DNA of 64,000 nucleotides. It comes from Psilocybe azurescens (Eukaryota; Basidiomycota; Agaricomycetes; Agaricales; Agrocybaceae). The notes below the pieces were generated by a model. It was not told the origin of the DNA. It did no database searches and saw nothing but the letters and a program-made list of their open reading frames with translations. The translations under genes were made by a program, and so were the position numbers. The stretch covers positions 1 to 64,000 of the forward strand of contig JAJIRX010000708.1 in NCBI GenBank assembly GCA_023853785.1, written 5' to 3'. This document shows, piece after piece, positions 1-64,000 of the stretch (positions are counted from its first letter, which is position 1; each line of letters opens with the position of its first letter).

Positions 1-2181
1 TTATCCCCCATCAACAGTGCTGCACGGCCGTGAGGCTGGCTGATGACTTCTTTGCACTGCGACATGGCAGCCTCAAAGTCCTCGAGAGTAAAATGTAACC
101 CGCTTGCGAAAGGATGTGGGTGCGTAAGGCTCTTTTACAGTGAAAACACGTGCTCTCACTTCCAAGGGCACCAGAGTGCGGAATGGGATACATTCTCGCA
201 GGAGAGACAACAGAGAGACAGTCTGTATGGTATGTGCCGAATGAGATAAAATTAGACGACATACATACAGAGCGATCTCAGGGGACTGCACTCCGAGCAT
301 CCAGTCTGACGCTATTGTCTGAGGCTTACTGAACACAAATAAATTATCGGATGGCCTATCGATAAGATTGAAATCTTGCAAATGACTGAGGGACAGATGA
401 TTTGTGTCGTTAAGATCCCAGAGCTCCGTCGGTATTTGTGAATCAATTTTTGCCACCATGGCAGAAAAAATCTCTGTATAGCTGCACGGTCGGCCTGTCC
501 CAATTCCTCATCTTTGCCACCTTGCAGGAATCCAAAGCCCCGAGATACTGTGCGCCAATCATATGTCGACGCTGTGTCGTACTGACAGTGGACAGTGGCG
601 TACATATCCATACCCATATTTCAGGGATAGGATAGCGCCTTGCGGTTTCTGACCAGTTTCCTCATGGATGGCAATAGCTCGGCGTCTTCGTCTTCTGTAA
701 CGGCGCAGAAGGTTTTATACGAGCATGGCAGTCTCTGTCGAAGTTTTCGTCACTGTTCCAATCATCATCTTTATAATCCACATACACAGGAAACTGAGTG
801 AAGGAAGTAGACGGCATTTGGCAAGGTGAATAGAGAACATCGCCATCGTCATAGTCAGCAAGGTTGGGATCGCTGTAATCGATATCATCATCCATGTCGC
901 CACCCTCAGCTAACTCAAGCGCGGTGTGAAGTCCCTACAAAGATCCCATTCGTTGTTGAGAGCGTCAAACCCTGTGAGATTTGGTATAACAGCCATGTAC
1001 GGCCTGCTGGTTGGCGCTGTTGACACGGGACTCGCATGTAAAGCTTTTTCCTCTAGAAGAACGAATCGTCTTCCATTCGTACATTGTGGTATCAACGAGA
1101 GGAGGACGAGCACCCTGTTCCAGCAAGATTTGACAAGTAGAAGGGATCCTCCAAAGCCAAGATCTCGGCATTGCGTTTTGTTCTTTTTGTCGAAAAAATG
1201 TTTTCCAGTCCTGGTATAGTGCGCCCTTCTCCTCTTCGTTTAACCACCCAATCATGTTACGCATGGGCAAATTGGAGGCAACACGAGCAGCCTTCTTCTT
1301 TGATGTACGCTCAGCAATCAAGAGCTCAAGCTTGTCTTGAGCCAACAACGGATCCTGGAAAGGTCTATTGCCATGGTTAGCTTCACGCACGAACTTCGCG
1401 GCTCACGTATCGAAAAACAAAGGACGCCGCGTATTTGATATCCAGTAAGTGCATGCTAATATCTTGGGGACTCTCTTTCCGCCAGAGGTAAGAATTATAT
1501 TAAAGCGCCCAATGCGAAATCGCGTCCTGGAAAATGGCATCTAAAGCTCGCTTAACCATCTGTTCCGGCAGCTGAAGGTGCCTCAAAGAACCATCGCGAT
1601 GAACAGCTTCTTCCTCAGCTATTGTCCAAGGGTAGTATACTGGAATGTGATGATCCAAAAGAAATCAATAGACGGCCGTAGTTTATCTGTCTCAGTCCAT
1701 CGTAATACAACACCCGCACGAGGGGTTTTGGCATCAAAAGTATTGACAGTCGAGGTGCTTAGCCCGTCTAACCATGCCAGAGAGATTTTGGGGTCCTTTG
1801 CGAGTTTCATGTACCAGGAAGGATATGGACAGTTCTCGTCTTGCGGCATACTGGGCGTTTTATACTCGGGAAGCGATGCTTGGGCCAGGATGTAAGATAG
1901 AAGACCCATCCAGATAGCAAACCAGTCCCGCGCCAACTTGCTCATCTTTCCAGAAATCGAGCTGATTTATGCGACTTTGAATAGTTGAACAAAGATGGGG
2001 AGGAGGCGTTGTACCGCGGATGTTGTACGCCATTCGGAGTCTATGTACAGCTTCCACCAAGCGGGTTTCTGCCTCTTCCCACTTCATGCAGCTGTCCTCA
2101 TCCATCTCGTATCGATAACCATCGCTCCCCAAGGCGGTAGTTTCCTTTGGTATGTGGAATCCAGCATAAGTCTTGGAACGG
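1..2181 (-). pseudogene. Unrecognised host gene, 5' side cut by the giant LTR element
   Basis: This is the downstream part of a minus-strand gene that reads from 2181 towards 1 and runs off the window. Protein-like stretches occur at about 1860-2168 (containing MKWEEAETRLVEAVHRLRM), 1619-1945 (WYMKLAKDPKISLAWLDGL), 910-1390, 662-895 (Asp-rich) and 73-459 (DWMLGVQSPEIALYVCRLI followed by IPFRTL). The frame changes between stretches, so short introns or single-base errors are needed to join them. The element starting at 2182 removes the upstream exons, and sequence that may continue the gene lies at 19361-19608. The W-LG...IPFRTL layout reminds me of hypothetical proteins common in Agaricomycetes, but I cannot name a domain or function. 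Confidence 0.45.
2178..2181. repeat. Target-site duplication, left copy (ACGG)
   Basis: ACGG precedes the left LTR and is repeated at 19361-19364 after the right LTR. The base before it is A on both sides, so the duplication may be read as 5 bp (AACGG) if the terminal A of the LTR is shared. It marks one integration event covering 2182-19360. Confidence 0.7.
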
Positions 2182-4084
2182 TGAGATGTTTAGTGCGGGG
2201 TGACTTTGTAATTGCCCAATACACAACACCCAATCAAAATATTTATATTGATCAGTTCGATCTGGGAGGGTAAGCTCGTAAGGCTTATTACAATAACTAG
2301 TTTAGCAGAGTACAGACTTAGACGATCGCTCTGGGGTGACCACTAGTAGCTAGAGAACGCTTTACAGGCTAGTACACACAAGGCACTTGAATAGTAAGGA
2401 TCTCTCTCTATATGAGGGCGATCACCAATATCAGGGGATCGCTTTTGGGGGCGAGTGTACATGGGACACTTGACAGTTTCTCTTTATATAACCCAAACTC
2501 AAACTTTGTCAAACACTATAAGCGATCACCCGTATTAACACGTAGTAGATCCTTGGTTCCTATAAGCAACTGGGCACACTAGTCCACAGTCCTTAGTTTA
2601 CTATAGGCAACGTCCTGAAACAGTCGGATTTCTCTGACAGTCGTCCCTAGTTACTATGAGCGATCACTAGCCTTTATAGGGTTCCCACCGTACTTAATAA
2701 TCCCCAGGGCAGTCTTACTATAGGCAACGTCCTGAACAGTCGGAGTTCTCTGACAGTCGTCCCTAGTTACTATGAGCAATCGCTAGTCGTATAGGGTTCC
2801 AATCCGTACTTAACAATCCCCAGGGCAGTCCACGGATGACTTATAAAAGCCTGCTTATCAAATCTAATAGACCTGACGTTGAATATCACAATGGCGATCG
2901 CTCACGAAACCAGGTAGCGCCTAATTGCTTAAGGTGAACTGCAGTGTTCGATTTCTTATCACACAAATCACTAGTCCTCGAAGTGTTAACACTAGAATTC
3001 TTATTCAGAGTAAATTCTGATATCAAATCTGGGGTGTAAATTACTTGGTTCCTATTCTAAGATACAGGACTGTTTTTATAGACTAAATAGATACTTTGGC
3101 TTGTGATAATTGAAAGAGACTAAGAGAAAAGGAAGGAAATGGACCGCGTGCTGCCTAGCCTTTGCTGCACCAATTATAATAGTGGAAAGTACTAGTTTGC
3201 CTGGGCTACGGCGCTATTTGAAGATAACATGGTTGTCCATGCGGCAGTGCCTTCTGGGTAGCGATCACCCGACTTATTTTATCAGATGGCTCGCGGCTAA
3301 GGCATGTCGGGACTAGATTACTTAGGGTATATTTCCTAGGAAACCCTCCCAAGGTTCCCAGCACAGTTGCTATTGGTTTAGGACCCCTGGAACAGCAGGT
3401 GCCCTTATCATGAGGCAAGTTACCTCTAGTAGCGTGTGGCGATCGCCGGCTGGGCGATCGCTCACTCACGTTGGCTGCATTGCAAATTACAAGTTGTTAT
3501 AGTCGGATCTATTAGACCGCCATATGCTGAGTTGTACACAAGATTTCAATTGCCAATACATTCGGTCCGTGGGGCGATCACCCGTGTGGCGAGCGATGCC
3601 TGATCCCCGAGCGGTTGATCGCCTAATTTAGTGAACAGCCTTTGTGAGGCCTGGACACAGTGATCGCTTGCTAATTAATAAGGTTTTCATCACTTGGCGA
3701 TCGCTCAAGACACTGGTGGGTGTTACCCCTGTAAGAGCCAAGGTCATTTCTTAAGGGTTTCTTCTTTGCATGGGACTAATAGTATGATCAATGGAGCGGG
3801 CGATCGCTGACGCCGGTTAGTTGCTTTGATAGCTGTGTAGGAAACTAAAGGTAGTCTTTGATTCGTAGCACTGATTAATAGGCCACACTACACCTTAGTT
3901 AGTTTGTAAGGTCTATTACTCTTGTTGGCCCACTAGGAAGTAAAGCCTCAAAGCCTAATAGTCTGGCGTATCTCCTACCCTTCACTAGTATAATGTACTA
4001 GTTTATTACAGATAACAATCGCAAAAATAAGGGCCTCTGTGTCTCACTATGAATTGTAAGCTCAGAATGGTTTACACCCTTTCA
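2182..4084 (-). repeat. 3' LTR of the giant element (left copy)
   Basis: 1903 bp, TGAGATG...CCTTTCA on the plus strand, matching 17435-19360 almost base for base. It holds five copies of GCGATCGC (2894, 3439, 3454, 3697, 3800). Relative to the right LTR it lacks about twenty single bases, mostly in homopolymers. Short open frames inside it, including one at 3110-3316, recur in all three LTR copies with different frames and are not genes. Confidence 0.9.
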
Positions 4085-4099
4085 TCTCCCCCAACTAAA
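4085..4099 (-). promoter_or_regulatory. Polypurine tract next to the 3' LTR
   Basis: On the minus strand the bases directly before the 3' LTR read TTAGTTGGGGGAGA. A purine run here is where plus-strand DNA synthesis of an LTR element is expected to be primed. A near-identical copy occurs inside the element at 6816-6831. Confidence 0.6.
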
Positions 4100-4529
4100 A
4101 GATGACTGTCCTCAGTCGATCGCTCACTTGGTTTCACTATTACTTTGGGTTTGTCCGAAGATGCACTCCTTCTGATTTTGGCCAAGTACGGTTATTACAA
4201 GTTCAGTTTATTCCTATCAGGAGTTCACTATGTTCCAGTGGGAGGATACCCTCAACGTTAGGCAGCGATCGCCCCCTGGCTGAGATATCTCGTCCCGCGA
4301 TCCCCTTCCGATATCCGTGATCGCCGTGATGTTTATTAATAGCCATGCCTATAATTAGGCACGGAGATCACCGTCTCATTAGCGGGTTTCTTTGGGCGTC
4401 AATTTAACTTTAGTCTTTCGGCGCTTCTCTATCGTCGCTGCCGTACACATTTTTCACATAAAAGCTGGGGCGATTTACTGGCTGGCAGCCCACCTACAAC
4501 CCATCTTTCTCACTGCTCTTTCCCGTATC
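4100..4529. other. Internal non-coding stretch before antisense gene A
   Basis: No convincing gene. It holds GCGATCGC at 4265 and many GATCGC/GCGATC relatives, and may serve as the promoter region of gene A, which starts at 4530 on the plus strand. Confidence 0.4.
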
Positions 4530-6418
4530 ATGCCTCCTTCTTCTCAAGAGCTTCTCCACCATCTGCAAAAGGCCTGGGAACTTGCCCACAAAGCCCCGTT
4601 CGCCGAGGATCGACTGACGCATGAAGAGGCCGCCGTCGTTCTTGGTGAAATGCAAGTTCATCTGGTGAGTTGCACGATTCCGCTTTCACTTGTTTTCTCT
4701 TATTCAACAATTTCTATTAGTCCAACCACTTCCTCCAGTACGAGGATAAAGACTTTGAAGAATCCGAGTTCGCAATCAGTGTGCGCCGCACACTTTCGCA
4801 ACATATTTTCTTGTTTGTTCGGGCACGGTCTCGGACTTTGAGTTGTACCAGCACTTCTTTCCTCGCGGTCCTTTCTCTACGGTAGGTCTTTTATCACTTT
4901 GTTTTGCTATTTATATTTTACAGCCGTGACTACTTCTTGTTTAGGAGAACACGATCTCTTGGGACGTGCATAGTCTGGCCGGTGCTGCTTTTCTTAGGTC
5001 TTCGACGGGATCGTCCCTCCTAGCCCGACAGACGAGGCGATCGCTCCTCCTCTGGTCCTCAGCCACCAGAACAATGCCCTCTCGCGCGTCAAAGGGAAAG
5101 GTAAAGCTCGCGCCCTTACCCTCCTCCCGCTTCTCCAGTTGCTGCATCCCCACCTCTCCGTCCGATGGAGATCCTGGAGATGTTCGCTCAGGCTGAGGAC
5201 CGTCGCCACCGCGCTCTTCCCTCCACGCCCGTAGCAGGTCCAAGCGGCGTTCGGCGATCGCCTCTCCCGACATAACTCCAGCACCCGTCGATCCTCCTGC
5301 CAAACGAAAACGTGGAACCGCTAAGTCAACGACTGGCCAACGAGTCCACGCCAAGTCATACGATCGCAAGAAATCGACGGCGATCGCTGCACTCGAGGCG
5401 AACCCTGGTGAGCCTGTTCTGCGGGCGGCGAGTCCAGACGATCCTCCTATCGCTGCTCAAGAGCTCGCTGATCTAGGCAATCACAAGTCTGTTGTAGGTC
5501 ACTTTTTGCTTTATCTGACTGATTATTTCTGACTTTAAGTGTTTTGCCAGCCTCTGATGATTTGCGCCCAGTGTGTTTTGTCAAACACACCTTCGGCCTG
5601 TACATTCCGCGGCCTTGGCGAGGCTTGTGGACCTTGCCAGAGGCCAAAACCAAAACCCTGCTCTTTCCGCGCTCCCCACCTGTCCAGATGCGTCTGTACA
5701 ACCGGTACGCTCAGATGGGATCGCTTTCGGCCAATGGTAAGTTTTTATCTTTTGCAGTTTTACCCCGGTATGCTTTTTAACAGATTTCTTTAGCCCTACG
5801 CTTGCTATGTCGGGATTTGCGGGATGCGCGTCGCCTTGAGGTCGAGGCGATCGACCTCGCCGCCCGACTCCAGTCTCGCACGCTTGATTTAGAGTTCCGC
5901 CTCTCCGAGACCCTTCAGGCGATCGTCCACAACTTCCCCACCGCCGACAACGTTTTAGCCCTTGTTTGATGGTGACGAAGCGCTTCGACGAGCGGCCATC
6001 GGCTTCTCTCTTTGATCTGGAGGACCCTTTGAAGTGGGCGATTCTCTCCGAAATTTGCACGAACTCCTTCGAGCCCTTCCCCTCGCCATCTCGAGCGATT
6101 CCCGCAGCTTTATCAGCTGCTTCAAGAATCTGGCTATCTGGATGACGACGGGAACCGTCCCTCCTGTCCCTCGACCCTCTGATGATCATCCCATGCTCGA
6201 TTTGGAGGCCGAGGAAGTTCCCAGTGGCAAAGAGTCCAGTGAGGACTCCACCGAGTCTGTCTCATCTGACAGTGGAGGAGAGAGTTCTTCCGAGGACGGG
6301 GATCGCCCGAGAAGGCTCCCCTGCCGTAACGGAGGAGTCCTCTGACTCCGTTTCTGAAGGATCTGCCGAAGAGTCTGAGGACGATCGCCCCTCCAAGAAG
6401 GCCCGGCTCGCTCACTGA
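4530..6418 (+). CDS. Antisense gene A: Zn2Cys6-like, coiled-coil, acidic-tail protein inside the retrotransposon
   Basis: A spliced, protein-like gene opposite to gag-pol. Exon 1 starts at ATG 4530 (MPPSSQELLHHLQKAWEL) and ends before GTGAGT near 4664. Exon 2 follows TATTAG (SNHFLQYEDKDFEESEF...). Next come a basic linker (about 5255-5490, PPAKRKRGTAKSTTGQRV) and an exon after 5550 with six cysteines spaced C-x2-C-x8-C-x8-C-x2-C-x7-C (ICAQC...CGPC...C). That spacing resembles the fungal Zn(II)2Cys6 binuclear cluster, although the basic residues usual after Cys2 are missing. A helical, coiled-coil-like exon follows (about 5792-5970, RDLRDARRLEVEAIDLAARL), then an acidic Ser/Glu tail ending PSKKARLAH at 6418. 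At least three frame changes are not explained by introns. A role in DNA binding or nuclear regulation of the element is inference from layout only. Confidence 0.55.
5551..5740 (+). other. Zn2Cys6-like cysteine cluster exon of gene A
   Basis: Translation around 5560-5665 gives six cysteines with gaps 2, 8, 8, 2 and 7, followed by an Arg/Lys-containing stretch (CQRPKPKPC). It is bounded by a TTTTGCCAG acceptor and a GTAAGT donor. Known Zn2Cys6 domains are C-x2-C-x6-C-x5-12-C-x2-C-x6-9-C, so the second gap is two residues longer. It could instead be an unrelated Cys-rich knuckle. Confidence 0.5.
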
Positions 6419-6981
6419 CTGTTTTTCACCCTTGCTTTCTTGGGACTTTATATGTTTTTATATGGCAGTACTTTTCTTTTTGTGCACTTTTTGCATACTA
6501 CTTAGGATATTTTTCAGGGTTTCTTCCTATAGTAGTTTTATTTGTATCGCATAATTCTCTTGTAATGAAACCCTTTTTCTTGGTCGGGTGAATGTTTCTT
6601 TAAGAAATTAGTTACATTGATCTCTCTTAATTGACCATGCTATCCTTTTCCTTGCCGAGTCTTCAGTCCTACTGCTTATTTTACTTTTACTAATTGCTAA
6701 GTTTCGCTTTTAAAAACTTGTTAGAGAATCACTAGATTTTTAAAATCGCAAAATTTCTTCTAAGTCCTCTACCCACGTGGTGATCGCTTCATGATCGCTA
6801 CACATGGTGATCGCACTCCCCCAACTAAAGATCACAACTCCCTAGTTGTGTAGAGATCAAGCATTCGCACTGAATTATCTGCAATACAGCGGCCGACCAC
6901 GTGTGGATCCCATAAGTTATACCTGACCCGGGCGATCCTTTTATAAAGGAGAATCGACATAGTTAGTCTTGTCCCGTAGCC
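6419..6981. other. Spacer between antisense genes A and B
   Basis: AT-rich 3' region of gene A, then GATCGC-rich sequence and a repeat of the polypurine-tract motif at 6816-6831. No gene is seen. Confidence 0.4.
6816..6831 (-). promoter_or_regulatory. Internal copy of the polypurine tract
   Basis: CTCCCCCAACTAAAGA matches the LTR-adjacent tract at 4086-4102 except for one missing A. Read on the minus strand it is a purine run. Some retroelements use a central polypurine tract as a second priming site; that this copy does so is inference. Confidence 0.35.
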
Positions 6982-8700
6982 ATGGATCCACCTATTGTTC
7001 CACCCATTGCGCGCCTAGCCGAAGAGAGGCTCGCTCTGATTTCATTCCTCACACAACACCGTACTATCAGCGTGCACTCAGCGAGTATTATCACTTGGAT
7101 GAGGGTATTATCCAGAGGTATCGCCAGCACCCTTACTCTTCTGCCCTCGACCGATGCCCAAGCCTTCGCAAGCTTCTCGATGAGTATTGCATTTATAAAC
7201 ATGAATGCCAGAATCGTTGAAGCGCAAGTGGACCCCGTCCTAGGTTCGTACCACCTCTGCAATCCTTAATCCTAGCCACTGTACAGCTGGTACGTTACTC
7301 TATAACTTTTGTCCTGATGATAACACTTTCTGATCCCCATCTTAGCTCCAGTTCGACATTGCTGACATCAACTATGAAAACGAAGTAGGCATGATTTTTG
7401 TTGACCTTGCCAAGTCCTGGATTCAACTAGGCCCCGTGGGTCTACCACACCGGACGTCTTCACGACCATATCTATGTTCTGATCGCTCGACCGGAGGTCC
7501 CAGTTTCCGTGCCATTGGTCCCGTCATTAGTCGGCCTATTCGACAGGTAAAACTTTTTATTCACAAAATGCTTAGGAACCCATACTGAGCGTTAGAGAGT
7601 CTAGATTCTTTATACCTCGTGGATCCAAAGCAATCAACAATTTCAGAATAACCAATTACTTCCTCCCCACTTGCGCCTATCAATATTGGCTGCCCGGCGT
7701 CAGGAATATGTTCACCTTTTCGCCAGTTTCCAATTGGGTGTTCGCTTGGAGCCGCATGGGATATGGAAGTCCAACCGCAAGGCGATCGCCAAGGGGATCT
7801 CCCTCAGCGATCCACAATTCTCACACTCGTCTTGGCCGGATTGACTAAACACATAAGTAGCTTTGATAGCCTACTCTGTCTTGTATAGACCAATGTCTAA
7901 TCCTTTGCCTAATCTCTACGTGCCTGTTCAAATTCCCCCAGCCAGGTCTTCTATGAGGACCTTGATTTTCGTTATGCTGTCGCCGACGAATATGAAGACC
8001 TAGCCCCCGAGATCAAGGCGCTATTTTACCAGGTTCCCGAAATTATGAACCCTACTAGCGATCCCGTTGCTTATCACAATTTGTTGTACGACCTCAACGC
8101 TGCTCACCAGAAATTCAAGCGGGCGTTCTACCAGAAACAGAAAGAACAACCTAGTTCCGGTCGTCCCTTTGGCAGAGCTCATCCAACTGACTCATCTCTT
8201 GGTGCGTAGAAACAGTTATCAGAAGTTAATGTTGGCTAGACTCATGATCTCTTAGTTGGCAATTCCTCGTGGTGACATTCACTTTGGGCAATACTCCGGT
8301 CAAGCATTTCAGACTGCCTGTATCACTGGTTCCGCGTGGTGCGCTTAGCACCCATTGCTTGGGGAGCTCAGTTCCATCAGTTTTTCACTCTCATGTCGGA
8401 CCCGACAGTGCCAAGGTTTCAACAATGATCCTTACCCGTCCCGTAAGCGCTAATCACTTTTACTAGATGGGTTTAGCAACTGATGGAGCCTTTTTCAGCT
8501 GATCCGGGCTTTTACGACGGTACCGAATACTACAGCGCTCTGAGAACCATTTTTCCTATCCGCCACTTCCTATTGACTTTGGAGTGCCGTCGTTTGGAGT
8601 ATTCAGCCATCTTTAAGCGTTATAGTGCTCCTCTTCGTCCCCGTTCTGTTGCTTTCCATCCTGGAAATATAGAGGAAATTCCGGACCATTTCCGCCCGTA
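6982..8700 (+). CDS. Antisense gene B: unrecognised spliced protein inside the retrotransposon
   Basis: Likely start ATG 6982 (MDPPIVPPIARLAEERLAL). Later protein-like exons are about 7345-7450 (LQFDIADINYENEVGMIFV), 7670-7845 (LPPHLRLSILAARRQEYVH), 7945-8208 (DLAPEIKALFYQVPEIMNP, then a Lys/Gln-rich segment), 8255-8415 (IPRGDIHFGQYSGQAFQTA) and 8499-8700 (DPGFYDGTEYYSALRTIF to stop TAG). Several exons are preceded by pyrimidine-rich CAG/TAG acceptors. Frames change at 7430 and 8340 without clear introns. I see no known catalytic motif, signal peptide or membrane segment, and function is unknown. Lying between genes A and C on the same strand suggests the three travel together with the element. 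Confidence 0.45.
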
Positions 8701-8916
8701 GTTTCGCAATTTAGCTGCATCAGTTTTCTAATCACTTCGTATTAGGCTTGTTTTTACATACGAACTGATTTGCAAATGTCTACCACGCGCTTGCCCAGTG
8801 TCTTCTCACTTCTGCAGATCTTGTCAAGCGATCGTCGCCCATTGATCTTTCTATGAGAGGGTTCTTCCAGTATAAGAGGGATCGCCCTATTGTCAAGCGA
8901 TCTCCCTCACTTCATC
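8701..8916. other. Spacer between antisense genes B and C
   Basis: About 215 bp with several GCGATC/GATCGT motifs and no open frame of note. It is a possible promoter for gene C. Confidence 0.35.
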
Positions 8917-10193
8917 ATGCCTGTTCTCACTTCAGAAGTAACTGCTATATCTCTTGTGCCATCTGTTGCGGATGCTACGAACTTTACGTTCCGAGCCCTT
9001 CACCATGCTCCTAAGGACTGGACTCCTACTGCTGAAACCGCCGCTGTCAATTATCCGTTGTTGAATGAAGCGGCACGGTTCCTTGTGCGTTTTTAACATC
9101 CTTAAACCTGTACTAGTATTCGATTGTTTTTGCTTTCTACTAGGTGGGCTGGAAGGACCATGCTGCTATCATTAATCAACTTGGGGATCCTTGTGAGATC
9201 GTTTTCGGTTTGGCGAAAAAGGGCTTCAGAGCTGCCACTGCTCGATTCCAAACTGTATCGCTATACTTCAGAGTATCACATTATTGGGGCGATCTGCAAA
9301 GGAATTCATGCTGATCGCGAGGCCCAACTCAACGCTGCATCTCCTACCAAGGCCGCAGAGGACGAAACCCCGGTTGTGAGTGTTACAGCGATCGCTTTCT
9401 CTCTCTCTATAGCCCAACTCGCCCTTCAGATTCAAAGGATTGGCAATCGTCTTCACCAGACTCGCCCTACTGATGAATCTGGAGAGGTGGAGTTCGTCTC
9501 TTCCACTTGTAGCAACCCTGAGCTTACTTTCTATCCTCAGGAGGAATTTTCCGACGTAAGCCGCTTATCCGTGCTATCGAGCGATCCCTAACATTCTCTG
9601 CATCAGTCCGCCCTATGATCGTTGACGATGATGTCGAGATCATTAGTTCCACTACTAAGAAGTCTCGTAGTAAGCGATCGGCCGCTGATACCAGCAAGGT
9701 ATGTCCTCCTTTTCATTAGGTCCCTTGACATGAATGATAATAAAGCTAGGGCTCTTACAAGTCTAGTGATAAACGCCCGAGGTGATTATACTGGACTACG
9801 ATCAAGTCCCTGGAGTTGATACTAAAGGACATCCTTTCTCAAGGCGTCCCGCTATGCAGCCACTGGTTCCAAACGTGCTAGAACTGACAAGTTTGACTTT
9901 TTGTCTACCGAAGGTACGCATCTAGCGATCGCCCTTTTCTTGTTTTGGCGATCCTCCGCTAAACTCTTGGTTCGCAGATCCGTCCACTAAGGTCATCCCG
10001 GAGGTGCTCTCTCAATTCTTTGACGCAGCCAGCACTTCCCCTTTATTGCAAGTGAGGATGCCGTTAACCGCCACCAAATCCTCTTTTACAAGCACGTATC
10101 CGGACCGCGAAGTCTAATATGTTTTTCAAGGCGGTCGAACGTAGAGTCGCTATGAAACAGCTCTCCGAGATTACTTCAGCTCTGTCTAAATAA
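8917..10193 (+). CDS. Antisense gene C: unrecognised basic protein inside the retrotransposon
   Basis: ATG 8917 opens MPVLTSEVTAISLVPSVAD. A short intron (donor GTGCGT near 9084, acceptor TACTAG near 9144) leads to VGWKDHAAIINQLGDPCEI. The reading then continues, after one unexplained frame change near 9245, through YTSEYHIIGAICKGIHADR and a Glu/Ser-rich part to about 9580. Later exons encode VDDDVEIISSTTKKSRSKR (about 9623-9700), a second basic patch TGSKRARTDKFDFL (about 9860-9910) and a tail ending AVERRVAMKQLSEITSALSK with stop TAA at 10191-10193. The two Lys/Arg patches look like nuclear localisation signals. No family is recognised. It ends about 300 bp from the convergent 3' end of pol. 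Confidence 0.45.
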
Positions 10194-10488
10194 TTGTCTG
10201 TCCTCCTGAAGTCCCTTCTAGTTTTCCCCTTTTTGGTAGAGTACCTTCCAATAGCAAACTTCTTAGTCTATTATTGGTTTGGTGTTTCCCTCTTATTACC
10301 CAGTACGAGTTTTAATGAAGACGTCTTTCGCCGTCCTGGCGATCGCTTGTTCGGGCGATCGTCATTACCGGTTTTTAAGATTTTTACTCGTCTTCATCTG
10401 AGTGTAAAGGAGCATGCTCAAAGGCCATGTCTTTGAAAGGCAAGGACTGGTCATCGGGGCCGTCTATTATTTTTCTTAGACCTTGCTT
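10194..10488. other. Spacer between gene C and the 3' end of pol
   Basis: Convergent intergenic stretch, T-rich, with one GCGATCGC at 10339. No gene is seen. Confidence 0.4.
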
Positions 10489-11828
10489 AGATATATCAAT
10501 GAGGTCCGTAACAGAGCCGGGATCGCTATCTTCTCCCTAGCAAAGTAAGGTACTACCCTAAAGGCTGCTACCTTGCTCTGCATAACCGCTCCGTTCATTT
10601 CTGCCACTACATACGAGCCTCCCTAGTCCGCCTTATCACTATCATAGGTCCTAGGTATCTTGGCTTTAACTTCTTATTTAAGGAAGATTCAACTCCTGAA
10701 TTGCGTACTAGTACTAGATCTCCAGGCACAAAATTATAGTCTTTAATTACTGCCTGATTATCTCGTTCATATCGCAATAGGGCTTCATATTTTTGCTTAT
10801 CTATACGAGTCCGCATCGAGGCTACGTGTAACTGGTGTTTCGCTAGTGCTTGAGCGAAAGCGATTAAGGCTTCATCGGTCATTACCCCAGTAGGAGGTTT
10901 GACTAGCCATGTCGCCTTGACGTCTAATGGGAGAACAGGGTTCGCCCCAGTGACCATAAAATATGGCGAACACCCCAGCCTCCTTCGTATAGTCACACGA
11001 TCTGCCCACATAATATATGAGAAGAACCAGAACCACTTGTGTACATTAGCGGCTCCTAGCATTTTATATATTACCTGGCGAACGTCCCAGTGTGGTCGTT
11101 CCACCGCACCATTGGCTCGTGAATTATACGGAGAGATCTTAATGCTGACGATGCCATACTTCTCAGTCAACCAGTTGGCAGCTGCTACAAACGGTGGTCC
11201 ATTATCTGTTACAAATTCCGCTATACAAGCCCATCTGCAGATGATATCTTCCCAAATCCATTGTCCTATAGCCCCTACCCATTTCCGAGCGTAAAGGTCG
11301 TCCCTCCATCCAAGATGTAAGAGCGTCTCTTCCATGCACTATATGATGACAATTATTTGATGCAGTGCTCATTACCATACAGTCTGCATGTAAGGTCTGA
11401 AATATTGAAGGAGTATGTGTGATAACCGGTTTAATCCTTATCAGTGTCTTTTGTCGTTCCTGACATAAGTGACAAGTTTTCACAAACCAATTAATATCCT
11501 TCTCCATTTCTGGCCACCAGAATCGCTGTACCAGTAGCTGAGTTGTTGCATAGACTCCTCTATGGCCGACGTGGTCATGGGCTGCAGTAAGCATATACAG
11601 TCGTTTGTCTTTAGACACCACTAATCTATGGGTAGCGCCCGAGTTCCTTAGATATAAGCGCCCTTCAAACATAATGAATCGCCTAACCCATTGTAGAAAT
11701 TGCATATGTTGCTTTTTATCCAAACCCTTCGGTTGGAAGCTGTGATCCTTGTGCCACTGGATCGCCCATTCTAATTGGCGATCCTGCTGTTTTCCTTTTG
11801 GCGATCGCTGCTCTTCTGGATAAGGCAT
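10489..11828 (-). pseudogene. pol: Integrase region of the giant element
   Basis: Minus-strand open frames 11828-11202 and 11335-10607 plus a tail to 10489 form an integrase. The zinc-binding part has two histidines (HDHVGHRG) and a CHLC pair. The catalytic core shows Asp in the QTLHADC context, the second Asp in VTDNGPPF and the Glu in NGAVERPH, giving the DDE set of retroviral integrases. The C-terminal part ends in [20 protein letters not shown] in a shifted frame. Frames switch at about 11330 and 10610, so as written the protein is broken. No chromodomain is seen after the core. It would insert the cDNA copy into the genome. Confidence 0.75.
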
Positions 11829-12049
11829 TGCCAGAATTGCTGTCTCATCAGGTAATGTTAGAGTAGATACTAATTGCTGAACATAGTCCCTTCGTTCAGG
11901 ACCTAGTTCCTCCCCTTAGATTGCAGGTATAGCTCAAGCTGCTTTTGTTCTATTAGTCTCATTTCGTCCGCTTCCGCCAACTCTATTAAGAAGTTATCAG
12001 CAACTCTAGCTATCCTGTCAAACTCATGGTTTCTTGCTCTATCTCTTGC

Positions 12050-13919
12050 TTAATGTCTAATATCTTTAGCAGACCTCTTTCCTTCAGAGGCTTTTGGCTT
12101 TTGGTGGACGCTGGTGATCGCTCGATAGGCGATCCCCCTACGATCTCCCAGCTCTTCCAGTACAAATCCGGTCCTCTTATCAATTTCTGATACGAAGTCT
12201 TCTACCGGTAAAGGAGGTGGATCGCTAGAGTTGTCTAATTCTATCACAGGTGGTCCCCAGGGTTCTTCTTCCGTATTCTCACTAGGCGGTTCCGGATTAT
12301 CAAGCGGCTGGCGAGGTCGCCTTGATAAACCATCTGGTCCGAAGGTTTTTCCAGCAACATGTCTGATAGTGAAATGGAAGAGACCTATCTCTTCTATCCA
12401 TCTATTTATAGTAGCATTAGGCATAACATCAGGATTCATTAGCATACCCCGATATATTTTGCATCCGTTTCTACCACAAGATTTCTGACACCTATCAGCC
12501 AGTGGCGATTGGCTTCTAAGGCTCTTTTAAACCGTAGAGTTCCCTCTTAGGTTGAGAGTATCTGGCTTCATGCTCGTGTAGTGTGATAGACCCAAACTTC
12601 GCAAAGTAATGTTTCTTAGGGTTCTTATTATCCTCTTGGTAGATATAGTAGCCTACAGCTATGTAGGAAGTATCAACTGCTAATACAATGCGATCCTCGC
12701 TTTCGTAGTCCAAGGGTCTTAAGCATTGCGCATTTATTACTCCGTCTTTAACTCGCTGCATGCTAGCAATCTGTTCTGGACCCCACTGGAACGGTGTGTT
12801 CAGATGGGTTAACTTTTGTAATGGTCGAGCCCTCTCTGCAAAACCAGGGATATACAATCTTAGTACCCCAGCAGTTCCTAAGAAGGCGCGAACCTCTGAC
12901 ACATTTTTACAGTCTCCCAGTCCATGATCACTTTAACCCGTTCTTCCGTGGGCTTTCGCCCATCGAAACCACACAAGTGTCCCACTACTACTATTTCTTC
13001 AGCACATAACAACGACTTAGTACCCGAGAAGGTCGCTCCTGCGTACTTAATTCGCTGAATTATTCGATTTACATTTTGCAGATGCTCCCACACGAAACGG
13101 CGAATACCTAGATTTTCGGCGATCGTCTCATAAGTTCCATCCTTATCCTGATATCGAGAGACCGGTCCTCGCACACCTACATCGTCAATGTAAGGAATGG
13201 TATACTCAGGCATCTCTTCTCTAAGGATATAAGTTACATCATCATGAAAGATGGGTACAGAGTTGGTCCATCCCATAGGCAATGTAGTTAGGCGCATAGC
13301 TCCAAAGGGTGTCTGGAAGGTAGTCATGTCTCGGGAGCTCTCTTCTAAGGCTCGCTCATCATATCCTACATACAAGTCAAACATTCCCCACATGCTCTCC
13401 CTGCAAAATGTCCTGCTAAATCCTCTGTCGCTGGAGGAACCCCGAATGTGCTATGGTTACTGCATTAAGAGGCTCCAGACTATGGACTATCCTAAGACTT
13501 TTCCCATCCTTCTTTACAACCGTAAACCACTTCGATCTAAAGGATGAATTTGATGGTTCATAGACTCCTGATACCTGTTTAGATTTAATAATCCTACAGA
13601 CTTCATTATAGAGTCCCGGTGGTATTGGGATATTCTTATAAACCCAAGGCTTGTGTTCTACCGTAGGAATTCTGACAGGCGGGAAGAAGTCTTCTCGAAA
13701 CTGACCCCTTTCATCATCATTCCAGGCGAACACCTCATTTTGTTGCATCATAATATGATGTACTAGTTTTCGCTCTTCAGGCCATAAGAATTCTCCTTTA
13801 TGAACCTTGTCGAACGCCGCTTGCCTTTCTGCCGTGTATCGCCCAGTCGGTTCGAAGTCAGGAGGGTGTGGGTTTAGAGGAGGCATATCTTTTAAGGGAT
13901 CGCCCACAATATTCCTCAC
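12050..13919 (-). pseudogene. pol: Reverse transcriptase and RNase H region of the giant element
   Basis: Open frames 13919-13416, 13393-12878, 12902-12516 and 12445-12050 together give an RT-RNase H polyprotein. RT fingers and palm start in RSKWFTVVKKDGKSLRIVHS. The active site is YIDD at about 13181-13192 (PEYTIPYIDDVGV). The RNase H part shows the first Asp in LAVDTSYIAVGY, the Glu in KRELYGL and the C-terminal Asp in FGPDGLSRRP. Three frame changes break it. One is close to 13410, where FLQRQRI diverges from the expected text. The order RT-RNase H then integrase places the element in the Ty3 clade. Confidence 0.8.
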
Positions 13920-14342
13920 TATCCTGTACTGCTCCGGTAACTCTGTATATACGGGCTTTATTTTTAAGGCTACAGGCTTATATTTCTTACCCAGTAAGAC
14001 GGTCGCCGCTGGTCCAGCTTGGTCTTTCCTGGTCGCAGGATCGCTTATTTCAGGAGGCGATCGCCCTAAGTGGTGATCGCTCCCTCTATCACAATTAGAT
14101 AACTGATGCAGGTACGTTTCTACTTTTCTTTTATCACTAAGTTCTACTTTTTCTTCTCTTATGGCTTGGGATAGAAAAGCATTCCTAACCCCTTCTGAGG
14201 TGAAACCTCCGTCGGATGCTAGGAATACCCCTCTACTGAGATACTCTGAGTCTCTTCGTCCAGTTCAAACACCACCGCTACCTCTCCTTGTTCTGGAACC
14301 AAGTCCTCGAGGCTGTCTAAAAAGACTGGGCTTGCTTGACTT

Positions 14343-15017
14343 TCAAAGGTCTCCAGGACCCAGACCTCTAGCATAGGTAGGCAATAGTGCCTTTTGCTGG
14401 GTGTTGGGGTCTGTGACTAGTACCGTTGTAGAGCCATCTGATTCAGTAGTAACTACACTAGTAGTTAGCTGATTAAACGGCTGTCCCAATAGAACTTTAT
14501 AAGCAGGAGCTTTGATGATATGTACTTGTAGATATATAGTCACCCCTCCGAAACGGAATGCTACATTTTCTGCAAGACCTAGCGTTCGGTCCACAGTTTT
14601 ATTAGCACTTTGCATGTTTATCGTAATAGCAGGATTCCATGTTAGCCCCATCTCAACTGCCGTGGCTTCAGCCATAGACACAATTTGTGAGCCTGAATCT
14701 AAAATGGCTTCTTCTTGGAAGACTCCATTGATTTTAGGGAAGATAACCCTAAGATTACCTGACTCCCGGGCCACATAGGGTTCTTTGGGAATAGCACCGT
14801 CATTACTCAAAGCAAATTGAAGATAAGGATCCGACGCCACTTTCCAAGTAGGCTCCATCCGGTCATCAGCTCTTATGTCACTGGCCATTAAGAACGCTGC
14901 TACAGGGAGTTCGTCCACAGTTAAACCCGTTTCTATTTCTTTGGGACCCAAAGGAATCGCTTTGGGCAACTGTTTTTGGGTGGGCGATTCCTCGTCCTCA
15001 ATTTCTTCTAATAACAC
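14343..15017 (-). CDS. pol: Aspartic protease domain of the giant element
   Basis: A continuous 224-residue open frame on the minus strand. The retropepsin signature is EEAILDSGSQIVSMAEATAV, with DSGS in place of the more common DSGA/DTGA. A hydrophobic flap region and VLLGQPFNQL (the usual LGxxxL-type ending of the domain) follow. It would cut the Gag-Pol polyprotein. The frame ends at 14343; the link to RT at 13919 needs either a frameshift or a corrected base. Confidence 0.7.
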   Translation of the reverse strand: MLLEEIEDEESPTQKQLPKAIPLGPKEIETGLTVDELPVAAFLMASDIRADDRMEPTWKVASDPYLQFALSNDGAIPKEPYVARESGNLRVIFPKINGVFQEEAILDSGSQIVSMAEATAVEMGLTWNPAITINMQSANKTVDRTLGLAENVAFRFGGVTIYLQVHIIKAPAYKVLLGQPFNQLTTSVVTTESDGSTTVLVTDPNTQQKALLPTYARGLGPGDL

Positions 15018-15376
15018 GGGTGTCCTAACTTTGGTTAAGCTTTTCTTAAGGAAATCTCTTAAGTTGGGCGATCCCCTATCAGGCCCCTCAGTGTGACCGG
15101 CATTGTTAGGTCTAACATTTCTTTGAAAACCCTTTCATAGTCTGCTTCTGACTCAATAGGCGCTTGAGTTTTATAGGCTGGACCAGGTTTTCTCTTTTTC
15201 TCTTTTTTCAAATGACTGAGTAGGTACACTGGTACCATTTGGTCGGACTACCGTTGTTAAAGGGGAACGTCTATATAGGGAAGCTCAGGCGTGCTATCCT
15301 CATTAGTATTTTCTGATTCCGATACAGGCATCTCCTTTTCAGGTAACTCCGTGGGTATATTCGCTTTCTTTTATTT

Positions 15377-17320
15377 TTAGGTGGGGAAACCCCTTTTCGC
15401 TGGTAACTGTATCTCTGTCTCCTCTTCACTTGACTCACTTTCTTCTACTGGTTCTTTAAATTGTACTTCTTTTCTTTTATTTTTCAATTGGTTCTCCGTA
15501 GCTTTCGCAGATCTGGTAGTCATAATAGGCCGTCGACGATCCACGTCCGCACCCTTCATCGAACTTAATGAAAATTTGATCCTTGTTCCCCCATGGTTGA
15601 GTTATCCTCGTATGATAAGAATTGGTCCACCTTGTTGCCATATTTCTTTTAAGATCACCAAAGACACGGGCGATCTCTGCTTCCTCTGAGTCTTCTGACT
15701 GGACTAAACCATCATAAGTCTCATCGGGATCAGGAAAATATAGATTCTGGACTAGAGCTTTAGCCACAGATACAACTCCAGGCTTCCCTTATTCATATTC
15801 TCAATAACTTCTTTCATGGTTTTCTCATTATCCTGTCTGACCATGAGACCTCCTGGCAGACGGATTTTCCCATTTTCCCTAATGATCCAACCAAAGCTAA
15901 TGTGTTTTTCAGCCGGCAGGACATTCTCCCCATCGGTGACCTGGTTCCCTACAGTAGTAGCAGGTATTAGGTCCCACATAGGTTTGCTGACCTGTTGCCC
16001 CTGGGCGAGTTTGGTAGTTACTGCTGTTTCCAGGAGTTGGCGATCGCTGGTTACTGGCGTTTCGCCCTGGCTTCAAGCGCGTTCAATAAGGCTGTGTGTA
16101 CCTCATTGAACTTCCTATTCACGTTTTCATTAAATGCCGCTTGGTCTTTAGATTGCTTTAGTAGTAGCTTCATAGAGTCAAGGAGGTTTGCTGTGGCCTC
16201 TTCATTCTTAGGTATTACATCCTCAGGAATCATAGCGTCACGGTCGAGCGATCGCTTGACGGGCTCATCATCAGTTCGCCTAGTAGAACTCTGGGAAGTT
16301 CTTTCAGCTATTGTCACTGCATGACTGATGACTTCTGCGTATTTGAAGCGATCTTCTAACCTTACGTTGGGCGTTGCCCGTCGTCCAATGAATCCGCTCT
16401 TAGGTCTAACCTATCTATTAGTCGGCCTCTGAACGCAGGTGACAGACAGCTCATAAAACGTTCAACCAATTCCCTATTGGATACTAGGGAGGGTCTTGGG
16501 TTATTTTCGCTGCTGCTGCACCAAACGCTCTTTTGAAAGATAGTAATTCCTCTAGCTGATCAGCTTCGATCAGGTAACGACCACGGTAAGGTTGACATAT
16601 TTTTGCCAACCTAGACAGCCATCCCCTTTTAATGCTGATGCCTCCGGATAACTACTAATAATTTCATCTCGGTATTGCTCCCAAGTGCCTTCTGCATAGG
16701 TATCAAATGCTATCCATTCTTGTTCTGTTTCAGCAGACGCATATTTGCCAACTTTCTCTTTCTTAGCTTGATCTTCTTCTATTTTATGTTGTTTAAAGAG
16801 ATCCTCCATAGATGAAAGGAATCTCAGCAATTCTGCCGGTTTCCTCTCATCGAATTTCGTGCATCTTTAGAAGTGGGTAAGGGAAACCCTATTGGTGCCA
16901 TTTCAACACTGATTTCGGATTCTGGAATGTCTGAAGGGGCTGGATCTAGTACTAGTCGAGGTTGTAGTCTCGACAAAGTTTCACCACTAGTTTCTGTGTG
17001 CTCAGAGATGACTGGAGCGGGGCTACCAGTTATTGTTTCTAAAGGATAAATGACGGAGGCGGGTCCTGGTCTATTAGGAATCGTCGATATTCTATTGAAG
17101 TTCTCAAGCGAACGTCCCTCCTATTACTCTCAATAGGGGTTTCTGTTATGCCGGCTGCAATAGAATTACGGGTAGTCCTAGATATTCTAGTTCCTGCTGT
17201 GTCTACTATCCCAAAATCGGGTTTTGGAATTGGTTTGCTACTAAGAGCAGTGTTTTTAGGTTTAGTCGCTTTACGCCGTGCGTCAGGTGGTTTGGTTGGT
17301 GCAATGTTTTCAGACTTTTA
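15377..17320 (-). pseudogene. gag: Gag region of the giant element
   Basis: Minus-strand fragments run from an N-terminal basic Pro/Thr/Ser segment (about 17310-17050, KPPDARRKATKPKN) to a capsid-like helical stretch at 16830-16570 (LLRFLSSMEDLFKQHKIEED, then WEQYRDEIISSYPEASAL). Next come 16317-16051 and 15979-15752 (ENGKIRLPGGLMVRQDNEKT), then an Asp/Glu and Lys-rich linker towards the protease. Frames change several times and no clean ATG or CCHC knuckle is visible. It matches the general style of basidiomycete Ty3 Gag, which coats the RNA in the virus-like particle. Confidence 0.55.
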
Positions 17321-17415
17321 ATCTGAAGGCAAGATAGCGGTGTATTTGGTGCCAAATGCTTATCGAAATTTTTCTCAATGTCAAGCTGGTTTTGCTTTAT
17401 CTAGTATTAACCCTC

Positions 17416-17432
17416 CCTCGCGGTGGGCTCCA
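17416..17432 (-). promoter_or_regulatory. tRNA primer-binding site of the giant element
   Basis: Two bases after the 5' LTR on the minus strand reads TGGAGCCCACCGCGAGG. Starting with TGG, it is complementary to a tRNA 3' end in CCA. I cannot say which tRNA. It confirms that the right LTR is the 5' LTR. Confidence 0.6.
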
Positions 17433-17434
17433 GA

Positions 17435-19360
17435 TGAGATGTTTAGTGCGGGGTGACTTTGTAATTGCCCAATACACAACACCCAATCAAAATATTTATA
17501 TTGATCAGTTCGATCTGGGAGGGTAAGCTCGTAAGGCTTATTACAATAACTAGTTTAGCAGAGTACAGACTTAGACGATCGCTCTGGGGTGACCACTAGT
17601 AGCTAGAGAACGCTTTTACAGGCTAGTACACACAAGGCACTTGAATAGTAAGGGTGATCTCTCTTATATGAGGGCGATCACCAATATCAGGGGGATCGCT
17701 TTTGGGGGCGAGTGTACACGGGACACTTGACAGTTTCTCTTTATATAACCCAAACTCAAACTTTGTCAAACACTATAAGCGGTCACCCGTATTAACACGT
17801 AGTAGATCCTTGGTTCCTATAAGCAACTGGGCACACTAGTCCACAGTCCTTAGTTTACTATAGGCAATGTCCTGAAAACAGTCGGATTTCTCTGACAGTC
17901 GTCCCTAGTTACTATGAGCGATCACTAGCCTTTATAGGGTTCCCACCCGTACTTAATAATCCCCAGGGCAGTCTTACTATAGGCAACGTCCTGAACAGTC
18001 GGAGTTCTCTGACAGTCGTCCCTAGTTACTATGAGCAATCGCTAGTCGTATAGGGTTCCAATCCGTACTTAACAATCCCCAGGGCAGTCCACGGATGACT
18101 TATAAAAGCCTGCTTATCAAATCTAATAGACCTGACGTTGAATATCACAATGGCGATCGCTCACGAAACCAGGTAGCGCCTAATTGCTTAAGGTGAACTG
18201 CAGTGTTCGATTTCTTATCACACAAATCACTAGTCCTCGAAGTGTTAACACTAGAATTCTTATTCAGAGTAAATTCTGATATCAAATCTGGGGTGTAAAT
18301 TACTTGGTTCCTATTCTAAGATACAGGACTGTTTTTATAGACTAAATAGATACTTTGGCTTGTGATAATTGAAAGAGACTAAGAGAAAAGGAAGGAAATG
18401 GACCGCGTGCTGCCTAGCCTTTGCTGCACCAATTATAATAGTGGAAAGTACTAGTTTGCCTGGGCTACGGCGCTTATTTGAAGATAACATGGTTGTCCAT
18501 GCGGCAGTGCCTTCTTGGGTAGCGATCACCCGACTTATTTTATCAGATGGCTCGCGGCTAAGGCATGTCGGGACTAGATTACTTAGGGGTATATTTCCTA
18601 GGAAACCCTCCCAAGGTTCCCCAGCACAGTTGCTATTGGTTTAGGACCCCCTGGAACAGCAGGTGCCCTTATCATGAGGCAAGTTACCTCTAGTATCGTG
18701 TGGCGATCGCCGGCTGGGCGATCGCTCACTCACGTTGGCTGCATTGCAAATTACAAGTTGTTATAGTCGGATCTATTAGACCGCCATATGCTGAGTTGTA
18801 CACAAGATTTCAATTGCCAATACATTCGGTCCGTGGGGCGATCACCCGTGTGGCGCAGTGATGCCTGATCCCCGAGCGGTTGATCGCCTAATTTAGTGAA
18901 CAGCCTTTGTGAGGCCTGGACACAGTGATCGCTTTGCTAATTAATAAGGTTTTCATCACTTGGCGATCGCTCGGTAAGACACTGGTGGGTGTTACCCCTT
19001 GTAAGAGCCAAGGTCATTTCTTAAGGGTTTCTTCTTTGCATGGGACTAATAGTATGATCAATGGAGCGGGCGATCGCCCGGACGCTTCGGTTAGGGTTGC
19101 TTTGATAGCTGTGTAGGAAACTAAAGGTAGTCTTTGATTCGTAGCACTGATTAATAGGCCACACTACACCTTAGTTAGTTTGTAAGGTCTATTACTCTTG
19201 TTGGCCCACTAGGAAGTAAAGCCTCAAAGCCTAATAGTCTGGCGTATCTCCTACCCTTCACTAGTATAATGTACTAGTTTATTACAGATAACAATCGCAA
19301 AAATAAGGGCCTCTGTGTCTCACTATGAATTGTAAGCTCAGAATGGTTTACACCCTTTCA
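17435..19360 (-). repeat. 5' LTR of the giant element (right copy)
   Basis: 1926 bp, TGAGATG...CCTTTCA on the plus strand. It is the more complete of the two LTRs and agrees in length with the solo LTR at 32495 (1924 bp once its nested insertion is removed). It has five GCGATCGC octamers. The element's promoter should lie here, but no core promoter stands out. Confidence 0.9.
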
Positions 19361-19608
19361 ACGGGTATGAAAGAAAGGAGGGTGCCAAGGGCACGAATGA
19401 AAGCCAGCCAAACGAATCCGACCACCATACAGGCTGCTTGAACATCGCTGACGTTCAGGAGTTTAGCGTTGAAGGGACTGGTAGTGGGGGTGTGGGGGGG
19501 ATAAGCACAGGACGCCTTGAATTGGGAGAGCAGTAGATGGTGCCATTCTGTATAAAAACACATCCGTTCGTCCAGTCGAAAGGTGTGGAGGACATTGAAC
19601 AAAATCAC
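19361..19608 (-). pseudogene. Possible upstream exon of the host gene cut by the giant element
   Basis: A minus-strand open frame (about 80 residues to the LTR junction) with a hydrophobic run, VGFVWLAFIRALGTLLSFI, just before the ACGG target duplication. Joining 19361 directly to 2181 does not keep this frame into the downstream GFHIPKE segment, but another frame reads through. Whether the insertion is in an exon or an intron is unresolved. Confidence 0.35.
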
Positions 19609-20190
19609 TTGTCTATGGAAGACGAGATGTGTTAGAAATTGCGTTCAGATGCGTGATACGGACTTGTTGACTTACATGACCACAATGGGATCCTGAAGCT
19701 ATACAGAAGAGAGTGTGGATTATCAAAGGATAGGAATACTGATCTAGAAAAGAGTGATCAAATCAAAGAGAGAAAAAGAGATTTAGAAATTCAAACGTAC
19801 GGTTCGATTCTAGAGATCAGAACAGGACGGATAAAATCGCCGAGGGAAAACAATAGAGAAACAATGGATCCTTCGTATATCGTGAAATGTAGCGGTACTA
19901 GGAACGAGGAAAAGTCCACGAGCAGTGATATAGAAGAAACGTTCGTCTATATCATGCTCTGAACGATTCAACTCGAAGGCGCACGATAAGATACTAGGCG
20001 AGGAACAAAAAGAGAAAAAATGAATGACGAGTCCTGCTTTAGTATACCGCGCAACGAGGAAGTAGGAGAGATTGACGGAAATAAATAAGTTGAGGGTGAC
20101 CACAGACTATGATATAGAAGAAACGCTCGTCTATATCAATGTAGTGGTGAGGACTTGGGCGAAAAGTTAACGTCGCTAATCCTGTGTGCG
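19609..20190. other. No gene seen
   Basis: Purine-rich on the plus strand, with short repeats of TATAGAAGAAACG-type sequence near 19930 and 20112. It may be the upstream region of the interrupted minus-strand gene. Confidence 0.4.
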
Positions 20191-20290
20191 ACGGAGTTTG
20201 AATATTCACGTGTACAACGGAGTTTGAATATTCACGTGTGCATCGGAGTTTTAATATTCACGTGTACAACGGAGTTTGAATATTCACGTG
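20191..20290. repeat. 26 bp tandem repeat, four copies
   Basis: The unit starts at 20191, 20217, 20243 and 20269 and contains GAATATTCACGTG. Each copy carries the palindrome CACGTG, an E-box-type bHLH site. Confidence 0.8.
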
Positions 20291-20345
20291 ATCACCTCGC
20301 GACAGTCATCGATCTCTTCACACTCTCCTCTCAATCCTCCTTTTG

Positions 20346-20378
20346 CCCAATCCCAAGGTACGTTGCCTTGGGATTGGG
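20346..20378. repeat. Perfect 13 bp inverted repeat
   Basis: CCCAATCCCAAGG, a 7-base loop, then CCTTGGGATTGGG. It could form a hairpin. No T-tract follows, so it is not a simple terminator. Confidence 0.75.
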
Positions 20379-20394
20379 GTCAACCCTATTGACT

Positions 20395-20980
20395 CCGGCA
20401 GCAGGATCTACGAGCTCTACCTTTTCTACTGCCTTTATTGTCTCTGATGAGAGTGAGGATGCAGAAGAGCGCTTCTTCTGCATCCCACTGTCTCCTTCAA
20501 CGTCCTCAATCTTTTTTGAGTCCTCGACTCCTTCCCGATATCGCCATCCAGGCAGAAAGATTAACCGGTTCTACCTTTGCTACCGCCTTCATTGGCGCTG
20601 ATGAAGGTGAGGATGCGGAAGAGCGCTTCTTCTGCATCCCACTGTCTCCTCCAACGTCCTCGATCTTTTTTGAGTCCTCGACTCCTTCCCGATATTGCCA
20701 TCCAGGCAGCAAGATTAACCGGTTCTACCTTTGCTACCGCCTTCATTGGCGCTGATGAAGGTGAGGATGCGGAAGAGTGCTTCTTCTGCATCCTGCTGTC
20801 TCCAACGTCCTCGATCTTTTTTGAGTCCTCGACTCCTTCCGATATCGCCATCCAGGCAGCAGGATCTACGGGATCTACATTCTCTGCCGCCTTCATATAT
20901 GTTGATAAAGATGAGGATGCGGAGGAGCGCTTCTTCTACATCCTACTGTCTCCTCCAACGTTCTCCATCTTTTTTTTGAG
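20395..20980. repeat. Minisatellite of about 150 bp, roughly four units
   Basis: Marker text GATATCGCCATCCAGGCAG recurs at about 20537, 20691 (one change) and 20839, giving periods near 154 and 149 bp. Each unit contains GAGGATGCGGAAGAG and TCTTTTTTGAGTCCTCGAC. Because the period is not a multiple of three, the open frames through it shift from unit to unit and I do not call a gene. Confidence 0.75.
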
Positions 20981-22207
20981 TCCTTGACCGACACCTTCCG
21001 ATGTCGCCATCCGCCCTCTATTGTCCCTATTACATGGTCTCTTCGTCACCTCTTCCTGTTCGCTACCTCCATCGCTACCCGATTTATTCGATATGGCCCA
21101 ATCGTGTACTCAGACCACAAGTTGCAAATAGCCATGGTTGCAAAGCCATTGCGCCATCTGAGGCCTTGAAGCTCATCGGTGAAACATGGGTCCAGAAGTA
21201 AGTTATCTGCTGGCTACTCTACTTTAGCTTACTTACCTTTGAATATTCCAGACCGTTTGCTGCCCCTCCAATGTCCCTCTTGCCGAAAGAACCTTTCCTA
21301 TCCCTTCATACATATGTCTTTGTCGGTTGATACCATTGTTGAAATCCGCTCGTTCTTTACTTATCGGTGCTGTTGGATTTTTACCCTATGATTTCTTTCC
21401 GCCCTCCCGCCATGTCAATTTCTTTGCTCCTAATCAATCAATCAACTCTGCGGACTACGGCAAGCCTACTTCGCAGGCTCTAATATCCATTCCCAAGCTT
21501 TCCCGCTCAAGTCTTCATCCAATATAATTTCTATCACTTCCCTAGTCGGGGGCATGTTGGCTCTCTAGAAATTCAGTCGACCAAGATTTCCTGCAAGGTC
21601 AATTGATCCTCCTCGTTTCTCATGACACATCGCATCCCCAGCAGGAATTTGTTGCGAAAACTTGCCATTTAGAGACGAATCCATAACTGGAATATCATGT
21701 GATCAATATCAACACGTCGGGCGCCAGCGGTGGCCGCAATTTTCTTGCAAAACCTTTGTTTCTCTACCTGTAACGCAGACTTCAGTCCTTGTCGTTTAGC
21801 TTCAACTGATATCAGGAATTCAAATTAATCATGTTGCCTACTTCTATATCACGAACATCACGACTTGGTGTCAGTGTACGCTACCGATTCACATCGTCAT
21901 GGTACAGCTCTCAACCAACCATTTAGGTAACCCGCCCTGAACAAGTGTACACAATACTGCAAGAAGCCAAAGAAAAGGAGGCTGCGTGCCGGACGTAAAC
22001 AGGGCGGAGCTGTGTGTCCGGGCGGAGCGGCGATTTCAGCCTTGAAAACGGCTGATATGGAGCTTTTGATGCACAACTTGCCCTGGGTCGAATCCGACAT
22101 ATTTTAATATCTTTTGGGATTGTTGTGCCTATACATGAGCCTGGTGAAGCTGTTGAAGAATCTGAGAAACTTACGGAGCATGTAGAGGGCTGTGAGTTAT
22201 CCTCCTT
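20981..22207. other. No gene seen
   Basis: Only short, unconvincing open frames; no recognisable protein or repeat structure. Confidence 0.4.
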
Positions 22208-22465
22208 TCGCTCGCCATTCTTCAAGCTCAACCGTTTCTACAGCTTTGCATATGTTCTCTCACTCATCGTTTGGGACTATTGGTGTGAATCTGGATTAAC
22301 AGATGTCTATACCCCTATATATGCTGTACCACAATATTTCTTCTTGCCATTCTTCAAGCTCAACCATTTCTAAAGCTTTGCATCGGCGTTGTTTGGGATT
22401 ATTGGTATGGTTCTGGACTAGCAGATGTCTAAGCCCCTATATATGTTGTACCACAAAATTTCTTC
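22208..22465. repeat. Direct duplication of about 130 bp
   Basis: Two adjacent imperfect copies, 22208-22340 and 22344-22465, share CCATTCTTCAAGCTCAACC near the start and CCCCTATATATG near the end. Differences are scattered substitutions and a small deletion. Confidence 0.7.
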
Positions 22466-22663
22466 TCTTAATTAGATAGAAACCATCAAAACTCTTTGTT
22501 TATGTTACAGGGGGAGGCCGGAGCTCGGAGTGAAGTAGGGTTGGATCTATTGTCACAAAAAGGGGCAGTCTGAGGGTAACATGTTGAAAAGTGAACCATC
22601 TGAATAGCTCAGCTTCACCCCGTTAACTCTTAATCACATAGAGAGTGTCAGAAAATTTTCAAC

Positions 22664-25600
22664 ATGGCTAACACAAAGAAAGCATCCACCAAAAGCAATA
22701 CAAAAGCCTCTTCCCGACCGACCAGAACATCGAAAAGGACGACCAAAGCTATACCTGACTCGGTGCGTCCCAGTGGGGCCGCTGAAGTGGACACACGAGG
22801 TTTTTTCCGCCTGCTAACATTGTTTCTCATACTGATACTAGTACATATTCTGCCGCAGTAGACCTTGAAGATAGCCCGGCGGTTATGGGCATACCAGTGC
22901 CAGATGGCACTCAAGCGACAGTGAATAAGGGTATGCATTCCAGAATATACAGGACCAACTTTTACTTATCTTTGTATTAAAGAGAACGTTCCTACCGGTA
23001 ATTGTAGGCCAATTTGCAGTACCCGTGGCCAAGGTGGTCACATAGCTCAGCTGCAGAAGGCAGCCCAAGCCGTTGGTCAGGACCTTGAGGCGAAGATCCA
23101 GAAGCGCCAACGAGGGCGCGCGCGAGGTGCTGAGCCCACCGAACTCGAAAATTTCGCAGGTGAATTGTCCAATAATGACATGGCCCCTCCTGCCAAGCGC
23201 GTTTGTGGCGATGTGAGTGTTCTGAAGATTGTATATCTCAATATTGTCTTACAGCCTTTACAGGTCACGAAAGTCAATCGGGTCGACCCACCCTTAAGGG
23301 AGCCCCATTACCTCGTCGAATCAATTCTGCGAACGGAACGAGGGAGACTGAAAAGGCGTCACCAACGCCGTTTGTTGTCCAGCAGCAACAACGTCAACCT
23401 CCTGTCATTCAGCAACATCAACGCCGAGTGCCTCCGGGCCTTTCTCAACAGCAGCAGCATCAACCGCCCCTGGGCCTTGCTCAGCACCAACAGCGCCAAC
23501 TCCCGGGCCTTGCTCAGCAGCAACAGCGTCAACCGCCCCTGGGCCTTGCTCAACAACAACAGCGCCAACCGGTTCTTGTTCAACAGCAATCCCCTTCTCA
23601 GCAAGGGGCCGTTGCGAATCAACTTCGTGAACCCCTTTGCAGCAGAGGCCTATGGAAGCCTCAGGACGGACTCCGCGAGGTATAGCTTACTCTTTTAAAC
23701 ACAGAAGAAGCCTGCTAATAGTACCTCAAGTGAATTCAACGCTTTATATGATGGACATATGTTTCTTTTTTAATATATATATATATGTTTGTTATATTCG
23801 ATACCGATATGGAATTTATATAGGCAACGCACGACGACATATACGACGATCCACCCGCTCAAGAGAACGAAGTTACTGAAACCAGCAGACTCCATGGTCA
23901 ACTCATCGGTGAGAACGATGTCGATGGTGATAAGGACAATGACAACGACAATGAAGAAGACTACGTGATGAGCGAAAACGAGGATGAAGACGAAGACGAA
24001 GACGAAGACGAAGACGAGCGAAGACGAAGACGAAGACGAAAGATGAAGACGAAGACAAGACGAAGACGAGAGCGAAGACGAAGACGAAGACGAAGACGAA
24101 GAGCGAAGACGAAGACGAAGACGAGGCACGACTCAGACCATTCTGCTGGAGCGATGACGAGAATCACCAAAGTCAGTGGCGTGACGAAGATCGCTCACAA
24201 AATGATCAACATGTGAGTGGTAAGCTTTGAATCACATCTTACTAATTATTTATCTTCAGGACGATGATGACTTCAACAATCCTTACGACGTCAGGTTCTT
24301 CCCAGGAGGTCAGCTTGACGCTCAGGGCAATGGGGATGGCCGTAAGTGCAAGCCTTTCCTCTCCATACACTAAGATTAAGGAACCTACAAATTTATAGTC
24401 CCTGTTGACGAAGTATCTGACGATGAAGACGAAAGGCGCGCTTTTGAATATCTTCAAGCTACTCTCAAAATCCCAACTTGGCTGCGCAAGAGGTATGACC
24501 TTACCTGTTCAAAGTGCATGTACTGAGCTTGTCCTTTAGGACTACGGCGTTCGCGATATCCTTGAAGAACACCGCCGCTGAAATCGTCCCAATCGCCCCA
24601 CCTTCTCCTACAAGGCTTGCTGCTGCTGCTTCAAATCAGCAGGCCTCGAGTCAACGTGGTGAAGAAGAGGATACTGTGGACTCTGAGGCCCAATCAAATG
24701 AACGGGAGGGTAACAATCAGGAACAGGGACAAGTAGTAGGACAATTAGCTCATACCAACAACACTTGCCTTCGATATTACCCGAAAACCTGGCAAACTGT
24801 CATCCAGGATGCTAAAGAACGATTCCGGTTTTACATCGCTGTAGAAAAGGCCTTTCCTACAGCGCTCATTCGATATTTCGGATGCTAGAGCATGTTTAAT
24901 GCAATCCTTAGCAGCTCACGAAGAAAAGGGTATAGAGCTCAGTGACAGTAAGGTCTATAATTATATTCGATCATTCTTTCTACTAATGTGCTTGATTCTT
25001 TCAGGGTACACGATTACCAGGCCCATGTCTATAGTTGTAAGATTGATTTCATTTTCTTGTTTCTATCTTTATTGATATGTTGTCTAGGTATACAAGGAGG
25101 CTGCCAGCTACCGGTGTGCAATGAAACAACTTTGCCGTCAACTCGTCATGCTACACTATGTAGATGTCCTCACCTATGCTGGACCCACCATCCCCCAGCA
25201 AAAACACTTGGAGGTGGTAATTTCTTGTCAGGTCCATGCGGTTTTACAACCAAACTGTCTGTTCCTGGTTGGTCCACCAAACACTGAGGTAAGTAAATCT
25301 CCTCATCCACTTAATCAATGTTACTAAGTTTTCATCTGTGAAGGGTAAACGTGCGAACATCTCGCACCCATGTATTCAAAACCTCATCCTTCAATTCTAC
25401 TACAATCGAGACAACGGTATAGCAAAGTCGTTCCCTGACCAGTTTAAGGACATGGTACCGGATGGTGCTATTGCCCTGGTCATGACGTGTGTATGTTACA
25501 TTTTAATATGTTTACCATGGCATGACAAGTGCTAACCACTCTATCAGATTCGCAGCTGCCTCGATGAATGGCGATCTGGAACCCATGACAAAAACGACTT

Positions 25601-25843
25601 CAGCGAAAAAGCATATGGCCAGATACACTCTGCCATGCTAGCGCTGATAGACAAGGTCAGAACATATGAATACCATAAATGTGTTCTTGAGGACAATCGT
25701 CGTCGTTGGGCAGCAATGGGGATGTAAGTAATCAATACACTATTTCCTCTGAACTCACCTCAAAATGTATGAGTAATAGGAGGCAACTTCAGGCTCGTGA
25801 TGATATGGTCAACCCATATAACTTTGAACCCGTACTTGACTGA
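22664..25843 (+). CDS. DUF6532-like fungal protein with poly-Gln and acidic repeats
   Basis: A multi-exon gene. The start ATG 22664 gives a basic N-terminus (MANTKKASTKSNTKASSRPT). A Gln-rich exon follows at 23370-23660 (QQQQ runs with PPLGLAQ repeats), then an acidic Glu/Asp stretch coded by a GAAGAC microsatellite (23960-24125). The conserved C-terminal part begins at about 24775 (LRYYPKTWQTVIQDAKERFR). It continues through RYTITRP.., VYKEAASYRCAMKQLCRQL, KRANISHPCIQNLILQFYY, FPDQFKDMVPDGAIALVMT and SCLDEWRSGTHDKNDFSEK. The last exon, after a GTAAGT intron at 25725, encodes RQLQARDDMVNPYNFEPVLD and ends at TGA 25841-25843. The NH-HP...FYY and FPE/DQF..VP..A-AL pattern is what I know from DUF6532 proteins, a basidiomycete family of unknown function. 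Frame is lost and regained inside the GAAGAC tract. Confidence 0.7.
23370..23600 (+). repeat. CAA/CAG-rich tract coding poly-glutamine
   Basis: Imperfect units of about 60 bp coding Gln runs separated by PPLGLAQ-like spacers. Four units are visible. Mixed CAA and CAG codons and CGT/CGC interruptions give QQQQRQP patterns. Confidence 0.75.
23960..24127 (+). repeat. (GAAGAC)n microsatellite with internal one-base shifts
   Basis: About 25 hexamer units with interruptions such as GAGC, GAAAGATG and an ACAAGAC one-base loss. These shift the coded text from Glu-Asp to Arg-Arg and back. The exon after it (DEARLRPFCWSDDENHQSQW) is in a frame different from the exon before it. Confidence 0.85.
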
Positions 25844-27628
25844 TTGTGTGGGCTGTATCTATCATATTTCTTCTTCGTATTGTCTCAGAAGTGGTAGTCC
25901 TCTTTACAGTAATTGTCGTAGAACTAATTTAATGCATACGAAATTTTACCTGGTCATTTCATTTGAACCCCACATTGTACAGGCCTTTCAATTGGCTAAT
26001 CAAGGTATAATATTAGAGGATGGTAAGTGGTTTGTAATGCTGCCCTTGTCTATATACTGCTATGTAGTAGGATGAGGGATGCTACAGATTACCATGAATT
26101 CTAATAGATGATACTATGGATTGTGATATGGGATTCTATGGATTATGGTATGTAATGCTATGGACATAATTAGGCAGTGCTATGAACATAATTAGATGGT
26201 GCTATGGAATGCTATGGGCTTTCGTAGCACATGCTATACGAGAGGTATATAGCACTCCATAACAACCAGAATAAATTACATACAAGTGACGAAAGACTAT
26301 CTAAATGGGGACCTTTGCTAAACTACTCGGATGCTATAGAGTACTACCCGAGCGCTCTGTAGTATTTCTGATTTTGCTGATGTGGCTATGCAAATGAATT
26401 TGAGTGTGAATGCGAATGTGAAGGTGTCAACGGAGGCTTCCAGGGATATGCTCCGTAAATTTCAAGAGATCCCTCGTGTGGCTTATGGCCGGTCGTTTGC
26501 GAATAGCTTTTCGATGCGAGGCGCAGACATGGAACCCGGTCGATAATCATACTGTAGTGCTTGGGCGTATGGACTTGCGAGTTGATCCGACGAAGAGAAA
26601 ATATGAGCCAACGACCGATTTTGTAGCATCGGGCCTCCACTTTCCAGATGTCGTGGTGTTCGTTCTAGCTGACTGCCACCTCGACGAACAGGCATGAGGT
26701 GAGTGTGTCCTCCCGGATGGGATATGTGAGAGGCTGACTCCGATGATCGTGGTGGCAACCCTTGGTGAGAAGTAAGGTAGGAGAGTGCCGACGCATGACT
26801 GGTACGAGAGGCGGGGAGGGTGGCCTTTCTTCCTGCTGCAGCATTCTCTAAATGGTGTCCTGGAACAGACAATTCGACAACCGAATCGTTTGGAGTAAGT
26901 AGAAGAGATAGTATGGGAGAATGTTTGGTTTCTGGGACTGGTCAGGATTTCTTCAGCGGATGCGTCTTTCCAGACGAGTCGATGGACGGTGCATGTCTAC
27001 TGCAGGGATGCAGTAAGACTGGGTTGTGTCGTTTCACGGAGTCGACTACCTCAAACCTATCGCCACAAGCCGTGAAGCCTGGATAGTTGGAATCAATAGA
27101 CATGAGGCTTCTAGGGCACAGTCTGAAGTACGGTGACAGATAAATGCATGTATGTGGAAGTTTAATGAATAATAAATATAAACATTCAAGAGGCTTTTGC
27201 ATCCGGCGTCTATTATCTTTATCACTGGGCGGCTGACTCCAGAACTCTGACCACCGTCACTGTAGCTCTCATCACAGTTACAAGATTCAGAAATACAACA
27301 ATCAATCAGTCCGATGCGTCCAATACGTCCTGTTTAAATGTCCTTCCACTGTGCTGAAGCATCCCATCGTAAATGGTATACGATGAGTGAGGATGCCAAT
27401 CACGAAGCCTTCTGATGATGTTCATTCACACCTGTTCAACAGTAATAATTCCTCCTGCAGTGCGCAGCCTTGTGCAGACCCAGTCATCCAAGATCGGCAG
27501 GTTGAATCCAAACTGGGGAAATAACAAGTGTTGGCCAGTTTGCCGATAGTGATTGGACTTTTGCGGCCAAAATATCTTCGGCCGCTGGAGTAAAATTTAC
27601 AGTTTGAACACGACAATTATACCGTTCC
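25844..27628. other. No gene seen; short imperfect TGCTATGGA repeats at 26085-26250
   Basis: Open frames here are short, occur on both strands and lack family signatures. Repeated GCTATGGA/GGTGCTATGG words with 20-30 bp spacing occupy about 26090-26250. Confidence 0.4.
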
Positions 27629-28186
27629 TTGTGCTATTTCGAGACGCATATCCTGAGATTTACCGATACCTCTCTCGCCCCAGACGTCTGCCTCCCACTA
27701 TTCGCAGTCAGTAGCACGAATAACGCTATTCGTACCCTAGTAAGTGGGAACATGTATCTAAAGAGATCAGGAAGCGATATTGAATATTCTTTATCCTACG
27801 TGAAGGCTATCTTTTTCTCAGGAACAGCCGTCGGGATGCTCTTCTTCGTTGAAGCCGTTTTCACTAAGCGCGAGGGATCGCCAAGCTCTGCAGATGGGGT
27901 CAGTGACGATGTGGTTGTCACCTGCCTCCGCCTTTCAACCCTCTTCTCTCTCTCAGTGGCCGCTCTACGACAGCCGCCGCAGAGGAACACCCATGTTACA
28001 GATTTGATGTTGAGGCTTTCATTCCTCAGTCTTCTAGCCGGAATGATGATTTCCACATGGGGAAATCAGCGCACGATCACATCGATTGACTTCACATTTT
28101 CGTTCATACTCCTTGTAATCATGTACGGCACCTGGACGGATCCAAGTCCAAACAATGATGGAGAAGGCGAGTGTTCATTGCGTTAA
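27629..28186 (+). CDS. Hypothetical protein with three possible membrane segments
   Basis: A 185-codon open frame on the plus strand. Hydrophobic stretches lie near residues 62-80 (FSGTAVGMLFFVEAVF), 130-147 (LSFLSLLAGMMIST) and 156-172 (FTFSFILLVIMYGTW), with a Ser/Asp-rich loop and an Arg-rich segment between the first two. I do not recognise a family. The ATG at 27629 may be internal and introns are possible. An extension could splice into 28190-28400. The open frame is longer than its surroundings and hydrophobic segments are evenly spaced, but this is weak support. Confidence 0.35.
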   Translation: MCYFETHILRFTDTSLAPDVCLPLFAVSSTNNAIRTLVSGNMYLKRSGSDIEYSLSYVKAIFFSGTAVGMLFFVEAVFTKREGSPSSADGVSDDVVVTCLRLSTLFSLSVAALRQPPQRNTHVTDLMLRLSFLSLLAGMMISTWGNQRTITSIDFTFSFILLVIMYGTWTDPSPNNDGEGECSLR

Positions 28187-29523
28187 AGCAGGCATTCAAT
28201 TTGACAATTCCTGAAGATCCTTTGCATGGTCAATACGACAGATCGAGAAAGCGTAATGCATTCATGGTTGTGTATAAGAAAGAAAAGATGTTCGAAAAGA
28301 ATCTTGAGGGGTTCGATCGCGCGAGGTCTGTATTCTCTGTCCTATTGAACAATTCAGCTACTTATTATGTTAGATGCACAGGATCTGTGAAGATGTCATA
28401 AAAGAATGTAAGCCGCAGAGAGTCCTGACTATGTCTTCTACGTGCGTCAAACTATTATTTACTTACGATTATCAACGAGGAGTTGCTGAATACTTCTTTA
28501 CGCAGTGACTACACCCAGGTGATGGCTCTTTGTTGAGTAATATTCGATGGTCTTTATCGCGATAGTCTCTTTCAGACTCTCCTGCATAGTAATCGCATTG
28601 TTTTGCTCGTTTTGCAGTCTTGTTTTCTATTTCTGTTTTGCTGTGTTGTATTATATACCTGTCTTTGTATCTTGCTCTTTCTTTAGGAAAGATATGGCGA
28701 GGCGCGTGATACAGCCTCCAGTCCCAGTCCTCGCGATGACAAGTTAACATTAGTAATATGATGATTGGCACGAAATTTTATGCTTAGGATCCTTTTGAGG
28801 AACGGGATAAAATCCGGACATAAATGGCTGCTGGCTATTCAAAGAAATTCATGTGATTGATGGAAGATTCAGAAGCATCGCAGACTCTAGTTCTATTTCG
28901 AACATTGACAAGTTTCTGATACATTCTTGCACCTTTCGCAGCACCCTGCTAAATCAAATGAAGAACAGAAGCTGGCCGTGTAAAAGCCTATATGCAGTAA
29001 AATGGCTATGTCAGAGGCCAGCGCTACCGGTCATGGGTGTGCTCGCCTGATTAATTTTTCTAGGAATCGCGCGTTCTGCATGTTATCCAGACCCCGTATC
29101 TGGGATCATTGACATACTTCTGCTTCGTTTCGGATACCTTCCTACCGTCTTTTTCCTGACCATAATTTATCATGAGACTGCACATACTGCAGTTGATTTC
29201 CTGATTCTCTATCAATACGTGGAAAATCGACGTATACTCACTCTCTAGGTTAAATTTAAAGAAAGAATGTGTGCCTTCTTCGATAGCATACTAAATCCGT
29301 TTATATCAAAGGAGCTACCATAAATCAACATACTATCACTACCTCAGGGCTTATGAAAACGAGGCGGCTAATTGTCGCTTAATGCCGCTTCTTCAAACTC
29401 GGCGAGGAATTCCCGACGCTTTGCGATGGATTATCATGCCATTAGCCACACGCATCCAACAAACCAAGAGTCGCATAAAAACTAGATGGCAGAATTGTTA
29501 GACTGTGTGTTTAAATTTCCTCA
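28187..29523. other. No gene seen; upstream region of the mannanase gene
   Basis: Only short open frames. The last few hundred bases before 29524 should hold the mannanase promoter. I see no clear TATA box close to the start. Confidence 0.4.
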
Positions 29524-31463
29524 ATGTCTCCGATGAAGCTTGCTGTTGGTCTCGTCGCTTTAGCTCTTTCGTGCAGCTCGGCATTGGCTGCTGTGCCCGT
29601 TTACGGACAGTGTGGTGGAATCAATTTCACAGGAGAAACGAGTCAGTTTTGAAGTTATTCACAGGAAAATAAAATAAAAATGTTGACGCGGCCATTATCT
29701 AGCTTGTACCTCCGACACTGTCTGCACAGTGCTGAACCCATATTATTCCCAATGTCTTCCAGGAGCTGCAACCACACCGGCGCCTACGAGTACTGTTGAA
29801 CCGACATCGACATCGACGAACCCTTCGACAACGGTTACACCATCGAATACCTCATGTGGGCCAACGACTACTGCGGCGCCTCCTGCAGCTACCGGCTTTG
29901 TAAAGACATCTGGCCAGAAGTTCGTTCTGAATGGATCTCTATTCACAGTTGTCGGGTAAGCGTTTAAAGCAGGCTCGTGATGTAAAGAGACCTGTATTGA
30001 TAAATCATATCACTTAGCGCAAACTCGTACTGGGTTGGATTGATGGGCCTTAGTACAGCAAACATAAATGCCGCATTCGCAGATATTGCCAAGGCAGGTG
30101 CGACTACGGTTCGCACATGGTAATTATCGCGCACATATTCGGAGTTTGTCTATCTGAACATCTCATGTAATGTAGGGGATTCAATGAGGTCACTAGTCCC
30201 AACGGAATTTACTATCAGAGCTGGTCAGGAAGCATCCCGACCGTCAACACTGGCTCCACTGGTTTGGAAAACTTTGGTATGAGGATTTCATTCATTTGAA
30301 CGCCTGATAAAGCTAATTCTCCGACCAGATAACGTGATTGCAGCTGCCAAAGCCAACGGGCTTCGTCTCATTGTCGCTCTGTAAGTAGCATGCTACGATC
30401 CGAAAGGTGAAAGTCTATTGACGAGTATTCCAGGACAAATAATTGGTCTGATTACGGTGGTATGGATGTATATGTTAAACAAATCCTCAACTCTCCGAAC
30501 CACGATCTGTTCTATACCGATACCACTGTGAAGGTACTCATCTCGGCCTTTTACAAACTACGGGCTTACTGACAATGTTCCCTTAGACTGCCTTCAAAAG
30601 CTACATAAAGACATTCGTTGGCCGCTACCTTAACGAGCCTACAATTCTAGCCTGGGAACTTGCAAACGAGCCCAGGTGCAAGGGAAGCACAGGGTATGCT
30701 GCATAATCTGTTTCAAGCTAGTGAACGTGTTGATAATGTTCCTTGTCCAGCACATCTACTGGAACTTGTACCACGGTTACGGTCACAAATTGGATTAATG
30801 AAATATCTGCCTACATCAAATCAATTGATAGCAACCATCTTGTCGCTGTCGGGGATGAGGGCTTCTACAACCAGCCTAGCGCTCCAACCTACCCTTACCA
30901 GTGAGTTAAATTATGAGCGGTCTGAATCAATTCACTCACTTTATTTTTCTGAAGAGGAAGCGAAGGTGTAGACTTTGACGCTAACCTTGCAGTGAGCAGC
31001 ATCGACTTCGGTACCTTCCATGTACGTATATTTGACTTGATGAGTCATGTTAACGTTAAGGATGAGTCTGATGTAGTCATACCCGACGAACTGGGGACAA
31101 GGCGGTAACGAACAAGCATGGGGAACTCAATGGATCGCCGACCACCAGACTTCTCAAGCAAAGGCTAACAAGCCTGTAATCCTTGAAGAGTTTGGTGTAA
31201 CCACTAACCAGCCCACTATATATCAAGCATGGTACAATGAAGTCATCTCGTCCGGGCTCACTGGCGATCTTATCTGGCAAGCTGGATCGCATCTCTCAAG
31301 GTACCGATATCCTTGAGTGTTACTCTATATACCATGTTCTTTATCACCAATGTTTGTCATTCATAGCGGCGACACACCGAACGATGGATATGCTGTATAT
31401 CCTGACGGTCCAGTTTATCCCATTATGCAATCACACGCCGCCGCACTGAAAGCTCGTGGATAG
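29524..31463 (+). CDS. CBM1-GH5 mannan endo-1,4-beta-mannosidase (GH5_7 type)
   Basis: A secreted plant-cell-wall enzyme that cuts beta-1,4 links within mannans. ATG 29524 opens a signal peptide ([19 protein letters not shown]), then a family 1 carbohydrate-binding module ([16 protein letters not shown], intron 29642-29702, then [20 protein letters not shown]), which has the usual Cys and Tyr residues for cellulose binding. A Thr/Ser/Pro linker leads to the GH5 barrel. Catalytic acid/base Glu is in [17 protein letters not shown] (about 30650-30690), and the nucleophile Glu is in [15 protein letters not shown] (about 31175-31205). [18 protein letters not shown] precedes the stop TAG at 31461-31463. 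About ten exons with GT-AG introns of 50-65 bp join without frame breaks, so the gene looks functional. The GH5_7 subfamily is inferred from general similarity. Confidence 0.9.
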
Positions 31464-32494
31464 GCTTGCGGTCAAGAATGGGTACTGTGTCGAATCCGGT
31501 CCCACAATTAGTTAACAATGTAGTCGGCGTCGCATTTTTGAATTATTATCGTTTTCGTGATTGGCTACGGAAATATGTAAACGCCGCTAAGCCAGGGTGT
31601 TGGGGCATTTTTTATCAAAACCTTGTCGCCGCAGATATGGAATGTGCAGTATTTTGGTTACCAGTCCTATACGAGTCCTATTTACGAATCCTTTACGTTA
31701 CGAGTTCTATTATGAGTCCTATTACGGAGTAATAGACTCGTTCTTTTCTTTTAACCAGGGACCCCAGCTGTTGTCACAAAATTCTATCTTCGATAACGTG
31801 ATCTATTAATGTGATGTGATCTTATAACATTAAGCACGTGTTACTCAAAAACCGTGGCATTTTCAGCTGCTTACTTGTAGTGAGGGCCGACGCTTTGCCC
31901 AACATTAACAGGTCCTTTTTAATTTTTTACACCAGAATTTGCAATAAAATATATTACAGTCATCCACCAGCTAATGGAGGGCTTCTGTGTCCCCACATAT
32001 TCCAGCCAGAGTCTGCTGGAGTCCGCTCGCGTAATAGTGGATTCCACAGTGGAATGAGAGCAAAAATATGGCACAAGACCCTGCTATTTTATTTAATATC
32101 AATTCCGGCAGAATTGAATGGAATCTGTTTACAAAACGGAATACCCCAGAACAGAACCAAAAACAGAACCATAAACAGACTTAAAATTTGATATTATTTC
32201 TTGGCAACAGTGAACAATGTCACATGCGTGACTTTTGGTTGCCACGTCAGTCCATTGGTTACTCCAACCACCACACCTCTTCCTGCAACCACCACCACCC
32301 TGCTGCTGCCGTCATGTGTGCCCTCACCACCTTGCCGTTGTCAGTTGAAGCCAGGCACTCACCAACCTGATCCAACATGCATTGCAGCACCACCGACTGA
32401 TGACAGGTCTGTGTACGATGACAACGACTCCAGACACACGTACACAGTACGATGGCAATGATGACAGCTCCATATATGACAACAACAACACCAG
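31464..32494. other. No gene seen
   Basis: 3' flank of the mannanase gene, then low-complexity CCACCAC/CAACAACA-rich sequence just before the solo LTR at 32495. Near 31665-31725 there are short repeats of TACGAGTCCTATTA-like words. Confidence 0.4.
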
Positions 32495-34360
32495 TGAGAT
32501 GTTTAGTGTGGGGTGACTTTGTAATTGCCCAATACACAACACTCAATCAAATATTTATATTGATCAGTTTGATCTGGGAGGGTAAGCTTGTAAGGCTTAT
32601 TACAATAACTATTTTAGCAGAGTACAGACTTAGACAATTGCTCTGGGGTGATCACTAGTAGCTAGAGAACACTTTTACAGGCTAGTACACACAAGGCACT
32701 TGAATAGTAAGGGCAATCTCTCTATATGAGGGCGATCACCAATATCAGGGGGATTGCTTTTGGGGGTGAGTGTACACAGGACACTTAACAGTTCTCTTTA
32801 TAAAACCCAAACTCAAACTTTATCAAACACTATAAGCAATCACCCATATTAACATGTAGTAGATCCTTAGTTCCTATAAGCAACTGGGCACACTAGTCCA
32901 CAGTCCTTGGTTTACTATAGGCAATGTCTTGAAACAGTCAGATTTCTCTGACAGTCATCCCTAGTTACTATGAGTGATCACTAGCCTTTATAGGGTTCCC
33001 ACCTGTACTTAATAACCCCCAGGGCAGTCTTACTATAGGCAATGTCCTGAACAGTCAGAGTTCTCTGACAGTCGTCCCTAGTTACTATGAGCAATCACTA
33101 GCCATATAGGGTTCCAACCCATACTTAACAATCCCCAGGGCAGTCCATGGATGACTTATAAAAGCCTGCTTATCAAGTCTAATAGACCTGACATTGAATA
33201 TCACAATGGCGATTGCTCACAAAACCAGGTAGCGCCTAATTGCTTAAGATGAACTGCAGTGTTCGATCTCTTATCACACAAATCACTAGTCCTCGAAGTG
33301 TTAACACTAGAATTCTTATTCAGAGTAAATTCTGATATCAAATCTGGGGTGTAGATTACTTGGTTCCTATTCTAAGATACAGGGCTGTTTTTATAGGCTA
33401 AATAGATACTTTGGCTTGTGATAATTGAAAGAGACTAAGAGAAAAGGAAGGAAATGGACTGTGTGCTGCCTAGCCTTTGCTGCACCAATTATAATAGTGG
33501 AAAGCACTAGTTTGCCTGGGCTATGGCGCTTATTTGAAGATAACATTGTTGTCCATGCAGCAGTGCCTTCTTGGGTAGCAATCACCCGACTTATTTTATC
33601 AGATGGCTCGTGGCTAAGACATGTCAGGACTAGATTGCTTAGGGGTATATTTCCTAGGAAACCCTACCAAGGTTCCCAAGCACAGTTGCTATTGGTTTAG
33701 GACCTCCTGGAACAGCAGGTGCCCTTATCATGAGGCAAGTTACCTCTAGTATCGTGTGGCAATCGCTGGCTGGGCAATCACTCACTCATGTTGGCTGCAT
33801 TACAAATTACAAGTTTTTATAGTCAGATCTAGTAGACTGCCATATGCTGAGTTGTACACAAGATTTCAATTGCCAATACATTTGGTCTGTGGGGTGATCA
33901 CCCATGTGGCGACAGTGATCCCTGATCCCTGAGCAGTTGATCGCCTAATCTAGTGAACAGCTTTTGTGAGGCCTGGACACGGTGATTGCTTTTGCTAATT
34001 AATAAGGTTTTCATTACTTGGCAATCGCTTGGTAAGACACTGATGGGTGTTACCCCTTGTAAGAGCCAAGGTCATTTCTTAAGAGTTTCTTCTTTGCATG
34101 GGACTAATAGCATGATCAATGGAGCGGGTGATTGCCTCGGGTGCTCAGTTAGGGTTGCTTTGATAGCTGTGTAGGAAACTAAAGGTAGTCTTTGATTCGT
34201 AGCACTGATTAATAGGCCACACTACACCTTAGTTAGTTTGTAAGGTCTATTACTCTTGTTGGCCCACTAGGAAGTAAAGCCTCAAAGCCTAATAGTCTGG
34301 CATATCTCCTACCCTTCACTAGTACATTATACTAGTTTATTACAGATAACAATCACAAAA

Positions 34361-34365
34361 ATAAG
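34361..34365. repeat. Target-site duplication ATAAG (left) of the nested LTR
   Basis: ATAAG is repeated directly after the nested LTR at 35557-35561. The unbroken LTR copies have a single ATAAG at this point. Confidence 0.9.
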
Positions 34366-35342
34366 TGTTACAACTTCAGGCTTATATTCACGTGCGTGGA
34401 TAAAGCTGACAGTCAAGTAGTCAAGAACAGCAAGTTTCAAGCAGTATTGAGTAAGAGGAGATTAGATTCTCAAGAACTAGCTAAGGAACAATAGCAGTGT
34501 CTACTGGCTATTTAAGTGTTTTTGTTACAGAGGATATGTTGATTAGCCGGCCCTGAGAATCTAAGATCTGCAGCAAAGTAGCGTTTAAGCATCATTTCTT
34601 TATTTTTGTTTCTAAACATTTCTTTTTATTTTCATTTATCTTGAGTCTTACATATGTATCTAGACATATTACAAAGCACTATATAAACTCTGAATATGTA
34701 GATAATGTACTAAATACATGCCAAGCAAGTCCTATTGATTAGGACTTGCCCAATGTAGTATCTCCGGATAATCTGACATACACACAAGCGGCTAAAAACA
34801 ATTTAATGCCGAAGACCGAACATGTGTGCAACATGCATATGGCTGACTACCTTCGGCTAGCACTTTCTACCTAGAACTGGAATAAGTCAAGAACATTCTC
34901 AATATTATACAGAACACTCTAGTTGTATAGTTCCAGTTCAATATAGAATTACTAGCTATAGTATATAACATTACTGTAGATACCTGCTTGAATATCATCT
35001 TTTACACTCAATTTACACCCTACCAACTTAAGTAGACCAGGACAATTACTTGTTAGTAAGGCTTTGCACTACTACACAAGTCATATTATTACTTCTATAG
35101 CCTCGTGCTAGTAGTACATAATAATTGTCCATTAAACTTAAGTTCTAACTGTTAACAAAGTTACTCAAATATCTTCAGATACTTACTCAGCATCTTAAAC
35201 ATTCTCAAGAGTCTCGAAACAACAGACTCTAAACAAATAAATACACTAACCTTTGTCTTCATAGGAACACACCAAGGTTTGAGTATTCAGAACTCTAACA
35301 GTTTTGAGTATCTACAATTATAGTACAAAGTGAGTCCAAGTG

Positions 35343-35440
35343 TGAGTCAGTATAGAGTGAGTCACAGCAGTGCTGTCAGTATGAGTCAGAGTGTGAGTCA
35401 GAGCAAAGGTGAGTCAAAATGGTATTGACAATATGAGTCA
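35343..35440. promoter_or_regulatory. Cluster of six TGAGTCA sites in the nested LTR
   Basis: Exact TGAGTCA at 35343, 35358, 35382, 35394, 35410 and 35434. This heptamer is the consensus of Gcn4/AP-1-type bZIP factors. Clustering in an LTR suggests an enhancer, which is inference. Confidence 0.5.
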
Positions 35441-35462
35441 GAACAGAATGAGTCGATATATG

Positions 35463-35489
35463 ATCACATGATGTTGTCCATCATGTGAT
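35463..35489. repeat. 11 bp perfect inverted repeat with a 5-base loop
   Basis: ATCACATGATG, TTGTC, CATCATGTGAT, near the right end of the nested LTR. Confidence 0.7.
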
Positions 35490-35614
35490 AAGAAGATTTT
35501 ATATACAAAATGAAAGAAAAGCAAAAAGCAAAAAAGAAAATAAAGTGTCTGTAACAATAAGGGCCTCTGTGTCTCACTATAAATTGTAAGCTCAGAATGG
35601 TTTGCACTCTTTCA

Positions 35615-36042
35615 CTGTCTGCCACCCTTTTTTTTTTAAAAAAAATTTCACTTTGTTTCTTTTTGTTCTCTCATTTTATTTTACATTTATGTGTTTGTTT
35701 GTTCATTTAACCCAAGTATATACCCTCCTCCCCATCTTTTTTACTCCTGTTATGTTTTTTATTTTTATTTTATTTTGTTACAATGGACTTTGCATATAGA
35801 TAATAATGTAGTATATAGTTATTAATATATTATATTGCACTCATGAATTTACACTAACATTGATAGATTGAAATATTCTAGTTGGAATTCAACTGGATTC
35901 TGTTCTATTCAAAGTTCAAGTTGGCACTCCAATTGGAGTCCACCTGGACTCTATCAGCTCTTCCACCATAGGTCCCAATCATGGTATTTATTATTATTAT
36001 TGGTATTATTATCATGTATTTAGTTCCTTAAATAATATAGAT
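35615..36042. other. AT-rich spacer with a short TTCCA/GGAAT array
   Basis: No gene. At 35878-35970 words such as TTGGAATTCAACTGGATTC alternate, resembling the arrays at 36920, 40460, 45200 and 47090. Confidence 0.5.
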
Positions 36043-36557
36043 GCATGGACAAAATTTAATAGGTCTGAATCCACAACTAATATATTAAAGTTTTGCAGTC
36101 TGTTTATAAGACAAAAGAATCTTGTCCTGAATACATATGAATTGATAAAGGATGTCAAGTGTTGCAAATAGCTGTTACCAATGGAAGTTGGGATGCTATG
36201 TGGAAAAAAACATCAAGATTTATTGTGGACACTTACCATTATATTAATCACCAAGCCAATGATTATCTTTGTTGAAAGTACTGCAATCCTTCTCTAGGTG
36301 ATGGTTCAGCTCCAAATCTTGTAATTATTGCATATGATGATAATGGCAATGCATATGCCCAGAAAACCTTTAATACACAAGTGTGTGAACAATTAAATGC
36401 ATGGCTGGGTGGTTTTGAATCTATACTTAAATGTATGACACCTGGCAATTTCAACTGGTTTCTACACACAATACTATTTTACCACACAAAATATGTCATT
36501 GCAAAGAAGAAAAGAAAGGCAGAGTCTTCAGATAGTGATGATGAAATGAAGAATTAG
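36043..36557 (+). pseudogene. CxC6-type (KDZ-associated) gene relic
   Basis: Degenerate copy of the C-terminal part of the gene at 41284-43522. Recognisable pieces are AWTKFNRSESTTNILKF, then DKGCQVLQIAVTNGSWDAMW, RFIVDTYHYINHQANDYLC, NPSLGDGSAPNLVIIAYDD and FNTQVCEQLNAWLGGFESIL, ending in an acidic tail and TAG at 36555. It contains at least two in-frame stops (TGA where Cys is expected) and one frame change. The CxC6 cysteine clusters themselves are missing. Confidence 0.75.
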
Positions 36558-36649
36558 GATTGGATGAAGGGACTAGTGATTCTAGTGAAGCAGAGACCAG
36601 TGATTCTGACTCAGACTAAATTGAATACAAGTGTGTAAAAAACAAGTTA

Positions 36650-36905
36650 ATTCACATAGTAGATTATATAAGCAATGTACAGTAGGTGTATGATACAAGG
36701 TAGATTATATAAGCAGTGTATAGTAGGTGTAAAAACAAGTTAATTCACATAGTAGATTATATAAGCAATGTACAGTAGGTGTATGATACAAGGTAGATTA
36801 TATAAGCGAGTGTATAGTAGGTGTATGATACAGGGTAGATTATATAAACAGTGTACAGTAGGTGTACGATATAAGGATTATATAAGCAGTGTATAGTAGA
36901 TGTAT
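36650..36905. repeat. Minisatellite, unit about 36-43 bp
   Basis: About six units built on AGATTATATAAGCAGTGTA plus AGTAGGTGTATGATACA, with unit-length variation. It lies between the CxC6 relic and the TIR-like end at 36907. Confidence 0.8.
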
Positions 36906-37253
36906 GCAGTACTTTACAGTGCCCCACGGGTACCGGTCAGAACCGCTTGGACCCAGTCGGAACCGATCGAACCGGTCGGAATCTGATCGGAATCCACTCG
37001 GACCCACCGGAACCGGGTCGGAATTTCTCATAATGTACTTAATCAGTGTATAATACAATGCTTAGTCAGCATTACATAATAATTGCTTACATAAGCTTAT
37101 AATAATGTATTGAAATCACATGATATAGTCTGCTTAGTCAGTATTATATAATATTTCTTACATAAGCTCTTAAGTAATCATTCAGGTCACATGATATTTG
37201 TAATAAATGCGAAATTATAAAATGCACTCAACAGGAATTGAACCAACAGCTTC

Positions 37254-37262
37254 ATATATATT
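37254..37262. repeat. 9 bp target duplication ATATATATT, left copy
   Basis: Repeated at 39901-39909 directly after the right end of the TIR element. The AT-simple sequence lowers its weight. Confidence 0.55.
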
Positions 37263-39900
37263 GGGGTTGAACAATCCCTGATAATGCCGTCAACACGTGA
37301 CGTCACGTCACACGGCCAATATCATCACAAAAGTTGAGACACCTCAGTTTCGTCAGTTCTTCATTGTTTTCTTCCAAATTTTTGTGCATTGTATATACTA
37401 TAATATATATAGTAGCTATTCCTGGTACTTTTAGCTCAGAAAATGCATGCTATAAGTTAAAAATAGTAAATTACATCAAGTTTCCACTATATATAGTCAA
37501 AGATAAGACAGATTCATGAGATTGCAGAGGATGTGAACAATGATATAGATGGTATTGCTATATATTAACATGCATATAGTTATTTCATTTAAAACAATTC
37601 TAAAAACATAATTTTTCATAGAGATTTGAGCAAAATACATCTAATTCTGTCAAAATTTGATTCTTAACATGTCCAAGTCTTTACAGTTTGGAATATGATT
37701 AAAAATCACAGTAATAGGTAAGGCCTACAGTGTTTTGAACCATGCATATACCATTCCACATGTATATAATAATATAAAACATATTTTTACAACACTCAAT
37801 AACCTCAGTTATTTGACATATCTTCAAAATTGAGTCAATTTCTATTATTGTCCCTCTCCATGGCTTCCTCTTCCCTCTTCCCTCTATCTCCTCTATCTCC
37901 TCTATCTCCTTGCTTCCCTCATCAGCTTCAAATATTCATGCCTTTCATATGTAAATCAACTGCATCAATCAGTGTTGCTTGAATATCATTTACACAAGTT
38001 GGAAGCTGTCCACTTTACAAGTTTGGAGCACCAGCTTGCTTAAACAGCTTTAGCTGATCTTTTAATTTCTTGCCTTTGAGGTCCAGGATTTTTTCTTTTC
38101 AAGTACCAGTTCTAGCTGTGCAATTCTGGCAGCTGTATTTTTGTATTTTCCTCACAAACTTCTATATGCTTGAGTTTTTGCTTGATATTCATTGCACAAG
38201 TCTACAAGCTCTTTGTGTCTTTTCCCTTTGTTTTTGTGTATTCAGTGCCAGTCTATGTAAATACTGATAGTCTTTTTCAGTAAAATTTGCAGCCATATGG
38301 TTATGTGTTGTTATGGAAATATACAGATATTGCATGATTATGATCAAGCAGTGTAAGCTGTGGCTATTGTCACATAAGAACTCAGAAAGCATCTAAAGCA
38401 ATTTCATTTTCAGTATTTGTGGCAGACATCCATACAAGTTCTCTTTCTTCAACTGTTGCCTCATCAATCAAACCACCAGATGTAAATTCTGATGTAAAGC
38501 ATTCCCATGCCATCTCCAGTTCTCCTTTGAAAAAGAAATCAGAAGTTCATGGAAGTGTGGATATAGACCTGAGAATGAAGAGGACCAAGATCAAGCATGT
38601 TTTCATTTTTGCATTAAAAGTTCAGATTGCTTTTATATATGGATAAGAAAATATTCTGTATAAATTGCTGAAACAGCAGACTCTGAAGCTGTTGGTGAAT
38701 AGTCAAGAACATTTGAAAGATTTGTTCCATATGATTGAGTGTTGAGTTTTACTTGTTGATACAAAGATTTTCTAAAAAGAGCTTGAATTCATCTTGATAA
38801 AGAATAAGAGCTTTCAACTTGTATCAGATATCTTCTACTGCAGTCTCAGATGAAGTTACAGTCTTTTTCTCAGCTTGAGCACCTTATACTTTTGCCATAA
38901 CAGTAGCTCTACCCTTCTTTCCAACAGGCCTTGCAGAATATATTTGATACCCTTGGACTTTAATGCATAATATTGAACCATGATGTTAGTATACTATAAT
39001 AAGATGTTACTGCAGAATCATTGCTTGAATTTCAGACTGGCTATAAGGCCTAGAAATAAATGCTGGAATCAGAACAAGAATCTGTATTTTTAGTACACAA
39101 GATCATATAAGAATACCAAATTTTGCAACTTACTATCCATTAACAAAGCTTTTTGAACTAAAAATAATAATAAAAAGCAGTCAGAATCAAAGAAATAGAG
39201 ATAATAAAACAGGTATAGTGATGATTTGAGTGCAAGGGCCATTTCCCTGCAGTCTTTAGGTATTTAAAGGTTATTTCGGGGCCATCCCTCACATGCAAGG
39301 CTGCCATGAAGAAGCCTGCTCGGCCTACTCGGCCTGTTTTGGAACAGGATCAGTGGCTGTGCTACACCTATTTTGCTCTCAAAACAGTATAATGACTATA
39401 GCATCATGGAAAATGAAATTCACGACTAGATTTGCAGAGTAAAGTTATTTAAATTTAAATTTCTAAAATTTGATCAGAACAGATTTTTAATTTAGCAAGT
39501 CTAAGTAGGTGAAAGTGCCTAAATATAGGGTCTAACTCGCCACTGAGGCCAAAAACAAAAAAATTGTTCTGATCAGTTTGTTCAAATTTAAATTCTAAGA
39601 AAAATATGTCTGCCAACCATGTTTATAAGTGCTGGTTGCTGAGATATTCTTTATGCAACCCGGGAGTGCTATATTTGGCAGGGAAATCAGTCTGATTTCG
39701 CTTTTTGAGTTCTTAATCATATTTTTGCAATAAAAATGCCTCATGCAATGGAAATACTTAATATCTTCCATTACATACCACAAAATGTTTTGAATTGGTT
39801 GTTTATAAAGTACAAGCTCAATGTCTCAAGATATTGGTCTGGTCACAATGTGACACAGCATGTCACTGGCCGTCACACGCATCAGTGATTGTTCAACCCC
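37263..39900. mobile_element. Nested 2.6 kb TIR element with 9 bp target duplication
   Basis: Ends are GGGGTTGAACAATCCCTGAT (left) and, inverted, GGGGTTGAACAATCACTGAT (right). Similarity continues inwards for about 90 bp in patches (GTGACG, CCAATATC, TTGAGACA). A 9 bp flanking duplication and GGG ends fit a Mutator-like element; an 8 bp reading would fit KDZ or hAT. The interior is AT-rich and degenerate. A possible minus-strand coding relic at 38190-38300 (YQYLHRLALNTQKQREKTQR) is helical but unrecognised, and there is a CTCTATCTC microsatellite at 37870-37912. Confidence 0.55.
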
Positions 39901-39909
39901 ATATATATT

Positions 39910-40440
39910 AATTCTATACACATTACCAACTACACTATTATTGCTTGTGGTATTATTAACATTTTAGCGAATTATATACTATTCTTTACAACACCCAATA
40001 ATATATTCTGGCACTTCCTGAAGCTATACCCACATATTATATATCAAAATGATCAGAAATTGAGGCAATGCATCTGTAATTACACCATCATCATAATATT
40101 ACCGTAATGTTCAATATACAAAATACTGTAAATTTAAATATATATAGATATTGTAAACTACATTTTGCAACAAAATAGCACTCTGTGAGCTATATATTAA
40201 TAGTGTTACAATAATAGAAATTAATGGAATACAAAGATTAATTTTATTCAAGACATTTAGATTATATAAGCACAGATTTATATGAAAAATAGGTATTTCT
40301 TTATTAGAAAATTTTTAATTTTATATAACTATTACATAAACATATTCTCCTAAATTTTATAATTCTAACAATACCAAATTTGTCACAAACTGTTGAGATC
40401 TATGTATACTTTTCGTATTATTACTTGGTGAGCTGTAAAT
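39910..40440. other. AT-rich, no gene seen
   Basis: Interior of the 36907-40757 element, very AT-rich, no open frame of note. Confidence 0.4.
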
Positions 40441-40457
40441 AGTATGCTGACATAATA

Positions 40458-40757
40458 TAGTTCCGCTTGGTACCACTCGGATTCCACTCGGAATTGGGTC
40501 TAATTGGGTTTCAAATTTGATGAATTCCACTTGGATTCCAGTCAGATTCCGGTCAGATTCCGATCGGATTTTGGTCGGACTTGTTAACAGTGGAACCGGT
40601 TGGTACCGGTGGTTCCGATCGGAATCCAGTCGGAATCCAGTCGGAAAAATTTGGACATTTACTGCTAATTTGGCAGGGACACTGCCAAATAAAATTCGGT
40701 CGAACCGGTCGGATTCCGACCAGTTCCCGATCGGTACCTGTGGGGAGTGTAAAGACC
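40458..40757. repeat. CGGATTCC/CGGAATCC array at the right end of the TIR element
   Basis: About 18 copies of TCGGATTCC/TCGGAATCC/ACTCGGA words on both strands, broken by a unique 60 bp piece near 40640-40695. Confidence 0.6.
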
Positions 40758-40879
40758 TCGATGTATGATAGTAGTGATAACTGTGTAAATCTATTTTTAT
40801 ATTCAGCCTAAAGGTGTGGGAAATTGTTTTTACTCAGCTTCAAACCATGGGAATTCCACTTTATTACTGTATTGGCTAT

Positions 40880-41010
40880 AAATAACTCTATTCCCCTTCA
40901 TTCCCTATTATTTCCCTCTATTCCCTCTCCAATTCCTTCATTCCCTCTTCAATCCCCTCTATTCTCTCTATTCCCTCTATTCCCTTTCACTCCCTTTCTC
41001 AATCCCTCCA
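40880..41010. repeat. ATTCCCTCT-type microsatellite
   Basis: Variable units TTCATTCCCT and CTATTCCCTCT repeated about ten times. A short (GAA)n run follows at 41151-41172. Confidence 0.7.
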
Positions 41011-41283
41011 GTCCTATAGGGAATATGTGGGGAGTGAGAAGTACTGGGATAATGATGGAAAGATGCTAAAGAAGGAAAAAGTTGTTGCTGTTGAGGAAAG
41101 GTCAGAGCAAGTTCATCAAAGGATACATCTGAGCAGGAGAAGTCAATGAAGAAGAAGAAGAAGAAGAAGAAGCAATCTGAGCAGTAAGTAAGAAGAATAT
41201 AAATATATGCAATGTACTTTTAAATGTTTTAAAATCTAACTGTTTGTATACTGTGATTTTTTCAGATCTTTATAACAATCTAC

Positions 41284-43522
41284 TTGATGGCTATATCACT
41301 TCTACTTTCTCTATTCTGGCTGCTTATCTGTCTTGCATATCTTCCTGGTGTATCAGCATCAGGACCAACAACACTATTTCCTAATATTACATTTTTGGCT
41401 TTTAGCAATTTTGTGTCAACAACATTTAATCCAGATATTTCTTTGGAAACTGTGCTGCTAGTCTTTTTTTTCTCTAGTAGAAAATCCAGACTTGCTTAAT
41501 TTACATGCTCGCCAAAAGCATCCAAGTTTACAGGATGAAAAGTGCATAATTGCTACAAGTTGGATGAAGACTTTGAGTTGTGCATTAAAAATCAACTTGA
41601 TACTGGTCTTTGTATGCTTTTTCAACAAAACCAATTTATGTCTGATACCTGGGAAACTGTATTAGCTGTAAAGCTTGATAAATTTTCTGAAGTTCTTGGT
41701 CTTACACTCTATAAACAAGGTGCTTTCTATCAAAAGTTGGAAAATGTTTCTCAAAAGTGTATTGAACCAGTGCAGATAATCTGCTCTCTTAACATGATTT
41801 GTATAACTCCATTATGCAGATCTTGACATATTAGGTATATACCTGTGGACGTGATTTACCATTGGTGACTTTGCTCAAAGGGTCATCTATATTTAAAAAT
41901 GTCCCTGTATTAACAGGAGAATGCACCAAATGCCACACATTATATTCTGCAGATCATCAAACTTATCATAATAATGACACTCGTATTGAGAGATATCTAA
42001 ATTTTCCTAAATACATCCAGATTGGAAGCAATATCTGGGTTGATTATGTTTTTGCAAATGCACTAATAAATGGCATATACTCATTTCATGTATCTGCAAA
42101 TACATATACTCAATATTGGAACAATAGCTTTGGCACTATTGATTCTGCTAATATATTTAAACTTAGTCAGAAACAAGTCTGGCAAGCTTTTGTGGCACTC
42201 TATTAGGGTTGTGGCTGCATCTTTACACACAACATTTGAAACTATTTCTGATATTGATATTGATGATCTTACTCAGCATGCCTTTGCTATACTTGGAAAC
42301 GGTGGTGAAATTCCTGGTGCAAGAGAACATTCTTGTTCTGATTGTACCAAGCCATATAAAGAGACTGTTTAAGACAAAGATCCTATTCCAGGTACATTAC
42401 CTGTTAAGCTATATACTTTAGATGGTGTTGTTATGGGGCCACAGGTTTGTTTTTGGCTTTTGTTTTATTTTTTTAAGTTTATACTAATTTTGTGAACTTA
42501 GATTTGTGCTTTTGATGGTTGCACCAATGATCTTATTAATGCATGTGGTGGTTCACTTTGTACAATGCATGAAGTTGAACTTGCAAACAAATGCCAGATG
42601 GTTGGCTGTGACAGTGATAAATTTGAAGAAACTCAAGCTTGCAGGCAACATCAAGACAACTGGAAGCAAAGTGTGCAGGCACATAGTAAAGAAACTCTCA
42701 ATGGTATACATTGCATTCTTCAAAGGCCTGGTGAACATCAAGAATGGCAACAAATTCCTGAAGGAGCTATTCAGCAACCACATGATGAAGAGATTGATGA
42801 GAATACTCCTTCTGTACAACAACGAAAACATTACTTTTCACCTAATCATTCATATTGTATTGAAACTGCATGTGCACCTTGTGGAGTTGTTCTTGCATGG
42901 ACTAAATTTGCCAAGTCTGAGTCTCCAACAAATATTCTCCACTGGCTAGAACATCTATTTCCAAATAAAGATGAAAGACCAGCTTACATTTGTATTGATA
43001 AAGCATGTCAAGTTTTCAAAACAGCTGTTAAACTCAAGTTATGGAATGAGTGGAAACAGACAACTTGTTTTATTGTGGACTCTTATCACTATACCAATCA
43101 TAAGGCAACTGATGAAGTTTGCTGGAAATGGTGTAATCCTGCACCCAAAGATGGCAGCGCCCCCAAATCTTGTGGGTGAAAAAGTTGATGAAAATGGAAA
43201 CCTCATTCAATATAGAGAATTTAATACTCAAGTCTGTGAGCAACTTAATGCTTGGCTTGATGGCTATGAATCTATCTTAAAGCAAATGACATCCAAAAAT
43301 TTCAATTGGTTTATACATACAATGTTGGTTTATCATGTGAAGCATGTTCTTGGCAGGTTATCATCTTCACAAAATGAGGACTCAATAGATGATGAAAGTA
43401 GTGAAGAAGAGGAATCCAGTGCAAGTAGTAATAGTAGCCAGAGTAGCAGCCAGACAACCCAAAGTGATGAAAATAGTGAGTCAACAGATAGTAGTGATGA
43501 TGAAATGCATGTCTCAGATTAA
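41284..43522 (+). pseudogene. CxC5-CxC6 cysteine-cluster protein of the KDZ-transposon type, broken
   Basis: Homologous to the hypothetical proteins carrying CxC5 and CxC6 clusters that accompany KDZ transposases in basidiomycetes. In order: a hydrophobic N-terminus (41284-41500), a middle part with DTWETVLAVKLDKFSEVLGL, and a CxC5-like region (41860-42190, GECTKCHTLYSADHQTY). After a short intron near 42448-42501 comes the CxC6-like exon (CAFDGCTNDLINACGGSLC, CQMVGCDSD) and a conserved C-terminal domain (FSPNHSYCIETACAPCGVV, TCFIVDSYHYTNHKATDEV, FNTQVCEQLNAWLDGYES) with an acidic Ser tail. Frame breaks lie near 41500, 41825, 42205, 42370 (stop) and 43155, where an extra C in a CCCCC run shifts the frame. 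The CxC6 exon is otherwise well kept. No KDZ transposase is present nearby. Confidence 0.75.
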
Positions 43523-43604
43523 ATAAATATTATACAATTTTCTCTATTTCATTAATTAAGTCTAGTAAACTCAAAGATAAACAGCTGGACTGGTAGCAGA
43601 ATTT

Positions 43605-43640
43605 TTTCAAGTCCAACGGAATATGGAGGCACTGTAAAGT
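43605..43640. repeat. TIR-like end downstream of the CxC6 gene
   Basis: Reads GGAATATGGAGGCACTGTAA then AGTACA. Its reverse complement gives GTACTTTACAGTGCC, identical over 15 bases to the end at 36907. It could mark the right border of the transposon that carried the cysteine-cluster gene. Confidence 0.45.
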
Positions 43641-43749
43641 ACACTCATCTTTCTGCTAGAAAATAGTGATTCTATTTGCAAAACTGATGTCAAACTTGGT
43701 ATTTTGAAGTCAAATATTTGGGTGATATGTTTTGGGATAGAGTTATTGA

Positions 43750-44622
43750 TGAAAAACAATCATGAAGACCATTTTCTAAGCTCACTCCCCATGACCATTG
43801 CCATCTAGTTTTACTTGTCTCCACTGGAAAGGCTGATACTTCCACACAACTCTCCTGCCAGCTTCTCACTATCACCAACACATCTATCACCATCTAAACC
43901 ATTCAAAATTCCCTCAAAAACAGGATCTTGTAGCACAAGTCAAGCTCAAAAAGCTATTCCTCTTCAAGAACTATAGGAAGGCTTGCTTGAAATTTGTCCA
44001 GAAGTATGAAAACTGAACATAAAAAGACTGGAAACATATCATGTTCACAGATGAGACCAAGATCAATTGAATTAGATCAGATGGAAGGCAATGGGTGAGA
44101 AAAAGGCTGGCTCTCCTCTCCAAACTCAGCATGTAGAAAACCATCAAATTTAGAGAAGGACATATGATGATTAAGAGTTGTATAACAACAAGTGGTGTTG
44201 GCTACATGTGCAGGGTAGAAGGCTAGATGAATGGAGAACTCTATGTAAGCATTTTGGATGACTATGTCTTCCAAACTCTGGAGTATTACCATCTTAATCA
44301 GGATGATTTCATTTTTCAACAAGATAATGACCTCAAGCACACATCCAAAAAGGCTCAGAAATGGCTTAAAGACCATAAAATAGAGCTTGTGGACTGGCCA
44401 GCATAATAACTAGATCTCAATCCAATTGAAAATTTGTGGCATATTCTCAAAATGTGCTTTGTAGAATACAAAAATACTCCAAGAGGTGTCCAGGAGTTGT
44501 AGGGCAGAATACTGGAAGAGTCAGAGGAAATACCTATGGAAGACTATGTGAAATCAATCAATAGTATGTCTAGAAGAGTTTTAGATGGTTTGAAGTCAAA
44601 GTGGAGTCACACAAAGTGCTAG
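43750..44622 (+). pseudogene. Tc1-type transposase relic (DD34E)
   Basis: Plus-strand remnant with an N-terminal GRP-like HTH start (about 43770, KLTPHDHCHLVLLVSTGKAD). The DDE region shows the first Asp in HIMFTDETKI, the second in FIFQQDNDLKHTSKKAQKWL and Glu in LDLNPIENLWHILK. There are 34 residues between the second Asp and the Glu, which is typical of Tc1. There are at least five stops or frame changes, so it is dead. A copy of its likely terminal repeat ends at 44863. Confidence 0.8.
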
Positions 44623-44837
44623 TTTATATAGATACCCATATTCCAACAGACTGCAAAGAAACTGTCTGGATGTGTTATTTTTATAAAGTATTTAATAATA
44701 ATAGGTGAACCAAACAAATACAAAAATATTTTATATCTCCTCAAAGATGTGATCCAGGGCTTTCCAGTACATTTTAAATTATATAATTTCATAAGAATTA
44801 CATAGTGTTATAGTCAATTCAAGTTCAATTTCAAAAA

Positions 44838-44863
44838 CATCCAGACAGTTTTTTGAGTCACTG
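44838..44863. repeat. Right terminal repeat of the Tc1 relic
   Basis: CCAGACAGTTTTTTGAGTCA then CTG followed by TA, the expected target duplication. An inverted partner, AAACTGTCTGGATGTG, lies at 44658-44673 just inside the element. The left end was not found. Confidence 0.5.
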
Positions 44864-44879
44864 TATGTACAAAAGCAGA

Positions 44880-45175
44880 CACAACAAGTATGGACAATGA
44901 CAACAACATGCAGGACATGTACTGCAACACATACTATATGCACAGCAGCCATGACAATGACATGTACAACACTGAGTACAACACTGACATACGGCACCCA
45001 TGATGCATGCAACAGACACGATGGCTGCAAAGACAACAACAATGATGACATGTATGATACTGAGTATGACAGCCACATATGATGGCCACAATGGACACAA
45101 TGGCTACAAGGACAATGACACATACAATGGATGCATACCATGCCCACCACAACAACAGCATGTATGACCAACATG
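44880..45175. repeat. ACAATGACA-rich low-complexity stretch
   Basis: Irregular repeats of ACAACA, ATGACA and CATGTAC words over 300 bp. Cys/His-rich open frames on the minus strand are a by-product of this bias. Confidence 0.6.
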
Positions 45176-45679
45176 ACCACTCTTCTGCAGTACTTTACTG
45201 TCCCCCACCCATTCCAAATGGAATCCATGGAATCCAACTTGATTCCATGATTCCAGTTGGAATCCAGTTGGAATCCATGGAATCCAACTTGATTCCATGG
45301 ATTCCAGTTGAATTCCAGTTGGAATCCAGACCAATTCCAATTTGATTCCATTTAATGGTTTCAAGTGGAATGGCTGGGAATCATGGAATGAGCCCATTCC
45401 AACTGGAATCCAAGTTCATTCCAGCTTATTTCATTCAATAAGACTTTGTGAATTTCACTAAGTCCAACTTTAAATTCACATGGAATGGAATGGAATGGAA
45501 TCCAATTGGATTCCAACTGGAATACTTTAATCTTAGCTTAAATTTATGTGACAATGTAATATAATATATTAAAAACTATATACTACATGATTATATACAG
45601 GTATAAAAAAGAAAAACATAATAAAAAGAAACAAAAAAAAAAAAAATAGAAAGAACAGAAAAAGGGGCGGAGGGTACAT

Positions 45680-46800
45680 TGGTGGTGTCGTCATCCGTGT
45701 TATCGACGTCGTGGTCGGCCGTACCTGTCGTTGTATGTGTCGGTGTCACCGTCAGGTGTTGTCATCGACCGTACCCGCCGTGGTACGCGTCGGTGTCGTC
45801 GTCGGTGTCGTCCGTACGTGTCGTGGTACGCGTCGCTGCCGTCGTCGCGTGTCGTGGTCGTCTCCCTGTCGTCCTCGCTGTCGCCGTGGTGGTACGTGTC
45901 GTCGCGGTCCGTACCCGTTGTGGTACGTGTCGGTGTCGTCGTCCGCCGTGCCTCTCCTGGCACCCGTCGGTCCCTTCGTCGCGTGTCGTCGCGGTCCGTA
46001 CCTGTCGCGGTACGTGTCGGTGTCGTCGCCGTGTTGGTATCCGTCGGTGCCGTTGTCGCGGGTTGTCCTCGTCCTCGCCCTCGCCGTCCACGTTCTCGCC
46101 GTCCACGTCCACGTCCTCGCCCTCGCCGTCCATGTCCTCGCCCTCGCCGTCCACGTCCTCGCCGTCCACGTCCTCGCCCCCGCCGTCCACGTCCTCGTCC
46201 TCGCCATCCACGTCCACGTCCTCGCCGGCGTCCTCGTCCTCGCCGCCGTCCTCGCCCACGCCGTCGTCCTCGCCCACGCCGTCGTCCTCGTCCTCGCCGG
46301 CGTACTCGCCCACGCCGTCGTCCTCGCCCTCGCCGGCGTACTCGTCCTCGCCGGCGTACTCGCCCTCGCCGTCGTCCTCGTCCTGGCCGGCGTACTCGTC
46401 CTCGTCCTGGCCGGCGTACTCGTCCTCGTCCTGGCCGGTGTACTCGTCCTCGTCCTGGCCGGCGTACTCGTCCTCGCCCTCGCCGTCGTCCTCGTCCTTG
46501 CTGGCGTCCTTGCCCTCGCCGGCGTACTCGCCCTCGCCGTCGTCCTCGTCCTCGCCGGCGTACTCGCCCTCGCCGTCGTCCTCGTCCTCGTCGCCGTCCT
46601 CGCCCTCGCCGCCGTCCTTGCTCTTGCCGCCGTCCTCGCCCTCGCGGTCCTCGTCGCGGTCCTCGTCCGCGTCCTCGTCCGCGTCCTCGTTGTCGCTGTC
46701 GCAGTCGTCCTCGTCCTCGTCGGTGTGGCCGTCGCGGTCGTTCTCGTCCTCTGTCGCGTCGGGTTGGCTTTCGCCTGGCTCCGACCGACGAGGCGGTGGT
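45680..46800. repeat. GC-rich GTCCTCGCC-type satellite, 1.1 kb
   Basis: Part one (45680-46050) repeats GTACGTGTCGGTGTCGTCG-like words. Part two (46060-46740) repeats CGTCCTCGCC and CGTCCTCGTCCTGGCCGGCG words at 6-30 bp spacing. All reading frames stay open because the repeat lacks stop codons, so the long frames (over 350 codons on both strands) are not genes. It is far more GC-rich than its surroundings. Confidence 0.8.
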
Positions 46801-46953
46801 GGTGGTGGAAGGAAAAAGGGTGGGGGTCGGAATCAACAACGGACCGACGTGGCATCAACATGTCACGCGCGCGTTGTTGTTCGGCCCGTGCCGAGCAGTG
46901 CCGAGAAATTCGGCTGTATTAGTATGTAGTTAACTAGTTTTTTATTTTCTATA

Positions 46954-47030
46954 AGCCTTTGTGGCTCAGTTGGTTTATCCCGCTTATGTTCGGCGTTCTC
47001 CGATGCCCGAGTTCGATTCTCGTTCATGTC
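46954..47030 (+). other. tRNA-like Pol III promoter (pseudo-tRNA)
   Basis: A box TGGCTCAGTTGG at 46962-46973 and B box GAGTTCGATTCTC at 47009-47021 have tRNA-like spacing, and a T7 run (47031-47037) follows as a Pol III terminator. The T stem mostly pairs but the acceptor stem does not (GCCTTTG against TCATGTC). This is best read as a tRNA-derived head of the kind seen in SINEs, or a decayed tRNA. Confidence 0.5.
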
Positions 47031-47443
47031 TTTTTTTCTATACTAGCATAAATTATAATAAAATATAATAAAAATAATGGGATATCATTCCACTTGGATT
47101 CCACCTTATTACATTGGAATGGACCTGTATTGGACCAAACCCAATGTAATATATGATATTCCAGTTGGATTCCAATTGGATTCTATATAGATTCCAGCCA
47201 TTCCATTGGAATGAAACTGGAATATTCCATTTGGAATGGCTTATTTTCTGGAATCCAATTGGAATCCATTTGGAATCCATGTTCATTTACCCATACAAAA
47301 TAGCTGGGTGTATGGTATGAGATTTCAGACTGGAATCTAATGGAATCCATCTTCATTCCTGGAATGAAGTTGGATTCCATCTGGAATAGGTGGGGGACAG
47401 TAAAGACCTCAAATATTCGGAGGAACGTCAATAATTAAACTTA

Positions 47444-49606
47444 CCGGCCACTTTGACGAGAAGGAACTCCTGTTGCGGCTGGTTTCTTGCGCTTTGTGGA
47501 TCCTTTGGCTGGATTTTTTCCAATTTGTTCTAGACCAGTAGCAGCGTACAAATTAGCTGCTGTGTCAAGAGTGTCGGTGCGTGTCACTGGGGAGATTGTG
47601 TCGGATTTGCTGGCTGATGAAGCGGCAAATTCTTTTGGTTTATATGCCTGTGGAGCTGTCGGTCTGTCGGGCTCGTTCAGCTTTTGTTTTTTATCATTCG
47701 CAGCGAAGTTCTTTTGGTTTGGGCACCTGTGTAGCTGTCAGTCTGTCGGGCTCATTCAAATTTCGCTTCCTTCCTTTTCCGGGTTTGGTAGCCACTGCAA
47801 CCGGTGAGCCTGGTGTGACGGATGGGGACCAAGAAACAGAGTGTATTGAAAGATTGGGAGTGTGATCAGATGCTGCCACTGCTGAGCCCGGCGTGGTGGG
47901 TGCTGCCTGAAAAATGGCGGGCATTGAAGGATTGGGTGTTTTGCGTGCTATGTTGGCTCCCAGAGGTTGTGGTGCTGAGAAGTCTAGTTGTTCTCCTTCG
48001 GATGAATCAGATTCGACGACCCTCTTGGATTTTTTTTTCGAAAGTTTTGGGGAAACCTTGAGGGGCATGCGACTTGGTTGGGAATTTGCGGTCTTGTTCT
48101 GGTCAAGCTGAAGTGCATGAAGAGTTTCCCGATCGACAGAGAACCGCAAAGGGTCTTCTCCCTTTGCCTGCTCGGATAGAATTGTTCCCAGTATTCTGTA
48201 AATGTCATCGGTTGGCGCTTGCTGAGGATTGAGTGATTTGATTGACATAAAGGGAACTGGATTGTCGAGAAGACTTGATCGTAGTTCAGAACTCAACCCT
48301 TCCCATGGGACCAAAATGTGAGACTTGTCGGGTGGAATAGAGACCACTGTATTTAAGCACAATTTAGCAAATAAAATTTCATATTCTCGACGTGTTCTAC
48401 TCACTCCACAAGGCAGCGATGTAATCATTTAAGAGGCGTCTAGCGTCTTTTGGGGATACCGTATCCTCAAAGTCAAGGCTAGGAAGAATTGGAAACCCAT
48501 CATTACGACGTGATACTTCAATGACTTGAACGGAAGGGGTAGCATCAGATGTAACTGGCACAGGTTTAGCTCGCTCTGTGACTCCGGTTAGTAATATCTA
48601 AGGTGGAGGGGCTTTAATACGCACCAGGAAGGGCTTCAGAGCGTGCCCAACTTTTGAAAGGCTTTTTATGGTTTCCAGCAAAGTTTGGCACATATGATTC
48701 AAATGATTTCATTTCAAGAGTATCTCCGATGGTAGCGCTTGAAAGAACAGAAATTTTTAGAATATCAAAGTGTAATACATGAGCTACAAGTCATACCTGA
48801 ATGATACGAGGTCATCCTTTTGATCTCTGTACGCTCCCTGAACAAAAACACAGCATCACCGTGTCCACTCCAGCCTCGCCCAATAAGGGGCCGTAAAGCG
48901 ATGATTGTATCCTCAACAATGCTCTCCTGGTTTCTACTCATGGGTCACATCGTCAGCTTACTCTTAATGTTGAGACTATCAAGGACTTACTCAAATCACG
49001 TGATTAATGTCTGGACCATTCTTAAGCTTTTCATTCTGCTTCTCAGCCTTGAGTTGATATTCGGCTTTGGCGGCATCATCTAGGTCTTCATATACCTCTT
49101 TTCGTATCTTTACATAGTCTGCAAGATTGACATCCTTGGATAACGAACCCTCAGCGACACGTTTTCTTTGACATTTCTTGCGTAATAATCTCCTTGTTTT
49201 CGGCCGCAAATACTTCAATGGCATTGGTAGCCCTAGGGCGTTTTCCCTTGTCCGATTTAGACGCCCGTTTGACGGAAACACCCTTTTTGAGCGATTGTGA
49301 AACCACCGCACCATTTTCTGTCCAATATAAATACATTAGAGGTTGGAATCTCACACTATAGTGTAGAGCTTACAATACGCAATGAGTCTCCAGTTGTGTT
49401 TGGACTGAACTTGGTAATATAGGCAGGAAAGACTGTGGTGAGGACCCAATCTTTTTGGCGCCTTTGGTGTTGTCTTCAGCATCACAAATGGCATGATACT
49501 GTGGAAGATATGTTTTCAAAAATTTCACTTGATCTTTGGTAAATGTTGATTGTTCAATCAACGGAAGAGATGGATGAATTGACATTTCAGCGGTTGGCTG
49601 AACCAT
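47444..49606 (-). CDS. Unnamed nuclear-type protein with an HMG-box-like segment
   Basis: Starts at ATG 49606 (MVQPTAEMSIHPSLPLIEQS), continues FTKDQVKFLKTYLPQYHAIC, donor GTAAGC near 49382. Exon 2 from about 49318 has a basic HMG-like segment (KGKRPRATNAIEVFAAENKE ... YVKIRKEVYEDLDDAAKAEY). After introns, 48428-47700 encodes VPWEGLSSELRSSLLDNPVP and Ser/Pro-rich sequence with SKKKSKRVVESDSSEGE. The end holds two copies of a motif LNEPDRxTAxQxxKPKEFAA, separated by one frame change near 47700, and a basic tail (GSTKRKKPAATGVPSRQSGR) to a GTAAGT donor at 47443. The intron beyond runs straight into the TIR element ending at 47409. The HMG assignment is by eye and moderate; single-base shifts near 49175 and 47700 may be errors. 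Confidence 0.5.
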
Positions 49607-49860
49607 AGGGCGACATGGCAGATAAAAATATTAAGAAGGCACAGAATGACTTTGTTTCTGCTATATGTCAGCCGACATTGGCCTGAGGTCCGAGCAAGTT
49701 GTTGTAGAATTATTGTTCATTGGATCCCCTAGACTACGAATTTAATTCTCATTCCATTTTACCTCGCTACCTGTTCTCCATTTTTAGGAGATCAATTGAG
49801 CGCTTGGCCTGAAATGTTTGGTTTTAATGTCTGGCTGCATTCTTAGTGACTCCCAATTTC

Positions 49861-49868
49861 TATAAAAT
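49861..49868 (+). promoter_or_regulatory. TATA box of the small Cys-rich gene
   Basis: TATAAAAT, 41 bases upstream of ATG 49902, in a T/C then A-rich context. Confidence 0.5.
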
Positions 49869-49901
49869 ACAAAAGAAATCAACGTAGATCTTTGCCTCGA
49901 A

Positions 49902-50148
49902 ATGGATGGACAATCTTCATCTCACTGTACCTGCAAGCTTGTCAAAGATCAAAACTGTACTTGCGTGAAAGATGTCCATAATGGCCAGAGACTTTACCTG
50001 ACTTACGATCAAATTTAGTACGTGGTTAATTATACTCCAGGCTTACTGCTGATCGGACTGGAATAGTACCATTGCACGTCTCTGTGTTGAAGCACAGAAC
50101 AAAGCAGTCAATGAAAACAAACGAGATCATCCTCGCCCGATCTGCTAG
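49902..50148 (+). CDS. Small spliced Cys-rich protein (65 residues), unrecognised
   Basis: Exon 1 (49902-50017) begins MDGQSSSHCTCKLVKDQNCT and ends TYDQI plus two bases. A 49 bp intron (50018-50066, GTACGT...GGAATAG) follows. Exon 2 (50067-50148) reads TIARLCVEAQNKAVNENKRD and ends RPIC with TAG. Two CxC pairs (Cys9/11, Cys19/21), Cys45 and the C-terminal Cys65 suggest metal binding or disulphides. No signal peptide. The clean splice, TATA box and start support a real gene. No family is known to me. Confidence 0.5.
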
Positions 50149-50479
50149 GGCAACTCGTATGCCACAAAGATATGAAGCCTTTGAGTGCCATGAACAGCAT
50201 TACTCAAAAGACAAATTATAGTCGTAGATTGTAATGTTAATTAATCTAGTCACTTATTCAGTGGTCTCAGTTTAACTATGCAATGTGGATGAACGTAGCA
50301 GAAATATATATTAAACAGCACGTGCCTTGCCTTTAAAGTTAGACACACGATATGTAGAAGACAACACAATAGGAAGGTGGGACGTAAATGGAGAGAGACT
50401 ATCAAAGTCTCGGAGAATCCTCACGCCAACAACCCAAATAAGAAATACAGAATTAGGAATTTGGATGTATCCAAACTGC
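50149..50479. other. No gene certain; 3' flank of the split host gene
   Basis: Contains a minus-strand open frame continuing to 50311 in another frame, probably untranslated. Confidence 0.35.
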
Positions 50480-50582
50480 TCATCCCATCGCGAAAGGCCG
50501 CCAGACATCGTGTCTGACATTATATATTTCAATTTCCATACCTTGCTCCAACCCATGCCTTCCAAGATCTACCTTGAAGCGG
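50480..50582 (-). pseudogene. 3' end of a host gene split by the second Ty3 element
   Basis: Minus-strand exon end FKVDLGRHGLEQGMEIEIYN..., stopping at 50480. When the element and one GCGG copy are removed, it joins in frame to the sequence at 56693-56760 (LLIPTNGEVFTLSR then FKVDLG), which shows that the element landed in coding sequence between an Arg and a Phe codon. The family is unknown. Confidence 0.65.
50579..50582. repeat. Target-site duplication GCGG, left copy
   Basis: Repeated at 56693-56696 after the right LTR; AGCGG (5 bp) if the terminal LTR base is counted. Confidence 0.75.
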
Positions 50583-50756
50583 TGGAGTGTCATCGGCGAA
50601 CACTCCAGTCTTATCGTAGCTAGAACATTCCATTGTTTGTACATGTTTGGCAGCAGCCTCACCACTAGATACATGATAGTACCGGCGTGAGATAGGGGGA
50701 GAATCATCATTCAACCGCATCACGTTCGGCCCCTAAGGCAAAGTCAGCACTATCCA
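50583..50756 (+). repeat. 5' LTR of the second Ty3 element
   Basis: TGGAGTGT...TATCCA. The first 25 bases form an inverted repeat (TGGAGTGT, 9-base loop, ACACTCCA). Matches 56521-56692. Confidence 0.9.
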
Positions 50757-50758
50757 TC

Positions 50759-50775
50759 TGGTGATGAGAGTGAAT
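50759..50775 (+). promoter_or_regulatory. Primer-binding site of the second Ty3 element
   Basis: TGGTGATGAGAGTGAAT two bases after the 5' LTR. TGG start fits a tRNA 3' CCA end; which tRNA is not determined. Confidence 0.5.
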
Positions 50776-51032
50776 TGAACAGCACGCAACAATTATATTT
50801 CAAAGGACTACTAGGATTTAGGCATCTAGGCAATAAAGGCATTCAGGAAACAGGTTAGAAACGCACTAGGCTCAGGATTCATCAAACACGCTGGCAGACC
50901 AGGGCGACAAACACGTTCCCAACCGTAAAACCACGGGAAAGGAACCCACTAGGACAATTCAAAAGGGCATCACATACAGCAGCACCCTCCGATTATACAA
51001 ACACAATTAGAAGTATCTCTACACTCACGTCG

Positions 51033-52290
51033 TTGAGCAGTACACCATTTGACGAAAGACGGCCTCCTTCAAGCCTGTCAAACTTCGAATTCATTGATAA
51101 AAGCCAACCGGACACACCATTCGAGCATACACCATCCACATCCCCAACCAAACAAGTGTTTACAGCACCACCACCACCACCACCACAGCAGGAAACAATG
51201 ACAACTGAGCAAGTTGCACCGTTCCATGGAGACAAAGATGAGGAGAACCCTGAGGATTTCCTGCGTTCATTCTTTCTGACGAATGGGAACAAGCACTGAT
51301 GACGTCAAAAAGCAGCAATTCCCAAATTTCCTACAGGCAGATAGTGTTGCAGATGACTGGTTCGAGGACTTACCAACAAACTCTAAGGCAAAATGGGGCG
51401 ACATTGAAGCTGCCTTCCGACTACGATGGCCCAGAAAGAAAGCAGCAAAGAAGACAACTGAAGAATATGAAGAAGAAATACAAGACCTACAACTCAAGAT
51501 GGAGGACCTCGGAAAGAAGGAAAAAGTTGCAGGAAGAGAGGTCTACACACACATCGCATGGGCAGACAAAATGGCAGCAATTATCAGAGGCGCTGAAGCT
51601 GGAGAACACAACGACGTACATTGGACAAATTCGGAAGAACCTACCCACACTATTAAGAGAGAAAATAGGTGCGGGACACACCAGCTGGACAGTCTTCTTG
51701 CAGGCCATACGCGATGTCGATATAAACCATATCCGTGATGGTGTCGATATCTGGAAAAAGAACAAGCTGAACAGGATGCCGTCAAGAAACGCGATTGGAC
51801 AATTGGAGAAGCTGGTAACTGCATCACCTACAGCACCAATCCGACAGCAAATGGGTGCATTCAGCATCGGAAACAAACCCCCAAGCCCTAACCCAGTCCC
51901 TCGATACACAGCTTCAACAACGACCAACCCATTCACAAGTAATAGTGGTGGACGCGGTAACCTATTCACACAACCACGAGCAACAGCTACCACATATTCG
52001 CCAAGACCACCACCTATCGCGAGGCTGAACGGGCCACTTTGCAAGCCCAACTATCCAAATACCCTCAACATCCAGACACTGAAGCAGGACGGCAGGCACA
52101 TCAAGCACAGCAAGCGGACTGGGTGAAAACCTACGGATTAGGCACACGTGTCACAGAGTCAACACCATACCCACTCCGGCCAGGTACTACACCAGTCAAC
52201 TCCGGAGAGTGTTTTACATGCGGCTTCACTGGGCATCGAGGACAACGAGACGGCAGTACATGTGGACGTCAGCGTGCTACACCCTAATGA
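51033..52290 (+). pseudogene. gag: Gag of the second Ty3 element
   Basis: ATG 51033 (MSSTPFDERRPPSSLSNFEF), Pro-rich segment, then VAPFHGDKDEENPEDFLRSF, a frame change near 51290, and a capsid-like part (DSVADDWFEDLPTNSKAKWG, AFRLRWP). A zinc-knuckle-like ECFTCGFTGHRG at about 52206-52245 has Cys, Cys and His of a CCHC box, but the last Cys is displaced. At least three frame changes make it unreadable as one protein. Confidence 0.6.
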
Positions 52291-52449
52291 GCAAGCTTGG
52301 CGTGCAATATGCTCGAGGATTCTGAAAGAACCAAGACAAGTGGCAAATATTCAAATAGTGGCAATCGACGATTATGGAACTACCTGGCAGGAGGTACAGG
52401 GAAACGAGGAAGGGCTGTCAGCGTAAGTACCAATGTGACAGCCCTAGAA

Positions 52450-53170
52450 AACAGCAGACAGGAAGAATTTGAAGTTGAAGTCACGGATCCAGCGCACATT
52501 ACCATTCCAAATGTAAACTCAACATTTTCCGAATCAAATATCGTTAATCTGTATGCTGTCGGTGCAAAAGTAGATGAAGAAAGAAGAAAACATACAACAA
52601 AACCATTTATCCATCAGATACGACTACACGGACCTCAAGGCGAAATCATACGTGTATGGGCATTATTTGACGATGGTGCTATGAGAGAAATCATGTCAAC
52701 AGCCATGTTTGAAAAGTCAAAACATCGATTGGGTAAACTACTACCTTCATCCCTGGTCTTGCGAATGGCAGATGGCTCCACCGTCAAATCATCAGCACGA
52801 TGGGAAGGAGAGATCGAAGTGGGAGGGGTCCATGTAAATGGGTCATTTGAGGTCTTCGACAGCCGCGGAAATTGGGATTTTCTATTGGGGAAAACATTAC
52901 TGAAGTCATTTAAAGCTGTTCATAATTATGATACTGACGAAGTGAAGGTTGAAGGAGTGGATGGGTCAGCAGTACTTGAAAATCAGGTCGAGATTATGGA
53001 AGCTCAAGAACAAGAAAACCCACAAATAGGAACACCAATTTGTGTCGTCACAGAGGAGGAGCAATACACCAACGAGGGAGGGTCCCATTGCAGAAATCAA
53101 CGTAGAAACACTGAAGAGAAATCAGAGCCTATTCACTCGCACGACGAACCCCCCAAAAACCTGAACGTGT
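52450..53170 (+). CDS. pol: Aspartic protease region of the second Ty3 element
   Basis: Within a long open frame. IRVWALFDDGAMREIMSTAM at about 52651-52710 holds DDGA, the retropepsin active-site loop with Asp in place of Ser/Thr. Then comes VLRMADGSTVKSSARWEGEI and GNWDFLLGKTLLKSF, the usual LGKxxL end. It would process Gag-Pol. A linker to RT with EEILRLVTIGDDLT is in a neighbouring frame from 53169. Confidence 0.7.
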
Positions 53171-54850
53171 GGAAGAAATTTTACGTCTCGTGACGATAGG
53201 AGACGACCTTACCAAGGATCAAAGGCTCCAAGTACAAGAACTCATCCGTTCATTTGCTGATATATTTGCACTCTCAGTTCATGAAGTCAAACAAGTTGAA
53301 AATGCAGTACACCGATTGGACATTTCACCCGGAGCAACATTTTCAAAAAAGGTTAACCAGAAACCACTAACACCCCCACAACGGCGATACCTCTATGAGA
53401 GTATTGACACCATGCTGGAAGCAGGCATTATCGAACCATGTTCACCAGAGGACGTCAAATGTGTATCACCTACAACACTTGCACAAAAAAACACATCAGG
53501 GCAAAGGCCTTACTTTAGTGGAACTGCAACATAGGGTTAACGACGAATGTATAGCCCATGGCATGGAACCCAGGTTCGACATTCCCCCAAGAACCTCTGC
53601 GACACCAGATGACAGCCTTAACGAGAACGAACCGAAGTGGAGAATATGCCAAAACTTCGCACAAATCAACAAAGTTACACAAGTAGCTCCCATGCCACAA
53701 GGAGACATACGGGCAAAGCAGCAGCGTTTGAGTGGACACAGGTGGGTCTCTGGATTTGATTTCGCAGCAGGCTTCTACGCTCTGGGTGTTGCCACAGAAT
53801 CAAGGGCATATACATGCTTTTACGTCGAAGGCAGAGGCTACTTTAGATACCTACGGATGCCATTTGGACTTACCGGTGCGCCATCATCATTCGCAAACAT
53901 GACAGCAAAAACATGTCCGACTTAATTGTGAACGAGACTATGGAACTCTTCGTCGATGATGGTGGTTCAGCAGCAGACACATTTCACGGAGATGATGGGC
54001 AAAATGACACAGATCTTCACCCGTATCCGTGAACGAGACCTATCTCTTTCTCCAAGTAAGTCCCAATTCTTCATGACCGAAATGGTGTTCGCTGGGCGCA
54101 ACAGTAGGACCAAAAGGAGTGCAACCTGACCTCAAGAAGCTCACCGCTATAGTCAACTGGAAAACCCCTGAAGACGCCGCTGCACTTGCAGGTTTTTGGG
54201 CTTAACAGGATGGTTCCGTGATCTCATCCTTGGATACGCTAAAAAAGAAAAAACCACTCCGAGACCTATTAAGAGAAGTGGAACTACCTGAGAAATACAC
54301 AAAAACTATCTATCGACGTATAATGGCTAATCATAAATTACACAATAGATGGAAAGACGAACATACGAGAGCCTTCCTAGATCTTAAGGCAGCAATGACA
54401 TCAGAACCAGTTCTCCGAGGACCTAAATGGGATGGTACACCATTCATTATCACTACAGACGGTTCCCAAGACGCATTTGGAGCAGTACTTACCCAAAAGT
54501 TCAACCACGTCTTGACAAGTGGGAAAGTTGTGCAACGTGTACATCCACTGGGGTTCGCATCCAAAAGGACATCAAGAACTGAAGAAAAATATAAACCCTT
54601 CCTTCTCGAGTTTGCCGCACTAAAGTTTGGTTTAGACAAATTCTCAGACACGATCTGGGGATTTCCAGTGGAAGTGGAGACAGACTGCCAAGCACTCCGG
54701 GATCACCTAATGAATGACAAGCTAAGTGCTACCCATGCTCGATGGCGAGATGGAATTCTAGCTCACCAAATAACAGATGTTCGTCATGTCCCAGGCCGCC
54801 TGAATGTAGTCGCAGACGGGCTCAGCCGGGCCAGCGAAGGAACTCCTAAT
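53169..54850 (+). pseudogene. pol: Reverse transcriptase and RNase H of the second Ty3 element
   Basis: RT starts in RVEEILRLVTIGDDLTKDQR and passes through AVHRLDISPGATFSKKVNQK and WRICQNFAQINKVTQVAPMP. The first catalytic Asp is in VSGFDFAAGFYALGV, and the paired Asp in MELFVDDGGSA (FVDD at about 53949-53960). RNase H: first Asp in ITTDGSQDAFGAVLTQKF, Glu in FLLEFAALKFG, Asp in VETDCQALRDH, last Asp in VVADGLSRASEG. Frame changes near 53500, 53925 and 54100-54210 break the thumb and connection. Confidence 0.8.
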
Positions 54851-54899
54851 GAAGAGGATGACGGTAGCAATTGGACCGTATCAGAAGATTGGGAGGTAA

Positions 54900-56347
54900 C
54901 CACAGGCCTGGTCCATGATATATTCCATGCAACGGATGCATGTACACCCGAAATGATAAAACTGCGGAAACGTTTCAAGAATGAGCCAATTTTTTCTGAA
55001 GTAATCGACGCAATACTGGAATTGGACCAAGGAGTAAGCCTACGGCAACGAAAACGGGCACGGCATAGAGCCTCAGAATACATGATCAATGAAGGGAAAC
55101 TCTGGCGCATTGCAGGCGGCCACCAAACACGAGCACGACCAAAAGTAGAATGTGTCACTAAAGAAGAAGCCACTCACCTCGCGAAAGGTGGAACACCTGG
55201 AAAATGGACACTGGCAAAGAGATGCAATCAAGAAATCCCTAATGGACCGTATATGGAGCCCCGGACTAGACGCATCTATCATAAAAGGCATTATCAACTG
55301 CGGAATCTGCAAAAACTTTGGCGGTACACACCTGCATTCACTTCTAGACCCAATAACACGACGGCACCCTTTCGAACTCCTGGTAGGCGACTACCTGTCA
55401 ATGCCAGTTGGCAAAGGTGGTTATCACACCATCGGCCTATACCTCGACACCTATTCACGACACGCCTTCGGATTCAAACACAAGTCAGCAGGCAGCGCAA
55501 AGACCACAAAAGATAGCTTAACGACGATCTTCAACGGTTTTGCACCATGGGAAGTGGCCATGTTCGACGGAGGGAAACACTTTGATAACAAGGAGGTCAC
55601 GTCAGCTATGCGAAGAATGGGGGACAGAAGTTCACATCGTCCCTGCATACTCCCCATGGGTCAACGGCTTGGTTGAAGGAGCAAACAAGCTACTCCTACA
55701 CATCCTCAAACGGCTATGCGCACCAGACTTAAACGATGAAGAAATCGAGAAAATGAAAGTCGAGGACATACCAAAAACATGGCCAAACCACTTCGATGAA
55801 GCACTCCGCATCCTCAACCAGCGCCCTACTCCCATCCCTCAAATTTTCACCAAAAGAGCTAATGCTGGGACTCGTCGTGAATACAAAGCCAACAAACACC
55901 ACAGAAATGACACTACCCACCACAGAGCAAGACGCTAGCATCCAAATGGCATACGTCAGCGCAGCAGCAACTCGACGGATACGCCCCGAAACAGTAGCAC
56001 ACTCAGTGAAGAGGAAAGCGGCATTCGACAAGAGGGTGCATGCACAAAATCTAGGTGAAGTTGTCTTTTCTAAAGGTCAATTAGTGCAAATCTATCGAAG
56101 TGATTTAGATTATACCTTCAAAACGGAACGCAAATTGCTTCCAAAATGGTCCACCCCACAACGTGTAGCCACAAGAAATCTCAATTCCTACACACTCGAA
56201 ACATTGAATGGAGATGCAGTCCCAGGCAGGTTCAGTGCACGACGACTTAGAAGGTTCATACCACTCGAGGGCACAAAGTTGGCAGAGGAACAGAGGTCGA
56301 TCGAGGAACGATGTGCCGAGGGAGGAGGAAGAGAGGAGGAAGAATGA
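54900..56347 (+). pseudogene. pol: Integrase of the second Ty3 element
   Basis: An N-terminal part with the Cys pair GIINCGICKNFGG (about 55285-55325) is followed by the core. Asp is in ELLVGDYLSMPVGKGGYHT, the second Asp in VAMFDGGKHFDNKEV and Glu in WVNGLVEGANKLLLHIL, completing the DDE set. The C-terminal part runs QLVQIYRSDLDYTFKTERKL to SARRLRRFIPLEG and an acidic end at 56347. Frame changes near 55180 and 55630 split it. No chromodomain is found. Confidence 0.75.
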
Positions 56348-56505
56348 GAAAGAGATAATAGCGGAAGATAGAGATACAGAAACCCACATCAACTCCGGAC
56401 AAATGGAAACCCAAGCAGTAACAATGAACAGAGTGGAGTCACAAGACACGGCAGGGTAGGAGATCAAACACAGGACAGCGTGGAGGCTGACGAGGACGCC
56501 GCCAC

Positions 56506-56516
56506 AGAAAAGGGGG
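56506..56516 (+). promoter_or_regulatory. Polypurine tract of the second Ty3 element
   Basis: AGAAAAGGGGG, four bases before the 3' LTR. Confidence 0.65.
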
Positions 56517-56520
56517 CACA

Positions 56521-56692
56521 TGGAGTGTCATCGGCGAACACTCCAGTCTTATCGTAGCTAGAACATTCCATTGTTTGTACATGTTTGGCAGCAGCCTCAC
56601 CACTAGATACATGATAGTACCGGCGTAGATAGGGGGAGAATCATCATTCAACCGCATCACGTTCAGCCCTAAGGCAAAGTCAGCACTATCCA
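56521..56692 (+). repeat. 3' LTR of the second Ty3 element
   Basis: 172 bp, same ends and same terminal hairpin as 50583-50756. Confidence 0.9.
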
Positions 56693-57640
56693 GCGGGAAA
56701 GGGTGAAAACTTCGCCGTTGGTAGGTATCAAAAGTGTTTCAGTGAAACGCACATGATCCTATAACACACACCATCAGAAACAGGTGAGCAACGTCAGAGC
56801 ATCCAAATATACCTTCATCCATGCCACAATCCAAAAAGGCGTAGCATACTGTGCCGCCTCTGCGTGTTTCCCACCACTTCTTTCCAAATTTGAGTCCGAG
56901 TCAGAAAGTTCAATAATTTCAGATGAAGGTCCTGCCCGAGGTAGGAGCTCTCTGCGGCGATATGAAGAAAGGGGAAAGGGTGACACAGACTTGGAAGAAC
57001 TTTCAGCAAGATCCTGTCCCTCGTACTGGAAGTTAAGATGTGGAACTCTGGCAGGAGTTGAAGTAGGTGTAGGGTAAAATCGTTGGACAAGATTAGGATA
57101 GAATGTTGAGTCAATAAGAGATTTGCGTGCAGCTTTTTTGAGCAAGGATTTAGTCGGTCGACTAGTTCGCCTTGGTTTTGTGTGAGTAAGTTCTTCTCGA
57201 ATCAGAAGCCAGCGGCTGAGCTCCTCGTTGTCCATCAGAAACTCTTCCGCAAGCCGCTCAGATATGAATTCAAGAGTGTTATTTGGCTTACGCTGCTCGC
57301 GAATTAAGTTTGTGGTGTGATATATAAAGTGTTGACTCACTAGCTGATAATAACGTCCAGCATCAAGATAGTTTGAATCTCCCAGAGAAAGATAGGGTCC
57401 CAATGCATTAGATCGAGTCTTATGTGGTTGTGGAGGAGCAATCAGCGTAAGAATGTCTCGGATTCTGTTATTGGCATGTTGACGAGCCATAGCTTTGGTA
57501 AGTCCTTGAAGACTTTGTTCAGCGTCAGCAAGCTGTCCCCAGCGGAACTCAGCTGTTTGTGGTGGTACATTCCACTGAGATTGGGGTGGTGTGACAGGAT
57601 GCGAACACGACTTTCAGTAGCACGGTGGGCAGGCATGGAA
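56693..57640 (-). pseudogene. 5' part of the host gene split by the second Ty3 element
   Basis: Minus-strand coding. About 57590-57490 reads PVTPPQSQWNVPPQTAEFRW then WGQLADAEQSLQGLTKAMAR. The long open frame to 56774 contains YLSLGDSNYLDAGRYYQLVS, EELSRWLLIREELTHTKPRR, a Lys/Arg-rich segment and an acidic Ser/Asp motif IIELSDSDSNLERSGG. The last piece DHVRFTETLLIPTNGEVF runs in frame into 50582 once the element is removed. IIELSDSDS resembles a SUMO-interacting motif; that is inference. The family is unknown. Confidence 0.55.
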
Positions 57641-58913
57641 AAAGGGAAGAGATAAAACTGTATAACTCGCCTCACCTTCAAATAAAGATTAAGAATGGGC
57701 CTGTGCAATTTTATGGTCTGAGCAATGTTATTTAACAAAAAGAATTACAGATCGGATACAAATGATCTCTTGACTACGTGTCGTTGCTGGCCAACGCACT
57801 TGGAAACCTCTTTGGTAAATTTATTCTCTTCAATTCACGATATTTTGTCCAAAGAACCACAAGTTCTGTATCCGCAATGAGAGTTGGAAAGTCAAGCCGT
57901 GAGGAAATAAAGTGGATGAGGGTAGTATCGCATGTTGAACACTGCAGGATGTATCAAATTAATATGGCATACAAAATATCAGATATAACAAGGTAGACAT
58001 ACTTCTTGGTACCAACGTCCTGCATCTCTCGGGCAGTCAACTCCTATCCAAAGACGTCGGGAGTATTCATGATGGCCTTTTCTATGAGGGAGATGCGGTG
58101 TAGGTCGTGGTGGTGCCATTTTTGTAGTTCTCGCCGGATCTTGATTTTGATGGAGCAGAGAGTATTTGTTGATTGCAGAGCTATGTAAGAGGTACCAGTA
58201 TTGGGAGAAGACATGCCACAACAGTTAAATATGGAGAAAAATATGAGGGAAGACATACAAACTCACTGGCCTATATGTACACATTGACAATGGCCAGCTT
58301 AGCGATAGCTACATTTAGTGGACTTGTATCTGATCTATGCCCGGGCCAATTCACCAAGCTGGTGTGTCGTAGGCCATATACAGAACAATAGTTTAGGCAG
58401 CAACTCAGACTGTTGAGAAAATGACAATAAGAAACGGCCTCAACAGCGCCATTGAGAGTACCGAACTTGGAGAGTGTGGGAACGCTGATTCATGCGGCCT
58501 TAGATTTCCACGGATTTCAGCAGCCAGTCACATGCCACTGTGATGATGCTTCATTACGGTCGGTCGGTTTATCTGTTCAAAACCCATCCATTCCTTGGAA
58601 AGCTGCCTACGACGCAGCAGCTTCATTGACTGGCTTAGCAATGTTGGCATTACCCAGGTCAACACGAATCTTACCAAAGTTGCCAACGAAGTAGATGCTA
58701 ACACCCCGGCCAACATCAACGCCCGAGTCCCTCAGCTCGCAAGGCCGCATCCTTGCAAACGACCTCTGCAGGGTGCTCGACGCATACAAACAACACAGAT
58801 CTCTCCGCTTCAGGCGGCTTGTCAGTGTGTCCAGGTTCGTGGAAGTGGTCATTTGATGTATTGGGGTTGGTAAACTAATTAATCATTACTTACGTGCAAA
58901 CCCCCTGTAGAAC
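57641..58913 (-). other. Further minus-strand exons, probably upstream part of the same host gene
   Basis: Protein-like text at 58256-58010 (CSIKIKIRRELQKWHHHDLH, then EKAIMNTPDVFG and GVDCPRDAGRWYQEV) and at 58852-58607 (LKRRDLCCLYASSTLQRSFA, IYFVGNFGKIRVDLGNANIA). Linking introns are not resolved. The LTR at 58914 starts 60 bp upstream of the last frame and may cut this gene as well. Confidence 0.35.
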
Positions 58914-59461
58914 TGTTACGATCTCAAGTTAGAATCACGCAGTGTGCGTAATCTAACCACCAATCGTTTACAAGAACAAGTTCAAGTTCAGAGTAGAGCA
59001 GGTTAAGCAGGTTGGATTCTCAAGAACTAGCTAAAGAATACAGTAGATGCTCCCTTGTATAAATACTATGAACTGTACAGCTAGTTGAAACGAGATCGAA
59101 TGTTCATCAGCAGATGTATATAAGAATAGAAGAAACAGATCAAGTTGAAACGAGTTTGAATGTTCATCAGCAGATGTATATAAGAATAGAAGAAACAGAT
59201 CAAGTTGAAACGAGTTTGAATGTTCATCAGCAGATGTATATAAGAATAAGAGAAACAGATCAAATGTTCATCAAAAGATGTATCATAAAAGATGGAAGTG
59301 AAAGTAAAGTTCATCAGAGCGTACGATGATGTATCAATGATGTGAAAGATGATGTATCAATGATGTGAAAGATGATGTATCAATGATGTGAAAGATGACA
59401 AAGAAAAGGAAAAGAAAAGAAAAGAAAAGAGAAAAGAAAAAGAAAAAGACTTGTCGTAACA
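58914..59461 (-). repeat. 3' LTR of the chromodomain Ty3 element, with internal tandem repeats
   Basis: 548 bp with inverted ends TGTTACGA and TCGTAACA. Inside are three 60 bp units (about 59083-59262), each with TGTATATAAGAA, three 23 bp units (59325-59393) and an AAAAG-rich tract (59398-59450). The word GATTCTCAAGAACTAGCTAA is shared with the nested solo LTR at 34366. Confidence 0.8.
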
Positions 59462-59480
59462 TTACCCCGTACTACACTCC
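59462..59480 (-). promoter_or_regulatory. Polypurine-like tract of the chromodomain Ty3 element
   Basis: Minus strand reads GTAGTACGGGGTAA directly before the LTR. The tract is short and weak. Confidence 0.35.
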
Positions 59481-59520
59481 TTATGCCTCAGAAGGAGTGA
59501 AGTCCAATACTTCAGTGGGC

Positions 59521-60153
59521 TCAATAGTCTCCGTATGGTTCGCCTGTGGTGTTGGCGATTCCGGCGTCGTCGGTGAAGAGGTCCAGGGCTTCAGGAGTTG
59601 ACAGTGTTTGAGCGTAACAGGGTATGGCAGGTTGTTTGCCTTGCAGACGTGGGTTGGCGGGAGTAGAAGAGGAAGAAGCAGCGGGAGTATTGATGAAAGA
59701 CATGTTGCGTTGTTCTGGTAATTGGAGGTATGGTTTAGAGGTAGAACGACTTGGCCTTTTTAACTACTTTGGCGATCAGTGGAAGGCGTCGATGGAGCTC
59801 TCGTTCGACCAGATTTAGTTTGAGGCGTAGAGATCTGGCTTGGTGATGGGCAGCTTTAGCAGCAGCTGGGCGGTAGTTCTGTTTTGCTGTCTCCTTCCGA
59901 TCAATTGTTTCGTTGTATGCGGTGAGGATTTCTCTTTGCAGCGTCTCAAGCTCTTCCACAGTCTGATCAGCCAGAGGGGTATCAAAGATAGGGGTTTCGA
60001 GTTGGTTTGTTTCGGAGTTCCGGAGTGAAAGAAGAGGCAATACATCGGAGAAGGCGAGGCATCAGGGTGGTAGCGGTGATCAGAGTTTGTGTAATTGGTG
60101 GTATTCTTTAAGAGTCTCATTGTTGTTGTCGAACGCGTCATCTTTTTCCCCAC
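59521..60153 (-). CDS. Extra open frames downstream of pol (coiled-coil)
   Basis: Frame 60040-59735 encodes about 100 residues with TVEELETLQREILTAYNETI and HHQARSLRLKLNLVERELHR, a likely coiled coil. A second frame 59703-59521 starts MSFINTPAASSSSTPANPRL and ends before the LTR. They follow the chromodomain and precede the polypurine tract, a place where Ty3 elements usually have no gene. They could be a C-terminal extension of pol in shifted frames or a separate protein. Function unknown. Confidence 0.4.
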
Positions 60154-61572
60154 GTTGCTTCAGAGATAGGGAATCCCGTCCATTTGATAAGGTATTGATA
60201 TTTTTGCTTTCCTTTCTTGGGTTTTCGTCCTGTCTTTCTGTGATTCAAAATGGTTTCGACTTCCCAGTGTTCTTCTTTATTTTTGATTTCGGGTGGTGGT
60301 CTAGGGAAATTTGGTCCGTATGTTTCTGTCTCGTTATATGGCATGAGTAGAGTGGCGTGGAAGACGTCATGGATCTTCCATATCTTGGGTATTTTGAGTC
60401 TGTAAGTGAGAGGTCCCAAGACTTCTGTGATTGTGAACGGGCCTTCTCGTTTTGGTTTCATCTTCGAATGGTACCTCGTGGAGATGTTGCGGGAGTCTAG
60501 CCAAACTTTCGTTCCTTTCTCAAACGGTTTGAAGGTCGATTTTCGTCGCTCGGCTATCCTTTGTCTTGCAAGTTCATGGGCGGCTAACGCTTCTTCTCGA
60601 TCTCTCAGGAGATGTTTGACTTTTTCTTCCACAGATGGGGCTTTGGTGTTCTCAAATGCGAGTGGAATGGCCAGCGGAGATGAACCTAGGGTGAGTTCGA
60701 ACGGGGTTTTGACCCTTCGGAGTGTTTTCTGTTGTTGTGAGTGAATTCTAATGTTCCAACTGACTTGTTCCAATCAGTTGGGTGTGAAGAACAATAGATG
60801 GATAGATAGGCTTCTATTTCTTGGTTGAATCGCTCGGTGGTTCCGTCTCCTATTGGATGATAAGCTGTCGTTAATTTGGACTTGATCCCTAAGAGTTTCA
60901 TGAGTTCTTGGAAGACCTTTGCGGTGAATAGGGGTCTCGGTCTGAGATAATGCTGTCTGGGAGTCCGAATCGTTTGAAAAGATTGTCAAGTAAGAGTTGA
61001 GCTGCTCCTTCCGCCGTCAAGTGCCTCTCCTGGTTTCCCCTTTCTTCCCGGCAAGGTATTAAAATCACCCCTTAGTAAGCCCATGGTCTACCACGACCAT
61101 GAGTGCATCCACAATCTGTCCTGCGCTGTTTTTAACCGGTGGTAAGTCGGTTAGAAAGTCCATTGAACAGTTTGCAAATGGTCGTGTAGAAGTTGGTCCG
61201 GCAATTGGCATGAAAGATGGGTGAGAGGGATTTCTGTTAATCTTGAATTGTTGACAGATTCCGCAGCCTTTGACATATTGTTTTACCGAAGGATCGTAGC
61301 CCAGGCCACCAGTAATGTGCCTTTACTGCATTGTAAGTTTCTAGTTCTCCGGGGTGTCCTGCCGATGGTAGATCATGAAAAGATTTTACAATTTGTTGGC
61401 GTAGATTTTGGTTCTTCGGTATATATGTTTTATCTTTATAAAAGATAACATTTTTCCCATTGAATTCCTCCGTTTTCCAGTCGTCAAGGTCGGTTCGTAA
61501 GTTCGATGGTCCTTTTTGCAATAGAGCCTTCAAGACTTCTGCAATATCTGTGTCGAATTCTTCCCGAATCAA
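60138..61572 (-). pseudogene. pol: Integrase with C-terminal chromodomain
   Basis: The zinc-binding part is in FHDLPSAGHPGELETYNAVK (about 61400-61290), then WWPGL. The core is in broken frames from 61230: MDFLTDLPPVKNS, then the GLPDSIISDRD Asp and the Glu in GTTERFNQEIEAYL (about 60830). The tail has FKPFEKGTKVWLDSRNI and GPFTITEVLGPLTYRLKIP. The chromodomain is HWEVETILNHRKTGRKPKKG followed by YLIKWTGFPISEATW (60265-60140). Chromodomains of this kind steer integration to particular chromatin marks, typically methylated H3. Frame breaks at about 61240, 60930 and 60700. Confidence 0.8.
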
Positions 61573-62867
61573 TGATTTTTTGTTGTAGTTCGGTGTCGAT
61601 TAGATTGACGAAAAGTTCTTCCGGTAGTAGAGTCACATCTTCATTATCATGGTCTTTGTCTGGTATAAAATCTGGCCTTCTCGATAAAGCATCAGATTGA
61701 ATCATTTTCGTTCCAGGCATATGGATTAGTTTCAGATCGAATTCAGATAGGTATAATGACCATTGAGCTTGCCGTCTGTTCAGGTTTCTTGGGCTTCTAA
61801 AGTAGGTCAGGTTCTTGTGGTCAGAATGGATGATCGTCGTATGTTCAGATCCTTGAATGTAGTGTCTCCATTCCTGTAATGCTCGTACAATTGCCAGGAG
61901 TTCTCGATCGTAGATTTCATAGTTCCTTTCTGTCGCAGAAAAGGTTTTTGAAATGAATGCACATGGGTGTCTTTCACCGTTACCATCGAGTTGAGTCAGA
62001 ACGGCTCCAGATGCATATTTAGAGGCGTCACATTCGATTTGAAATGGTTTGCTCGGGTCTGGCATAGAGAGAACCGGTTCTTCTGTGAATCGTCGTTTTA
62101 GTTCGTCAAACACTCGTTGAGCTGCGTCCGTCCATTCGAATTTCTTGTCCTTCTTTAGGAGATCGTTCAGGGGTTGTGCCACCATAGAGAACTTCCTGAT
62201 GAATTTTCGGTAGAAATTTCAAATCCCAGGAATCCCCTGACTTGCTTTACTGTGGTGGGTGCGGGCCAGTCTCGGATTCCTTTAAGTTTTGATTGGTCCA
62301 TGGAGATTCTTCCTTCTTCAATTATCATTCCCAGATATTCAACTTTTCGTTGTCTGAAGACACATTTTTCCGGTTTGAGGTATAGGTCGTTATCCTTTAG
62401 CCTTTGCAGGACAATCCGTTCGTATCTTGCCAAATCTTCTTGATTTTCAGCAAAGATTAAGATGTCGTCCATGTAGATAATCACGAATCCTCCAGATATT
62501 TCGCCTTCAAACAGCCGAATCCATCATGGATTGAAAAGTGGCTGGGGAATTGCATAATCCGAAGAACATAACTGTGGGTTCAAAGAGACCTTGATTTGTT
62601 TTTGAAGGCAGCTTTCCGTTGATCTTCCTTTCGAATGCGAACATTGTTGTATCCTTGTCTGATGTCCAGTTTGGTAAAGAATTTCGCTCCTTTGAGTTTG
62701 TCCAGTAGATCGGGGATCCGTTGCAAAGGGTAGGCATTCTTTACTGTCCATTCATTTAGATATCGATAGTCTTGACAAGGTCGCAGTTTTCCATCCTTCT
62801 TGGCTACGAAGAAAAAGGGCGAAGCAATGTCTGATTCTGATCTGACGATATATCCTTTGTCTAGCAT
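61484..62867 (-). pseudogene. pol: Reverse transcriptase and RNase H of the chromodomain Ty3 element
   Basis: RT runs from [20 protein letters not shown] through [20 protein letters not shown] and [19 protein letters not shown] (first Asp), then, after a frame change near 62590, FGLCNSPATFQSMMD. After another frame change comes YMDDILIFAENQEDLARYER (YMDD at about 62464-62475). RNase H: Asp in FQIECDASKYASGAVLTQLD, Glu in NYEIYDRELLAIVRALQEW, Asp in IIHSDHKNLTYF and the last Asp in IQSDALSRRPDF. The RNase H frame 62185-61484 is intact. Confidence 0.85.
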
Positions 62868-63075
62868 TTCTTTAAGAAATTTGTCCTGTTCAATTTGTTC
62901 TTCCGGGGTGAGGCTGTAGACCTTGCATGGTTTTGGTTTGAATTCAGGTTTCAGTTCGATTTTGTGGTCCCAGGGTCTTGAGATGGGAAATCGATCTGCT
63001 GCTTTTTGTCAAAAAGTCCGAGATAGTCGTGGAGGTCCGGGGGGAATAAGTTCTTCCAGAGGCTTAGCAGGTGTC

Positions 63076-63610
63076 CTATTTTCGTGTTCCATTGCCAGAG
63101 TTTGTGAAGCCGTAGTTTTTGGCGTTGATCCATGCCTGGTCCAATTCTTTGGAGTCTTTGGCTTCGATAAAATCTATTACCAAAGTGTTGAAGTCTTCAA
63201 GTGGGACGTCCGTGGTGTCTATGATCGGTTCAGTTTCTTCCAGTTCTTCTTCCACAGTAGTGGTGTGGATAGATTTGGAAACTCTCCATTTAACTTTTCC
63301 AGTTTCCCAATCAATGTCGGGGTTTCGTTTCTGAAGCCAAGGTAGTCCTAGAATAATTTTTTGTCGTCCTAATCCAGAGACAAATAGAATTTCCTTGTTC
63401 GTTCTGTTCCCGATAGTGAGATTGAGTTCTACAAAGTAGAGATTGTTCCTTTCTTGTTGAGAGTTCCGTCTACGTTGTACACCGTGAGGCTCCTCTTCAG
63501 GTTTTTTGTTCAAGTCCTAGTTTTCTAGCCGTAGTTTTGGTCGATGAATTTTCCACCAGCTCCAGAGTCAATTAGACCCAAGGTTTCGACGATTTGTGGC
63601 TTTCCGTTTT
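63076..63610 (-). pseudogene. pol: Protease region of the chromodomain Ty3 element
   Basis: The active site LIDSGAGGKFIDQN lies at about 63535-63580. The flap and end are YFVELNLTIGNRTNKEILFV and IILGLPWLQKRNPDIDW. Between them two single-base shifts (near 63530 and 63440-63480) replace the expected text. It is followed by an acidic linker to RT. Confidence 0.75.
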
Positions 63611-63722
63611 TTTATGGCAGAGAAAGAAATCGGTAAATGCATAGATTTATTCTCAAGTGTAGCCATAAATACAGAATAGATGCCTAATCGTGGAGAGACC
63701 GATGTCGATTCGGTTCTCCGTT

Positions 63723-64000
63723 TTAAAAATCCTCAGTGTTGTTATCCTCCTCCTGGTTTCCCATCGCCAAACTTGCCAGTTCCTCCCTTTCCTCCATGTT
63801 CAACTCCCGGATATGGGCATGAAGGTCCTTGGGTGTCCATTTTTTCTTCCGGCAACTCCTTCCGACATGAATGGGTTGTTGTTTTTCTTCTTCTGAGGGC
63901 AATCTACTGCGAGATGTCCTGTTTGTTTGCATCTGAAACAAGCCCCCTTTTCATAAGGCTCTGCTCGTTTCTCGGTGGTCATAACATCGACGTCCATTGC
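63723..64000 (-). CDS. gag: C-terminal Gag with CCHC zinc knuckle, truncated by the window
   Basis: ACFRCKQTGHLAVDCPQKKK at about 63890-63945 is a canonical C-x2-C-x4-H-x4-C knuckle for RNA packaging, followed by an acidic Glu/Leu-rich end (LNMEEREELASLAMGNQEED). The N-terminal capsid part lies beyond 64000. Confidence 0.85.

Follow-up and report, generated by a model that had tools for sequence, protein, structure and literature searches.

Introduction

Genes lying antisense to gag-pol are already known in LTR retrotransposons of plants and of one ascomycete family, as far as the excerpts of the reports cited here extend. According to these excerpts, the plant elements Grande (gene23), RIRE2 and Retand (TRP28) possess a long region between pol and the 3' LTR with a gene antisense to gag-pol, which is found in the majority of copies as well as in distant species, some of the products being nuclear or predicted to bind DNA, and the roles of such genes are called undetermined (PMC11963269; PMC7264820). 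Regarding fungi, Boty/BcGypsy1 of Botrytis cinerea is described, in the portions available, as having an extra antisense gene, brtn (Zhao 2011, cited in PMC7264820 and PMC8365987), while the retroviral HBZ of HTLV-1 is presented, again in an excerpt, as a retroelement antisense gene with a nuclear product (PMC11963269). Among DNA transposons, excerpts on the VANDAL elements of Arabidopsis, which are silenced by DNA methylation, describe how a transposon protein (VANC) recognizes a short motif that has built up within its own element, chiefly in non-coding DNA (PMC5735166; PMC10398659).

Here, we describe a Ty3/gypsy element of ~17 kb (17.2 kb, positions 2182-19360) in the mushroom Psilocybe azurescens, located in the window, i.e., the whole stretch of 64,000 nucleotides that was analyzed, in which a 6.4 kb module flanked by integrase and the 3' LTR holds three genes (A, B and C) opposite to gag-pol. 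The antisense placement of a gene explains how its introns survive the RNA stage, because the genomic RNA holds them as unspliceable complements; HBZ is itself spliced, and the element described here is a case of intron persistence in a retroelement. The initial annotation set this organization against fungal Ty3 elements that would normally carry only gag-pol, a contrast which is overstated in view of the antisense genes that the excerpts report for Grande, RIRE2, Retand and Boty. With the plant elements it shares an antisense gene in the region between pol and the 3' LTR; it differs from them by three intron-bearing genes and by an element-wide array of palindromes, which does not figure in the excerpted plant descriptions. 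Boty, as excerpted, is likewise a fungal gypsy element with an antisense gene, albeit from an ascomycete, and both this likeness and the one to HBZ are by description and not by sequence.

Architecture of the element and its copies

The element lies on the minus strand, with a 5' LTR (17435..19360) and a 3' LTR (2182..4084) that begin with TG, terminate with CA and differ by 18 substitutions over 1903 aligned sites. They are bordered by a 4-bp target-site duplication, CCGT (19361..19364 on the 5' side and 2178..2181 on the 3' side, minus strand), and accompanied by a primer-binding site 2 bases off the 5' LTR (17417..17432, minus) and a polypurine tract adjoining the 3' LTR (4086..4099, minus). 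The pol order is that of Ty3/gypsy elements, with on the minus strand a protease region (14343..15017; Pfam gag-asp_proteas, 3e-07), reverse transcriptase and RNase H (12516..13919; RT_RNaseH_2, 3.6e-11; RVT_1, 1.2e-04) and integrase (10607..11828; Integrase_H2C2, 7.5e-19); protease, RNase H and the integrase zinc domain pass their Pfam cut-offs, the reverse transcriptase (1.2e-4) falling below its own. The gag region (15018..17400, minus, approximate borders) has a broken frame and a CCHC zinc knuckle identified by eye.

As noted in the initial annotation, the three genes are antisense to gag-pol, on the plus strand. They are conserved in place: among 14 pol-bearing copies of the genome (a count that leaves out pol fragments on C551, C286 and C886 as well as the 68% families), A is present in 13, three of them with a divergent A, B in 11 and C, whole or in part, in 12. 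The module is no product of chance: the three genes keep their order and place in the close copies, where they align at 92-99%, and the introns of A keep their splice sites (see below). Their splicing is likely, judging from conservation and from annotated relatives. Copies lacking the module, which would have counted against it, amount to lone LTRs, a truncated duplicate without A (C440:55115) and subfamilies that have A without B and C. The window copy is not intact, and each of nine aligned copies carries private indels, mostly of 1-2 bases, which may be long-read assembly errors or decay. C440a and C440b share 99.7% identity across 2.95 kb and are therefore not independent.

Gene A and its product

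On sequence grounds, gene A (4530..6418, plus strand; exons 4530-4664, 4721-4881, 4945-5493, 5551-5736 and 5794-6418) is clearly a conserved gene that belongs to the element and contains introns. In ten close copies, including that of the window, these introns conform to GT-AG at 40 of 40 sites, and the gene keeps its position across subfamilies in which its DNA is ~30% different. A TATA-like box (ATAAAAG, 4458..4464, plus) precedes the ATG by ~66 bp, and the box CATAAAAGCTGG is found in all ten copies examined, representing five subfamilies, its surroundings being themselves 82-93% alike in C440a, C580 and C161a. A dN/dS below 1, which the initial annotation had suggested looking for, was obtained for A and places it under purifying selection (0.06-0.27 in 13 of 15 pairs, next to 0.18-0.20 for reverse transcriptase and RNase H/integrase), these values being pushed downward by the identity filter and several pairs being near saturation at synonymous sites. 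The expectation could not be extended to B and C, as changes were too few across C and the greater part of B, one part of C being above 1 in three of six pairs; the protease value rests on 19-21 codons and is uninformative.

In Psilocybe cyanescens, two annotated relatives of A (525 and 559 aa) both hold all six cysteines of a cluster, C-x2-C-x8-C-x8-C-x2-C-x7-C, that are identical in the window, C161b, C886b, C440a and two joined sequences. The cysteine exon is missing from two of four database relatives (P0003 and P0004), and the frame of A is broken within the cluster in several genome copies. With a crude splice model, none of eight copies gave a full-length A frame, the longest being 182 aa in the window and 474 aa in the best copy, versus 559 aa in P. 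cyanescens. The protein has an acidic C-terminus with a basic very end, and a long helix is predicted, with low confidence, at 346-393; an AlphaFold model built from four sequences (mean pLDDT 36.4) was unusable and kept out of fold searches.

Zn2Cys6 proteins follow the rule C-x2-C-x6-C-x(5-12)-C-x2-C-x(6-8)-C and have a basic loop. Protein A resembles the GAL4-type members in that its six cysteines precede a long helix, itself a prediction, and departs from them by its spacing (2-8-8-2-7 versus about 2-6-x-2-6), by a corresponding loop that is not basic and by the lack of a Pfam match to this family: P0001, a P. cyanescens relative of A, matched 0 families at E up to 10, and P0002 none of the Zn2Cys6 kind. 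Since A has no relative in Pfam or in the PDB, where matches were weak only, the label "zinc cluster" derives solely from the cysteine spacing. A scan of IMG/VR with P0002 yielded no match, and a Pfam search with pieces of A, B and C, P0001, P0002 and P0005 yielded none to TRP28 (PF04195), the antisense protein of the Retand lineage.

Genes B and C

Genes B (6982..8701) and C (8917..10193), both on the plus strand with several exons of approximate borders, are probably conserved genes of the element as well, their sequences giving weaker evidence than those of A. Each follows a TATA motif present in six of six close copies (B, a TATA box at 6942..6947 with a GCGATC site immediately upstream; C, a TATA-like box at 8871..8876; both plus strand), a conservation that is a weak test because these copies are 95-98% alike. 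Gene C has an annotated relative in P. cyanescens; B has no known domain, and no relative was found at E 0.01 in the protein collection searched. In Pfam, nothing above the curated cut-off was found for A, B and C, with sub-threshold matches to DUF7773 (B) and STAS (P0005).

A palindrome accumulated in the element

From 2182 to 17434, on no particular strand, the LTR, intergenic DNA and genes of the element are populated by an array comprising 26 perfect copies of the 10-bp palindrome RGYGATCRCY, versus 0.3 expected, and 65 distinct GATCGC/GCGATC sites, of which 14, with 11 perfect palindromes, are in the 3' LTR. The palindrome occurs 0 times in 44.8 kb of the window outside the element (excluding 32401-34400, whose decayed LTR holds 2 GATCGC and 4 RGYGATCRCY) and 0 times in 30 kb from four contigs. 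Likewise, the 17.2 kb element contains GATCGC 100 times, versus 10 times for the surrounding 44.8 kb. The R and Y flanks, which were not used in choosing the GATCGC sites, are present at 55, 55 and 60 of the 65. Genome-wide, GCGATCGC occurs at 1222 places versus 311 for the reversed control, places being counted regardless of element.

Several other origins of the motif were considered. Without palindromic octamers, the strand counts are 23 versus 25; this absence of bias points to a DNA rather than an RNA signal, and the latter is disfavored. Codon usage is disfavored too, the motif being densest in non-coding DNA: the non-coding 25% of the length holds 28 of the 65 sites (p=9e-4 with the introns of A taken as non-coding; p = 4e-4 when these 233 bases, which have 0 sites, are omitted), the remaining 37 being inside genes. 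That the motif is a general gypsy feature is rejected, since a second gypsy family of the same genome, whose antisense coding pieces are unrelated, has 0 perfect palindromes in 9.7 kb. No convincing homology was found between A and the antisense pieces of this second family, and a pattern scan of it for a tight six-cysteine cluster found none; by eye only, it contains a Cys-rich stretch.

When sites of relatives were compared with the window, 100 of 135 were intact versus 131 of 385 for control hexamers, in comparisons that overlap and whose p-values are optimistic (alignments of >90% identity or <250 bases were dropped, as was the second LTR except for L037). Conversely, C440b kept three of eight of the window's sites, no better than controls (12 of 28), and C886b three of 16, below hexamers at large; in most relatives, the sites are fewer than in the window copy. 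At the C440a locus, A is present, B is a stub and C absent, with 10 perfect palindromes; at C202, A is present while B, C and pol are absent in the 8.5 kb fetched, with 12. The palindrome thus appears to follow A across loci, a co-occurrence observed in one genome and among related subfamilies, so that ancestry alone could link the two.

Possible functions of the module

In having a short motif that abounds in the element and is rare in sampled host DNA, the system is reminiscent of VANC, to which it is likened by description: VANC belongs to a plant DNA transposon for which binding and demethylation have been shown, whereas binding here is putative, and its motifs are in tandem repeats, whereas ours are mostly dispersed, with one duplicated unit of ~116 bp in the LTR. 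We propose that the element combines antisense accessory genes with its own DNA address label and that A is a dimeric palindrome binder which controls expression or resists silencing, a reading to which we give an even chance. A homodimer of A, with its putative six-cysteine zinc cluster and predicted long helix, would bind the palindrome on double-stranded DNA, a dimer fitting palindromic sites; bound A would mark the element's own copies and either activate transcription from the LTR and the antisense genes or keep the two in balance. B and C would serve as auxiliaries, a role assigned to them because relatives without them keep A and the palindrome. The initial annotation wavered between regulatory and captured host genes. 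The genes do belong to the element, and "regulatory" is favored by the palindrome array, the TATA motif before each antisense gene and the six-cysteine protein with its predicted long helix.

Most likely, A would act by counteracting silencing by CpG methylation. A decayed LTR of the window (32495-34365) is changed at 53 of 70 CpG versus 26 of 685 other C/G, which implies that the host methylates this element family; this decay shows exposure to methylation only. The more specific proposal, that the dimeric protein of an antisense, intron-bearing gene and matching palindromes shield the element's own copies from CpG methylation and spare host genes, which would be left alone because they lack the site, is a tentative one that we consider possible.

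It is unlikely, in our estimate, that the palindrome is instead bound by a recruited host transcription factor or architectural protein, with A, B and C acting in nuclear import, RNA handling or otherwise. LTR elements often borrow host factors, the LTR and the stretches ahead of the genes are rich in sites, and DNA binding by A is only putative; against this, a borrowed factor leaves unexplained the sites within gag-pol and within the antisense genes, other DNA has 0 perfect sites over 75 kb (the decayed LTR holding 4 being left out), and the site is missing from the second gypsy family. We grant a similarly low probability to A being a classical accessory transactivator or repressor, comparable to retroviral Tat or HBZ, that acts on LTR and antisense transcription with no role against silencing. 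The LTR and the regions upstream of all three antisense genes are indeed site-dense, and a regulatory role is proposed in an excerpt for the similar antisense genes of Retand (PMC11963269); the 37 sites in genes nonetheless seem beyond the needs of transcription control, and the exposure of the family to methylation also speaks against a purely transcriptional role. Far less probable is a function of the antisense transcripts themselves, through dsRNA or siRNA feedback on the element, as discussed in an excerpt for plant elements (PMC7264820): TATA boxes ahead of the antisense genes would suit it, whereas purifying selection on amino acids, conserved cysteines and annotated proteins of 525-559 aa do not. 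Recent capture of host genes by transduction, or a nested insertion, has next to no probability despite the intron-containing, gene-like structure, as fragments of A (136 aa), B (279 aa) and C (346 aa), used as tblastn queries against the 70 Mb genome, matched, among the listed matches, only element copies and their relatives and hence no host paralogue, and as A, its splice sites and its TATA box are common to subfamilies ~30% apart in A, which disfavors nesting in particular.

Under the proposed address-label reading, an antisense gene is paired with a palindrome that spans the element, is almost absent from sampled host DNA and is its candidate target, and this pairing makes the function of such a gene directly testable. 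If the anti-silencing role is true, a VANC-like system would exist in retrotransposons and in fungi, and transposons of different kinds and kingdoms would have converged on private DNA address labels.

Further features of the element

Within the module, upstream of gene B, a second PPT-like tract (6816..6829, minus strand) has 0 mismatches to the 3' PPT and is a candidate central PPT; both tracts are exact in five of ten close copies, the window copy among them.

Element structure and genomic copies

The element is a Ty3/gypsy LTR retrotransposon lying on the - strand at 2182-19360 (17,179 bp), with two LTRs of ~1.9 kb each that differ by 18 substitutions over 1903 sites, TG...CA ends, a CCGT target duplication (TSD), a PBS and a PPT. 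Pfam places its pol domains in the correct order: protease, then RT with a score below its cut-off, RNase H and the zinc-binding domain of integrase. An antisense module of ~6.4 kb, separating integrase from the 3' LTR, carries on the opposite, + strand the genes A (4530-6418), B (6982-8701) and C (8917-10193), whose positions and orientation in the initial annotation were confirmed on re-examination of the window. The PPT is also duplicated exactly, the tract at 6816-6829 (-) being identical to that at 4086-4099 (-) and lying 2.7 kb inside the element; of ten close copies, five carry both tracts exactly. A central PPT is a feature of some retroviruses, to which this inner PPT is similar.

In the 70.4 Mb genome (937 contigs), 14 places match pol with at least 84% identity over at least 800 bases. 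Conservation of the module across copies, a check initially proposed, holds for most of them: gene A is found in 13/14 (divergent, at 67-71%, and aligned only in part at loci C161a, C580 and C440a), full-length B in 11/14 and C, whole or as a part of at least 800 bases, in 12/14. Among the pol copies, A is missing only from C440:55115, which over 2.95 kb shares 99.7% identity with the neighbouring C440:69905 but not the latter's A side. The suggestion that these may be captured host genes is disfavoured, since tblastn searches with pieces of the three genes hit, among the matches listed, only the element family and its relatives. At least 43 LTR matches occur in the genome (40 scored out of 373 candidates); most of these are not near a pol copy and are presumably solo LTRs.

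Several copies are rearranged. Two stretches of contig C440 (L023, L024), inverted and with 99.7% identity over 2.95 kb, share one deletion affecting B and C; its left edge, near window position 7104, recurs in C886a. The C202 stretch (L022) is a shortened derivative with LTR sequence flanking A on both sides, and exon 1 of its A is nearly identical to that of the annotated P. cyanescens protein P0001. Each of nine aligned copies has private indels, mostly of 1-2 bases, and dozens of such short indels separate copies that are 92-98% identical (e.g., L009, L011-L017), possibly reflecting long-read assembly error.

Coding potential of genes A, B and C

Gene A comprises five exons and four introns. 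In ten close copies, the window included, its introns are GT...AG at 40/40 sites; in six distant copies, 11 of 24 sites could be anchored on both flanks; eight of these show GT...AG at the anchored border, two have it one base off (C202, C886a) and one lacks it (C886b). Regarding selection, 13 of the 15 pairs of copies and subfamilies give a dN/dS of 0.06-0.27 for A; synonymous sites are saturated in the other two and close to saturation in several others. In the same elements, RT and RNase H/integrase give 0.18-0.20 and the protease 0.60-0.89 with very wide limits (19-21 codons); a local-identity filter pushes all these values downward. A dN/dS below 1, the test initially proposed, was borne out for A and for the first part of B (0.16-0.30; upper limit below 1 in 6/7 pairs). 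Few changes enter the ratio for the rest of B and for C, one part of which exceeds 1 in 3/6 pairs. Upstream of the A start, CATAAAAGCTGG is present in 10/10 copies, which supports A but does not prove it because the surrounding DNA is itself 82-93% alike in several relatives.

The closest named database proteins come from Psilocybe cyanescens. Four relatives of A were found, of 559 (P0001), 525 (P0002) and 292 aa in P. cyanescens and one of 196 aa, the longest matching 70% of the query at 68% identity. In P0001, a helical N-terminus is followed by a linker rich in Pro and Ser that includes KRKRG, a cysteine cluster (C-x2-C-x8-C-x8-C-x2-C-x7-C), a long helix predicted with low confidence at 346-393 and a C-terminus that is acidic and ends in PPSKKVRLTC. 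The cluster is complete in both long relatives, and its exon is absent from both short ones. The same six cysteines occur in the window, C161b, C886b, C440a, P0001 and P0002 as well as in two sequences assembled from fragments, of which one has an additional residue; in other genome copies the frame is broken within the cluster. Protein A has no Pfam relative and no convincing PDB relative, and while its layout is like that of fungal zinc-cluster regulators, A fails their profile.

A relative of C of 195 aa is annotated in P. cyanescens. In the gene C protein (window ~9600-9830; P0005), the acidic-hydrophobic stretches DDDVEIISS and PEVIILDYD adjoin basic NLS-like runs, and the second stretch is duplicated in P0005. 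Both stretches resemble SUMO-interacting motifs.

A palindrome array private to the element

The element contains 100 occurrences of GATCGC and the remaining 44.8 kb of the window only 10; the density of the hexamer falls at the element's ends. At 65 distinct sites, chosen without regard to the flanking R/Y bases, R is found at -3 and at -2 in 55/65 each and Y at +6 in 60/65; the consensus is therefore RGYGATCRCY. Perfect palindromes number 26 in 15.3 kb, with 0.3 expected under an order-2 model, and 0 in the 44.8 kb of window outside the element (a decayed LTR with four being excluded) and in 30 kb from four contigs. Both palindrome halves are present together at 26/122 GATC sites versus 0/251 in background. 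Sites are denser outside genes than within (7.4 versus 3.2 per kb; 28 versus 37 sites, p=9e-4), A introns, which hold no sites, being counted as non-coding and B and C as genes with their introns. Three or four motif matches lie within ~270 bases upstream of each of A, B and C. With palindromic octamers removed, the two orientations are represented by 23 and 25 sites.

In alignments to relatives (67-90% identity), with one-CpG hexamers as controls, the relatives' sites are intact in the window at 100/135 versus 131/385 and the window's sites in relatives at 105/214 versus 135/457, p-values being optimistic because the comparisons overlap. C440b (3/8 sites versus 12/28 controls) and C886b (3/16, below the 0.26 for all hexamers) are exceptions. 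In most relatives the number of sites is below that of the window copy, as would follow from decay.

Gene A as the candidate partner of the palindrome

At the C440a locus A is kept, B is reduced to ~110 bases and C is missing; its 8.8 kb contain GATCGC 25 times and the perfect palindrome 10 times. At C202, A adjoins LTR sequence; none of B, C and pol finds a match in the 8.5 kb examined, which contain 27 GATCGC and 12 palindromes. A second gypsy family of the same genome (9.7 kb; L038-L041: C882:296-9992 and C528) contains no RGYGATCRCY in its 9.7 kb, and its antisense pieces have no convincing similarity to gene A. Together, these three cases, a correlation within one genome, point to A rather than B or C as the palindrome's partner. 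The second family's antisense coding pieces also sit between pol and the 3' LTR, and one is Cys-rich by eye (CxxC...C...CxxC...CSF).

Probable silencing and relation to known systems

Compared with the element's 3' LTR, the decayed LTR of the same family at 32495-34365 differs at 53/70 CpG sites versus 26/685 other C/G. Its 103 substitutions include 68 of the type C to T or G to A, and 52 of those fall at CpG; motif CpGs are lost like the others (14/19). CpG-centred change of this kind is a mark of methyl-cytosine decay, so the element family is probably methylated.

Antisense accessory genes between pol and the 3' LTR are an already known kind, to which the present element adds three genes with introns combined with a private palindrome array. 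The best-fitting analogue is VANC/VANDAL, the Arabidopsis transposon anti-silencing system, by likeness in mode of action only and with no claim of membership, binding and demethylation being putative for the element. Literature searches covered antisense or additional genes in basidiomycete, Agaricomycete and fungal elements, GCGATCGC with fungal elements, Psilocybe gypsy and fungal anti-silencing; among the matches listed, all open-licence papers, no such system is described, which is not proof of absence from print. In the available portion of the survey 'LTR Retrotransposons in Fungi', 'antisense' and 'additional ORF' have 0 occurrences (PMC3248453).

Near the element, the regions at 20397-21008, 23973-24138 and 44000-50000 comprise four tandem copies of a 154-bp repeat, DNA rich in CGAAGACGA, and a stretch beside the element in which the words ATTCCA/AGGACG are abundant.
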